Origin: Nitrospira sp. LK70
Lineage (GTDB): Bacteria > Nitrospirota > Nitrospiria > Nitrospirales > Nitrospiraceae
Assembly: GCA_011090425.1 (NCBI GenBank)
Contig: PHGD01000022.1
Span: forward strand, 1-47,326
DNA length: 47,326 nucleotides
Direction: 5' to 3'
In this document: in pieces, positions 1-47,326 of the stretch
Layout: every line of letters starts with the position of its first letter
Numbering within the stretch: the first letter of the stretch is position 1
Translations under genes and position numbers: made by a program
Notes under the pieces: model-generated
Database searches by the model: none
The model's input: the letters and a program-made list of their open reading frames with translations, nothing else
Told to the model about the DNA's origin: nothing

Positions 1-36
1 TGGGAGGGGGGAGAAAAGACGGACGAGTAACAGGCT

Positions 37-3000
37 CTACTGAAGCAGGTCAGGAACGTCCGACACTTTCTTTGCCAAAGCATAGCGCCACTTTCCGTAG
101 GTGCCGTCTGCATTTACCGCCGCAACCCATCGTTCAGCCGCCGCGCGTTTTACGTCTTCCAGCGGATCATACCCTTTCGTTTCCAAGAGCAGATAGCTCG
201 CCGGTTCGGTCTTCAGTCGGACGAGAAAGTCCGGCACATAGTCGTGCATCTGGCCATTGTGCAGGTACGGAATCGCAAATCCGAGCCCAGAATTCTTGAC
301 GAATGCTTCGACCGCTTTGCTCTTGTCCAAGTAGTAGGCAGCGGACTGCTCCCATTGTTTCGTGTCTGCGACCACATAGTTGAGATGACTCTTTATGACC
401 TCCCGCACCTCGCGGCTTGTCCAGAAATCGACATCCGCAGTAGAGCCTGGTCCGCGAGTCGCTTCATAGCGAGGTACCTCCGGCGCTTCTCCTTGTGACA
501 TGTCAGGCCGGATTGCCTCAACCAGCCGCTCAACTACCCAGCCATAGTAGGGCGCAAGAAAGAGATCCTTTTTGTCGGCAGGCGCCCGAGCCTCTACCTT
601 CTTGTCCAAATACAACTGAATAATGCCGGCGAGCTGCGGAAACAGTTGATGCATTGGAATCGTGCAATGTTTCTGCGCGACATATTCCCTCGCAAGTGAT
701 TTTGCCAGATCGAACACCAGTTCCTGCATGCGGCGTTTCGCCCGAAACTCCTTCAAGGTCACATCATCGACCTTGCCTGGGCCTGAGAGGGAAAACCGTC
801 CGTGGTTGGTGACATGAAGACCCTTCACTTCGACTTCCGGTGGAATTCGTCCCGGTTCCAGAACCAGTGACGGCACGCTCGCCCAATCTACGGTCACCTT
901 GTTACGGATTGCCTGGGTGTAGCCCTCCACGCGCGGAAACGTGATCTCGAACTGGGTTTTCGCAGGGATGGCATGGACATGGTGTCGCTTCACGCGAGGT
1001 TGCGGCTGGCCCTGAGGATTCGCTTTGAACGGGATCACTTCAAACGGCACGCCGAACACTTTGGCCACTTCCTCAGTGAGCTTGCCGTCGGAACCGACTT
1101 CATAACTGGCTCGCCGCAATCCTCGCCCCACCACCTGTTCGCAGAGCAACTGCGACATGAAGGGCCGAAGGCCGATGATATGCGTCACAGTGTTGCAGTC
1201 CCACCCTTCGGTCAACATGCCCACACTCACGATACAACGCACGTCCCGTCCAGGCGGATGCTCAGGCCTCTCAAGTTTGTCGGCCAATTCCTTGAAGCCC
1301 TCCGGATAGATCGGCCGGCCCAGGCGATCCGCCGGCCACGCGATCTTCCCGACCGTATCCAATGTGAACCGCATCCAGCGGATTTCGTCGTTCTTGGCTT
1401 CGCCGGAATCCGACTCATGCACGACCTTGGAATCAACCCGAATCGTGTTCTGTCTACCGTTGTTTCTGAACCCTTCGAGTTTGACTGGCGGAATTCCGGT
1501 CGGCGCCTTGTCTTCCGCCAGCCATTCATATAGCACCTTGGCGATCTGCGTGTTCTTGCAGACAAGGATAAAGACCGGCGGCCGGGGATCATCTCGATCC
1601 TTCAGCCAATCTTCCCGTTCCTTCTCCCAGAGACCGCCCAGCATCGCGATGGGATGATGGGCATACTTCAAGATGGCTTCAGGCTTGGGGTTCGCTTTCT
1701 TCCCACCTCGTTCGGCTGGAGTGAGTTGGGGCAGAATCCAGTGCCAGATATTGAAATAGCCGGGAATCTCCTTCCCAGTCGTATCTCGCACCGCAAGCTG
1801 AGGGATTTTCACCAAGCCGGATTCAATTGCGTCGATCAATCCGAAATCGCTCACCACCCATGGAAAGGGTCGGTTCGTATCCTGGCCGACTCGACCGAGA
1901 AAATACGGAGTCGCGGAGAGATCCAGACAGAAATTGATGCCGCGCAGTTTTTGAATACGGTCCAATCCGTCAACCCAGACCGTCGCTTCCTTGAAGAAAT
2001 CTTCGGCTTCTTCATCCTCGCCGAAAAGATCGTCTTCATCTTCGCCGCGCTCCGCACGGACGATGCGATAAGCGTGGTGCGCTTCGTCATTCATCACGAG
2101 AATGTTCTGTTTGCCGCCCACCTCACGCCCAAGAATGCGATTGACCAGTGCCGTATCGCTCTCGACATAGCGCCGCGATTCAACTGAAACTTTCTTGAGC
2201 GTGCCGTCTTTCTCCCGCTCCTCATCGAGCAGCGTCAATAACCCGGCTGCCACCTGTCGATCGAAATCTTCCAGAGTCAAATACCGCGTCCCACGCGCCG
2301 TCGTCGTCTTCGCGCTGATCGTAATGGTTTCCTTGGCACGGACTTCGACCCCGGCTTTATTCACGCGCGCGCCCACTCCGCCGGTTTGAATCGATTGCGG
2401 CTCGAAGACATGCCAATTGGTCACGAGGACTCGTCCCTGCGTCAGTAGCGGCATCAAGTGGGACGGCACGAGATCGCGCAAACGATAGAGGCTGGCCTCG
2501 CCGCCTTCTGGGTCCAACTCTCGGAGCCGGTTCTTGATCGTCACATTCGGGCAGACAATCAGCACGACATCGGAGAATCGTGCATCGCTTCGGTCATTCA
2601 CCTTATTAAGGATGCTCCAGGCGACCAACATCCCCATCACCGTGGTCTTGCCGGAACCCGTCGCCATTTTCGAGGCATAGCGCCGGAATCCGGCAAAGCC
2701 ATCGTTCCGTTTGTCCTCGCTGATTTCTTCCTGGGGAACCTCGATGCCCTGTCGGTAGTCGGCTCTGGCCTCCGTGAGGAAGATGATCGTCTCCACTGCA
2801 TCAAGCTGTGCAAAGAAAATCCGCTGCGCCCGACCGTCTCGCCGCCACCAATGCAGCAATTCCAGCGTCGTTCTCGTTACGCCGGGATAACCCTCCAGCC
2901 GCCACTTTTTCACCTGTTCCCGAATGCGGTTGACGAGCGTCAGTTCAATGGCGGTGCCGACCACGCGCCCGGCTTCCGTCTCCGGTTTGGTTTTCGGATC

Positions 3001-3132
3001 GCGGTAGAAATACATCGCCGGACGGCGATCCTGCCGCCGTTCCGGCTGTTCGCCTTCTACGATGTGCCAATGTTCGGTGGGTTCGTCGAACGGGGAATTG
3101 AGAATGGGTTCAGGGACTTCGTAACCGCTCAT
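37..3132 (-). CDS. Type III-like restriction enzyme Res subunit (helicase-nuclease)
   Basis: A protein of about 1031 residues that would translocate on DNA using ATP and cut it. Visible helicase motifs are Walker A ATGSGKTT (about residues 157-164), a DEAH box within NDEAHHAYR, LSATP, and QVVGRGLRR as motif VI. The C-terminus carries PDFLV followed by LLLETKGYD, which fits a PD-(D/E)xK nuclease. Family knowledge: such Res proteins pair with a type III Mod methyltransferase. The frame stays open to a TTG at 3195, but that would overlap the upstream PIN gene by 53 bases. The ATG at 3132, giving MSGYEVPEP, lies just after that gene's stop and is preferred. It is the last gene of the defence block. 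Its Mod partner appears destroyed, so its activity is uncertain. The length is normal and no internal stop is seen. Confidence 0.87.
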   Translation of the reverse strand: MSGYEVPEPILNSPFDEPTEHWHIVEGEQPERRQDRRPAMYFYRDPKTKPETEAGRVVGTAIELTLVNRIREQVKKWRLEGYPGVTRTTLELLHWWRRDGRAQRIFFAQLDAVETIIFLTEARADYRQGIEVPQEEISEDKRNDGFAGFRRYASKMATGSGKTTVMGMLVAWSILNKVNDRSDARFSDVVLIVCPNVTIKNRLRELDPEGGEASLYRLRDLVPSHLMPLLTQGRVLVTNWHVFEPQSIQTGGVGARVNKAGVEVRAKETITISAKTTTARGTRYLTLEDFDRQVAAGLLTLLDEEREKDGTLKKVSVESRRYVESDTALVNRILGREVGGKQNILVMNDEAHHAYRIVRAERGEDEDDLFGEDEEAEDFFKEATVWVDGLDRIQKLRGINFCLDLSATPYFLGRVGQDTNRPFPWVVSDFGLIDAIESGLVKIPQLAVRDTTGKEIPGYFNIWHWILPQLTPAERGGKKANPKPEAILKYAHHPIAMLGGLWEKEREDWLKDRDDPRPPVFILVCKNTQIAKVLYEWLAEDKAPTGIPPVKLEGFRNNGRQNTIRVDSKVVHESDSGEAKNDEIRWMRFTLDTVGKIAWPADRLGRPIYPEGFKELADKLERPEHPPGRDVRCIVSVGMLTEGWDCNTVTHIIGLRPFMSQLLCEQVVGRGLRRASYEVGSDGKLTEEVAKVFGVPFEVIPFKANPQGQPQPRVKRHHVHAIPAKTQFEITFPRVEGYTQAIRNKVTVDWASVPSLVLEPGRIPPEVEVKGLHVTNHGRFSLSGPGKVDDVTLKEFRAKRRMQELVFDLAKSLAREYVAQKHCTIPMHQLFPQLAGIIQLYLDKKVEARAPADKKDLFLAPYYGWVVERLVEAIRPDMSQGEAPEVPRYEATRGPGSTADVDFWTSREVREVIKSHLNYVVADTKQWEQSAAYYLDKSKAVEAFVKNSGLGFAIPYLHNGQMHDYVPDFLVRLKTEPASYLLLETKGYDPLEDVKRAAAERWVAAVNADGTYGKWRYALAKKVSDVPDLLQ

Positions 3133-3142
3133 CTGATGCCGA

Positions 3143-3562
3143 TCAGGTTTCCAAAACTGCCTGAGGAGTCTTTCTTCCCCGCTCAGTCCGATCAAAGTCA
3201 GAATCGAAGCTCACGAGGTCAAGATTGTGTTTGCCGGCAGCCACGTATTGATAGGCATCATCGAAGTCGAGCCGGAACTGTTGCATAGCGGCCACGATGG
3301 CTTGCGTGTCTTCCGGGGCGAGATGAACCAACGCCACCGCACCTTCGAGAAGAGTGTCTTGTACAAAGTTCAGCAACAGCTCGGACTTATTCAGCCTGGT
3401 CAGGATCAACCCGATCGAATGGAAAGAGAAGTCGGTGAGAAAAATCTGCGATGTTTCGGTCGAATCCAGAAACCGACGCACTTCGTTAAATCGCTCTTGT
3501 TCAAGGAGTCGTTCCAGCCAAACATTGGTATCGACCAGATACACTGTCAGTTCCCCCGCCAT
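3143..3562 (-). CDS. vapC: PIN-domain ribonuclease toxin (VapC family)
   Basis: A 139-residue PIN-fold protein, expected to be a metal-dependent RNase that acts as a toxin. The N-terminal VYLVDTNVWLERLL carries the first acidic residue of the PIN active site. The internal FDDAYQYVAA and the C-terminal VSFDSDFDRTERG supply the other acidic residues. It starts at an ATG inside the last codons of the DUF2281 gene (16-base overlap), so the two are translationally coupled as antitoxin then toxin. The pair sits between a scrap of the broken methyltransferase and the res gene. The family is clear; its RNA target cannot be read from sequence. Confidence 0.85.
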   Translation of the reverse strand: MAGELTVYLVDTNVWLERLLEQERFNEVRRFLDSTETSQIFLTDFSFHSIGLILTRLNKSELLLNFVQDTLLEGAVALVHLAPEDTQAIVAAMQQFRLDFDDAYQYVAAGKHNLDLVSFDSDFDRTERGRKTPQAVLET

Positions 3563-3753
3563 TCGAGCGCTTTCTTCTGAAGCTCCAGCGAGGTGTATTG
3601 GTCGCGGAATTCTTTCAGTCCACCGGCCCAGGTCTGTGCCAAAAACTTCCTCTTGCCCTTGGTGCGTTTCTCCAACAGATATTGCGCAAACTCTCGCACC
3701 TCTTCTTGCATGTCAGGAGGAAGCTCTCGCACGAGTTCTTCTAACGTCTTCAT
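3547..3753 (-). CDS. DUF2281-like antitoxin partner of the PIN toxin
   Basis: A 68-residue protein beginning MKTLEELVRELPPDM and continuing with a helix containing EFAQYLLEKR, the pattern of DUF2281 proteins. These are short, charged, VapB-like partners of PIN toxins. The C-terminal part (FRDQYTSLELQKKALEW) would be the toxin-binding tail. A strong ribosome binding site (AGGAGGT) lies just upstream of the ATG at 3753. The 16-base overlap with the following PIN gene supports a toxin-antitoxin operon. The antitoxin role is inferred from context and family. Confidence 0.78.
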   Translation of the reverse strand: MKTLEELVRELPPDMQEEVREFAQYLLEKRTKGKRKFLAQTWAGGLKEFRDQYTSLELQKKALEWRGN

Positions 3754-3812
3754 CGCTCACCTCCTATACAATGACAGATCGGTCGAGGACTTTGTGTGCT
3801 AACACTCTACGC

Positions 3813-3884
3813 CTACAGCTTCTTCACCACCAGCAATTCATTGCCCCGGTCGTCGATCACCTCCACTTCAACACCACGATCATG
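3813..3884 (-). pseudogene. Possible C-terminal remnant of the type III Mod methyltransferase
   Basis: Just downstream of the MazG-like gene an open stretch without a start codon encodes 23 residues ending VEVIDDRGNELLVVKKL and a TAG stop. This resembles the conserved tail of Mod-type DNA methyltransferases, which typically ends in a beta strand followed by D-x-R/F-G-N-E. It has no start codon or ribosome binding site. Its position, between the inserted HNH/MazG block and the toxin-antitoxin pair that leads into res, is where the mod gene should end. The identification rests on a short stretch and is tentative. Confidence 0.45.
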
Positions 3885-3890
3885 TCATAC

Positions 3891-4238
3891 TTAGTACTCA
3901 TCATATTTCTTCGAACTTCCGTAAACCTTATGTACTGGATACTTTGCTTCATTCTTTTCGATTTTCGATCGGATTGCAGTACCGATGTCTATGTTCAGAT
4001 CGTGACAGAGATAGGAAAGCACGATGGCTATATCAGCAACCTCATCTTGGATCCGACTCTTAGATTCGCTGCCCATCATGGCCTCAACTTCTTCGCTTGT
4101 CTTCCACTGAAAAAGTTCCAGCAGTTCGCCCGCTTCTACGCACAGTGAAATTGCCAGCTCCTTAGGCTTGTGAAACTGCTCCCAGTTGCGCGTTTGCCGG
4201 AAGGCAAGAAGCTCTGCGAGCAATTCGTTGTTGATCAT
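3891..4238 (-). CDS. MazG-like nucleotide pyrophosphohydrolase
   Basis: A 115-residue all-alpha NTP pyrophosphohydrolase of the MazG/RS21-C6 type, expected to hydrolyse (d)NTPs to monophosphate plus pyrophosphate. Visible motifs are SLCVEAGELLELFQWK and, after a spacer, DEVADIAIVLSYLCHDL, matching the family's ExxE and ExxD magnesium ligands. The length is typical of the single-domain short form. A good ribosome binding site (AAGGAGAAGG) precedes the ATG. It starts 19 bases after the HNH endonuclease stop, so the two are likely co-transcribed. Base composition is AT-rich (35% and 43% GC in two sampled 60-base lines) compared with 58-62% in res and the mod fragment, which suggests acquisition together with the HNH gene. 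Confidence 0.85.
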   Translation of the reverse strand: MINNELLAELLAFRQTRNWEQFHKPKELAISLCVEAGELLELFQWKTSEEVEAMMGSESKSRIQDEVADIAIVLSYLCHDLNIDIGTAIRSKIEKNEAKYPVHKVYGSSKKYDEY

Positions 4239-4257
4239 CAGCCTTCTCCTTTTGTGA

Positions 4258-5202
4258 CTAGCCGAGATATACGTTGTGATTGTGCCACTGGAGGAACTGA
4301 TCCGAAGGTCGATCTTTCTGGGTTGCTGGGATCACAGCCAGCTGTTTTCCATGCAAGGCATAATAGTCTCGACCGTTCTCATATTCTTCCTTGATCTTTC
4401 GGCTAACCTCGACGTGCAGGTTGGGAGTAACTGAGATATACCCAAGGTCGAAGAGCTTATGGAGGTCAGACCGCATTAACATGCCGTTTGCTATCAGGTT
4501 GGGGCCTGATTTAGAGAATGGTTTGATATGAGCTGCCTGCAGGACTGGTAGAGTTCGTTCTCCCGTAACCGCACATCGACGAGCATAGGCTTCCGTAACT
4601 AAGACTCGAAAGGCACCTTGCCCTAACCTTGCTCTCGTCAAAAATTCAGCTCCATACCTCGCCACATCCTCGGCTGCCACTGGCGTTCTACCCATCGTGC
4701 CAATTTGTTCTTGGACATAAGAGGCCTGAAGCTGATCTTGAACCTTGGTCCATATGTCTCGCCCGATTTCTTGATCGGTGTCATAAGTTTTCCCTTGGAC
4801 GATACTTGATGCCCAATCGGATGGAGCGGGAATCCAGTGTTTCCTCTCAAAGAAAAATGGATTTGCCAGAATAGTGCAACCAATGACTGGGTCATGTACG
4901 CGAGGCTTGTTGGATCTGAATTTCTCGATCCGTACACGCAGTTCTTCTAGAGAGACTGCTCCGTTCTTTTCCCCGAACGCTTCCCAAGCCAAGGAAAGAG
5001 GCAAGTTGGAATGCTTGATGAAAAAGCCTCCTCCTGCAATGAAATTATAAGGACTGTGGAGTTTGAATAAGAATAGTGATTCGGTCGGTATCGCCTGAAA
5101 GGATCCAAATCCACTTGGGCGCCAGAAATTCACCTCATCCGGAGCTCGTGAGGACAGGAATTCAAACCACTTGTTGTCGGTTACACCAATCCAGAACTTC
5201 AT
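4258..5202 (-). CDS. HNH endonuclease, putative restriction enzyme
   Basis: A 314-residue protein. The C-terminal third has an HNH nuclease signature: RRCAVTGE, then LQAAHIKPF, then LMRSDLHKLFDLGYISV, as in the HNH_2 family of putative restriction endonucleases. The N-terminal 190 residues (starting MKFWIGVTDNKWFEFLSS) are probably a DNA- or modification-recognition domain; I do not recognise a specific fold. Its ATG overlaps the stop of the truncated methyltransferase fragment by four bases (ATGA at 5199-5202), so the two could be translationally coupled. GC is visibly lower than in its neighbours (38-48% in sampled lines). It replaces the catalytic part of the mod gene, so it is likely an inserted defence gene. 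Confidence 0.83.
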   Translation of the reverse strand: MKFWIGVTDNKWFEFLSSRAPDEVNFWRPSGFGSFQAIPTESLFLFKLHSPYNFIAGGGFFIKHSNLPLSLAWEAFGEKNGAVSLEELRVRIEKFRSNKPRVHDPVIGCTILANPFFFERKHWIPAPSDWASSIVQGKTYDTDQEIGRDIWTKVQDQLQASYVQEQIGTMGRTPVAAEDVARYGAEFLTRARLGQGAFRVLVTEAYARRCAVTGERTLPVLQAAHIKPFSKSGPNLIANGMLMRSDLHKLFDLGYISVTPNLHVEVSRKIKEEYENGRDYYALHGKQLAVIPATQKDRPSDQFLQWHNHNVYLG

Positions 5203-5681
5203 AATTCGAACACCTGATCGGTGATCGAGTGCTGCGGATCGCCGAAGAGATCGAACAGGGTCTGCTGCTGGTCTCGCTTGTGGCCCGCCAGCGTTTCAAT
5301 GATGACCTTGGTGGAGAGCCGCTCATGGATGAAGCGCGGCAAGGTCGGCACGTCGAACGACAGCCGTTCACCCTTGCCCGCCCAGTTCAGGAATGGTTTG
5401 CTGAGACTCTTGAGCTTGGACGCGGCAGCCTTGGCTTCTTCGAGGCTCTTGGCGTCGAGCACTTGCTTGATGAGAGCTTCGCCTTGCTCGCGGGTCGGAT
5501 GCTTGGCATCCCAATCGAGCGCGGGTGAAAGGGATGAATCGTAGCGGTAGGTCTTCGGCGGTTTCTTCTTCTTGAACTGCGCCTGCGTCCCGACCTCGGG
5601 CCGCATGAGGCTTGTGGCCTCTGTGTGCTTGTACGGGGCGGTCTGATTCAACTTTGCCGCAGACTTAGCTTTCCTCGCCAT
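5199..5681 (-). pseudogene. N-terminal fragment of a type III-like Mod DNA methyltransferase
   Basis: 160 residues from the ATG at 5681 (ribosome binding site GAGGAGTAGG). They match the N-terminal region that precedes the catalytic domain in Mod proteins paired with this kind of Res: SLMRPEVGTQAQFKKKK, then YDSSLSPALDWD, then FLNWAGKGERLSFDVPTLP and a segment ending FDLFGDPQHSITDQV. Full-length relatives continue into an SAM-binding and DPPY catalytic domain. Here the frame stops at VFEL and an HNH gene begins. The fragment lacks all methyltransferase motifs and cannot methylate DNA alone. It could still be translated as a leader cistron for the HNH gene. The family assignment rests on remembered conserved sequence. 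Confidence 0.72.
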
Positions 5682-5783
5682 GGACCTACTCCTCTGGAAC
5701 ACTAACCAAATTGCGCCGCAGGATACTCTTTTACCGAGAAGAAATCACTTCGGAATCCTTGTAGGCCAAATAGGGCTTCCGTG

Positions 5784-6206
5784 TCATGAGAAGTCCTCGA
5801 TCCAGAGCAGCCGGCTATGGTACTCGCTGTGCTGCAGCCCATTATAGAACTTTCGATCGGCCGTCAAAAATGGCAGGTTCAGCTCCATGGCCAAAGCCAA
5901 GTACAAGCTGTCGTACAAACTCTGTTTTGTGCTTTGAGCGAGATCGAAAGCGGCTAGCACCAGCGTTTCATCCGAGTGCCAGCGGAGGGGCGCCCGTCGA
6001 AATGCCCGCCAGATGTCCTCGGTATCCTGCGCGGCCAATTCACCACGCCGGCGCTTCTTGGATAGAACATTCCCGACCTCCAGCGTGAGAAAAGCGGGAG
6101 CATGCAGTCGCGCGTCTGAGTCCTTCAGTCGCAACGCCCGCTCGCCGTGTTCTTCCGGAATGAACCATTTGAGAATGACGCTCGCATCGATGATATACGC
6201 CGTCAC
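5784..6206 (-). CDS. vapC: PIN-domain ribonuclease toxin (VapC family)
   Basis: A 140-residue PIN protein unrelated in detail to the one at 3.1-3.6 kb. It begins MTAYIIDASVILKWFIPEE with the first catalytic Asp. It has an internal Glu in LTLEVGNVLSK, then SLYDSLYLALAMEL and LTADRKFYNGL carrying the distal Asp residues. This full set of PIN acidic residues suggests an active RNase. Its start overlaps the stop of the RHH antitoxin gene by four bases (ATGA, 6203-6206), a classical antitoxin-toxin arrangement. Confidence 0.88.
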   Translation of the reverse strand: MTAYIIDASVILKWFIPEEHGERALRLKDSDARLHAPAFLTLEVGNVLSKKRRRGELAAQDTEDIWRAFRRAPLRWHSDETLVLAAFDLAQSTKQSLYDSLYLALAMELNLPFLTADRKFYNGLQHSEYHSRLLWIEDFS

Positions 6207-6439
6207 CGATCACGGTCCTCGCGGATCAACTCAGCGCTATCGCTGAATTTTCTCCCGGACCGTTTGAGCCGCTCACGAATGCGCTCGGCTTCCTTCCAGA
6301 AATCGCCCGACTCTTCTTTGGCAGCCTCCTCTAGGATCGTCTTGACTTCAGCTTGAAGCGACCGCCCTCGCGTCTTGGCTCGCTTTTTGAGCCTGGCGAC
6401 GACTTTGTCTTGAAGATTTCGAACAAGCACCTGTGCCAT
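6203..6439 (-). CDS. FitA/VapB-like ribbon-helix-helix antitoxin
   Basis: 78 residues from the ATG at 6439, chosen because AGGAGG lies just upstream; the frame extends 45 bases further without a good site. MAQVLVRNLQDKVVARLKKRA followed by RGRSLQAEVKTILEEAA is the FitA-type ribbon-helix-helix DNA-binding domain. The charged C-terminal tail (FWKEAERIRERLK) would wrap the PIN toxin. Family knowledge: these antitoxins neutralise the toxin and repress their own promoter, so an operator is likely upstream of 6439. Confidence 0.86.
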   Translation of the reverse strand: MAQVLVRNLQDKVVARLKKRAKTRGRSLQAEVKTILEEAAKEESGDFWKEAERIRERLKRSGRKFSDSAELIREDRDR

Positions 6440-6565
6440 TCGCAAGCCTCCTTTCGATAGATTAAGCTTGCATAATGCTAGCACTAAGCTCCCTGTTCCA
6501 CAACGGTTATTCCGTCATCCCCCACAAGATGTTTCTCGATCGTCTTGCCGTTCGCTTCTATCGAT

Positions 6566-7288
6566 TCAATTCGGAGCGATTTCGTAGACCAGCGTCACCG
6601 ACGCCTCGACCTTCATCTCCCCGGGCGAGATCGGCACCTCACCAGCACCCCTGTCCATCGCCATACGCGCCACAGGAGCGGGAGGCCTGAGCATGTGGCC
6701 ACCCTCATTGACCGATACAATCCGTACGAGTTTCACGTGCAGCGCCTCGCTCAGCACCGCCGCTTTCTCCCGCGCCTTGGCCGCGGCCTGTTTCAATGCG
6801 CTGAGCCGTACCGATTGTTCATCGCGCAATCCCCAATGCAACCCCTGAAAGCTGTTCGCGCCGGCATTCAAGACTTCCTCGATCACCGTGCCGACCTTGT
6901 CGAGGGCGCGGATTTCCACCGTCACCATGTTGTTGACGATGTACCCGACGATTTCCGGTGGAGCAGGCGGCGCATCAGCCGAACGTTTAGCTGGAGGCCG
7001 ATACTGCGGGGATATCGTAAAGGACGAGGTTTGTATCCGCTCCTTGTCGATCTGTAATTCTCGCAGCCGATCCATGACATTGCTCATGGCGGCGCTGTTC
7101 CGCCTCTGCGCCTCGGCGAGTACTTTACCGGGGCTGTCCAAACCGAACGTCACGTAAGCCGTATCCGGCGCCTGCGTCATCATTCCGGTTTCGCTGACCG
7201 TAAGGGTCGGCCTGTCGGGCTTCGTCTCATCATGCGCCTGCACCGCAGAGGGAAACCCCAGCAACACCAGCAACCAGACAATCCACAT
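6566..7288 (-). CDS. SIMPL-domain (DUF541) periplasmic protein
   Basis: 240 residues from the ATG at 7288, which has AAAGGAGG upstream and gives a clean signal peptide (MWIVWLLVLLGFPSAVQA). The mature part is a SIMPL/DUF541 domain: PTLTVSETGMMTQAPDTA near the N-terminus, KERIQTSSFTISPQY in the middle, GYIVNNMVTVEI, and a C-terminal VEASVTLVYEI. Family knowledge: these are secreted or outer-membrane-associated proteins of poorly defined role, sometimes linked to stress tolerance. It stands alone and is divergent from the thioredoxin-fold gene. Confidence 0.88.
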   Translation of the reverse strand: MWIVWLLVLLGFPSAVQAHDETKPDRPTLTVSETGMMTQAPDTAYVTFGLDSPGKVLAEAQRRNSAAMSNVMDRLRELQIDKERIQTSSFTISPQYRPPAKRSADAPPAPPEIVGYIVNNMVTVEIRALDKVGTVIEEVLNAGANSFQGLHWGLRDEQSVRLSALKQAAAKAREKAAVLSEALHVKLVRIVSVNEGGHMLRPPAPVARMAMDRGAGEVPISPGEMKVEASVTLVYEIAPN

Positions 7289-7474
7289 GCTTGTCCTCCT
7301 TTCATGAACGAGATCACTCATCCTTGTCATGGCTCACCCACAAACAACAGATGTACGGCAGCACGTCTTCTCATTCAGTTATGCCCGGGCAAGACAGCCA
7401 CCCATTGGTACTTGACCCAAGCTGACGACATACGGCATCTTCTTTCTTACCAGTATCAGAAAGGAACTATCATT

Positions 7475-8050
7475 GTGGCAACAACATCCGCCATGCTTCC
7501 CCTGGGAATAGACGCGCCGCCTTTTTCACTGCGCGATGTCGTAAGTGGACGGACCTATTCCCTGGAATCATTTGCCGATAAAACCGCGCTCTTGGTTATG
7601 TTCATCTGCCGGCACTGTCCCTACGTGGTGCATGTCGAGCAGGAGCTCGCCAAGATCGGACAGGATTATCGGAACACAGACTTGGGTATCATCGCCATCA
7701 GCAGTAATGATCCGATCGGCTATCCCGACGATGCCCCGCCCAAGCTCAAAGAAATGGCTCAGCGTCTAGGCTTCACCTTTCCCTTCTGTCACGATGAAAC
7801 GCAGGAGGTTGCGAAGGCCTATCGAGCGGCCTGTACCCCTGACTTCTATCTCTTCGATCGTGACAGACGGTTGGTGTATCGTGGACAATTGGATGAGAGT
7901 CGCCCCGGCAATAATAAGCCGGTCACCGGCCGTGATCTCCGCAGCGCCATCCAGGCAGTGCTCGCCGGCAAGGCTATCGACGGTCCCCAGAAACCCAGCA
8001 TCGGCTGTAGTATCAAGTGGAAGCCGGGTCATACTCCGCCCTACGCCTGA
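7475..8050 (+). CDS. Thioredoxin-fold AhpC/TSA family protein
   Basis: 191 residues. The likely start is the GTG at 7475, with AAGGA upstream; the frame is open further up but that part has no conserved look. The sequence LGIDAPPFSLRDVVSGRTYSL is the typical opening of the AhpC/TSA fold. The redox motif is CRHCPYV, a CxxC in the thioredoxin position. ACTPDFYLFDRD is the usual cis-Pro region. The C-terminus has PSIGCSIKWK with a third Cys, usual in this family of cytoplasmic thioredoxin-like proteins. It probably has disulphide reductase or peroxide-related activity; the substrate is unknown. Confidence 0.85.
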   Translation: MATTSAMLPLGIDAPPFSLRDVVSGRTYSLESFADKTALLVMFICRHCPYVVHVEQELAKIGQDYRNTDLGIIAISSNDPIGYPDDAPPKLKEMAQRLGFTFPFCHDETQEVAKAYRAACTPDFYLFDRDRRLVYRGQLDESRPGNNKPVTGRDLRSAIQAVLAGKAIDGPQKPSIGCSIKWKPGHTPPYA

Positions 8051-8629
8051 CAGTCATTTTGCTCTCCCTCCTCGTATCTTCCGTCTCATCGCCCAGACCT
8101 TAAGCTTTCGACCTCAGAACCGAATGAGACCTTCCAGAAATCCAATAAAACTTTTCCCATGGAATACGAATTATCTGTGAATCTGGCATGAAAATTCCCA
8201 CTCCCCATCTTCTGTGGATAACCATGTGGACAAGTCGCTTTGTACTGGAAAGATAGTGCGAATGGCGTACCTATTCATCGGATCGCCTATTTTTTAGGCA
8301 TCCGCCTCATATCGGCAGAGCTACAAGTAATAGTGGTCTACGTGATATTTCCGTATGTTTTCACGCATACCTAGAAAAATCTGCTTGACATCCTATGATC
8401 GCGACCCACCGCTCACTGACAATTGCCACCATTCGCTTCGCTATCCACAGGCTCAAGACTTTTCTGTGGATGGTTGCTCTCAGCGTCAGGAGCGATGTTT
8501 CGTATCTGTCAAGGGCTTAGAAGAAGAAAGACGGCTCCATCCCATGTGACAAAGATCTAGAGACCAATTTCTCCAATCCAGAGCCGAATGGATCATGGTG
8601 GGGAAGAAGCAGAACCGATCCAAATCGAT
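8051..8629. other. Gene-poor interval with DnaA-box-like nonamers
   Basis: About 580 bases between the convergent thioredoxin-like gene and the aldo/keto reductase pseudogene. No convincing coding sequence is seen. Three nonamers resemble DnaA boxes: TGTGGATAA at 8213-8221 (exact reverse complement of TTATCCACA), CTATCCACA at 8441-8449 and TGTGGATGG at 8465-8473. No replication gene or AT-rich unwinding region is nearby, so this is a curiosity rather than an origin call. Confidence 0.3.
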
Positions 8630-9601
8630 CTACCAGGCATAGGATTCGGGCGCGGTTCCACCTGGCCCAGGAAAGAGCTCGTCCAGTTGCTTCAAGATGT
8701 CGTTGCCCAGGGAAAGACCCAGTGCCTTCATAGCCCCTTCCAGCTGTTCCATCGTGCGAGGACCGATAATGGGTGAGGTGACGGCTCGTTGGTGCAGCAG
8801 CCAGGCAAGGGCGACATCAGCCGGTCTTTCACCAATCCTTGCACATAGGCCCTCGTAAGCTTCCAATTTGGGACGGGACTTGATCACCTCCTGTTTCAGG
8901 TCGGCGTCCGCGCGGCGACCAATGTTGTCGGCCTGAAGGACACCGCCCAAGAGACCCCTTCCCAGCGAACTCCACGGAATGAGACCGATGCCGTAGGCCT
9001 CACAGGCAGGAATGACTTCCAGTTCAATCGTACGCTCATTGAGGTTATAGAGACTTTGTTCCGACACCAGCCCCATAAAGTGACGGCTCCGTGCGGCTTC
9101 CTGAGCCTGGGCCAAGTGCCAACCGGCGAAATTACTGCTGCCCACATATACCACCTTACCTTCCCTGACCAACTGTTCCATCGCTTGCCAGATTTCTTCC
9201 CATGGTGTTTCTCGATCGACATGATGCATTTGATACAGATCTATCCAGTCGGTCTTCAACCGTCGGAGACTGTCCTCGCAAGCTCGTTTGATGTGGACGG
9301 CCGAGAGGCGCGACTGATTCGGCCATTCGCCCATGCGACCGTACACCTTCGTAGCCAGCACCACCTTATCCCGACGGCCTCCCTCCTGTGCGAACCAACG
9401 CCCGATGATTTGCTCCGTCCAGCCTTCACCGAGTTTCTAGCCGTATACATTCGCCGTATCAAAAAAATTGATGCCGAGCTCCAATGCTCGATCCATCAGG
9501 GCGAAACTGTCCGGCTCGTTCGTCTGCGGACCGAAATTCATCGTGCCTAGACAGAGTCGACTGACTTTCACTCCGGACCGGCCAAGGTGTGTGTATTCCA
9601 T
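8630..9601 (-). pseudogene. Aldo/keto reductase with an in-frame amber stop
   Basis: Read through, this is a 323-residue NADPH-dependent aldo/keto reductase of the YajO/Kv-beta-like group. From the ATG at 9601 it starts [19 protein letters not shown] and runs through [12 protein letters not shown] with the catalytic Asp and Tyr. Codon 55 is then TAG (9437-9439), after which the frame continues without shift: KLGEGWTEQIIGRWF, KVVLATKVYG with the catalytic Lys, LYQMHHVD and IIGPRTMEQLEGA. The family usually has Trp at the stop position, so a single TGG to TAG change explains it. Either the gene is dead, or the codon is a sequencing error. A restart inside would lack the active-site Asp and Tyr. 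Confidence 0.85.
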
Positions 9602-9692
9602 GGGTATGCAGCCTTCTCTCTGGGATTTCCTCAGAACGGATCGCCACCGGAGAATTGAGCGGTTCCGGCCTTAGAAGACGATGCCATTGGGC

Positions 9693-10100
9693 CTAATATC
9701 CGCGCCCGGTACTACCGCCCCGCCCCATGCGATCGAGCGGCAATGCCTCATAACGTTTTTTGAGGTCCGGATGTTCGTTGAGGTAGCGCTTGACCGCCGC
9801 ATCATCCGCAAACACCTCCGGGCTGCGCTTACGATATTCATCGAGCGTCAGATCGTACTTGGCGAGAAGCGTGGTGAGCTTGGCGGTAATGTCTGCTCCC
9901 ATTTGTCGCATTTGCTCCTGGGACGGGCGCTGCCCCTCCCCATAGCTCTGGCCATCTTTGAAATAGTTCGTCATCATCTCACCGATCTCGATTCGGGCGT
10001 TGACGAACTTCTCCACTTCTGCCGGCTCAGCTGCAGATACGACTCCCGCAAGTAGAACCACACCCCACGAGATAAGAACGATTTGGCGCCAAACATTCAT
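9693..10100 (-). CDS. Small secreted protein of unknown function
   Basis: 135 residues with a signal peptide (MNVWRQIVLISWGVVLLAG, cleavage near SAAEPA). The mature part is mostly helical and charged: EKFVNARIEIGEMMTNYF, then LLAKYDLTLDEYRKRSPEV and YLNEHPDLKKRYEALP, ending in a Gly/Arg-rich tail. I do not recognise a named family. AGGAGG precedes the start. It is probably periplasmic. It lies directly downstream of the response-regulator gene on the same strand but separated by about 70 bases. Confidence 0.72.
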   Translation of the reverse strand: MNVWRQIVLISWGVVLLAGVVSAAEPAEVEKFVNARIEIGEMMTNYFKDGQSYGEGQRPSQEQMRQMGADITAKLTTLLAKYDLTLDEYRKRSPEVFADDAAVKRYLNEHPDLKKRYEALPLDRMGRGGSTGRGY

Positions 10101-10171
10101 GATTCCTCCTACATCAAGTACGTGACATCCTTTAACACGACGCCCGCCTTCACGACTGTGCGGACGGGCCT

Positions 10172-11617
10172 TCAGCTTTCATCCTCAGCGTCGCTATGTG
10201 CCGACGGAATACCATAGCGTTTACACTTCTCCCACAGAGCTTTTCTGGACAGTCCCAAGATTCTGGAGGCTGTCGTGCGGCTCCCATCGACACGTTCCAA
10301 TACGGAGACAATGTAGTCATTTTCGAAGCGTTCTCGCGCGGCAGCTAGCGATGTCATGGTTGCATCCTTCTTCTTTTTCCCTCCGGTCAAACCTTCACTA
10401 CAGAAGCCGCAGGATTCCTGTGGGACGCCCCCCAGGAATGGGCAAGCCTGAAACCCACAGAGGTCGGCCGGTTGAACCGCGGCACGGTCTCGACCGAGAG
10501 CCACGGCCCGCTCGACCATATTTTCCAGCTCCCGCACATTCCCCGGGTACGAATAGCGAAGCAACAATTCACGCGCCTGCTGGGAAAACCCGCGCAGCTG
10601 TTTGTTCAGCTTCAGTGAGCATGTTTCGAGGACATGATCGGCGATCACCATAATGTCCTCTTGCCGTTGCCTGAGCGGTGGAACGACGACCGGCACGACG
10701 TTGAGCCGGTAAAAGAGGTCTTCACGGAACCGGCCCTGAGCCACCTCTTTGCGTAAGTCCTTCTGTGTGGCACACACGAGCCGCACATCCGTTTCGATCG
10801 GCTCATTGCTCCCCACCCGTTCGAACGTACGCTCTTGCAGGACACGCAAGAGCTTCACCTGCACCACAGGCGAGATTTCTCCGATTTCATCCAGGAACAA
10901 GGTCCCTCGGTTCGCCATTTCGAATCGTCCCCGGCGCTGACGCAGGGCACCGGTAAACGCGCCTTTCTCGTGGCCGAAAAGCTCCGCTTCCAGCAACGTC
11001 TCCGGCAACGCGGCGCAGCTGACTTTGATCAACGGATACCCCTTCCGCGAGCTGTTCTGATGCAACGCATTGGCGACAAGCTCCTTACCCGTCCCGCTCT
11101 CACCGACGATCAGCACGGTGGAATCGGTTTCAGCCACGAGCTTGATCTTGTCGAGCACGGCGCGCATCAGGCTGTTCGCCCCTAGAATACCGTTGAAGCA
11201 GAACTTGTCTTCGAGCTGATGTTTGAGATCCTGATTTTCCCGACGGAGTGTGATCATGTCGCCGACCCGCTCGACGATCAGGAGCAATTCGTCCATCTGG
11301 AACGGCTTCGTGATGTAATCAAATGCTCCCAGTTTCATGGCTTCAACAGCCGTTTCGACTGATCCATGTGCGGTAATCATGAGCACTTCCGCCTGGGGCT
11401 CCTTGTCTTTGGCGGTCTTGAGCACGGTCAGGCCATCCACACCAGGTAACCGGAGGTCGGTGATCACCACATCAAATGTGTTCTCTCGGATCGCGTCGAT
11501 CCCTTCCGTACCGGTCGGTACGGCACGGACATCGCACCCGACGGCCTCCAATGCGTCCATCATGGAAAGGCGCATCAAAGGCTCATCGTCGACCAGCAGA
11601 ATGGTCAACCCTTTCAT
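10172..11617 (-). CDS. Sigma-54-dependent NtrC-family response regulator
   Basis: 481 residues from the ATG at 11617, which overlaps the stop of the histidine kinase gene by four bases (ATGA). Receiver domain: acidic pair D10/D11, phospho-acceptor D54 (VVITDLRLPG), K104 in DYITKPF. AAA+ domain: Walker A GESGTGKE (172-179), the sigma-54 contact loop GAFTGA (219-224), and FLDEIGEI as Walker B. A Fis-type HTH lies at the end (ASRILGLSRKALWEKCKRYGI spans it). Between the AAA+ and HTH parts is a cysteine cluster, C387-x4-C392-x10-C403-x2-C406. It would activate sigma-54 promoters when phosphorylated by the coupled kinase. Targets are unknown. Confidence 0.93.
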   Translation of the reverse strand: MKGLTILLVDDEPLMRLSMMDALEAVGCDVRAVPTGTEGIDAIRENTFDVVITDLRLPGVDGLTVLKTAKDKEPQAEVLMITAHGSVETAVEAMKLGAFDYITKPFQMDELLLIVERVGDMITLRRENQDLKHQLEDKFCFNGILGANSLMRAVLDKIKLVAETDSTVLIVGESGTGKELVANALHQNSSRKGYPLIKVSCAALPETLLEAELFGHEKGAFTGALRQRRGRFEMANRGTLFLDEIGEISPVVQVKLLRVLQERTFERVGSNEPIETDVRLVCATQKDLRKEVAQGRFREDLFYRLNVVPVVVPPLRQRQEDIMVIADHVLETCSLKLNKQLRGFSQQARELLLRYSYPGNVRELENMVERAVALGRDRAAVQPADLCGFQACPFLGGVPQESCGFCSEGLTGGKKKKDATMTSLAAARERFENDYIVSVLERVDGSRTTASRILGLSRKALWEKCKRYGIPSAHSDAEDES

Positions 11618-14600
11618 ACCTCCTTCTCCGCAAAGATACGTTCTCGTGACACGGGCAAGCACAATGTGAAGGTCGTTCCCTTTCCGACCTCGCTCTCGAC
11701 CAAAATCTTCCCGCCATGACGCTCCACGATACCAAGATTGACAGAAAGACCCAGCCCTGTCCCCTCCCCTTCCCCTTTGGTCGTGAAGAAGGGATCAAAG
11801 ACCCGTGGAAGGACGGATGCAGGAATGCCCGAACCCGTATCGGTCACCTCGACCCGGCAGATGCCCTCGGCCACGGATGTTCTGATCGTCAGCACTCCGC
11901 CGTTTTTCATGGCTTGCACGGCGTTCAAAATCAAGTTCATCAAGACCTGTTCGATCATATGCCGATCAACCATCACGTTCGGTAAGCCTTCCCCAGGAAC
12001 GGTTTCCAGGCGAATCCGATTGGGAGCAAAGAGATGAGTGGTCAGCCCCAGAACCTGGTCGACGATTCGATTGATATCGGCCGGGCTGAATGCCGGTTCG
12101 TGCTGCTGTGAAAAATCGAGCAACTGCCGAACGATCTTTTGAACACGTCGAACGCCATGTTCCATGGAGACCCAGTATTCCTCTTGACGTGCCTGGGAGA
12201 GCGGACCTTTTCGTAGGTTGTAGAGACAATTGAGAATCCCGCCCAGTGGATTGTTGATTTCATGAGCCACCCCGGCCGCCAATTGGCCGATGGAGGCCAG
12301 CTTCTCCGCATGACGAATCTGTCGCTCCAGCTTCTTGGTCTCCGTCATATCACGCGCGATCCCAAGCACTCCAAGGATCTCCCCATCGGCTCCTTGAAGA
12401 GGAGAGACACTGACCATGACGGTACGCACTTCACCCAGCCGAGTCACGACCTCGACCTCGTACACCTGCTTGGCGCCGATATCTAATGTGCTCTTGAGAC
12501 GCCGTCCTCGATGACGCCGTGAAAGGAGCGAGAGATATGGTCGACCGATCAAATCATCCTTGCGATATCCCCACGCATTGATCTTGCCGTTGACATAGGT
12601 GAACTGTTGATCCAGATCGAGTGTATAAATGACGTCGTTGGCGTTCTCGAGCAAATTTTCTAGGTACTGCTTGGTCTCTTCGATTTCTCTGGTGCGCTCC
12701 CGGACTTTCAGCTCCAGATCTTCTCGGTATGATTGCAGTTGGCCCTCGAGCTTCTTCCGGTCGGTGATATCGCGAAGCTGGACCATCACAAGCACTGGTT
12801 CAGTCCCACCCACGCGGATCAGGTCCATTTCCACGGAAATCTCATGGTGATCGGCGTGATACACGGTTATTTCCTGAGTGGCGACCTGCCGTTGCTTCGT
12901 ACTGACATCGTACAACCAACTCGTGAACGCTCGGTGGTACGCATCCGGTACGATGTCGAGAAAGTTTTGCCCGACGATCTTCGACTCGGCATAGCCCAAT
13001 ACTTGTTGCTCCCGCTCATTGACCGCCACGACAGACCCCGTTGCACTCACCATAAACACAGAATCGGCCACGAAGTCGAACAAGGCCTTGTAGCGGGCTT
13101 GAGAGACCGTCAGCTGCTCGGTGCGCTCCGACACCGCCTGTTCCAACCCAACGGTATACCGCTGTATCTCCTGCTCCAACCGACGTCGTTGGGTCACATC
13201 TCGAACGAACGCACGTGAGTGAATCAGTCCGCCTCTCTCTTGATCGAAGAGTGCCGTCCCATGAACCTCCACATCCATCGATCGACCGTCGTTGGCCAAC
13301 AACACCGTTTCCATCGAGCTCTGCCCGTGTGAAACGAGCCCTTCCAAGAAGTGCAATACGTTCAATTCCTGTCCCTTGGGAACACAATCCCAAAGCTTCA
13401 TGCCGAGCATTTCATCGGAAGTATATCCGAGCTTGTCCAGGCCGGTCTTATTGACATGCACCAGTCGACCGCCGCGATCGAGTTGACAGATCATTTCCGG
13501 AGCATGTTCGATCAGATCTCGGTACTTTTCCTCCAACTGCCGGACCTCCGTCATCCGTTGTTCCAGCTGTCCGAACGAACGTTGCAGATTGGACGCCATC
13601 TCATTGAAGGCCTGGGCAAGTCCTTCGATTTCATCGCCGGTCTTCAACTCCACCCGCTGCTCCAAGCGACCGCTTCCGATCTGCTGCACTCCGTCGTGCA
13701 ACAGCTGAATGGGCCGCGCGATCCGGCGAGCCACGATGACTCCGATCCCCCCAAGGCTCATCAGCACCACCGAGCCGAACAACAGCATCTTGGTCATCAG
13801 CTCGCCCAGCGGAGCGAACGTTTCCGCTGCATCCTGACGCACCAGGGTAACCCATCGTTTCCCGCCGAGACTGCCTGTCGCGAGTTGATCGGCAAACCGC
13901 ACCGGTGCAAACCCGATCAGGGCGCGCTTATTCCCGTGCGAATCGTCGGCCGCCACCGCCCATGCTGGTTTCGTAGCCCCCAGCGTACTGAGCAATTCGG
14001 TATCGATCGAGTGGGCCTCGGGGGCAAGGACCGGGCAAATCACCACACCCCCGTCTGAGGCGAGCAGCATAGCGTGGCCTGTCATGCCGAAGGAGCCGTC
14101 GGCGATGGACTGGAACAAAGTATCCCGTCGAAGCAGGATCGTCACGGCTCCGATCACAGATCGGCGTTGATCATCCAGGATCGGAGCAGCCACCACGACC
14201 ACATGAGTCCCGAACGATGGGTCGAAAGAGATTTCGCTCACATACGGCTGCCGACTACCGCCTTTTACCACAGCCTGCCACCAGCCGGTCTTGGCATAGG
14301 AATACTCCACTTGGGGAATTGAGCTGACGACCAAGGCTCCCTGTCCGTCGGTGATTAAAATGCCGAGATAGTCCGACTTTCGAATCTCGTGCCATCGAAT
14401 CAAGTAGTTGGTCACAATCCGGTTCACGAAGAGGGGGAATTCGCTTCGTTTGTCGCGCTGTCTCCATCGCTGCTGCCAGTCCTTGATGATTTCTGAAATA
14501 CTTTGAGCATCTTTGCCTTCGTACGTGCGGTTGGCCTCTGAAACGGCGGTGCGAAGGAAGGGTGTTGTCGCCAGTTGTTGGGCTTCGTTCATACCTCGCG

Positions 14601-14793
14601 TAATATGTATCTCGATCCGACGGGCGGCTTCGACGGCCACTTCTTTGAAATTCGCCCCCGTCGATTCTCGCAAAGCACGTCGCTCTTCTACATAGATGAG
14701 GGCAAGCAGGAGCGTAAGCGGCAAGAGACCGACCATCACGATCGCTGCGATGATCTTCTGCTGGAGGCTGTGAAAACGGCTCCAGAGTGTCAT
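11614..14793 (-). CDS. Multi-PAS membrane sensor histidine kinase
   Basis: 1059 residues. A transmembrane helix near residues 13-33 is followed by a long extracytoplasmic sensor of the dCache type (contains VVSSIPQVEYSYAKTGWW and VSEISFDPSFG). A second transmembrane helix near 340 (GSVVLMSLGGIGVIVARRI) leads into a HAMP linker and three PAS domains beginning about YRDLIEHAPEMIC, YKALFDFVADSVF and LLENANDVIYTLD. HisKA has the phospho-acceptor His in AAGVAHEINNPLGG. HATPase has NLILNAVQAM, VTDTGSGIP and GEGTGLGLSV. It acts with the sigma-54 regulator directly downstream. The Cache domain suggests a small-molecule ligand, not identifiable here. Confidence 0.93.
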   Translation of the reverse strand: MTLWSRFHSLQQKIIAAIVMVGLLPLTLLLALIYVEERRALRESTGANFKEVAVEAARRIEIHITRGMNEAQQLATTPFLRTAVSEANRTYEGKDAQSISEIIKDWQQRWRQRDKRSEFPLFVNRIVTNYLIRWHEIRKSDYLGILITDGQGALVVSSIPQVEYSYAKTGWWQAVVKGGSRQPYVSEISFDPSFGTHVVVVAAPILDDQRRSVIGAVTILLRRDTLFQSIADGSFGMTGHAMLLASDGGVVICPVLAPEAHSIDTELLSTLGATKPAWAVAADDSHGNKRALIGFAPVRFADQLATGSLGGKRWVTLVRQDAAETFAPLGELMTKMLLFGSVVLMSLGGIGVIVARRIARPIQLLHDGVQQIGSGRLEQRVELKTGDEIEGLAQAFNEMASNLQRSFGQLEQRMTEVRQLEEKYRDLIEHAPEMICQLDRGGRLVHVNKTGLDKLGYTSDEMLGMKLWDCVPKGQELNVLHFLEGLVSHGQSSMETVLLANDGRSMDVEVHGTALFDQERGGLIHSRAFVRDVTQRRRLEQEIQRYTVGLEQAVSERTEQLTVSQARYKALFDFVADSVFMVSATGSVVAVNEREQQVLGYAESKIVGQNFLDIVPDAYHRAFTSWLYDVSTKQRQVATQEITVYHADHHEISVEMDLIRVGGTEPVLVMVQLRDITDRKKLEGQLQSYREDLELKVRERTREIEETKQYLENLLENANDVIYTLDLDQQFTYVNGKINAWGYRKDDLIGRPYLSLLSRRHRGRRLKSTLDIGAKQVYEVEVVTRLGEVRTVMVSVSPLQGADGEILGVLGIARDMTETKKLERQIRHAEKLASIGQLAAGVAHEINNPLGGILNCLYNLRKGPLSQARQEEYWVSMEHGVRRVQKIVRQLLDFSQQHEPAFSPADINRIVDQVLGLTTHLFAPNRIRLETVPGEGLPNVMVDRHMIEQVLMNLILNAVQAMKNGGVLTIRTSVAEGICRVEVTDTGSGIPASVLPRVFDPFFTTKGEGEGTGLGLSVNLGIVERHGGKILVESEVGKGTTFTLCLPVSRERIFAEKEV

Positions 14794-14934
14794 GGCTATA
14801 CCACAGAGACGTGAAAATGCTGGTTGCTTGTGAGAACGCTCTCGCGCTATAGGTCGCCCGATGGGGTGCGCTCGATGCCCCGCTCACCACCGGCAGTACG
14901 GGGCGGACGCGCGACGCTCTATTCCACCATTCGC

Positions 14935-15852
14935 TCAGCCGCGTTTCAAGAGTCGGCCCGGCGTTCCGGGCCACAACAATAAGAGAGGACTGGCGACGAA
15001 TACCGAGGAATAGGTACCGACAACCACCCCCCAGAGCAGCGCAAGGGAGAAATCGTGCAGCACTTCCCCGCCTGCCACGGTCAACGGGATAAGGACGAGC
15101 ACCACGGTTGAGCTGGTCACGATCGTACGGCTCAGCACCTGATTGATGGCGGCGTTGATCGTCGCTTCCTCGCTTTCTCGACGCCGCAACTTCAGATTTT
15201 CTCTGATCCGATCAAACACCACGACGGTGTCGGTCAAGGAATATCCCGCCAGCGTCAGGAGCGCGGTCACGATCAGGAGGGTAATTTCTTTGTCTAAGAG
15301 GTAGAAGGCTCCGAGCACGGCCAAGACGTCATGGAACGTCGACAACGCGGCCGCGACGCCGAACCGGAGCTCGAATCGCGCCGCAATGTACAGGATAATG
15401 CCCGCAAATGAGATGACGATCGCGACGAGTGCATCCTCCTGAAGCTTCTTCCCGATGGTCGGCCCGATCTCAGTGGTGGAGTCGACCACGAATTTATTGG
15501 CAGGGAACTCTTTGGCGAAGATGCCCACCACACGATCCGCGGTCTTCGCTTCGATCGTCGTGGAAGCCTTCACCCGAATGAGAAGCTTGTTGTCGAGTCC
15601 AAATTCCTGCAACTCCGCATCATCCAAGCCGTTGGTTTCCAGAGCCTTGCGGGCTTCATCGATCCGGACCTGCTGCTCGAACTTGAGTTGCACAGCCGTC
15701 CCTCCCGCGAAGTCGATGCCCAAATTAGCCGCGCCTCGCGCAATCTGTACGAGAGCGATAAGACCGAGCAAGGCCATAATTCCTGAAAAGAGAAACGAGA
15801 ACTTGCGCTTGCCCATGAAATCAATGTTGGTCTTCCCGAGAATCTCTAACAT
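14935..15852 (-). CDS. secF: Protein translocase subunit SecF
   Basis: About 305 residues. SecF works with SecD in the inner membrane, using proton motive force to aid late steps of Sec export. The N-terminus LGKTNIDFMGKRKFSF precedes transmembrane helix 1. GIDFAGGTAVQLKF is the SecD/SecF signature at the start of the periplasmic domain, and the last part has five more helices with DTVVVFDRIRENLK. The ATG at 15852 has AAGGGAG upstream and is preferred. An upstream in-frame ATG at 15912, two bases after the secD stop, is also possible. The order yajC-secD-secF is the usual operon. Confidence 0.95.
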   Translation of the reverse strand: MLEILGKTNIDFMGKRKFSFLFSGIMALLGLIALVQIARGAANLGIDFAGGTAVQLKFEQQVRIDEARKALETNGLDDAELQEFGLDNKLLIRVKASTTIEAKTADRVVGIFAKEFPANKFVVDSTTEIGPTIGKKLQEDALVAIVISFAGIILYIAARFELRFGVAAALSTFHDVLAVLGAFYLLDKEITLLIVTALLTLAGYSLTDTVVVFDRIRENLKLRRRESEEATINAAINQVLSRTIVTSSTVVLVLIPLTVAGGEVLHDFSLALLWGVVVGTYSSVFVASPLLLLWPGTPGRLLKRG

Positions 15853-15914
15853 GCGCGCTCCCTTTTGATCGCTTTGCGCCTTCCCCTGAAGACTGATCAT
15901 CGTCGGCTTCATGG

Positions 15915-17552
15915 CTAGATGCTCAGCGCTTCGACTTTTTGTCGATGATACAACAGATCAAAAATTACTTTTGTCCCGACCAACGCCGTGAAGAGGTTGA
16001 TGGCGATGCCAAGACACAAGGTCACAGCAAACCCTTTGATCGGCCCGGTCCCGAAGAGAAACAGAGCCACTCCTGTGATCAACGTCGTGACGTGAGAGTC
16101 GACGATCGTCAGGAACGCTTTGTCGTAACCCGCATCGATTGCCGATCGTACGGCCTTTCCGCCACGGAGTTCTTCACGAATACGCTCGAAAATCAGGACG
16201 TTCGAGTCGACTCCCATTCCGATCGTCAGCACGATACCGGCGATGCCGGGGAGCGTCAACGTGGCGGTCAACGCAGATAATGCACCCATGAGGCAGATAA
16301 GGTTCAGCACCAGTGCAAAATCGGCGATAAGGCCGGACAGGCGGTAATAGACGATCATGAAGATCACCACCATCACCCCCGCGATGAGGGTGGCTCTGAC
16401 GCCCTTGTCGATGGAATCTTGTCCAAGCGATGGTCCGACCGTGAGATCTTGGACGATCTTCAATGGAGCGGGCAACGCCCCGGCTCGTAAGACAATCGCC
16501 AAATCATTGGCCTCCTGCGTGGTGAAAGTCCCGGTAATCTGTGCACGTCCCCCTGAGATACGTTCTTGGATAACCGGCGCCGAATAGATGGTGTTATCGA
16601 GGACGACGGCCATACGCTTCTTGACGTTCTCCCCTGTGATCCGTTCGAATTCCTGTCCCCCTTTGGAGTCAAATGTGATGGACACATACGAATCATTGAA
16701 TTGACCGATGGCGACACGCGCATCGCTCAACACATCACCGGTCAGCATGACCCGCTTCTTGACGACATAGGGAATGCGAAACTCAAGGCCGGTGTCCTTA
16801 TCAACCAGTCGTTCGAATAAGATCTGGTCGCCTTCCGGCATTTTTCCGGCAAACTGCTGGATCACCTCGGCTTCTTTGTCTTTCGGAACACGTGCTGGTA
16901 GATCCAGGTGGATGTCTTCATCCAACATTTTGAATTCAAGCAGCGCCGTCTCTTTGATCAGATCCTTGGCTCGTTTCGGATCCTTGACACCAGGCAGCTG
17001 GACGACGATTTGTTTCAACCCTTGACGCTGAACGATCGGCTCCGCGACACCGAATTGATCGATCCGATTGCGGATGGTTTCCAGCGCTTGGTTGATCGCC
17101 GAATCCTTAATTCGCTTGGCTTCCGCCTCGCGAAGCTCCCACACGACGGTATTGGTCGATCCTGCCGACTCCTTCTCGACAAAAATAGGGAAGTTGTCGA
17201 TGAGTTTTTGAACCGGAGCCTTTGCGTCGGCATTTTGTAACTGAATCGTGATTTGATCATGCCCGGTCCGTTTGGTGGAATCGGCCGCCACCTTCTTTTC
17301 GGCGACGAGATCTTGCAGCGCCGTGACGGAACGATCCACTGCGATCTCCACGGCGCGGTCCTCGTCCACCTCCAGGACCATGTGGATGCCGCCCTGCAGA
17401 TCCAACCCCAATGTAATACCCTTGTTCGGGAGGACTCCCTTCATCCAGCTCGGCAACGTCTGATACATCGGCTGAAACGATGGGAGAACGGCCAGTACCG
17501 ATACCAGGATAACCAGCGTCAATAACCATAAGCGCCCGCTTACTTTTTTCAT
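15915..17552 (-). CDS. secD: Protein translocase subunit SecD
   Basis: 545 residues. It has an N-terminal transmembrane helix, then GITLGLDLQGGIHMVLEV as the family signature. The large periplasmic P1 domain contains IRNRIDQFGVAEPIVQRQG and IVVQLPGVKDPKRA. A cluster of C-terminal helices has SLGQDSIDKG before it and VDSNVLIFERIREELR in the fourth-fifth helix region. Together with SecF it forms the proton-driven export accessory complex. It follows yajC by about 30 bases and precedes secF almost without gap. Confidence 0.96.
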   Translation of the reverse strand: MKKVSGRLWLLTLVILVSVLAVLPSFQPMYQTLPSWMKGVLPNKGITLGLDLQGGIHMVLEVDEDRAVEIAVDRSVTALQDLVAEKKVAADSTKRTGHDQITIQLQNADAKAPVQKLIDNFPIFVEKESAGSTNTVVWELREAEAKRIKDSAINQALETIRNRIDQFGVAEPIVQRQGLKQIVVQLPGVKDPKRAKDLIKETALLEFKMLDEDIHLDLPARVPKDKEAEVIQQFAGKMPEGDQILFERLVDKDTGLEFRIPYVVKKRVMLTGDVLSDARVAIGQFNDSYVSITFDSKGGQEFERITGENVKKRMAVVLDNTIYSAPVIQERISGGRAQITGTFTTQEANDLAIVLRAGALPAPLKIVQDLTVGPSLGQDSIDKGVRATLIAGVMVVIFMIVYYRLSGLIADFALVLNLICLMGALSALTATLTLPGIAGIVLTIGMGVDSNVLIFERIREELRGGKAVRSAIDAGYDKAFLTIVDSHVTTLITGVALFLFGTGPIKGFAVTLCLGIAINLFTALVGTKVIFDLLYHRQKVEALSI

Positions 17553-17580
17553 GTCTGCCGCGACCCCTTACCCCATCGAA

Positions 17581-17934
17581 CTACGAGTCTTTTTCCTTGT
17601 CGTCATCCTCTGCGCGCACTCGCGCAATATTCTCGCGTTGCATTTTGACCTTGGTATTATCGGCAATCTGCAGCGTCACGGTCTCTTTTCCCATGTTGGT
17701 GATGGTGCCCCAGATCCCTGACGTCGTGACCACCTTGTCGCCCTTCTTCAACGCGTCCAACAACGTCTTCTGTTGCTTTTGCTTCTTCTGTTGAGGCCGG
17801 ATCAGAAGAAAATAAAAAATGATAAAGATCAAGAGGAACGGGATCAGAGATAGAATTCCGCCCGCCCCTCCGCTGGCGGGTGAGCCGCCTCCGCCCGTTC
17901 CCTCAGCCCATGCCATCGATTCCATCAACATCAC
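17581..17934 (-). CDS. yajC: Preprotein translocase subunit YajC
   Basis: 117 residues, with one transmembrane helix (LIPFLLIFIIFYFLLI) followed directly by RPQQKKQKQQ and a small SH3-like domain (KGDKVVTTSGIWGTITNMG). This is the standard YajC pattern; YajC associates with SecDF. The N-terminus is Gly/Ala-rich. The start is uncertain between GTG at 17934 and nearby ATGs. It lies between tgt and secD, as in most bacteria. Confidence 0.94.
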   Translation of the reverse strand: MMLMESMAWAEGTGGGGSPASGGAGGILSLIPFLLIFIIFYFLLIRPQQKKQKQQKTLLDALKKGDKVVTTSGIWGTITNMGKETVTLQIADNTKVKMQRENIARVRAEDDDKEKDS

Positions 17935-17949
17935 GCCAATCCCCTTCTT

Positions 17950-19122
17950 CTATGTATGACCGTTTCCATCCAATTGTCCACACGGTTCTTGACTCTCTGC
18001 TAGACCAACCATCACCGCCTGTCGGTTGTGGTGGCGATAAAATGCTTCCCGAAACTCCTGGAACGTTCCCTCTTCCAAGGCTTCTCGTATTCGGCGCATC
18101 AAGTCGGAGTAATACCATAAGTTATGAATCGTATTGAGCCGTGCTCCCAGCATTTCTTTGACCATAAACAAGTGGTGCAAATAGGCTCGTGAGTATCGGC
18201 GGCATACCGGGCACATGCAATCAGAATCGATCGGTCGTTCATCCTCAGCATACTGAGCTTGCTTGATGACGACTCGGCCTGTCGTCGTAAATAATGAGCC
18301 TGTTCTGCCATGACGCGAGGGAACAACGCAATCGAAGAGATCGATACCGCGGGCCACCCCTTCAAGCAGATCTTCCGGATGTCCGACCCCCATGAGATAC
18401 CGGGGCTTTCTCTCCGGCAACTCCGGCACCGTCACATCGAGCATCGCGTGCATGTCCGGCTTATCTTCTCCGACCGACAAGCCGCCGATCGCATAGCCGT
18501 CGAACCCCAATCCGACTAACTCCCTCGCCGAGGCTACTCGCAAGTCCGCTTCCAGTCCACCCTGTACGATGCCGAACAAGGCTTGATCCGTTCGTCGCCT
18601 GCTGACCTGACATCGCTCAGCCCAGAGTTGAGTCCGACGCACACTTTCCTGGACGATCTCTCGACCGGCAGGCAACGCTACACAGTGATCCAGCACCATG
18701 ATGATGTCGGCTCCCAACGCCTCCTCGATCTCTATCGCCTTTTCCGGCGTAATGAAATGAGTCGAGCCGTCAAGGTGTGACTGAAACGTGACACCGTCGT
18801 CACTGACATCACACAGCTTCGCTAGACTGAAAATCTGAAACCCACCGCTGTCGGTGAGGATCGCTCCCGGCCATCCGGTGAAGGCATGAAGCCCCCCCAT
18901 GTCAGCCACAATTTTATGACCTGGTCGCAGGTATAGGTGATAGGCATTATTGAGGATGAGTCGAAACCCTAGACTCTGGAGGTCCTCCGGTTCGAGCCCC
19001 TTGACTGGTCCCAACGAGCCTACCGGCATGAAGGCCGGTGTGTTGATCTCTGCATGACCGGTCGTAAGCAGGCCGATGCGGCCTCTTGAGTGCGAGTCGG
19101 ATTGTTGGACTTGGTACTCCAT
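17950..19122 (-). CDS. tgt: Queuine/preQ1 tRNA-ribosyltransferase
   Basis: 390 residues from the ATG at 19122; the open frame extends upstream into argS and those codons are unlikely to be used. It exchanges guanine-34 of tRNAs with GUN anticodons for preQ1. Visible motifs: NTPAFMPVGSLGPVKGL, ILTDSGGFQIFSLAKL with the catalytic Asp, YLMGVGHPEDLLEGVARGID, and the zinc site CMCPVCRRYSRAYLHHLF. The length is normal. It lies 22 bases after the argS stop and upstream of yajC. Confidence 0.95.
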   Translation of the reverse strand: MEYQVQQSDSHSRGRIGLLTTGHAEINTPAFMPVGSLGPVKGLEPEDLQSLGFRLILNNAYHLYLRPGHKIVADMGGLHAFTGWPGAILTDSGGFQIFSLAKLCDVSDDGVTFQSHLDGSTHFITPEKAIEIEEALGADIIMVLDHCVALPAGREIVQESVRRTQLWAERCQVSRRRTDQALFGIVQGGLEADLRVASARELVGLGFDGYAIGGLSVGEDKPDMHAMLDVTVPELPERKPRYLMGVGHPEDLLEGVARGIDLFDCVVPSRHGRTGSLFTTTGRVVIKQAQYAEDERPIDSDCMCPVCRRYSRAYLHHLFMVKEMLGARLNTIHNLWYYSDLMRRIREALEEGTFQEFREAFYRHHNRQAVMVGLAESQEPCGQLDGNGHT

Positions 19123-19144
19123 GATCTTGTATGGGGCTGGCCCG

Positions 19145-20869
19145 TTACATGTGCTCAGGCGCGGAGATACCGAGCAGGTCAAGCCCGTTTCTGAGGACTT
19201 GCTGGACCGCCCCCATCAGGACCAGTCGCGCGGCAGTCCGCTTGGGTGTGAGGATTTCGACGGAGGCTGACTCACAAGGCTCTTGATCGGTTCCGGGAGG
19301 CAACACGCGGTGTTTGTTATAGAACGTATGGAGAAGCGCCGCCAATTGCTGAAGGTAATACGTCACACGGTGCGGCTCGAAGGCCAACGCGCTGGCTTGG
19401 ATCATTTCGGGGTAGGCCGAAAGCTTTTTGATCAACCCCAATTCATCGGGATCGGTCAACACAGTCAGGTCCGTTTCCAGCGCGGATGGACGTGCTATTC
19501 CCCTTTCTGAGGCCACACGCCAGAGGCTGCAAATTCTCGCGTGAGCGTATTGAACGTAGTACACCGGGTTATCGGCGGATCGTTGCTTCGCCAACTCCAA
19601 ATCGAACTCCAGATGAGTCTTGGAATCCCGCATCAAGAAATAGAACTTCGCGGCGTCGGCTCCGACCTCCTCGATGACTTCCCGCATCGTAATGAATTCC
19701 CCGGTCCGCTTGGACATCTTCACTTCGACTCCATCCCGCAGCAGCTTCACCAGCTGGACCAACACGACCTGTAATCGATCTTTGGGATGTCCATAGGCCT
19801 GCATGACGGCTTGCATGCGCGGGATATACCCATGGTGGTCGGCACCGAAGACGTCGATCAGCAGCTCGTAACCGCGCCGGAGCTTGTCGTGGTGATAGGC
19901 GATATCGGACGCCAAGTATGTGTACTCACCGTCCTGCTTCTTGACGACGCGGTCTTTTTCATCACCGTACCTCGACGCCCGAAACCACCAGGCCCCTTCT
20001 TGTTGAAAGAGCAGGTCTCTGGCTTTTAATTCATCCATGGCCCGCTCAATGGCATTCGACTCCAGAAGCGAAGCTTCACTGAACCAGGATTGGATCTCGA
20101 TACCAAACGACATAAGATCGTCGCGGATCAGCCTCAGCAATTTCTGATAGGCCAGGGAGAGGCAACGAGCCTCAAGGTCGGCAGGGGTCAGTTCACCGGC
20201 CATGCGATCGAGTTGTTCCTTGAGCTGTTGTGCCACATCCGTGATGTACGAACCATGATAGCCATCTGCGGGAAACTCGACAGTCCGCCCCGACAATTCT
20301 TGGTAACGAGCGTAAACCGACGCACCCAACAATTTCATCTGTCGTCCTGCGTCGTTGATATAATATTCGCCTACGGCATCGTATCCGATCGCATTCAGCA
20401 ACCGGACAACAGCCTGTCCCACCGCCGCCCCCCTGCCATGGCCGACATGCAATGGACCGGTCGGATTTGCGCTGACATACTCAACCAGTACTCGACGACC
20501 GGCTCCGACAATCGCCCGACCATAGCTGACCCCTTTTACCTCGATTTCACCGAGAACCTCCTGCCAGAGAGCCGGTTTTACCGTAAGATTCAAAAAACCG
20601 GGACGGACGATCTCAACACGATCAAACATCTGCTCTCTCTGAGGGAGGTTTTCTAGAATGATTTGAGCGATGTCATGAGGTGCCTTGTGCTCAGAGGAGG
20701 CCAAAGACATCGCCACCGTGGAAGCGAGGTCTCCCCACTCCGATCGTTTGGGCGCGTCAAGAGTAAGTGTGGGCCAAGTCGCCGTCTTCAACTGCCCTTT
20801 TAGCCTCGCGCCGTTGAGGGCTTCAAGTAGGGCGGTCGTTACTCTCTCTTGCACGAGTCCTTGAGACAC
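19145..20869 (-). CDS. argS: Arginyl-tRNA synthetase
   Basis: 574 residues of a class I synthetase. It has the N-terminal Add1 domain, then SANPTGPLHVGHGRGAAVG containing the HIGH-type motif, DIAYHHDKL, VFGADHHGYIPR, and VKMSKRTGEFITM as the KMSKS-type loop. The C-terminal helical anticodon domain includes DNPVYYVQYAHARI. The start is GTG at 20869, preceded by GAGGAAT. It charges tRNA-Arg in the cytoplasm. Confidence 0.96.
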   Translation of the reverse strand: MSQGLVQERVTTALLEALNGARLKGQLKTATWPTLTLDAPKRSEWGDLASTVAMSLASSEHKAPHDIAQIILENLPQREQMFDRVEIVRPGFLNLTVKPALWQEVLGEIEVKGVSYGRAIVGAGRRVLVEYVSANPTGPLHVGHGRGAAVGQAVVRLLNAIGYDAVGEYYINDAGRQMKLLGASVYARYQELSGRTVEFPADGYHGSYITDVAQQLKEQLDRMAGELTPADLEARCLSLAYQKLLRLIRDDLMSFGIEIQSWFSEASLLESNAIERAMDELKARDLLFQQEGAWWFRASRYGDEKDRVVKKQDGEYTYLASDIAYHHDKLRRGYELLIDVFGADHHGYIPRMQAVMQAYGHPKDRLQVVLVQLVKLLRDGVEVKMSKRTGEFITMREVIEEVGADAAKFYFLMRDSKTHLEFDLELAKQRSADNPVYYVQYAHARICSLWRVASERGIARPSALETDLTVLTDPDELGLIKKLSAYPEMIQASALAFEPHRVTYYLQQLAALLHTFYNKHRVLPPGTDQEPCESASVEILTPKRTAARLVLMGAVQQVLRNGLDLLGISAPEHM

Positions 20870-20949
20870 AACAATTCCTCTAAATCCTTACCAAAGGAAG
20901 GAAATTAACGGGGCACTTTATCATATGAGGTAGGCAGAGACAAGGCGGT

Positions 20950-21963
20950 TTACATGGAATTACGAGGGTTTGCGCTGCTCACACTTGATCCAAACCCCGA
21001 TGCGGTCAGAATCTCTTCGATCGGTACTTGAAGACAGGCCTTCTCCGCGCACTTTTTTACCGTTTCCCACGACTCACACTTACAAGGTGACCCACGCAGG
21101 ATCCTCACACGGCTACCACGTGGAGCCCACCGTTGTGGATCTGTAGGACCGAATAACGCAATAGTCGATACACCCAACAAAGCAGACAAATGGGTCACAC
21201 CCGAATCATGGCCGATATATAACGTTACCTGCGCCAGCACTCCGGCAAGTTGAGAAAGATCAAGGTTCCTAAGAACGAGGGGTGGCTTACTCACGAACTG
21301 CAGCACCTGACCCACGACATCCCGATCCGCCGGTCCCTCCAAAATCATTGGACACATCCCGCTTCGCCATAGCTGTTCGACCAGGAAGGACATTCTTCTG
21401 GGTTCAAGACACTTGTGAATGCTTCCGCTGCCAGGATGCACAAGTACCAACGATTGACCGTGGGAAATCCCCAAGGTCTCAAGAAAGTCTCTCCCCCAGT
21501 CCGACAGATGTGGGCGAACTTGTACCGTTCCCCCTGGCGAAATATCTTCGGCCGTTTTACCCAGCATCTCCAGAAAGCGGTTGCTCTGATGCCGCGCCCG
21601 CAATGCCGGGGAAAATGGCGACTGAATCTGAACCAACCCTACCCCCGCTTCCCGAAACAGAGCATGAAGGATGCCATCTCGGTCCTCGGTCCAAGCCACA
21701 GCCAGATCACACCGGTTCACCCTTGATTGCAATTCCTCGGAGATTGATAAGGTTTTTGAAAACAGCCCCAGGCATGATTGCCCTTCCAGCGAATCCCAGT
21801 CATCGATCACCCCACAGTCCAGTAGTAGTCGGCTCACAGCTGCGGAAGCGATGAGCACGGTTTCATGTCGGGGAAATCTCGTACTCAGGCTCCTTATCGC
21901 TGGGACAGCCAGGAGGACATCTCCAAGTGCGCCAGGATGAATGATAAGGATGGTGCGTTTCAC
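20950..21963 (-). CDS. Glycosyltransferase family 9 (heptosyltransferase-like)
   Basis: About 337 residues of the GT9 family, which transfers heptose or related sugars to lipopolysaccharide core at the inner face of the membrane. The N-terminal motif is LIIHPGALGDVLLAVPAIRSL. The donor-site motifs are LVLVHPGSGSIHKCLEP and LYIGHDSGVTHLSALLG followed by LFGPTDPQRWAP. GTG at 21963, giving VKRTILIIHPG, has GGAAAG upstream and is taken as the start; the track upstream overlaps mobA. The exact acceptor and sugar are unknown. Confidence 0.88.
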   Translation of the reverse strand: MKRTILIIHPGALGDVLLAVPAIRSLSTRFPRHETVLIASAAVSRLLLDCGVIDDWDSLEGQSCLGLFSKTLSISEELQSRVNRCDLAVAWTEDRDGILHALFREAGVGLVQIQSPFSPALRARHQSNRFLEMLGKTAEDISPGGTVQVRPHLSDWGRDFLETLGISHGQSLVLVHPGSGSIHKCLEPRRMSFLVEQLWRSGMCPMILEGPADRDVVGQVLQFVSKPPLVLRNLDLSQLAGVLAQVTLYIGHDSGVTHLSALLGVSTIALFGPTDPQRWAPRGSRVRILRGSPCKCESWETVKKCAEKACLQVPIEEILTASGFGSSVSSANPRNSM

Positions 21964-21979
21964 GTGTCTTTCCAGACCG

Positions 21980-22597
21980 CTATGACACGGAACCCATACC
22001 AGCATTGTGTACTGCTCGAGCGCGCTCTAAATCGGCCGGCGTATTGATGTTGAACATGGAACATCCATCGTGATCGATTTGCCTGATCTCCGTTTCAGGT
22101 ATCACGCGCACGCGAAGAGCGGGATGATCTATTATGCTTTGAATTTTCCGATTATGGAGTTTCATCATGTCCTCAAGAACCGGAAGGCAACCTCGGCCGT
22201 ACACGGCATGAGTCGGCTGCAGACGACTCGCCCACCGACTGATAACAATATCAGCCTGGTCTTTCAAGTGAACCAGATACCGAATGACATCCGGGTTCAG
22301 GAACGGCATATCACAGGCAGCAAGGAAAACATGTTGCGTCTTCGCCAATCGAAGGCCTGTGTACAATCCACCAAGGCTCCCACAGTCTGGAATAAGATCG
22401 CGTACCACCGGTACTGCTGCTTCCAGCGAAGGGCTATCCTGCGCGATGACAACGCAGACCTGCTCGAACAATTCACAGAGAACAGCGCAGCTTCGCTCAA
22501 AGAGAGTCCGCTGACCGACGAGGGCAAATCGCTTGTCCTCTCCCATCCTCCTACTCTTTCCCCCGGCCAGTAGCACGCCCGTCACATCGCTGATCAT
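21980..22597 (-). CDS. mobA: Molybdenum cofactor guanylyltransferase
   Basis: 205 residues. It transfers GMP to molybdopterin cofactor to give Mo-bis-MGD, the form needed by enzymes such as nitrite oxidoreductase and nitrate reductases. The N-terminal GVLLAGGKSRRMGEDK is the nucleotide-binding signature. VVRDLIPDCGSLGGLYTGL and LAACDMPFLNPDVIRYL are the next conserved segments. The start ATG at 22597 has GAGGTG upstream. It is followed closely by the glycosyltransferase gene and lies after the cytochrome operon terminator. Confidence 0.92.
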   Translation of the reverse strand: MISDVTGVLLAGGKSRRMGEDKRFALVGQRTLFERSCAVLCELFEQVCVVIAQDSPSLEAAVPVVRDLIPDCGSLGGLYTGLRLAKTQHVFLAACDMPFLNPDVIRYLVHLKDQADIVISRWASRLQPTHAVYGRGCLPVLEDMMKLHNRKIQSIIDHPALRVRVIPETEIRQIDHDGCSMFNINTPADLERARAVHNAGMGSVS

Positions 22598-22615
22598 GAG
22601 CACCTCACCTGTGTG

Positions 22616-22650
22616 AAAAAAAAGAGGGGGTAGGTCGCCCCACCCCCTCT
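22616..22650 (-). terminator. Rho-independent terminator of the cytochrome operon
   Basis: On the minus strand a perfect 9-base stem (AGAGGGGGT paired with ACCCCCTCT, 10-base loop) is followed by a run of eight T residues. It lies about 40 bases after the stop of the diheme cytochrome gene at 22688, and just before mobA. It should end transcription of the respiratory operon and insulate mobA. Confidence 0.9.
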
Positions 22651-22687
22651 ATCTTCTTGCTGCGCTAACGTGCCGGTCTGAGAAATG

Positions 22688-24460
22688 CTACAGAGTCTTA
22701 CCCTTTTTCTTGTTCGCACGACGGGTCAAGACCCATCCTTCGAGCAGCACCACACCAACGGCAATAACTGCCGGGTAGATGTACGTTTCACGAGGAATGG
22801 GCGGGTTCATGAATGTATAGAAAAAGGCGGAAACCGCCATCTTTCGTCCGGCATCGCCATTGTGGCCATCCCAGGCGAAGAACACCGTCGGGATGTATTG
22901 CCCCATCTCGAAAAATGTATCCTCGTCGTAGTCCTGATCCTTCTTATTGCCGAGTGGCCGTTGGATCATGACATACCAACGACCGTCCTTCCACTCGCCC
23001 TTCAAGAGCTTCATGCTTTCTTCGTAGTTATCACGTTCTTCGAAATCTTTATCCCAACCAGTGCCTTTAAAGGCACGGAGGGATCCGTCTGCTTCCCACT
23101 TGACGATATCAACCGGGAATTGGTCGTTGGTACCAAACAAGTAGCGAGGCTTGATCGGAGCAGGTAGCTCTTTCCACTTTACCGCTGTCTCGATGGCAAT
23201 CGCATCGTTGTACACAGTGTAATTGTTTTGGTGAGCAGCAATGGATTCTGATTCACCCGTCTTTGGATCCTGTTCCTTGATGTCGATGTTGACCTGAGTC
23301 GGAGCCCACGGAAGCTTGCCTTCTGCGACGCTCTTGGTTCTATCATCCCACTCCAAAAGGTAGGCGATCGATTTATCATTGTAGAGTGACCTCACCCAGA
23401 TATCATCGATCCGGTTGACGAAATTCCTAGGTTTATGTGTGATCTGTCCACCCATAGCCACATATCGCTTCGGAGCCTTCTTCCAAGCTTCATGTTCAAT
23501 GTCGGCAGGAATTTCGCCCTCAACGAGATCGGAGGGGACCACGAAGTTGATTTTCGGCTTATCCGTCAATGGATCGATCGGGAGCGGATTGCCCAAGGTA
23601 TCTCTCTCACACAGAGAATTAACGAAATTGGCTATATCCCACCGTTCATCCACCGTCGTGTTATCCGCAAACGACGGCATCGGAGTACCATTGACACCCG
23701 TCGAGAAAGTTCGGAAGATGTTGCCCACGTTGTATGGATCCTGACGGCTCCCACGAAAGTTCCAGCACTTGTGCCAATCAGCCGGCTGAATCGAGAAACC
23801 CCAGTCGTCCTTCAAATTAAAAGCGTTCCCATCTCCACGCCCTTCCATCCCGTGGCATTCGACGCACTTCTTCTCGACGACGAGTTCGGAACCGCGTTTC
23901 TTGCTTTCATCGGTTGCGGGTTTTGCCTTGATTGCAGCCAACTCTAATATTGTTTGAGTTTCGGATTGTTTATCCGTAAATTTTCGATCCTTCACCAGTT
24001 GTGTTGTCACGAAAGACAGGACTTGCAGGCGCTGTTCTTCTGTCAGGATCCCTTCCCATGGAGGCATGGCCGAGCCGGGCAACCCATGGGTAACTGTCTC
24101 AAAGAGATCGTTTTGACCTGGGATCGGCTTTTTCGCATCGAACAACGGCAACTCACCGCTCGCTGTATGGCGAATCTTGAATGTCCCTTGATTGAAGTTT
24201 CGCGGGCGAGGCCAGAGCCGATCAGCTCCAGGTCCGTCACCGGCACCATCGACGCCGTGACACCAGACACACTTGGTGAAATAAACACGTTTTCCCGCCT
24301 CAATCATTTCTGCGGAGGGTTCAGGTGCAAGGTCCCCTTTCTTAAAACCTTCAGGGAGCGCTTGTGCGGAGACAGTCGAATAGCTTGCACCAGACACCAG
24401 AACGACTCCGAAGGCAGCAACCGCTGCAATTCCGGCCTTCCGAGTTATGCTGTCCATCAT
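22688..24460 (-). CDS. Diheme cytochrome c with ethylbenzene-dehydrogenase-type heme domain
   Basis: About 590 residues from the ATG at 24460 (a second ATG follows directly at 24457; GAGGG upstream). It has a signal peptide (VAAFGVVLVSGASYSTVSA). Two c-type heme motifs are CVWCH (about residue 64) and CVECH (about 199), each in a monoheme domain with MPPWEG or MPSF as likely distal Met segments. The second half resembles the EB_dh family (IDDIWVRSLYNDKSIAYLLEW, WYVMIQRPLG, PTVFFAWDGHNGD). A C-terminal transmembrane helix (YIYPAVIAVGVVLLEGWVL) anchors it outside the cytoplasmic membrane. This arrangement resembles NxrC/EbdC-type electron-transfer subunits extended by two hemes. It is the last gene of the operon. 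The electron partner is inferred to be the bd-like oxidase. Confidence 0.85.
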   Translation of the reverse strand: MMDSITRKAGIAAVAAFGVVLVSGASYSTVSAQALPEGFKKGDLAPEPSAEMIEAGKRVYFTKCVWCHGVDGAGDGPGADRLWPRPRNFNQGTFKIRHTASGELPLFDAKKPIPGQNDLFETVTHGLPGSAMPPWEGILTEEQRLQVLSFVTTQLVKDRKFTDKQSETQTILELAAIKAKPATDESKKRGSELVVEKKCVECHGMEGRGDGNAFNLKDDWGFSIQPADWHKCWNFRGSRQDPYNVGNIFRTFSTGVNGTPMPSFADNTTVDERWDIANFVNSLCERDTLGNPLPIDPLTDKPKINFVVPSDLVEGEIPADIEHEAWKKAPKRYVAMGGQITHKPRNFVNRIDDIWVRSLYNDKSIAYLLEWDDRTKSVAEGKLPWAPTQVNIDIKEQDPKTGESESIAAHQNNYTVYNDAIAIETAVKWKELPAPIKPRYLFGTNDQFPVDIVKWEADGSLRAFKGTGWDKDFEERDNYEESMKLLKGEWKDGRWYVMIQRPLGNKKDQDYDEDTFFEMGQYIPTVFFAWDGHNGDAGRKMAVSAFFYTFMNPPIPRETYIYPAVIAVGVVLLEGWVLTRRANKKKGKTL

Positions 24461-24510
24461 GTTCGCCCTCATCTTTCTGTATGTCCAGGTTGTCAATAAT
24501 CTAATTTTTC

Positions 24511-25548
24511 TTAATCCCAGGTTCGTGGGTAGTACCCTGTGTGCCAATATTCGAATAAAATCACCTTCCAGATTTCATCCACCGTCAAATGCTGTTCCCA
24601 CGGAGGCATAACCGATGCCCAAGGAAATCCTTCATTGGGCAACCCGATGCCGCCTTTAGAAACTCGCCAAAAGATGAATGTTTCTTGGAGCTGAGCAATA
24701 GTACCGGGATCGGTGAAGTTTGCAGGAATCGGGTTGAAGGCGAAGGCATGGAGGCCGCGGCCGTTAAGATTGTCTCCGTGGCAGAAATGGCAGTTTTGGA
24801 AGAATATCTCTCCGCCCTCACGTACATATTTCAAGTACCCTTGATTCTTGTCATCCCATGGGTTGGCATTCGGTTTCATCAATCGACCCATACCTTGCTC
24901 GACAATATTGGCGTTCGTGTACTCCTGATCGTATTTCCCTTCCTGATTCACTCGGTATGGATTCTGCGAAGTCTGCAATGTATAGGTCTTGCCATGAACC
25001 TTTGTGCTGGCCGGAGGCGCTGGGTGAACCGTTCGTAACTCGATCGGTTCTTCCGATTTTGGCACCATCGCGTTGTAGGAGAATCCACCGATAAGGATGG
25101 GTAGAATCACAAGATAGGCATAGCGCAATAGTCTGTTCAACCCGGTCTGCGCATCAAGTACGTTCATGATAGGCTGCTTGAATTTCTTCCAGTCTTCTTC
25201 ACTAGCAGAAACCCACATGAAGACCGCGACAAGAGAGACGGTGCCATACATGGCACGAACGCTGAATGGAATCGGCGGATAGACTCTGTACTTCAGATAA
25301 AGCAGTATGAATGCCCAGAAGCCGATTCCTTGCCAGAAACGAGGAAACGGCATGCCCATGACGCTCATCATGTAGCTCAATCCTGCAAAGCCAGCGACGA
25401 AGCATGTAAGCTCAAAAAGCATCTGCATCGGCATATAACCTTCGACTAAACGCACAGTGGTCGAGGGAATAACATCGAAGATCATCCCTCCGAGCAGGAG
25501 AAGCCCCGCTACTCCTATCAGAGCACCTAGCGACATTAAGGCTTTCAT
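24511..25548 (-). CDS. Membrane-anchored monoheme cytochrome c
   Basis: 345 residues. The first 160 contain about five transmembrane helices (SLGALIGVAGLLLLGGMIF, a second near 43-62, further ones near 73-87, 101-114 and 143-158). An extracytoplasmic C-terminal domain follows with one heme site, CHFCH at about 253-257, and a distal Met in SVMPPWEQHLT. Motifs such as ANFTDPGTIAQLQETFIFWR are typical of cytochrome c domains that pass electrons to oxidases. It lies between two other cytochrome genes, with gaps of about 45-50 bases, all on the same strand. Confidence 0.85.
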   Translation of the reverse strand: MKALMSLGALIGVAGLLLLGGMIFDVIPSTTVRLVEGYMPMQMLFELTCFVAGFAGLSYMMSVMGMPFPRFWQGIGFWAFILLYLKYRVYPPIPFSVRAMYGTVSLVAVFMWVSASEEDWKKFKQPIMNVLDAQTGLNRLLRYAYLVILPILIGGFSYNAMVPKSEEPIELRTVHPAPPASTKVHGKTYTLQTSQNPYRVNQEGKYDQEYTNANIVEQGMGRLMKPNANPWDDKNQGYLKYVREGGEIFFQNCHFCHGDNLNGRGLHAFAFNPIPANFTDPGTIAQLQETFIFWRVSKGGIGLPNEGFPWASVMPPWEQHLTVDEIWKVILFEYWHTGYYPRTWD

Positions 25549-25592
25549 TGGAAAACTCCCTTTGGTCTCCGGATAAAGACAACCGGACGCTA

Positions 25593-26900
25593 TTAAATCT
25601 TCGGTGGTGGCGCTCCCGTCTTGACTTGTGACAAGTAGTCGACGATTTTCTTCAATGCACCGGCGCTGAGCTTCTGCCCGAAGACTTTCGGCATTGTGTT
25701 ATCCGGAAATGGTTTTACGACATAGGCACTGGGATCCACGATAGACTCCATGATGTATTCAGCAGGGGATTTTGCAGTACCTTTATACGTGGGGTCCTTG
25801 ATACGCTGTGGAGCACTGGTGCCTTCTTCAAGCTTGGGACCGATCGTGCCCATTGCCCCTGGGATCCCTGGAATCGTATGGCAGGATACACATTGGGCTT
25901 TAGCAAAAATCTGGTCGACAGGTTCTGACCCATCGGCCATCAACGAAGTGGCTCCCGCAGGTTTGTCTTCGGCCATTTTAGGACGGTCTGCTTCTGGAAT
26001 GAACTTCTCGTAGGCCTTCACGATTTCTTCAAAAGAGGGAGCATCGCGTCCTTCACGAACATAGAACCATGTGTCTACCGCTGCCAACTCCGGAAGGCTG
26101 AGAGAGATAGGCGGCTTGTGAATAGCCGGCATCGGACTTTGCTTGTCGTTCGTTCCCTTCACTCCATACCCGGACACAACGTAGCAGCTCGGACAGGCAT
26201 GCGATTCGGCAATATACTCCAGAGCGTTTTCAGCGGTTCCTGATCCTGGGAACGCTTCCTTTTGGTCATATTCACGCTTCGACGGATTACCCTTGGAATA
26301 CTTAGGATCCGCTAATCGTTCTTTCTCGGAGCGCTCCGGAAGGCCTAAGAGATTTGGAGCTCGCTCACCCAGCATGCCTGCGTGAAAGGCGTGACAAAGT
26401 GGACATTGACCTTTCCCAATCGCGCCCTGCTCCTTATTCTTTCCTATCCCTCCGAAAATAATCTTTTCCCCTTCGTCAGCCAACTGTTGAGATGTCATGG
26501 AGCTGAAATCCAACTTTTCTTCCTTCGGAGGAAACCCTCCCTCAACTTGCGGGAGCCAGTTTCCGTATCCAGAAAGGAAGGCAGCCACGAAAAACATAAA
26601 GCCGCCGACCTTCAACATTGCGCTGAGATTGGTAAAGTACAACGCCATGACGAAGGTCGTCACGGTAATCGTCACAAGGGACACCGGCAGCAACCGGCTT
26701 TCGCCATAAAAATTTGTTTTGTAATTGACGATTGCCATGAACAAGAAGAAGCAGGAAACAATTCCGATGAATGTCTTGAACACCGCGCGCTTTCTGGCAG
26801 CAGGATCGCTGATGGACATCTGAAAATAAACCATCAGGCCTGCAAGGATAGCAAGAGCCATCCAACTCGCCGAGAGCGTTTCAGCAATCAGGTTACCCAA
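25593..26900 (-). CDS. Membrane-anchored diheme cytochrome c
   Basis: 435 residues. Four transmembrane helices lie in the first 115, followed by two cytochrome c domains outside the membrane. Heme motifs are CPLCH (166-170) and CVSCH (337-341); distal Met candidates are SPMPAI and NTMPKVF. The two domains are duplicates, since EYIAES and EYIMES occur at matching places. A further CPSCY at 236-240 is not a heme site because Tyr stands where His should be. It aligns with DPSAY of the second domain. It lies directly after the bd-like oxidase gene and probably feeds electrons to or from it. Confidence 0.86.
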   Translation of the reverse strand: MGNLIAETLSASWMALAILAGLMVYFQMSISDPAARKRAVFKTFIGIVSCFFLFMAIVNYKTNFYGESRLLPVSLVTITVTTFVMALYFTNLSAMLKVGGFMFFVAAFLSGYGNWLPQVEGGFPPKEEKLDFSSMTSQQLADEGEKIIFGGIGKNKEQGAIGKGQCPLCHAFHAGMLGERAPNLLGLPERSEKERLADPKYSKGNPSKREYDQKEAFPGSGTAENALEYIAESHACPSCYVVSGYGVKGTNDKQSPMPAIHKPPISLSLPELAAVDTWFYVREGRDAPSFEEIVKAYEKFIPEADRPKMAEDKPAGATSLMADGSEPVDQIFAKAQCVSCHTIPGIPGAMGTIGPKLEEGTSAPQRIKDPTYKGTAKSPAEYIMESIVDPSAYVVKPFPDNTMPKVFGQKLSAGALKKIVDYLSQVKTGAPPPKI

Positions 26901-26971
26901 GGTCTTGACCTCCTACAGCTACCGAGGTGGAAAAAGATCCCCCCGTTGAGCCAACTATACATACACGCCAA

Positions 26972-28888
26972 CTAGTGACTAGCAGCTGGTTGCGGGACGC
27001 TGCCCGGGATGCCGGCTGTGGCCGTCACCGGAGCCTTCTTTGCCGCCAAGCTGCCCATCCAGAAGACAAAAAGGATGCTGATCCAGAAAAACAGCACATT
27101 GAAAGAAATCATATTTGCGGCGAATCCCACCGTATGAGTATAGGCCCAAGGTGAGTTATCCCGCATGATCTCATTGACGTGCCAGAATAGGCGAACGGAA
27201 GAGCGAATATAGCCCATTAATGCCATCATCCAGGTGAAAGCCGTCGCCAACATGATGAGGGCATACTGTGAGCGGACGGAAATCTTCCCCCACTCAATCG
27301 GCCCCATTTGCTTTGCTCCTCTCATCATCACAGTGTTCAGGGCGAACATGAAGAAGAGACATGACAACGTTGTTGCCACTTGAGGGACAGACAAACCGAC
27401 TCGCACGTTCGCAGGAATATAATACCCGTAAATAGCCAGCCAGATGATATTGACGTACGCGCAAGCAAAGAATACGCCCATGAAGATGTTCCCGAACTTC
27501 GCCCATGATACCGTCGAGACTTTATTGCCCCGCATGTACCAGATGAAGCTCAACACCGTGGTCGTAATCATCACATTGATGCCGCCATTCTTCGCCGACA
27601 TGACCCCAAAATTACCCAATACTGGGTGCTGCTGGCCTCCCATGGCCTTCAACTCAGCCGGCGACATCACCATGGTGTGCGGCGTAATGAACACCAAGAA
27701 TCCACAGATGAGCAGAAATACAAGATATTTAATGTACCGTTGATACTTCTCGGCACCACGCATGCGGCCCATTGCCTGCCAGAGGTAGTAGTTGGAGCTC
27801 AAGAAGAGAATTCCGATCATCGTGGCCTGGATAATAAAGAGCCAGGCAAGCAACCCGCCCATTAGCGTGATTCCCATCTGCTGACGATACGCGTACACCT
27901 CGCGCATGAGCCAATATCCGGCAAATGGCAATGGAATCAAGAATGCCACGCCAAGCGCCATTGCGATGTAGCCCATCCAATCGTAGTGCGCGCGGTCTTC
28001 ATCAGTCTTCGCCGACAAGAACTTATACGCGGCATAGGCAGCGACCACTCCTCCACCAAAGGCCATGTTGCCTAGAATGCGGTGGAGATTGAGCGGATTC
28101 CACAAGGCAGTATGAATAACATGCCAGATATTCCCCAGGTACCGACCCTGCTCGTCGACACCGGCGGGCGACATCATGAATCCAATCCAAGAATTTGCCA
28201 GGAACATGAGGAGCGTGCCGATGACGTTCAAAACCACCGACATGCTCAGGTGGATCCACTTGAGGAACCCCTCCTTCATCTTGTCCCAGCCATAATAATA
28301 GATATAGAGAGTCCCGCTCTCGGCCACGAACATCAATGCGTAGATATGCATGACCGGACGGAAGATACTGGAGAGATATCCGAAGAACGCCGGATACAGA
28401 GTCAGAAATGTAAAGATTAGAATGCCGCCAAGAATGGCCGTGAGCGAGTAAGCCGTGAGACTGATCTTGATAAAATCATAGGCCAGTTGATCGTAACGTT
28501 TCGCAAGCGCCTTGTCCTTGGTCACGACGCCCATGAACTCGATGATCATGCAGAAAATCGGCACAGCCAACACGAAGCTCCCATAATAAAGATGCTGTTG
28601 GTTGGCAAACCAGATCAAGACACGACTTTCGAAGTTGTATCGCGGATAATCCTTGGGACCATCCGTGGTCTTAGGAGCGGGAGCGCCGACGACGATACCC
28701 TCTGTCTTGTAATAGACATCCCGACCCTTCTCAACTTTATCTCCGTCCTTCTTCGCCGCATCGCCAGCAGGAGCCTCTTCACCGATGGCCGGCGAAGGCA
28801 GAGCTATGACGATTGGGAGTAGAAGGAGGCCGACCATCATGCAGAGCGCCACAATCGAAAACACGCGCTTGCCGGTTAAAAGGCCCAT
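26972..28888 (-). CDS. Cytochrome bd-like oxidase, catalytic subunit homologue
   Basis: 638 residues from the ATG at 28888 (AAGGAGGT upstream). It has a signal-like first helix, a hydrophilic segment, and about 14 transmembrane helices. Candidate heme ligands corresponding to CydA are the His in FANQQHLYYG, the His in NPLNLHRILGNMAFGG, and Met in RQQMGITLMGG. NSWIGFMMSPAGV corresponds to the conserved Asn-Ser/Gly-Trp segment. The canonical GRQPW quinol-oxidase motif is not present, and no CydB gene is adjacent. Family knowledge: such divergent bd-like proteins occur in Nitrospira genomes and have been proposed as terminal oxidases fed by cytochrome c. Here c-type cytochromes follow in the same operon, supporting that idea. 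Catalysis is not proven by sequence. Confidence 0.85.
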   Translation of the reverse strand: MGLLTGKRVFSIVALCMMVGLLLLPIVIALPSPAIGEEAPAGDAAKKDGDKVEKGRDVYYKTEGIVVGAPAPKTTDGPKDYPRYNFESRVLIWFANQQHLYYGSFVLAVPIFCMIIEFMGVVTKDKALAKRYDQLAYDFIKISLTAYSLTAILGGILIFTFLTLYPAFFGYLSSIFRPVMHIYALMFVAESGTLYIYYYGWDKMKEGFLKWIHLSMSVVLNVIGTLLMFLANSWIGFMMSPAGVDEQGRYLGNIWHVIHTALWNPLNLHRILGNMAFGGGVVAAYAAYKFLSAKTDEDRAHYDWMGYIAMALGVAFLIPLPFAGYWLMREVYAYRQQMGITLMGGLLAWLFIIQATMIGILFLSSNYYLWQAMGRMRGAEKYQRYIKYLVFLLICGFLVFITPHTMVMSPAELKAMGGQQHPVLGNFGVMSAKNGGINVMITTTVLSFIWYMRGNKVSTVSWAKFGNIFMGVFFACAYVNIIWLAIYGYYIPANVRVGLSVPQVATTLSCLFFMFALNTVMMRGAKQMGPIEWGKISVRSQYALIMLATAFTWMMALMGYIRSSVRLFWHVNEIMRDNSPWAYTHTVGFAANMISFNVLFFWISILFVFWMGSLAAKKAPVTATAGIPGSVPQPAASH

Positions 28889-28960
28889 GGGATACCTCCT
28901 TAAATACACTAACGTTAAATTAGCGGATGCTCACCAGAAGGCTTGACCACCTCTCACAGC

Positions 28961-29092
28961 CTATTTTCGGAATAGGTACCAGTAGTCCAGCCCCTGCATA
29001 TCCATTAGGTAATGGTCAACAAACGTAAAATAGCCGACCGCGATAACAAGAGAGACGATCACTGCAATGATTGGATTGTTCAACGCGCTCAT
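28961..29092 (-). CDS. 43-residue single-span membrane protein, possible oxidase small subunit
   Basis: A short gene starting MSALNNPIIAVIVSLVIAVG, one transmembrane helix, ending DYWYLFRK. The ATG at 29092 has GAGGAGAAGAGGG upstream. It lies 72 bases before the bd-like oxidase gene on the same strand. Size, topology and position are those of small accessory subunits such as CydX or CcoQ, but no sequence similarity to them is claimed. Probably real because start, ribosome binding site and hydrophobic core all agree. Confidence 0.72.
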   Translation of the reverse strand: MSALNNPIIAVIVSLVIAVGYFTFVDHYLMDMQGLDYWYLFRK

Positions 29093-29173
29093 TTCCCTCT
29101 TCTCCTCTTTACCTGGCCATATCTTGATTGAACTGCGGACCAGAGCCCTGTGGTTTAGGCGAGATTCACGATC

Positions 29174-29296
29174 TCAGCAGGGACATTGGATTCCGGCAAG
29201 CCAATAGAAAAACCATATGCCGACGGCGCAGGTGATGTAGAAAATCATCTTGCCGATTTTTATTTTTATTTCACTGTCAGGTGTAGCTGTTGCCAT
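29174..29296 (-). CDS. 40-residue single-span membrane protein
   Basis: A second short gene, beginning MATATPDSEIKIKIGK followed by a transmembrane helix (MIFYITCAVGIWFFYWLAG) and ending IQCPC. A GGAG lies upstream of the ATG at 29296. It precedes the 43-residue gene and the oxidase on the same strand and is likely the first gene of the operon. The C-terminal Cys-Pro-Cys is a possible metal or disulphide site and is notable because it lies at the membrane surface. The function is unknown. Confidence 0.65.
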   Translation of the reverse strand: MATATPDSEIKIKIGKMIFYITCAVGIWFFYWLAGIQCPC

Positions 29297-29358
29297 TGTT
29301 TTCTTTACTCCTGCTCAAGAAATAGAATGTACAAAAAATCCAAAAACACTACAGTTTC

Positions 29359-29387
29359 TTGACAGACATTTCACCCTGTGTTATCAG
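29359..29387 (+). promoter_or_regulatory. Sigma-70-like promoter for the 34-residue ORF
   Basis: TTGACA at 29359-29364 is an exact -35 consensus. TTATCA at 29381-29386 is a possible -10 with 16-base spacing. It reads towards the small plus-strand gene that begins at 29425, about 38 bases downstream. It lies in the divergent region between this gene and the cytochrome operon. Confidence 0.5.
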
Positions 29388-29424
29388 ATTTCGTCGTCTA
29401 TGGACGAATCAAACAGGAGAACTC

Positions 29425-29529
29425 GTGACGAAAAACTCAAAAGTGTTTGACATTATAGTTTTGGCAGGCATGGTTGTCAACATCATTTTGGCCGTGTTTT
29501 TGATTCTCTACTACTTCGATTTTCTGTAA
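29425..29529 (+). CDS. 34-residue single-span membrane protein
   Basis: GTG at 29425 with AGGAGA seven bases upstream starts a 34-residue reading frame that is almost entirely one transmembrane helix (VLAGMVVNIILAVFLILYYF) and ends DFL. A sigma-70-like promoter sits just upstream. Its last 47 bases overlap, on the opposite strand, the end of the SUMF1-fold gene. Size and hydrophobicity resemble oxidase-associated microproteins. Without an alignment it could also be a chance frame. Confidence 0.45.
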   Translation: MTKNSKVFDIIVLAGMVVNIILAVFLILYYFDFL

Positions 29530-30430
29530 ATTCATCCCGCTTCCTCTCCCCTGGTTCTCTGATTCCTGTCTCCGAAATGGCGCAGCGAAAACCGATCGTC
29601 TCATCTCGAAAATCCGGCATCATCTTGCTTCGGCTGGTAATTCGAACATCGACTCCGGTCGTCGTATAACCTCCGCCGCGAAGCACCCGGTAGGTGCCGT
29701 ATTCAGGGCTCGGTGGATTCTCCTCCGGCGAGCTCTTGTAGTACGTTTCATCGTACCAATCCCCCACCCACTCGATGACATTGCCCGCTCCATCCATCAC
29801 CCCATAGGGACTTTTGTCAGCCTGAAAACTCCCCACCGACGCGGATACCTCATGCCCATCCTGCACTCGGGCCCAGTTGGCGCCGTTGGCCTGCTCCTTG
29901 TTCCCCCATGGCCAGAGCCTCGCATCCGTACCACGCATAGCTTTCTCCCACTCGGCTTCAGTCGGAAGCCGCTTGCCCTTCCAACGGCAGTACTCCGATG
30001 CGTCATCCCAGGAAACGTAGACGACAGGTTGGTTTACACCACGCACCTTGCTGCCACTTTTTGCATAGCGCGAAGGCAGTCCCGGTTTTCGATGGCCTGT
30101 TGAAGTAACAAATTGTTGATATTGATGGTTGGTTACTTCATATCGATCGATCGAATAGGTATCAAGGAAGATGGTTCGCTGCGGTTGCTCGTCGAATCCG
30201 CCATCCTCAGTTCCACGAACGAATGGTCCTGCCGGGATCGTCACCATGTCCTCCGGAATAGGATCCCCTCCGGAAGCGCTATCTCGCTCCGGTTCAGCTT
30301 CAGAACTGGCGCCTGACTCCATCGCTTCATATGGCGTGAGGGTGGTGCCTCGTAAGATAGCGGTGATGGGCATGGCGGCACAGACCAGCACGACGAGCAG
30401 AAATACCAGTTTAAATTTAGTTTCCAGCAT
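29483..30430 (-). CDS. SUMF1-fold (formylglycine-generating-enzyme-like) membrane-anchored protein
   Basis: 315 residues with an N-terminal anchor (FKLVFLLVVLVCAAMPITAIL) and a SUMF1-type domain: VTIPAGPFVRGTEDGGFDE, IDRYEVTNHQYQQFV, KRLPTEAEWEKAMRG, DGAGNVIEWVGDWYD, YRVLRGGGY and ETIGFRCA. True formylglycine-generating enzymes have a second Cys in a CAAR-type motif; here the corresponding segment is TSRSKMMPDF, without Cys. So it is probably not a sulphatase activator, but a C-type-lectin-like structural or binding domain. It sits next to a second, similar gene. Confidence 0.85.
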   Translation of the reverse strand: MLETKFKLVFLLVVLVCAAMPITAILRGTTLTPYEAMESGASSEAEPERDSASGGDPIPEDMVTIPAGPFVRGTEDGGFDEQPQRTIFLDTYSIDRYEVTNHQYQQFVTSTGHRKPGLPSRYAKSGSKVRGVNQPVVYVSWDDASEYCRWKGKRLPTEAEWEKAMRGTDARLWPWGNKEQANGANWARVQDGHEVSASVGSFQADKSPYGVMDGAGNVIEWVGDWYDETYYKSSPEENPPSPEYGTYRVLRGGGYTTTGVDVRITSRSKMMPDFRDETIGFRCAISETGIREPGERKRDEFTENRSSRESKTRPK

Positions 30431-30436
30431 GTCGGG

Positions 30437-31354
30437 TTAAGACTCAGGCAGTCCTGTCACTTGATCCAGATCACTTGCGCAACGAATACCGATCGTCACG
30501 TCTGTTCGCCAATGTTTGGCCGCAAATCGCTTTGACAGCCTCGCATTATGCTCGGTTTCGCGCCAGGAGCCACCGCGCACGACTTTGAGATCTGCGTTTT
30601 CCGGCCCTTTAGGATCACGAAACGGAGATTTCTTGTAGTAGTGTTCATCGTAGGAATCTTCGACCCATTCCGCGACGTTACCAGTCATGTCATAGAGACC
30701 GTAGGGACTCCGTCCCGCATCGAAGGACCCGGGAGGGGCCAGATATTTATACCCGTCTTCACTGCCGTCGACGTTGGCGGCATTCGTGACAAACTTATCT
30801 CCCCACGGATATCTTTTCTTGCTCTCGCCACGGCCGCCCTTCTCCCACTCAGCTTCCGTTGGAAGTCTCTTGCCGGCCCACTTGCAGTAGGCGGCAGCCT
30901 CGTCCCAGGAAACGCTCATAGCAGCGAATCCCGGCTGAAAAATCTTCGACTGATCGTCTTCGAACACCTCGATCCTGGGCACAGGGCGCTTGGTCATTTT
31001 CGCGAAGCGCATATATTCCTCTTGGGTGACTTCTTTTTGGTCGAGGTAAAATCCCTTTAAGTACACTTGATGCTCGGGAGCCTCATCCGGATCCCCTTCA
31101 TTGCTTCCCATCGTAAAAGGACCTTCGGGGATCTGCACCATCTCGCGACCTTCATCCCCCGTTTTCGTCTTGTACATCGAGAAATCCTGAGCCGGCAAGC
31201 CGCTCGCCATCGGTCGGGCTTCCGATTTTATCGACATGACAAGCTGTTTCATCTGATTTGCCTTATAGGACTCGTAGACCAGCATGCCGATCATGAGAAA
31301 GAACGATGCAAAGACAAAAATGATGGAACCGACTAAGACGCCCTTGTTTTCCAC
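30437..31354 (-). CDS. SUMF1-fold membrane-anchored protein (second copy)
   Basis: 305 residues with an N-terminal transmembrane helix (GVLVGSIIFVFASFFLMIGML). The domain reads VQIPEGPFTMGSNEGDPDE, LDQKEVTQEEYMRFAK, KRLPTEAEWEKGGRGE, YDMTGNVAEWVEDSYDE, VVRGGSWRE and GIRCASD. The region matching the catalytic Cys of formylglycine-generating enzyme is LSKRFAAKHW, again lacking Cys. It ends 6 bases before the start of the first copy (co-transcribed) and is only partly identical, so this is an old duplication. It is in the bd-like oxidase neighbourhood; a role in complex assembly is guessed. Confidence 0.86.
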   Translation of the reverse strand: MENKGVLVGSIIFVFASFFLMIGMLVYESYKANQMKQLVMSIKSEARPMASGLPAQDFSMYKTKTGDEGREMVQIPEGPFTMGSNEGDPDEAPEHQVYLKGFYLDQKEVTQEEYMRFAKMTKRPVPRIEVFEDDQSKIFQPGFAAMSVSWDEAAAYCKWAGKRLPTEAEWEKGGRGESKKRYPWGDKFVTNAANVDGSEDGYKYLAPPGSFDAGRSPYGLYDMTGNVAEWVEDSYDEHYYKKSPFRDPKGPENADLKVVRGGSWRETEHNARLSKRFAAKHWRTDVTIGIRCASDLDQVTGLPES

Positions 31355-31378
31355 GAATACCTCTACAACTTGAAGGAA

Positions 31379-31741
31379 TTACCGATAAGACGGCGATTTC
31401 GCACCCTGTTCCGATGCCGCCTTCCGAGCAGCGCGCACATCGAGCAGCATGGAAACTTGGACGCCAAGGAAGCCACCCATTGCCGCTCCTGCTCCGGCAC
31501 CGACCCACACCCGCTCCACTCCGGCCAACATCCAGGCCAACGCGCCACCCAGCACCGTCCCAACCAGGATACTGATGAGGAATCGACGCCCACCGAGAAA
31601 GCCGATCACCACCCCGAGAACAAGTCCAACAGCTATGGCGATGGGCATCAGCCCACCGCCCAAGGTCAACCCGATCAGAGTACCGACGGTACCCATCACG
31701 GTCATTCCTAGGACAATGTCAAATACTTTGCTTCTCGCCAT
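31379..31741 (-). CDS. Gly-rich polytopic membrane protein of unknown function
   Basis: 120 residues, mostly hydrophobic with about four transmembrane helices rich in Gly (GMTVMGTVGTLIGLTLGGGL, then VGLVLGVVIGFLGG, ILVGTVLGGALAWML and GAGAGAAMGGFLG). The C-terminal tail is short and charged. I do not recognise a named family. It stands between DUF3047 and the SUMF1 genes on the same strand and is likely co-transcribed. Confidence 0.7.
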   Translation of the reverse strand: MARSKVFDIVLGMTVMGTVGTLIGLTLGGGLMPIAIAVGLVLGVVIGFLGGRRFLISILVGTVLGGALAWMLAGVERVWVGAGAGAAMGGFLGVQVSMLLDVRAARKAASEQGAKSPSYR

Positions 31742-31776
31742 CGCATCGATCTTTCATGGATCGAAAAGATGGATCG

Positions 31777-32430
31777 CTACTTGGCCGGAACGGCAATCAG
31801 CGGACCAAAATCGATTTCAACACCAGGTGTCGCGATAATGGATATGCCCCAAGCCTTCTCCGCCGGCTCGTGCTTGTGAATCCGCTTGAAGTCCTCGTAC
31901 ACGTTCACGCGCTCCTCAAACCATTGCCCGATCTCCTTCGTTCCGGTTTGGACGACGATCTCGGAGCCGCTAAACATGCCGCCTTCCGTTAAGGTGCCTT
32001 CCGGTTTCGACTCACTCCACACATATTTCGTGAAGACCGGGATAAAGAGGAGATCGGTATCGAGGGAAGCATAGACCGCGGCCAGCGGTTCAGTTCCGGT
32101 CGCTGCTTTGTTGAGACGCCAGCGCCAGGTCAAAATTGGATAGGCCTTGGGATCCCAGTCGATTTTTTTCTTCTTGATGCGCTGACCGGCATCTTTCGCC
32201 GAAAGAAAATTCGTGCCGTACTCCGATCGCACCTTGTAGGCTTCCCGGCCTTTCGATTGACTTCGCTGGTTTTCGTGATCCCACTGCGAAGGAAACCCAT
32301 CCGCTTCCTTCGCTTGAAAATCTTCCAGGACTAATGATTGCACTTGGGCAAATACGGATGGCTGCCACATACCAATATTCATCGACAAGCCGAGAACGAC
32401 TGCCGCACAACACAGAGCCCGACGCTTCAT
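31777..32430 (-). CDS. DUF3047 secreted protein
   Basis: About 217 residues from the ATG at 32430, which lies after AAGGGA with suitable spacing; upstream ATGs in frame are too close to it. Signal peptide RALCCAAVVLGLSMNIGM ends near SVFAQ. The mature part matches DUF3047: GFPSQWDHENQ, PILTWRWRLNKA, SLDTDLLFIPVFTKYVW, ERVNVYEDFKRIH and WGISIIATPG. Family knowledge: periplasmic beta-sandwich proteins of unknown role. It lies directly after the second bd-like oxidase. Confidence 0.85.
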   Translation of the reverse strand: MKRRALCCAAVVLGLSMNIGMWQPSVFAQVQSLVLEDFQAKEADGFPSQWDHENQRSQSKGREAYKVRSEYGTNFLSAKDAGQRIKKKKIDWDPKAYPILTWRWRLNKAATGTEPLAAVYASLDTDLLFIPVFTKYVWSESKPEGTLTEGGMFSGSEIVVQTGTKEIGQWFEERVNVYEDFKRIHKHEPAEKAWGISIIATPGVEIDFGPLIAVPAK

Positions 32431-32446
32431 ATCTTTCATTCCCTTT

Positions 32447-34321
32447 CTATGTTTCTTGCGACCGAACCGGCGTGAGCAAGGGAGTTTGTTTGTTGCGAAA
32501 TTCCTCACCCATCACCGGCTGCTGCCCTCTCTCGCACATCCAAAATAGTGCGAGGACCGCCGCCCAAAACACCACCATGTTCAACGTCACCATTTTCGTA
32601 GCAAATTGGAGGTCCGGGGTGAAGGCCCATGGTGAAACATCGGCCATCACTTCACTAACATGCCAAGACAAGCGTCCCGATGAGCGAATGTACCCCATCA
32701 ACCCCATGACCCAACTAAAGGATGCCGCTAACCCGAACAATCCAACCATGCCGCGCAACGGAATTTTCCCCCACTGAATGGAGCCATGTATCACCGCTCC
32801 TCTTAGCATGAGGCGATTGATCACCACTCCGACAACGACCACGGTCAGCGTGGTGAGGGCTTGGGGAGCTGAAAGGCCGACCCGAACCTTTGCCGGTAAA
32901 TAGAACCCATAGACAGACAGCCAGATGATGTTCAACGCACCCACCACGTACAGTATCCCGATGAGGGCGTTTCCAGTCCTGACCCATGAGATGGTCATGG
33001 TTCGATTCGCTCGGCGATAGTACAAAAAGCTGAGCGCTGTGACGAGAATCATGATATTGACGGCGCCATTCTTGGCCGACATGACTCCGTAGTTGCCGAT
33101 CACGGGATGCTGAGCGCCTCCCATCGCCTTCACTTCACTGGCAGACATCAACAGGGTGTGCGGTGTCAGCCAAATAAAGAGCGCCAGCATCAAGATGCCC
33201 AACAAGAGCTGATAGTAAGGCTGATAGCGCTCGCCCCCTTTGATTCGAGCCATACTCTGCCAGAGGTAGTAGTTGATCCCCAGGAATAGGACACCGATCA
33301 AGAGTGCCTGGACCACAAACAGCCATGTGAGCAACCCACCCATCATCGTCACACCCATAGTCTGGCGAAACATGAACACCGACTTCATCAGCCAGTAGCC
33401 GGCAATGGGCATGGGCAGGAGCGCGCAGACCGTGACAAACAAGAAGACATATCCGACCCAATCGAAATAGGCTCGCTCCTCGTCGGTCTTGCTCGTAAAA
33501 AACCGATAACAGGCATAGGCCAGCACGACCGCGCCACCGGACATGATGTCAGCGAGGAAGCGATGAACATTGAGCGGGTTCCAGAGGGCGGAATGCAACA
33601 GATGCCAGGTATTCCCCAAGAACCGTCCCTGCGCATCCACCCCTGCCGGCGACATCATGAAGGCAGACCAAGAGTTTACCAACGTCAGCAACGCTGTCCC
33701 CACAATATTCGTCAGGATGCCGATCGCCGCGTGGATCCACTTCATACCGCGATCCGTCATCCGATTCCACCCATAGTAATAGACGATCAGCAGCAGCGTC
33801 TCCCCGAGGAACACGACAGCGTAGGCCGGCATGAAGCCCTTGAACGTCCCGCCCATATAGGCCATGAAACTGGGGTACAGCGTGATGAACATCGTCAACA
33901 TCGTACTGCCGATGAGCGCCGTCACCGACAATGCCAAAACCGCCACCTTTGCCAGATCTCTCGCAAGACCGTCGTAACGAAGGGCCAAGGCCGGCTTCTT
34001 CGTCGTCAAACCCAGGAACTCGAGCAGCGCGCAAAATAAAGGAAGAGCGAGTACGAAACCGCCGAAGTAGGTATGTTGCTGTGTCACGAACCACACCAGC
34101 AACCGACTGTCCAAGGAGCCGATTCGTGGATAAGTCGTCTCATGCGGAGCAGGAGCCGCCGGTCCCTGTGGAGTCCCCTCAGTGCCGAAGTACAGATCGG
34201 TCGATGACTCTGCAAATGAGAGATTTGGTCCATTCCACGCGCCTCCCATGGCAATGGCGACCATCGCGATACAGATCGCAACACTGATCGCAGGACGCTT
34301 CAACCTGAATCCTTGCCCCAT
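32447..34321 (-). CDS. Cytochrome bd-like oxidase, second paralogue
   Basis: 624 residues from the ATG at 34321 (AAGGGG upstream). It aligns by eye along its whole length with the oxidase at 26972-28888. Shared segments are YPRIGSLDSRLLVWFVTQQH for the region around the first His, NPLNVHRFLADIMSGG for the second His, and RQTMGVTMMGGLLTW for the Met. NSWSAFMMSPAGV, PHTLLMSASEVKAMGG and HPVIGNYGVMSAKNG are also shared. It therefore keeps the same putative heme ligands. No c-type cytochrome genes adjoin it. Instead it follows a polytopic membrane protein by 4 bases and precedes DUF3047. It is likely an alternative oxidase with different partners. Confidence 0.84.
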   Translation of the reverse strand: MGQGFRLKRPAISVAICIAMVAIAMGGAWNGPNLSFAESSTDLYFGTEGTPQGPAAPAPHETTYPRIGSLDSRLLVWFVTQQHTYFGGFVLALPLFCALLEFLGLTTKKPALALRYDGLARDLAKVAVLALSVTALIGSTMLTMFITLYPSFMAYMGGTFKGFMPAYAVVFLGETLLLIVYYYGWNRMTDRGMKWIHAAIGILTNIVGTALLTLVNSWSAFMMSPAGVDAQGRFLGNTWHLLHSALWNPLNVHRFLADIMSGGAVVLAYACYRFFTSKTDEERAYFDWVGYVFLFVTVCALLPMPIAGYWLMKSVFMFRQTMGVTMMGGLLTWLFVVQALLIGVLFLGINYYLWQSMARIKGGERYQPYYQLLLGILMLALFIWLTPHTLLMSASEVKAMGGAQHPVIGNYGVMSAKNGAVNIMILVTALSFLYYRRANRTMTISWVRTGNALIGILYVVGALNIIWLSVYGFYLPAKVRVGLSAPQALTTLTVVVVGVVINRLMLRGAVIHGSIQWGKIPLRGMVGLFGLAASFSWVMGLMGYIRSSGRLSWHVSEVMADVSPWAFTPDLQFATKMVTLNMVVFWAAVLALFWMCERGQQPVMGEEFRNKQTPLLTPVRSQET

Positions 34322-34325
34322 ACAT

Positions 34326-35393
34326 CTACCCCTTCGTTCCGGTCTCGCCGAGCACCAACTCCCCACCCGCATCATTCGTACTGACCCTCTTCCCAAGAAT
34401 CCCCATCACGAACGGACAACGCAACATCCCACTCGATAGTTGCGGAGCCTGTTCATCTTCCACATGGCGGCGATTGCCAAGATAATACCCGTACAGACCC
34501 ATCATCGCCGTCACCAGCGCGCCCATCATGGCGGCTGAGCTCGGCGTAATCGTCGGTTGCCTCAGCACAAACAGCAACAGTCCCATCGTCACCAAATAAT
34601 AGGTCGAGGCAAAGGCCATCCCAGGCCACCACCAATACTTCAGCAACTCACTCGGTGCGGTCTGACGGAGAGTGCGAGTCCACGATGTAGATGGGTAGAG
34701 CCCGCCGAAATAGGCGCAGAGAGCGAGGCCACCGCCGAGGACCGTCACACTCAACAATTGAGCCAACGCGGCCCCTTGAACATCCGCAATGACCATCCCC
34801 GACAACGATGCAATCGTACCCATACCAAGACCCACCACGACCCAGGGTCCCAATTGCCAAGCCCTCCGTTGCACCAAGGCACGAAGTTGCCGGCCATCGG
34901 GGAACGTGAGAAACGGCCGTCCCAACAGCGAGAGCTTACGCACATGTCCGATTTCAAACGCATCCCGAGCGACGGCCGTGCATGAGATGATGATCGCCAT
35001 CATGGCCGGCCCATCGGGATGTTGGAGATAATCGTAATTCATGATCCATAACAGGGTCAGCACCAACAAGGAGAGCTGGATGCCATACATGGCTCCGATC
35101 CATCCGGCAAGCCAGCTGAGGAGACGCGCTCCGTCTTGACGGACAATGACGGACCATGGGGCAGACCGACCAACCCGATAGGCCAGAACCGAGGTGACCG
35201 CTGCCACTAGACTGCTGACCGTCAACAAGACAAAAGGATCCGCGATCGGAACGAGATGCTTGAGGAGGCGATACACCCCGAACGCAACCAGTCCGGGGAC
35301 AACCATCACGATCCGTTTTTTCTTGCGGACGGTCTCTTCCGTGACCGCTAAACTTAAACTCGGAAGAACCCGCAAGGCCATGCGGTGCAACAT
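34326..35393 (-). CDS. Polytopic membrane protein of unknown function
   Basis: 355 residues with about eight to nine predicted transmembrane helices, for example IVMVVPGLVAFGVYRLL, FVLLTVSSLVAAVTSVLAY, LSLLVLTLLWIM and MMGALVTAMMGLYGYYLG. A charged region with SLLGRPFLTFPDGRQL lies in the middle, followed by more helices. I recognise no family; it is not CydB. The stop is 4 bases from the start of the second bd-like oxidase, so the two are tightly coupled. A partner-subunit role is possible. Confidence 0.7.
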   Translation of the reverse strand: MLHRMALRVLPSLSLAVTEETVRKKKRIVMVVPGLVAFGVYRLLKHLVPIADPFVLLTVSSLVAAVTSVLAYRVGRSAPWSVIVRQDGARLLSWLAGWIGAMYGIQLSLLVLTLLWIMNYDYLQHPDGPAMMAIIISCTAVARDAFEIGHVRKLSLLGRPFLTFPDGRQLRALVQRRAWQLGPWVVVGLGMGTIASLSGMVIADVQGAALAQLLSVTVLGGGLALCAYFGGLYPSTSWTRTLRQTAPSELLKYWWWPGMAFASTYYLVTMGLLLFVLRQPTITPSSAAMMGALVTAMMGLYGYYLGNRRHVEDEQAPQLSSGMLRCPFVMGILGKRVSTNDAGGELVLGETGTKG

Positions 35394-35415
35394 ACTGTTC
35401 AGGGTCGAGGCCGAA

Positions 35416-35488
35416 GGACTGAGGACTGAGCCGGGAGCAGAATCCGTTTCATTTCTGCTCTCCTTCTCAGCGCTCAGTTCTCAGCACT
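35416..35488. repeat. Nested inverted repeats between two genes
   Basis: An outer imperfect pair, GACTGAGGACTGAGC (about 35417-35431) against GCTCAGTTCTCAG (about 35471-35483). An inner perfect 8-base pair, GAGCAGAA (35435-35442) and TTCTGCTC (35453-35460), with a 10-base loop. The element fills much of the gap between the PCP_red gene and the polytopic membrane gene. It may be an RNA hairpin or a dispersed palindromic repeat. It has no T run, so it is not a clear terminator. Confidence 0.4.
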
Positions 35489-35493
35489 CGTTA

Positions 35494-35985
35494 CTATTTT
35501 GCAGCGCCCATTCCAAAATACTTCGCCTTCACTTCTTCCATCAGAGCCACGGTAATCCGAGACATTCCTCGATCCGCCGCGGTTCGCTCAAGTTCGATTC
35601 GAGCCATGGCCCGAACCGGAGCCGGCACTCTTTCCAACCGCTGCTCCGTCTCAGGTTCCCATTCAATTCGCTCTCCGATTCTTGGACGTAACAACGTATC
35701 GTATGTGACCACCGGAAAACCACGCTGGCGAACATCCTGTTCCACATCTTCCCGAACGAGCGCTGCCATATAGGGCGGCATACGATCCAGCCTGTGCAAG
35801 GCCTCGTCGGTCCACAGCATTCGATCAACAAGCCCCTGCGTCTGTCCCTCCGGCACGTCGATGCCGATTTTCAGACCACAGCCTTTGCATTCCGACCGGA
35901 TGAACCATTGAGGCGCACCGCTCTCACCGGCTCGTTCTTCAATCCCTTCCGTATGCATCCATCGACCACAACCGCAGGTCAGCAT
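35494..35985 (-). CDS. Tandem PCP_red-domain protein with N-terminal zinc-ribbon-like cysteines
   Basis: 163 residues. The N-terminus carries CGCGRW and, after 20 or so residues, ECKGCGLKIG, a possible zinc ribbon. Two repeats of the PCP_red type follow: WTDEALHRLDRMPPYMAALV then WEPETEQRLERVPAPVRAMA, the second ending ITVALMEEVKAKYFG. Family knowledge: this domain occurs at the C-terminus of light-independent protochlorophyllide reductase subunit B and in stand-alone proteins of non-photosynthetic bacteria. It sits between DUF420 and the polytopic membrane gene. The role is unknown; it is possibly a redox or heme-related assembly protein. Confidence 0.8.
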   Translation of the reverse strand: MLTCGCGRWMHTEGIEERAGESGAPQWFIRSECKGCGLKIGIDVPEGQTQGLVDRMLWTDEALHRLDRMPPYMAALVREDVEQDVRQRGFPVVTYDTLLRPRIGERIEWEPETEQRLERVPAPVRAMARIELERTAADRGMSRITVALMEEVKAKYFGMGAAK

Positions 35986-35994
35986 CTTAATAGG

Positions 35995-36708
35995 CTACCC
36001 AATCTTCCCTGGATAAAGAATATAGAGCATGGTGTAGGTAAAACTCCCCGTGACAAACAAGACACAGTAAATGACCATCGTGAACCGACCGAGCGCGCGA
36101 TGTCGCCGGGCGCCATTCGGCCAAATCCGTTGAATGGTCATCTCAATCGCGAACACAAATGCCACCACCATGAGAAATGCGAGGTATACTTCCAGCTTGC
36201 GCATTGAAAAACCGGCGGTCGCCACACGCGAGAAAAATAACCCGAGCACCACCACGGCAATTCCGCTGAAGATGAGCCCGATCTTCTTCCAGGTCGTGAG
36301 CAACCGTGCTTCCCGGAGAGACCGCACTCCGGCAAGAAACTGTTGGGAACGAAAGCCCAATACAATCATGTACACCGCCATGATCAGACCGATGATGACC
36401 AGAATGATGTGGAGCGTGAGCACCGGAATAAACACGTAATCATAGAGCGATTGGGAGCCGCCAAATCCTTCTTTTCCCTCGACGGCCAATACGCCGAGCT
36501 GTCGGAAGAGATAGTACGCGATGAAGAAGCTCATCATCGAAAGCATCCCGCCAAACATCAGCCAATGATGGGCATCGGCGTTTCGCTTGCGAGCTTGGAA
36601 CCATCCCAGGATGAAGAGGCTGGTAAACAGCGTGGCCATCAACTGGCTCAAGTCCGCTCCGATCGTGGCATGAGTCCCAAAGAACCCTGGCTCTCGCAAC
36701 CAATCCAC
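35995..36708 (-). CDS. DUF420 membrane protein
   Basis: 237 residues with six or more transmembrane helices. The segment LFTSLFILGWFQARKRNADA with HHWLMFGGMLSMMSFFIAYY is the DUF420 signature, followed by LTLHIILVIIGLIMAVYMI and RHRALGRFTMVIYCVLFVTG with the conserved His and Arg. Family knowledge: DUF420/CtaG-like proteins are linked to cytochrome oxidase assembly. It precedes the PCP_red gene by about 10 bases and belongs to the second respiratory group. Confidence 0.87.
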   Translation of the reverse strand: MDWLREPGFFGTHATIGADLSQLMATLFTSLFILGWFQARKRNADAHHWLMFGGMLSMMSFFIAYYLFRQLGVLAVEGKEGFGGSQSLYDYVFIPVLTLHIILVIIGLIMAVYMIVLGFRSQQFLAGVRSLREARLLTTWKKIGLIFSGIAVVVLGLFFSRVATAGFSMRKLEVYLAFLMVVAFVFAIEMTIQRIWPNGARRHRALGRFTMVIYCVLFVTGSFTYTMLYILYPGKIG

Positions 36709-36818
36709 TGCTACATCCTTCGTCGCTCGTATCGCGTGAAGCGTACCTCGCTATTCCGTCCGCCCTCTGCGAGCCACGCTCGCCTCGCTGAGTCGAAGCG
36801 GGCTTCATACTTCACGGC

Positions 36819-37817
36819 TTACGTCTTTACACCTTGGACCACAGCCGTCTTTTCTAATTCCACGGCAGAGCCAAATCCCGCCTTGGTCAGCCATTGAACC
36901 GCATCGCTTATCCTGTAGCACCCCCCGCTCTGCGTGTTTACGAGTATATGGACTGCAAATGCCGTCGTCCAAGCTGGGCCGGTACCGGTCTCGTCCAGGA
37001 AACGATCCTTAATGATCAATCGCCCCCCAGGCGCTAGTGATACGAAGGCCTTTTTAATCAGATCCTGATTCATCTGGAATGTTTGATAGTGAAGAATATC
37101 CGACATCAGGACGAGATCGTACGGACCCCCGAGTTGGTCTCTATTGAAATCACCGGGTTGCAGCGTGATCCGCGATTCCAGCCCTGCGTCCTTGACCGTT
37201 TTTTCCGTCAACTTCAACGTGGCCGGGAGATCAAAGACTGTCGCGCCTAATTCGGAGTACACCTGGCAAAACGCGATGGCGTTCGTACCGGCCCCGCCGC
37301 CCAGGTCCAACAACCGTTCATTTCCCACAAGCTTCAGCCGTTTCGCAAAATCGGGGCCACTCTGCTGACCGATACGATTGAGTACCGTCAACACGTTGCT
37401 TCCAAGCTCTGGATCGGTCTCAAAGACATGTCGATCGGCTGCCCGTCGCCCCGTTCGAATCGTTTCTTCCAATTGTCCCCAATTGTTCCACTCGGCATCG
37501 TGCAAGAGGAGCAGATGGCCGATGTACTGAGCCGAATGCCGGACGAGGTGCTTCAGCCCCGTCGAAGAGTTGCCATACGAGTCGCCTTCCTTCGTCAACA
37601 ACTTCATCGCGACGAGGGCGTTCAACAAGAGACTGAGGGTCGGTTCATCGGCATGAAGCCGATCGGCGATGTCTTTGGCTGTTCTCGATTGTTCGCCTAT
37701 GGTGGAAAACACGTCCAGCTTCACGGCTGTCAGGAGAATTTTGGTCTCCCAGTAATAGCCAAGCTGAAAGATTTCCGCGAGCGAGAGTTCTCGTGACACA
37801 CCAAACCCCTCGAGCAT
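36819..37817 (-). CDS. SAM-dependent O-methyltransferase family protein
   Basis: 332 residues with the Methyltransf_2 layout. An N-terminal helical dimerisation domain contains ELSLAEIFQLGYYWETKILL and TAKDIADRLHADEPTLSLLL. A Rossmann domain follows with ERLLDLGGGAGTNAIAFC as SAM motif I, ITLQPGDFNRDQL, and YDLVLMSDILHYQTFQMNQ. The active-site base normally expected as His is represented by the His of LHYQ. Similar proteins methylate hydroxy-acceptors in small-molecule or quinone metabolism. The substrate is unknown. It is not clearly part of either neighbouring operon. Confidence 0.85.
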   Translation of the reverse strand: MLEGFGVSRELSLAEIFQLGYYWETKILLTAVKLDVFSTIGEQSRTAKDIADRLHADEPTLSLLLNALVAMKLLTKEGDSYGNSSTGLKHLVRHSAQYIGHLLLLHDAEWNNWGQLEETIRTGRRAADRHVFETDPELGSNVLTVLNRIGQQSGPDFAKRLKLVGNERLLDLGGGAGTNAIAFCQVYSELGATVFDLPATLKLTEKTVKDAGLESRITLQPGDFNRDQLGGPYDLVLMSDILHYQTFQMNQDLIKKAFVSLAPGGRLIIKDRFLDETGTGPAWTTAFAVHILVNTQSGGCYRISDAVQWLTKAGFGSAVELEKTAVVQGVKT

Positions 37818-38303
37818 ATAGCTCTGAATCCGAGGATCTTACATAGGTCGGAAAGTAAAAGACAAGGCGGTGAACTTACCGTTGGCGACTGAGAAGACCA
37901 CTTAGATGACGTGTTGGGAACTGGCCATGGGACTGGCTCCGGCGAAATCGGTGCCTGAGTCAAGCAAAATTAGGGCTGGCCTAAGTATTGACTTTAAACC
38001 GAGTTTCCGGAAGTTGAAACCCATGGTTAAGCCGCCCCTACATTCTTGCCGTTACCGGTTGAGCGCGCCTTGGCTGTATAGTCGGGCACGTTGAAAATTG
38101 TGAGATCTATTGGACGACGCGTGCATGCCTCGGCAAGTAGTCGGTGAACAATTGCCGGGTTTGTAGGTTTGCGCTCAGGGAATGTAGGGCCATCATGCCG
38201 AACAAGCATTCGCACCTCAATATCCAACTCAATCCAACTCAAAACTCGGTATTCTCAGGCTGAACTTCTTCGTACGTCTCACGCGACGAGATCAGATTTC
38301 TGT
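37818..38303. other. Gene-free interval
   Basis: About 490 bases between the methyltransferase and the RlpA-like gene. Only one short minus-strand frame (38027-38242, 71 codons) occurs. It has no recognisable similarity and no clear ribosome binding site. No tRNA, repeat array or strong terminator is seen. Confidence 0.4.
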
Positions 38304-39083
38304 TCAAGCCTCTTCCAACTGGATAGTTTCCACATGGACCTTGGCAACTCCCTGTGCGACAAATCCAAGTCGCTCGGCTGCTCCCCGGCTGAGGTCGATG
38401 ATCCGCTTCCCTGAATCCTGGTTGTGCTGACTGGGAAAAGGACCGCGGTCATTCACTCTGACGATGATTGATTTTCCATTTGCGAGATTCGTCACCTGTA
38501 CGTGGATCGGAAGCGGCAAATACTTATGAGCCGCCGTCAACGCGTTGGGGTTGAAGAGCTCACCGTTGGCCGTCATGTGCCCTCCTGGCTGGCGTCTTGT
38601 TTCCTCCCCATACCACGATGCCCAGCCCGTCTCTTCATAGGTCTGCGCGCTGACGATGCTCATGGGCACATAATGCCGACCCTTCACGGTATACGGAGCG
38701 GCTTTAACCCGTCCAAGCCGGATCGCCTCCTTGACCGGAAGCCCATCGATCGTCTCGATGTCGTCTCGTATCAATGGATAGTCCAATGGAGCACGGACAA
38801 CCTCAAAGGTAAACTCCCCTATGTGATAGACAAGTTTGGTGGTCTCTTTCGTCAATTGATAGGTACCGCTCACGACCCATATCGTGCCTTTGACCGTCTT
38901 TTTGACGACACGGTAGCTAGCCTTGAGAGCCGAGAAGGTCGTCGTGATCAGCGAGAAGGACGTTTCGATCACCGAACAGGACTCAAGAGTCAATAGGATA
39001 GGGAGGAGGAACAGTGGCAGGACCAACCTCTTCGTCCAGAGGTGCTCACAAACACCCCCTACGGTTGAAGGACGGAACTTCAT
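38304..39083 (-). CDS. rlpA: RlpA-like septal ring lytic transglycosylase
   Basis: About 259 residues from the ATG at 39083, which has AAGGGAGAAGG upstream. A signal peptide (LVLPLFLLPILLTLESC) with Cys gives a possible lipoprotein. A central linker is followed by the DPBB domain: GWASWYGEETRRQPGGHMT, ANGELFNPNALTAAHKYLP, VRVNDRGPFPSQH and RIIDLSRGAAERLGF, with the conserved Asp and His of RlpA. No C-terminal SPOR domain is present. RlpA cleaves naked peptidoglycan strands in the envelope. The linker region is longer than usual and its function is unclear. Confidence 0.88.
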   Translation of the reverse strand: MKFRPSTVGGVCEHLWTKRLVLPLFLLPILLTLESCSVIETSFSLITTTFSALKASYRVVKKTVKGTIWVVSGTYQLTKETTKLVYHIGEFTFEVVRAPLDYPLIRDDIETIDGLPVKEAIRLGRVKAAPYTVKGRHYVPMSIVSAQTYEETGWASWYGEETRRQPGGHMTANGELFNPNALTAAHKYLPLPIHVQVTNLANGKSIIVRVNDRGPFPSQHNQDSGKRIIDLSRGAAERLGFVAQGVAKVHVETIQLEEA

Positions 39084-39440
39084 GAACCTTCTCCCTTGGG
39101 GGACCAGTTCAGGTCGTTGCACCCTCATCCCGCCCATGCCCATCCCATTCGTGTGCACACTCCACAACTATATATATCGCATCACGCACATAGGCGGGTG
39201 GCGGAGGCAGTATGCTAGAAGCTGGTTCGAAGATAGGGAGTTTTGACTTATGGTCAGGCTTGGTTGAACCACAGCGATTGCTCTCTACCGGGACAGAAGG
39301 CAGCGCAAAATGCGCTGAGATCGCCGGCTGCTCTAAAGAGAAAAGACGATGGATGAATTGAGGATGCAAACGGGTTAAAACACGAAGGGCAGCGGGTGCT
39401 CCGCTGCCCTTCAACTGCACGTACGAAAACGAGTCCTTGC
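39084..39440. other. Intergenic interval containing one terminator
   Basis: About 360 bases between the RlpA-like gene and the secreted protein gene, both on the minus strand. The only structure found is the hairpin at 39384-39412. No coding potential was noted. Confidence 0.4.
39384..39412 (-). terminator. Terminator-like hairpin after the secreted protein gene
   Basis: A perfect 11-base stem, GAAGGGCAGCG and CGCTGCCCTTC, with a 7-base loop, lies about 30 bases after the stop of the gene at 39441-40235. On the minus strand it is followed by GTGTTTTAAC, a short T run. The stem is strong, so it is a likely terminator. Confidence 0.75.
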
Positions 39441-40235
39441 TTACTTGATTTCAGCCTTGAGGTTGGCGGTGCCGCCGTCGGCCACATCGACCTCAAACTC
39501 TATCTTCTTGGCCTTCCCGGCAAATGGATGCCAGGCGATGACTTTGTGTTTGCCAGCCGGGACATCCTTGATCTCAAAGGAACCATCGTCCTTCACCACA
39601 GCAAAATACGGGTTCGACACAGGCAGGAAGAACGATTGCATGAACTCATGCTGGTCGCACTGTAACCGGAAATATCCTTCCTTCTCTGCACCGCCACGGA
39701 AGGTCACCGGCTTATCAAGCTTGTCGCCTTTCTTGGCAAGCCCGATGTTGAAGCCGGTTGCTGAAGTCGTGCCTTTTACGGTGAAGCTATGCGGGTTATG
39801 GAGCACACCCTGAACAGACTTAGGATCATCCGGGTCAGCATCCGTGTTCTCCACCTTGAACGGACGGGTGTTGACGACGATGCCGCTGAACGGCAAAAAT
39901 TCGCAGAACGCGGCCGTGACTTCCGTGCCGCCGTAGCCGTCCACAAACGCCTTGTCTTCAACGTCGGTCACGGCAACCACCGCGCCCTTCAAACCACCGT
40001 CTTTCCCGACTTCGATCTGTTTCAGAAACCGCTTGTCCCCATCCATCAAGCTCTTGTTGGGGTTCTTAGGGCAGAACTTGGGATTCGGGAACTTTGAAAA
40101 GAGGAACTCTTTTTGCTCCGCCTTACCGGCATATGTCACCTTTCCAGTGATCGTTCCACCCGCATACGAGGTGAGAGGCGCCGCGACCAACGCGACGGCC
40201 GCCACACCAAATATAATTGTTAACGCACTCTTCAT
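39441..40235 (-). CDS. Secreted plastocyanin/carboxypeptidase-regulatory-like protein
   Basis: 264 residues with a signal peptide (SALTIIFGVAAVALVAAPL, cleavage near SYAGG). Its mature part begins GTITGKVTYAGKAEQKEF and contains FCPKNPNKSLMDGDKRFLKQ, AVVAVTDV, LHNPHSFTV and LQCDQHEFMQSFFLP, followed by DGSFEIKDVPAGKHKVIAWH. The last is the carboxypeptidase-regulatory/SdrD-like pattern, and the Cys-x-x-His-x-x-Met arrangement recalls a copper or heme site. AAGGAGG precedes the ATG. It is divergent from the lasso-like gene cluster. Related proteins are abundant in Nitrospira-like genomes, but the function is not known. Confidence 0.75.
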   Translation of the reverse strand: MKSALTIIFGVAAVALVAAPLTSYAGGTITGKVTYAGKAEQKEFLFSKFPNPKFCPKNPNKSLMDGDKRFLKQIEVGKDGGLKGAVVAVTDVEDKAFVDGYGGTEVTAAFCEFLPFSGIVVNTRPFKVENTDADPDDPKSVQGVLHNPHSFTVKGTTSATGFNIGLAKKGDKLDKPVTFRGGAEKEGYFRLQCDQHEFMQSFFLPVSNPYFAVVKDDGSFEIKDVPAGKHKVIAWHPFAGKAKKIEFEVDVADGGTANLKAEIK

Positions 40236-40428
40236 TGGACTGCCTCCTTGTGATTGACCAACATCCTAGTTCCTGACTTACCCGTTTCTCTCTCTTGCAT
40301 CAGACCATAGGACTCTCGATTATCCTCTTATCGAAGACATGATCATGGCGTGATAGAGACCGAGTATGTATATGAAATATTACAACCTCCTGTCAATCTC
40401 AAACAAGGGTCTCATCAAGAGCATATTT

Positions 40429-40461
40429 CTCCTAGCGACCTCCCTAGGAGTTCTGTACAAT
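40429..40461 (+). promoter_or_regulatory. Promoter with overlapping palindrome for the RiPP precursor
   Basis: A perfect 7-base inverted repeat, CTCCTAG (40429-40435) and CTAGGAG (40444-40450) with an 8-base spacer, overlaps the -35 area of a promoter whose -10 is TACAAT at 40456-40461. The -35 hexamer itself is poor. This suggests regulation by a dimeric protein at the dyad. Transcription would begin about 20 bases upstream of the start codon at 40488. Confidence 0.5.
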
Positions 40462-40487
40462 CGCGGCGACAATGGGAGGGACGCTCC

Positions 40488-40661
40488 ATGGAACAAAAAG
40501 CCACCGCCGATCAACAAACGCCCCCTCCCAAAAAACCCTATACTACTCCGACCCTCGTAGAATACGGCAACATTGCTAAGCTGACGCAGGGGGGCCCCAG
40601 TGGAATGAATCCTGATTTCATGTCAGGGATGTTCGCCATGACCATGGGAATGTGTCTCTAG
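40488..40661 (+). CDS. Lasso-peptide-like RiPP precursor
   Basis: 57 residues from the ATG at 40488 (GGGAGGG upstream). The leader has Y18-x2-P21-x-L23-x3-G27-x5-T33, the canonical YxxPxLxxxGxxxxxT motif of lasso-peptide leaders. T33 is at position -2 if cleavage is after Q34, as the leader peptidase prefers. The predicted core then starts Gly-Gly-Pro-Ser-Gly and has Asp at core position 9, the size needed for a macrolactam ring. A tail of 14 residues follows, rich in Met and ending Met-Cys-Leu. The precursor family is very likely. That the product is a true lasso is uncertain, because no cyclase lies nearby. Confidence 0.8.
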   Translation: MEQKATADQQTPPPKKPYTTPTLVEYGNIAKLTQGGPSGMNPDFMSGMFAMTMGMCL

Positions 40662-40724
40662 CTAGAGAAGGTTTACCCTGTGTTTCTGAGGTACAGCCTC
40701 TGATGTCAGGAGGAGGTCCCCACC

Positions 40725-41870
40725 TTGTCACTCGTCGTCGATGAGCATCGTCACTATCTTCAGGACCATGTGCGCCTCGCAGCATTTCGTCAGGCCATTC
40801 ACGAATTGGTTGTACCGGGATCGGTTGTCGTTGATCTTGGATCCGGAACCGGAATTTTGGGGCTCTTGGCCTGCGAAGCTGGGGCCAAGCGTGTCTATGC
40901 GATCGAGGAAACCAGCCTCATCGAACTGGCTCGTGAGATCTGTCAAGCCAATGGATTGGCAGACCGGATTTGTTTCATCAAAGAGCTTTCGACACATGTC
41001 GATTTGCCTGAGCCGGCCGATGTGATCCTCGCCGACCAGATTGGGCATTTTGGATTTGAAGCCGGCCTCTTTGACTATTTCAGCGACGCTCGCCGTCGGT
41101 TTCTCAAACCGAACGGCACCACGATTCCGGGACGGATCACGTTCTGTCTCGCCCCCGTTGAACACGAACCCCTGTGGCAGCAAGTCGAATTCTGGAACCG
41201 GTCTCACATGGAGTTTGATGTCAGCCCGGCTTGTTCCATCGCCGCCAACACGGGCTATCCGGTCAAATTGATGCCTGAGCAGCTCTTGGGGCCATCGGTG
41301 GAACCGCTCTCGTTAGACCCCAGTGTCGGTGGTTCTCAACCACTTCACTTCCAATGCACACTCTCGATCAGCAAATCCGGGACCCTGCACGGCCTGGGCT
41401 GTTGGTTCGTGGCTCACCTGTCTCCCTCAGTCACCATGACTAATTCACCACTGTGCGAACAACGTATCGATCGGCGCAACGTCTTCTTTCCGATCGACCG
41501 GCCGATTCCTGTCCAAACAGGGGATTCTATGACCGTGACCATGCACATCCTTCCTGTTCAGATTGCCGTCACTTGGACGATTGAAATCCATAAGAATAAA
41601 GCATCGGTACCAGAACCTATTCGCTTTACTCATAGCACGCTCAAAGGCATGCTCATCTCACGAGAAGACTTACAGCGTACTCACCCAGCCTTCGTCCCGA
41701 CCCTCACTCCATGGGGCGCCGCACGTCTCACTGTGCTGACGCTCTGCGACGGACAGCGGCCATTAGCCCACATCGAACAGGAAGTTCTCCGTCGCCACCC
41801 AACCCTCTTCGCTTCGCTCTCCAGCGCAGCCACGTTTGTGGCCGAAGTGGTCACCAGGTACTCCGCATGA
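40725..41870 (+). CDS. PRMT-like methyltransferase fused to a PqqD-like domain
   Basis: 381 residues. The start is TTG at 40725 with AGGAGGAGGT eight bases upstream. The N-terminal two-thirds has class I SAM motifs VVVDLGSGTGILGLL (35-48) and RVYAIEET, then ADVILADQIGHFGFEAG. That segment occupies the place of the PRMT double-E loop, but with Asp104 in place of the first Glu; the second is E112. The remaining barrel-like part follows. The C-terminus (about 325-381, TPWGAARLTVLTLCDGQRPLA then AATFVAEVVTRYS) resembles PqqD, the RiPP recognition element. A PRMT tied to a peptide-recognition domain beside a RiPP precursor suggests a leader-guided methyltransferase. Confidence 0.78.
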   Translation: MSLVVDEHRHYLQDHVRLAAFRQAIHELVVPGSVVVDLGSGTGILGLLACEAGAKRVYAIEETSLIELAREICQANGLADRICFIKELSTHVDLPEPADVILADQIGHFGFEAGLFDYFSDARRRFLKPNGTTIPGRITFCLAPVEHEPLWQQVEFWNRSHMEFDVSPACSIAANTGYPVKLMPEQLLGPSVEPLSLDPSVGGSQPLHFQCTLSISKSGTLHGLGCWFVAHLSPSVTMTNSPLCEQRIDRRNVFFPIDRPIPVQTGDSMTVTMHILPVQIAVTWTIEIHKNKASVPEPIRFTHSTLKGMLISREDLQRTHPAFVPTLTPWGAARLTVLTLCDGQRPLAHIEQEVLRRHPTLFASLSSAATFVAEVVTRYSA

Positions 41871-42868
41871 CTGTTGAGGCACTTCTGCGGAACTCCTGCG
41901 TGCGGTATCGCGCGTACGGCAATATTCTGAATTGTAGTTCGCCGCTGCATGAATTGGCGCAATCCGAGGCTCCAGATGCCTCAGAACCGGCTGACCTACA
42001 CATCGTGTTTTGCTCATCTGAGGAATACATTCCTACGCCCGCATCCTGGTACTTGACCGTGTCGCTCGCAGACGACACAGCCTGGTTGCGCTGCGCCAAG
42101 ATCGCCTCAGGCTATTTCTTGCACTTCCCCGATCTGGCCGGGTTTGTGTTTTCCCCATCGGACAGTTCCATCCGCTGCATCCCGCATCAGCACACACCTG
42201 CTCACACCGTGAACCATTTGCTCTTGGACCAAGTGCTCCCCCTCGTGCTGAACTATCGAGGGAAGGAGGTGTTGCATGGAGCCGCGGTCGCCACACCCTA
42301 TGGTGCCTGTGCGTTCCTCGGTCCGACCGGAAGCGGGAAATCCACGTTGGCGGCGAGTTTTCTCTCCGCGGGATATTCCGTATTAGCCGATGATTGTGTC
42401 GTCCTCGATACTTGCGGAGAGGACATCGTCACGATTCGCACTTATCCTGGGCTCAGGCTGTGGAATGATGCAATCGCGGCGCTCTTCGGCACAACGGGAG
42501 CTTCTGCGCCAGTCGCGCACTATACTCCTAAACAGCGTTTCACCGCTGCTGTCTCCGCCACACCCATAGGCCCTTCCGCCATTTCATTAGCCGGGATCTA
42601 CGTGATCGACACAAGCAGCCCGCCACAGGCTGCCTCCGCCATCACCCGTGAGCGGCCGACTCTTATTCAGCGGGAGGCTCTCATGACCCTCCTCTCGCTA
42701 GCGTTCAAACTAGATATTGAAGACCAGTCCATGTTGACCCGAGAATTCGACTTTCTTCATCGTCTCGTCGCTCGGGTCCCCGTTCGCCGCTTGATCATTC
42801 CGGACTCATTCGAGACTCTGCCCCACGTGCGGGCTGGCATTCTCCAGGATCTGAGAAAATCATGTTGA
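41867..42868 (+). CDS. HprK-like serine kinase of the RiPP cluster
   Basis: 333 residues from the ATG at 41867, overlapping the previous stop (ATGA). The N-terminal part is not conserved to my eye. The catalytic core has KEVLHGAAVATPYGACAF, the Walker A GPTGSGKST (152-160), and SAGYSVLADDCVVLD as in HPr kinase. PGLRLWNDAIAALFG is a further segment seen in this family. Lasso clusters such as paeninodin use an HprK-like kinase to phosphorylate the precursor. It is thus likely to act on the peptide rather than on HPr, as no HPr gene is near. Confidence 0.82.
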   Translation: MTVEALLRNSCVRYRAYGNILNCSSPLHELAQSEAPDASEPADLHIVFCSSEEYIPTPASWYLTVSLADDTAWLRCAKIASGYFLHFPDLAGFVFSPSDSSIRCIPHQHTPAHTVNHLLLDQVLPLVLNYRGKEVLHGAAVATPYGACAFLGPTGSGKSTLAASFLSAGYSVLADDCVVLDTCGEDIVTIRTYPGLRLWNDAIAALFGTTGASAPVAHYTPKQRFTAAVSATPIGPSAISLAGIYVIDTSSPPQAASAITRERPTLIQREALMTLLSLAFKLDIEDQSMLTREFDFLHRLVARVPVRRLIIPDSFETLPHVRAGILQDLRKSC

Positions 42869-44061
42869 CCCTGCCGTCCGTACATCCGTTTCTGATGACG
42901 ATTTTGACGGATACCTCGTCTGAAACAAACCAACCTGCCCTCGTCCCACACGATGCTTGGGAAACCATCGTTGAAGAGGCCATCACGCAACGAGTAGCCC
43001 CTCTCCTCCTTTGTTGGCTCAGCCACCCTACCGACCAGCATGAGATTCCTCTCCAGTTACTAAATGCTCTGAAGCAACAGGTAGTCCAGCACACAGCCTG
43101 GCATCTGCTCTTGGTAATAGAACTCCGAGACATTCTGGCTACGTGTGAACAGCAGGGCATTGCCTCTGTTCCGATTCGTGGACCGATGTTGGCCGAACAG
43201 TTGTATGGTGATGGCTCGACCCGCCAGATGGATGATCTGGACTTCCTCGTTCATCGCGAGGATCTCTCTGCTCTCAAGGACATTTTCCAGCACCTTGGCT
43301 ATGCGAACCACGAACATCGGCATGGCTTTCTAGAGACCTTCTCCTATTCGCTGGAATTCGTTCATCCAAATCATGGTTTCCTTGTTGAACCTCATTGGAC
43401 TCTGGCTTACCCACCGTTTATCGGAACTGCCGACTTGGAACCAGTGTGGACGCGGACCAGGAGACAGCAATGGGCAGGAATAAATACCTGGACCCTTAGC
43501 AATGAAGATCTTCTGCTCCATCTCTGCCTTCACCTCCATCATAAAGGACGGCAAGCTCCGCTCCTGTGGTTTTATGAGTTGCATACCGTGATCCAGCGGC
43601 AGGGCTCAACGCTCGACTGGAACATCCTCATGCAACAGGCGCAGCTCATGGAGCAGACCCAGGCAGTCTATGACGTCCTCACGATCGTGACGGAAACTTT
43701 TCATTCGCCCGTACCTGAAGTAGTGGCCAACCAGTTCGCCGGGCACGTACGCGACGATTCTTCGCCTTCGTCGTTGATGGTCTGCAATCAGATCCTGACT
43801 CGGTCGTCTCTCAACGGACGAGAAGAGTTTGTACTTCTCTGTTCTCTTGAAAGTCTTCACCAACAATTCCAATACCTCTACGCCCTCCTTTTTCCCTCTG
43901 CCCGATTCATGACCCGGCGATATGGAGCCTCCACTCGTATGGGTCTCATCGGCTCCTATATCACCAGATTCTTCCATATAGGGGCTGAAGGCCTTCGCTG
44001 CGCCGTCGCATGGATCGGTACCATCGTCGCCACAAGACCGAGCTCATCCATCCGCCGATAG
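42862..44061 (+). CDS. Nucleotidyltransferase-like protein (NTP_transf_5) of the RiPP cluster
   Basis: 399 residues with the NTP_transf_5 signature: VPIRGPMLAEQLYGDGSTRQ then MDDLDFLVHREDL, which carries the Asp residues of a nucleotidyltransferase site. The continuation LSNEDLLLHLCLHLHHKG is typical of the family. Its ATG overlaps the kinase stop by 7 bases. Family knowledge: such proteins recur beside lasso-type and other RiPP precursors, and their reaction is uncertain. It is the last gene of the apparent four-gene unit. Confidence 0.8.
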   Translation: MLTLPSVHPFLMTILTDTSSETNQPALVPHDAWETIVEEAITQRVAPLLLCWLSHPTDQHEIPLQLLNALKQQVVQHTAWHLLLVIELRDILATCEQQGIASVPIRGPMLAEQLYGDGSTRQMDDLDFLVHREDLSALKDIFQHLGYANHEHRHGFLETFSYSLEFVHPNHGFLVEPHWTLAYPPFIGTADLEPVWTRTRRQQWAGINTWTLSNEDLLLHLCLHLHHKGRQAPLLWFYELHTVIQRQGSTLDWNILMQQAQLMEQTQAVYDVLTIVTETFHSPVPEVVANQFAGHVRDDSSPSSLMVCNQILTRSSLNGREEFVLLCSLESLHQQFQYLYALLFPSARFMTRRYGASTRMGLIGSYITRFFHIGAEGLRCAVAWIGTIVATRPSSSIRR

Positions 44062-44189
44062 ATTTCATGTTCTGAGCAGGCAATAATCCCGCGTATCCTT
44101 TTGCGCGAATTCTTCGTCGAGTGCATTGAGAGTGCTATAGTGATGACCGGTTCACGAATCACCACCTCGAACACCACCAGCAACATTCT

Positions 44190-44795
44190 ATGGAGACATC
44201 TTCTCAACTCGTCGCCTCGGCCATTGACCCTAAACTAGTGGCCCGCGTCGCCAAAGGCGAGGTCCACGCCTTTAACCAGCTCTACGATCAATCCAGTACC
44301 GTGCTCTTCAGCCTGGCACTGCGTATTCTCGACAACCGTGAAGAAGCAGCGGACGTACTTCAAGAGATCTACCTCAATGTCTGGAGAAAGGTCGTTCGCT
44401 ACGATGTCGGTCGAGGCACTCCCATCGCCTGGCTCATCACGCTGACCCGCAACCGGGCTATCGACCGATTGCGGGCACGCGGTCCTCGTACCCTCCGCCA
44501 GATGGTCCCGTCCATGGATGACGCCCAGATAGGCCAAGTTGCCGACCCAAGTTCCGATACGTTTGACTCACCGACCGACCAAGAGTTGCGAAATCTGGTC
44601 CGAGCGGCGTGGGTGAGCTTGCCGCACGTCCACCAGCAGGTGATTGAGCTGGCTTACTATGAGGGCTTTCCCGATGCGGAGATCGCGGCGCAGCTGAATC
44701 AGCCGGTGGAGGCGGTGAAGACCTGCATCGCTCTCGGCATGTCGCAACTGCTCGAATCGTTGCAATCATACTGGGAAGAAGCGGAAGCGGTATGA
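44190..44795 (+). CDS. ECF-type RNA polymerase sigma factor
   Basis: 201 residues. Region 2 shows FNQLYDQSSTVLFSLALRIL then EEAADVLQEIYLNVWRKV and PIAWLITLTRNRAIDRLR. Region 4 shows SLPHVHQQVIELAYYEGFPD then AEIAAQLNQPVEAVKTCI. It starts at the ATG at 44190, about 130 bases after the RiPP unit. Its stop overlaps the next ATG by four bases, the usual arrangement with a cognate anti-sigma factor. Promoters it recognises are not identifiable here. Confidence 0.9.
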   Translation: METSSQLVASAIDPKLVARVAKGEVHAFNQLYDQSSTVLFSLALRILDNREEAADVLQEIYLNVWRKVVRYDVGRGTPIAWLITLTRNRAIDRLRARGPRTLRQMVPSMDDAQIGQVADPSSDTFDSPTDQELRNLVRAAWVSLPHVHQQVIELAYYEGFPDAEIAAQLNQPVEAVKTCIALGMSQLLESLQSYWEEAEAV

Positions 44796-45607
44796 CACAT
44801 CACGAGTTGGAAGCCGCTGTTCCGCTCTACGCGATCGGAGCGCTTGAACGAGCTGAGCGACAGGCATTGGAGGCCCATCTGCTTGCAGGATGTATTCCTT
44901 GCCGCACGAGGCTGAAAGGGTATCAGTCGGTAGCAGTGACGTTGCCATTCGGGCTCACCATCACGACTCCTCCCCGAACCTTAAAAAATAGGATTCTGTC
45001 GTCCCGTGTATCGTCCCCCGCCACTGAGTCAGAAACCCCATCACGCTCCAAGCCAAGTCTTGAGCCGGGCGAATGGATGAATCACCTCTTCCCGCCGTCA
45101 TCCCCACCTGCCACGTCATTCGGGTGGGCGTTGGGAATGGTCACCCTCGTGGTCCTGATCATGCTGGCGTTTTTCGGATGGAACTCCTCCACCCAAGTGA
45201 CCGAAGACCTGAAGAAGTTGGCCCAACTGCAGTCCCAAGCGGTGGAAACAGGCTCTAAGCTGGTGACTCTCCAACAGCAGCTCAGCGAACGTCAAGAAAT
45301 CCTCGTCCAAACCCAAGAAGAACTGCAGCGCCGCATGGCTGAACTTGGCAGAGGTGAAAGATCAATTGATCCAGCGAGAAGCCGAGATCGAAGAGCTGAA
45401 AATCCAGGCGACTCAGGGAAGCAGGCAATCACAGCGGATCCCCTAGGCCGAACCATTCACCCAGCTTGCTCGTATCCCGCATCGAAAACCAGTCCGCGCT
45501 CACGTCGATTTCTCTTTCATGTCCCTTTCTTCAGCTCCTATGCTAGCATGCGTCGTGACCATCACGAATTCCACGAGATCTCCCTCCATACAACGAGAAC
45601 CTCATGA
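44792..45607 (+). CDS. Anti-sigma factor with a probable frameshift
   Basis: The N-terminal domain, MTHHELEAAVPLYAIGALE then AHLLAGCIPCRTRLKGY, is an anti-sigma cytoplasmic domain with a possible zinc site (His/Cys2). One transmembrane helix (ALGMVTLVVLIMLAFFGW) and a coiled coil follow (EDLKKLAQLQSQ, then EILVQTQEELQRRMAEL). After about 45346 the frame becomes Arg/Ser/Pro-rich. Removing one G at 45347/45348 instead gives AEVKDQLIQREAEIEELK, a perfect continuation of the coiled coil, ending at TAG 45444-45446. So the native end is most likely 45446 and the reading frame beyond it is spurious. It would sequester the sigma factor encoded just upstream. Confidence 0.75.
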   Translation: MTHHELEAAVPLYAIGALERAERQALEAHLLAGCIPCRTRLKGYQSVAVTLPFGLTITTPPRTLKNRILSSRVSSPATESETPSRSKPSLEPGEWMNHLFPPSSPPATSFGWALGMVTLVVLIMLAFFGWNSSTQVTEDLKKLAQLQSQAVETGSKLVTLQQQLSERQEILVQTQEELQRRMAELGRGERSIDPARSRDRRAENPGDSGKQAITADPLGRTIHPACSYPASKTSPRSRRFLFHVPFFSSYASMRRDHHEFHEISLHTTRTS

Positions 45608-46088
45608 TGCTCATTACATGCGGCTGGCTCTACAGCAGGCAACGCTCGCTTCTCACGTGGAAGAAGTTCCAATCGGCGCAGTCCTCGTGCGAAATCACGA
45701 AATGATCGCGATCGGTCACAACTATCGGGAGGTTTCACAAGATCCGACCGCCCATGCCGAGATGATCGTCATCCGGAAGGCTGCCGAGCAGTTGAAAACC
45801 TGGCGCCTCACTGACACAACGCTCTATGTCACCCTTGAACCATGCCCGATGTGCGCCGGAGCAATGGTGCAGGCTCGCATTGCGCGGCTCGTCTTCGGAG
45901 CGTGGGACCCCAAAGCCGGCGCTTGCGGATCAATCCTCGATATTCTGAGCGAACGCCGGTTCAATCACCGAGTACAAGTGATGGGAGGACTGCTCGAACG
46001 GGAGAGCCGTGAACTCCTACAGGAGTTCTTTCGAGCCAAGAGAGATACTCTTTCGGAAAACAGCAGCCCTCCGAAGCCAACCTCCTAG
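45519..46088 (+). CDS. tadA: tRNA-specific adenosine deaminase
   Basis: Up to 189 residues; it converts A34 of tRNA-Arg(ACG) to inosine. The zinc site is TAHAEMIVIR with the catalytic Glu, and TLEPCPMCAGAMVQARI. FGAWDPKAGACGSI and LLQEFFRAKR match TadA. The start is uncertain: ATG at 45519 gives 33 extra N-terminal residues, and ATG at 45618 (MRLALQQATL) begins where the family becomes conserved. It overlaps the spurious tail of the frameshifted anti-sigma frame. Confidence 0.93.
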   Translation: MSLSSAPMLACVVTITNSTRSPSIQREPHDAHYMRLALQQATLASHVEEVPIGAVLVRNHEMIAIGHNYREVSQDPTAHAEMIVIRKAAEQLKTWRLTDTTLYVTLEPCPMCAGAMVQARIARLVFGAWDPKAGACGSILDILSERRFNHRVQVMGGLLERESRELLQEFFRAKRDTLSENSSPPKPTS

Positions 46089-46373
46089 CACCAAAACGCA
46101 ACCAGCAGGTATTTGCGGCAGTGGAAGAACCGCCTGAAAACCTCCGCCCTCTCCCGGCTGTTTGTGGGACTATGATGAATTTTGCTTTGTGCGGATCAAT
46201 CTGGCTATACTGCCCCCTATCATACCCCTAGTTCAGCGGTCATGCCTTCCCCCTTCCTGTATATGTGCCCTTGGAGCGTCGGCTTCCTGGACTACCGAGA
46301 TCGTCTTCCATCTCAGCCTCGAAGGTGTTGCTCGTTCATCACGTGAGATCACGCTCAAACCGGAGGCGGCGAC

Positions 46374-47326
46374 ATGACCATTCTTACTCGGCGTCGGGTG
46401 TTGTGGGATCACCTTCGCAGCGCATTGTGGGTCATGCCGACGGCGTCTGTTGTGTTTTTCCTGGTGGCGGGAATGGTCTTGTCCCATGTGCCGATCGGCG
46501 ACGATTCGCCCATCCGATGGCTGGTCTTCCAGGGTCCGCCCGACGACGCTCGCCAAATGCTGATTGTTGTGTCGTCCACGATGATCACGGTGACCGGGTT
46601 GGTGTTTGCCCTGACGATCATCGCCTTGCAGATCGCCTCGGGTCAGTATTCCCCCCGATTGCTGCGCAATTTCATGCGTGACCGCGGTACGCAGTTTGTC
46701 CTGAGCGTCTTCGTAGGCGCCTTCGCCTACAGCACAGCGGGCTTACATACCGTCGGGGTCCAGAACCCCGATGAGGCGGCGTTCATGCCCCGTCTAGCCG
46801 TCTCCGGATCGCTTGCGCTTGCACTGGCAAGCTTGGGCGTCCTCATCTACTTCATCCACCACCTCTCCTCCTCGATTCAGATCGACACGATCATGAGCAT
46901 GATTGTGCGAGAAACTCTGGAAGTCATCGACAACCTTTATCCTGATCGGCTCGGCTACGGGGAACCCGAGGAGCGCTGCCCAGAACCACCGGCATGGGCC
47001 ATCACCCTTCCATCCGACCAGTCCGGGTATATTCAAGATGTCGAACCTGAAGCGCTCGTCCAAGCAGCAGCAAGGCAGGACGTAGTGATCCGGCTCATCA
47101 GGATGGCGGGGGACCATGTCATCGCCGAGACCCCAATCGCCTGGGCTTGGCACAGATCGGCCGATCATGTACCGGCCGAGGCTGTCCTGCGAGAGGCAAT
47201 CCGCAACTCCATCCAGGTTGGTTTCGAGCGGACTATGTTGCAGGATGTTCCTTTCGGCATCCGCCGCTTGGTCGATATTGGCAACAGGGCACTGTCAGCG
47301 GCAATCAACGATCCCTACACAGCGAC
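46374..47326 (+). CDS. DUF2254 membrane protein (cut by window end)
   Basis: Open from the ATG at 46374 (CGGAGG upstream) to the last base of the window, at least 317 residues. Transmembrane helices occur at MPTASVVFFLVAGMVL, then MLIVVSSTMITVTGLVFALT, and two more near FVLSVFVGAFAYSTAGL and LALALASLGVLIYFI. QIASGQYSPRLLRNFMRDRG and AINDPYTAT are DUF2254 marks. It is an inner-membrane protein of unknown role. The C-terminal part lies outside the window. Confidence 0.9.
   Translation, partial: MTILTRRRVLWDHLRSALWVMPTASVVFFLVAGMVLSHVPIGDDSPIRWLVFQGPPDDARQMLIVVSSTMITVTGLVFALTIIALQIASGQYSPRLLRNFMRDRGTQFVLSVFVGAFAYSTAGLHTVGVQNPDEAAFMPRLAVSGSLALALASLGVLIYFIHHLSSSIQIDTIMSMIVRETLEVIDNLYPDRLGYGEPEERCPEPPAWAITLPSDQSGYIQDVEPEALVQAAARQDVVIRLIRMAGDHVIAETPIAWAWHRSADHVPAEAVLREAIRNSIQVGFERTMLQDVPFGIRRLVDIGNRALSAAINDPYTA

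Follow-up and report, generated by a model that had tools for sequence, protein, structure and literature searches.

A Nitrospira lasso peptide gene cluster apparently split by one chromosomal rearrangement and carrying a PRMT-fold candidate tailoring enzyme

How can a lasso-type precursor be matured at a locus that holds neither peptidase nor cyclase? The window, by which we mean the whole 47,326-nucleotide stretch analysed, is contig C52 in full and belongs to a 4.70-Mb genome whose nearest relatives, in a scan of named genomes, are Nitrospira MAGs. An earlier note on this DNA described a precursor followed by three tailoring genes and remarked that peptidase and cyclase are both missing from the window, which a profile search bore out. 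It left two alternatives, that the enzymes lie elsewhere in the genome or that the locus belongs to a non-lasso RiPP class. We find it very probable that the window genes are the downstream half of a lasso cluster, separated from its upstream half by one chromosomal rearrangement and still working in trans.

The precursor gene A (40488-40661, forward strand, as are all window features below), identified by a leader model match and comparison of cores, encodes 57 residues from an ATG that follows a Shine-Dalgarno-like GGGAGG site in the sequence (40473-40479). A start at 40429, as previously assigned, is too early, and positions 40421-40435 are instead a relic of a cyclase 3' end. The full YxxPxLxxxGxxxxxT leader is present as Y-TT-P-T-L-VEY-G-NIAKL-T, with Thr at -2, and the lasso_leader_L3 model NF033521 matches at 25.5 bits (cut-off 19, E 8.8e-6), the sole match above cut-off in the 4.7-Mb genome. 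The same motif is common to homologues of the precursor in the relatives compared, which answers the concern raised earlier that the match might not be shared. The leader runs to ...KLTQ, leaving the core GGPSGMNPDFMSGMFAMTMGMCL, which numbered from Thr(-2) reads G-GPSGMNP-D9-FMSGMFAMTMGMCL and is predicted to form a G1-D9 macrolactam with a Met-rich tail and a C-terminal Cys-Leu. Lasso cores are expected to have Asp or Glu within positions 7-9; of 38 related cores, 35 have one at position 8 or 9, being Asp9 in the window and D8 in the L146 core. The Cys-Leu end occurs in 26 of 33 cores from PRMT-containing clusters (the rest end in Lys, Asp, Ile or Cys), compared with none of five from clusters lacking the PRMT (Fisher p 0.0016, which is not a clean test as the sequences are related). 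The cores are variable overall despite this frequent ending. A role for the Met-rich tail as a copper-binding peptide was also considered.

Downstream of the precursor lie genes for a PRMT-fold methyltransferase (40725-41870; TTG start with AGGAGG), assigned by profile and structure model, for an HprK-like kinase (41867-42868), assigned by profile and alignment, and for an NTP_transf_5 nucleotidyltransferase (42862-44061; PF14907, E 2e-47). The overlaps between them are as previously described, an ATGA shared by PRMT stop and kinase start (41867-41870) and seven bases shared by kinase stop and nucleotidyltransferase start (42862-42868). The kinase has a P-loop and weak similarity to TIGR04352, and carries the His137-Lys158-Asp175-Asp176 set of lasso-precursor kinases, invariant in all 23 sequences compared. 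An ECF sigma factor gene (44190-44795; profile and neighbourhoods), which is conserved beside the cluster in Nitrospiraceae and may regulate it, is followed by an anti-sigma factor gene (44792-45607; comparison with relatives), the latter with an apparent frameshift near 45345 relative to relative G106. No exporter gene was found in the cluster. The identities first given to the precursor, kinase, nucleotidyltransferase and PRMT fold therefore hold, while the 'PqqD' half assigned to the PRMT finds weak support.

A whole-genome profile search for cyclase and B2 homologues, as the earlier note had advised, located both together on another contig, C53, which carries one B2 peptidase (PF13471) adjoining an Asn-synthetase homologue and directly preceded by a stand-alone PqqD/B1 protein of 94 residues. 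The B1, B2 and cyclase genes occupy 5717-6001, 5973-6419 and 6407-8392 of locus L011. B2 scores 64.2 bits with NF033537 (cut-off 33) and B1 69.8 bits with PF05402, above its cut-off; the best NCBIfam model for B1, the lasso PqqD model NF033536, gives 59.2 bits, below its cut-off of 80, and the best model for the cyclase, NF033535, gives 488.7 bits, below its cut-off of 525, at E 3e-146. C53 itself has no leader match above cut-off in the NF033521 scan, and no precursor of its own.

The relationship between the two contigs becomes apparent from gene order in relatives. Among 175 genomes of the family surveyed, about 20 have a clear PRMT orthologue, and in most PRMT-bearing relatives with sufficiently long contigs the genes form one cluster in the order GT-B1-B2-C-A-PRMT-kinase-NTP (GT as labelled in the survey; C, cyclase; A, precursor; NTP, nucleotidyltransferase), with the ECF sigma and anti-sigma genes mostly following NTP where the relatives are contiguous. 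Where the upstream part of a cluster is available, it nearly always includes a stand-alone B1. In the scan of named genomes B1-B2-C-A-PRMT-kinase, often with NTP, recurs in MAGs labelled Acidobacteria, Rokuibacteriota, Binataceae, Deltaproteobacteria, Burkholderiales and Thermoleophilaceae, labels that may include binning errors; a Planctomycetota MAG (again a label that may reflect a binning error) has a divergent, rearranged version of the PRMT-bearing lasso cluster, and a Myxococcales record ends just short of the PRMT. Comparison of the neighbourhoods of tail-bearing PRMTs across genomes, also advised earlier, shows lasso genes conserved alongside the PRMT, and the possibility that the precursor's neighbours are unconserved is contradicted by retention of A, PRMT, kinase and NTP with B1-B2-C in relatives. 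The first alternative, that the enzymes lie elsewhere in the genome, is thus the one upheld: C53 encodes B1, B2 and the cyclase, and in relatives these form one uninterrupted run with the genes of the window.

Two split loci are common to the window's genome and three others (G106, G107 and G108), one in which a cupredoxin-like gene abuts A-PRMT-kinase-NTP-sigma, and one in which GT-B1-B2-C abuts desaturase-ScpB-ScpA. Both junctions lie inside long contigs in G106 and G107. A contig break or misassembly is ruled out as the cause of the split, because the four genomes share both junctions and these are reciprocal. The unsplit genomes G125 and G110 have the desaturase and cupredoxin-like genes side by side in divergent orientation, so that one event with two breakpoints accounts exactly for both junctions; it may have been either an inversion or an excision and reinsertion. 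At the DNA level, window positions 39900-40407 align with the promoter side of the cupredoxin-like gene of unsplit genomes, and from 40422 onward the window aligns with their cyclase/precursor junction. The break falls within the last cyclase codons, leaving the fossil GCA TAT TTC TCC TAG (A-Y-F-S-stop) at 40421-40435, recognised by DNA comparison with relatives; its first 13 bases, the repeat GCATATTTCTCCT, have an identical copy at the 3' end of the C53 cyclase gene. Cyclases of the split lineage have lost their original last residues, and their C-terminus has been rebuilt.

The first 309 residues of the PRMT-fold enzyme (METHYLTRANSFERASE) model as a PRMT with a mean pLDDT of 87.6, superpose on PRMT4 with a Z score of 33.4 over 298 residues, and match PRMT2 (HMM E 2e-49) with SAM motif I. 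The PRMTs of lasso clusters carry Asp where the first catalytic Glu would stand, and have neither the second Glu nor the HW of the THW loop; the window enzyme has Asp104 and Ala113 at the double-Glu positions and no HW. There is no Arg in the window's 57-residue precursor, which excludes arginine methylation of this peptide, so the methyl acceptor is probably a group other than arginine. In named records 17 of 19 tail-bearing PRMTs stand beside a lasso cyclase, the other two being a split Nitrospira and a contig that ends early, and in those records no full-length PRMT outside lasso context has the tail, nor does any full-length PRMT without the tail stand beside a lasso cyclase. In two relatives, G005 and G009, tail-bearing PRMTs that keep Glu-Glu and HW adjoin a dimethylargininase-like gene, which shows that the tail can exist with no lasso cluster beside it, although these contigs are short.

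The tail itself (approximately residues 318-381) is a confident three-helix model that lacks the beta wing, the three-stranded sheet of an RRE. Its sequence has no match to Pfam PqqD (PF05402) and none in the PDB, while PqqD recurs as a weak HMM match (TIGR03859, E 0.02-0.17). Its best structural match is PqqD 3g2b (Z 6.0, 51 residues, 28% identity), and lasso B1 6jx3 is also among the matches (Z 4.5), with a Foldseek E of 0.44; profile comparison of the tail with the cluster's own B1 by hhalign gives 1.8% probability. A plain PqqD domain is unsupported by Pfam, hhalign and the Foldseek E-values. Replacement of B1 by the PRMT, too, was dropped when the short B1 ORF was found before B2 on C53. 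The proposal that the methyltransferase carries the PqqD function of the pathway is accordingly not supported, as nearly all clusters with their upstream part available have a stand-alone B1 and the tail corresponds at best to the helical half of that fold.

Had the window alone been available, its lack of cyclase and peptidase, and the tailoring genes directly 3' of the precursor, would favour a non-lasso class that reuses the lasso leader for methylation and phosphorylation only. We consider this second alternative of the earlier note most improbable and reject it, given B1, B2 and cyclase on C53 and their contiguity with A-PRMT-kinase-NTP in relatives, the Asp or Glu that most related cores have at position 8 or 9, and a split that is a traceable rearrangement. 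The rearrangement could instead have broken the pathway and left both halves as decaying relics, as loss of the cyclase's original last residues at the breakpoint might suggest, but in the four split genomes neither half contains internal stops, both loci are kept in every case, and dN/dS is 0.10-0.42 for the enzymes encoded on either locus. The precursor gives 0.10-0.20 in all but one of its six pairs (0.58 in that one, values that are imprecise for so short a gene). On this evidence decay is very unlikely. As both halves are under purifying selection, the two loci most likely still act together in trans.

The methyltransferase could be a mere passenger of the cluster that methylates arginine on another protein, as its close PRMT fold (Z 33) and the intact catalytic residues of the G005 and G009 relatives beside their dimethylargininase-like gene would allow; this is unlikely, in view of the altered Glu and HW positions of the lasso-associated enzymes, the association of the tail with lasso cyclases (17/19, against none of the full-length tail-less PRMTs in named records) and the Cys-Leu end of most partner cores. 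We put at a little under even chances a dedicated lasso tailoring enzyme with altered arginine-binding residues and a PqqD-like leader-binding tail, which would act at a non-arginine site, most likely the C-terminal Cys-Leu, and whose family would extend over many phyla. That the tail is a genuine RRE, binding the leader on behalf of the methyltransferase and in effect a second B1, is somewhat more doubtful: the structural matches to PqqD and lasso B1 and the recurring weak PqqD HMM match speak for it, but the beta wing is not predicted, and the Foldseek E-value and the comparison with the cluster's B1 speak against it.

For the split lasso cluster the sequences show the genes, the split with its breakpoints, their conservation and the selection on them; from these we infer the reactions, the sequence of steps and the site of methylation, as follows. 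B1 from C53 would bind the YxxP leader, B2, also from C53, would cleave one residue past Thr(-2), and the C53 cyclase would join the Gly1 amine of the core to the Asp9 side chain. The product would be a lasso of 23 residues, the last 14 of which make up a Met-rich tail with Cys-Leu at its end. The kinase may then phosphorylate a Ser or Thr of the peptide, which is plausible, although the conserved C-terminal Ser acceptor of known lasso kinases is absent, and the nucleotidyltransferase may extend that phosphate, by analogy with what is thought for PsmK and PsmN in pseudomycoidin. Methylation by the PRMT-fold enzyme would fall on a group other than arginine, most likely at the Cys-Leu that is conserved at the C-terminus.

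A lasso precursor that lacks an adjacent B2 peptidase or cyclase can therefore be part of a pathway that a rearrangement has divided; genome mining by windows would overlook such pathways or take them for a new class. The candidate lasso tailoring enzyme of the PRMT fold is uncharacterised and its candidate site, the C-terminal Cys-Leu, is sharply defined. The hosts, Nitrospira among them, are for the most part uncultured bacteria of soil and water, and their peptides have been little studied. For a PRMT-type tailoring enzyme in a lasso pathway we found no earlier description, and no paper pairing lasso peptides with an arginine methyltransferase tailoring enzyme, a weak absence as most subscription papers fall outside the coverage of the literature search.

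Compared with the eukaryotic PRMTs (PRMT1, PRMT2 and CARM1), the window enzyme shares the fold and SAM site over residues 3-309, but lacks the double-Glu and THW motifs and has an added C-terminal helical tail. Known lasso kinases use a His-Lys-Asp-Asp set to modify an extremely conserved C-terminal Ser (PMC9266682), and paeninodin and its relatives (PadeK/ThcoK) resemble our system in their split B1/B2 machinery and HprK-like kinase with this set; however, the paeninodin kinase targets the C-terminal Ser whereas cores of the window type end in Cys-Leu or other residues, and for paeninodin the review (PMC9266682) describes no PRMT. Pseudomycoidin, in which the PsmK kinase is accompanied by the PsmN nucleotidyltransferase, thought to extend the phosphate (PMC9266682), is alike in that a pair so described adjoins the lasso precursor, and differs in that the window cluster lacks the C-terminal Ser and has an added PRMT-fold enzyme. 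Tailoring of lasso peptides by SAM methyltransferases, proposed in the window from genes alone, is known from StspM and LasF, which methylate the C-terminus of lassomycin-like peptides, and from lihuanodin and cellulonodin-2, which carry a PIMT; these are all O-methyltransferases (PMC9266682) and belong to other families, whereas that of the window has the PRMT fold.

Methionine is strikingly abundant in the predicted mature parts (cores) of the precursors from Nitrospiraceae PRMT clusters, and these cores carry one Cys; in the window's own core (precursor 40488-40661) it accounts for 6 of 23 residues, and metal binding by these Met-rich, single-Cys cores was considered. The kinase is present and a PRMT orthologue absent in three lasso clusters (L123, L124 and L125, from genomes G171, G055 and G166, respectively), whose cores are Met-poor and without Cys-Leu. 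The NTP gene was found in the G171 and G055 clusters; the G166 contig stops inside the kinase gene.

A set of B1 (PqqD), HprK-like, NTP_transf_5 and B2 genes occurs in many Nitrospiraceae that lack the PRMT cluster (loci L127, L129, L130, L131, L132 and L134, from other genomes of the family). Motif search found no lasso leader at these sets, and a strong lasso cyclase is usually absent beside them; the same parts are possibly reused by another peptide system.

Within the window, the anti-sigma ORF (44792-45607) begins to diverge from its homologue in the related genome G106 near 45345, and by this comparison the expected continuation, MAEVKDQLIQREAEIEELK, lies at 45345-45446 in a different frame, a change that would reflect either a frameshift or an assembly error. 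On the minus strand, two similar multi-spanning proteins (26972-28909 and 32447-34396), probable paralogues as judged by eye, resemble cytochrome bd-like oxidases, with cytochrome c genes nearby.

Bacterial PRMTs of L113 (4932-6062) and L114 (1012-2139) carry the same helical tail with the Glu-Glu and HW motifs intact, and each is adjoined by a gene reading as dimethylargininase (6430-7224 and 2249-3043, respectively), possibly forming a bacterial arginine methylation/demethylation pair.
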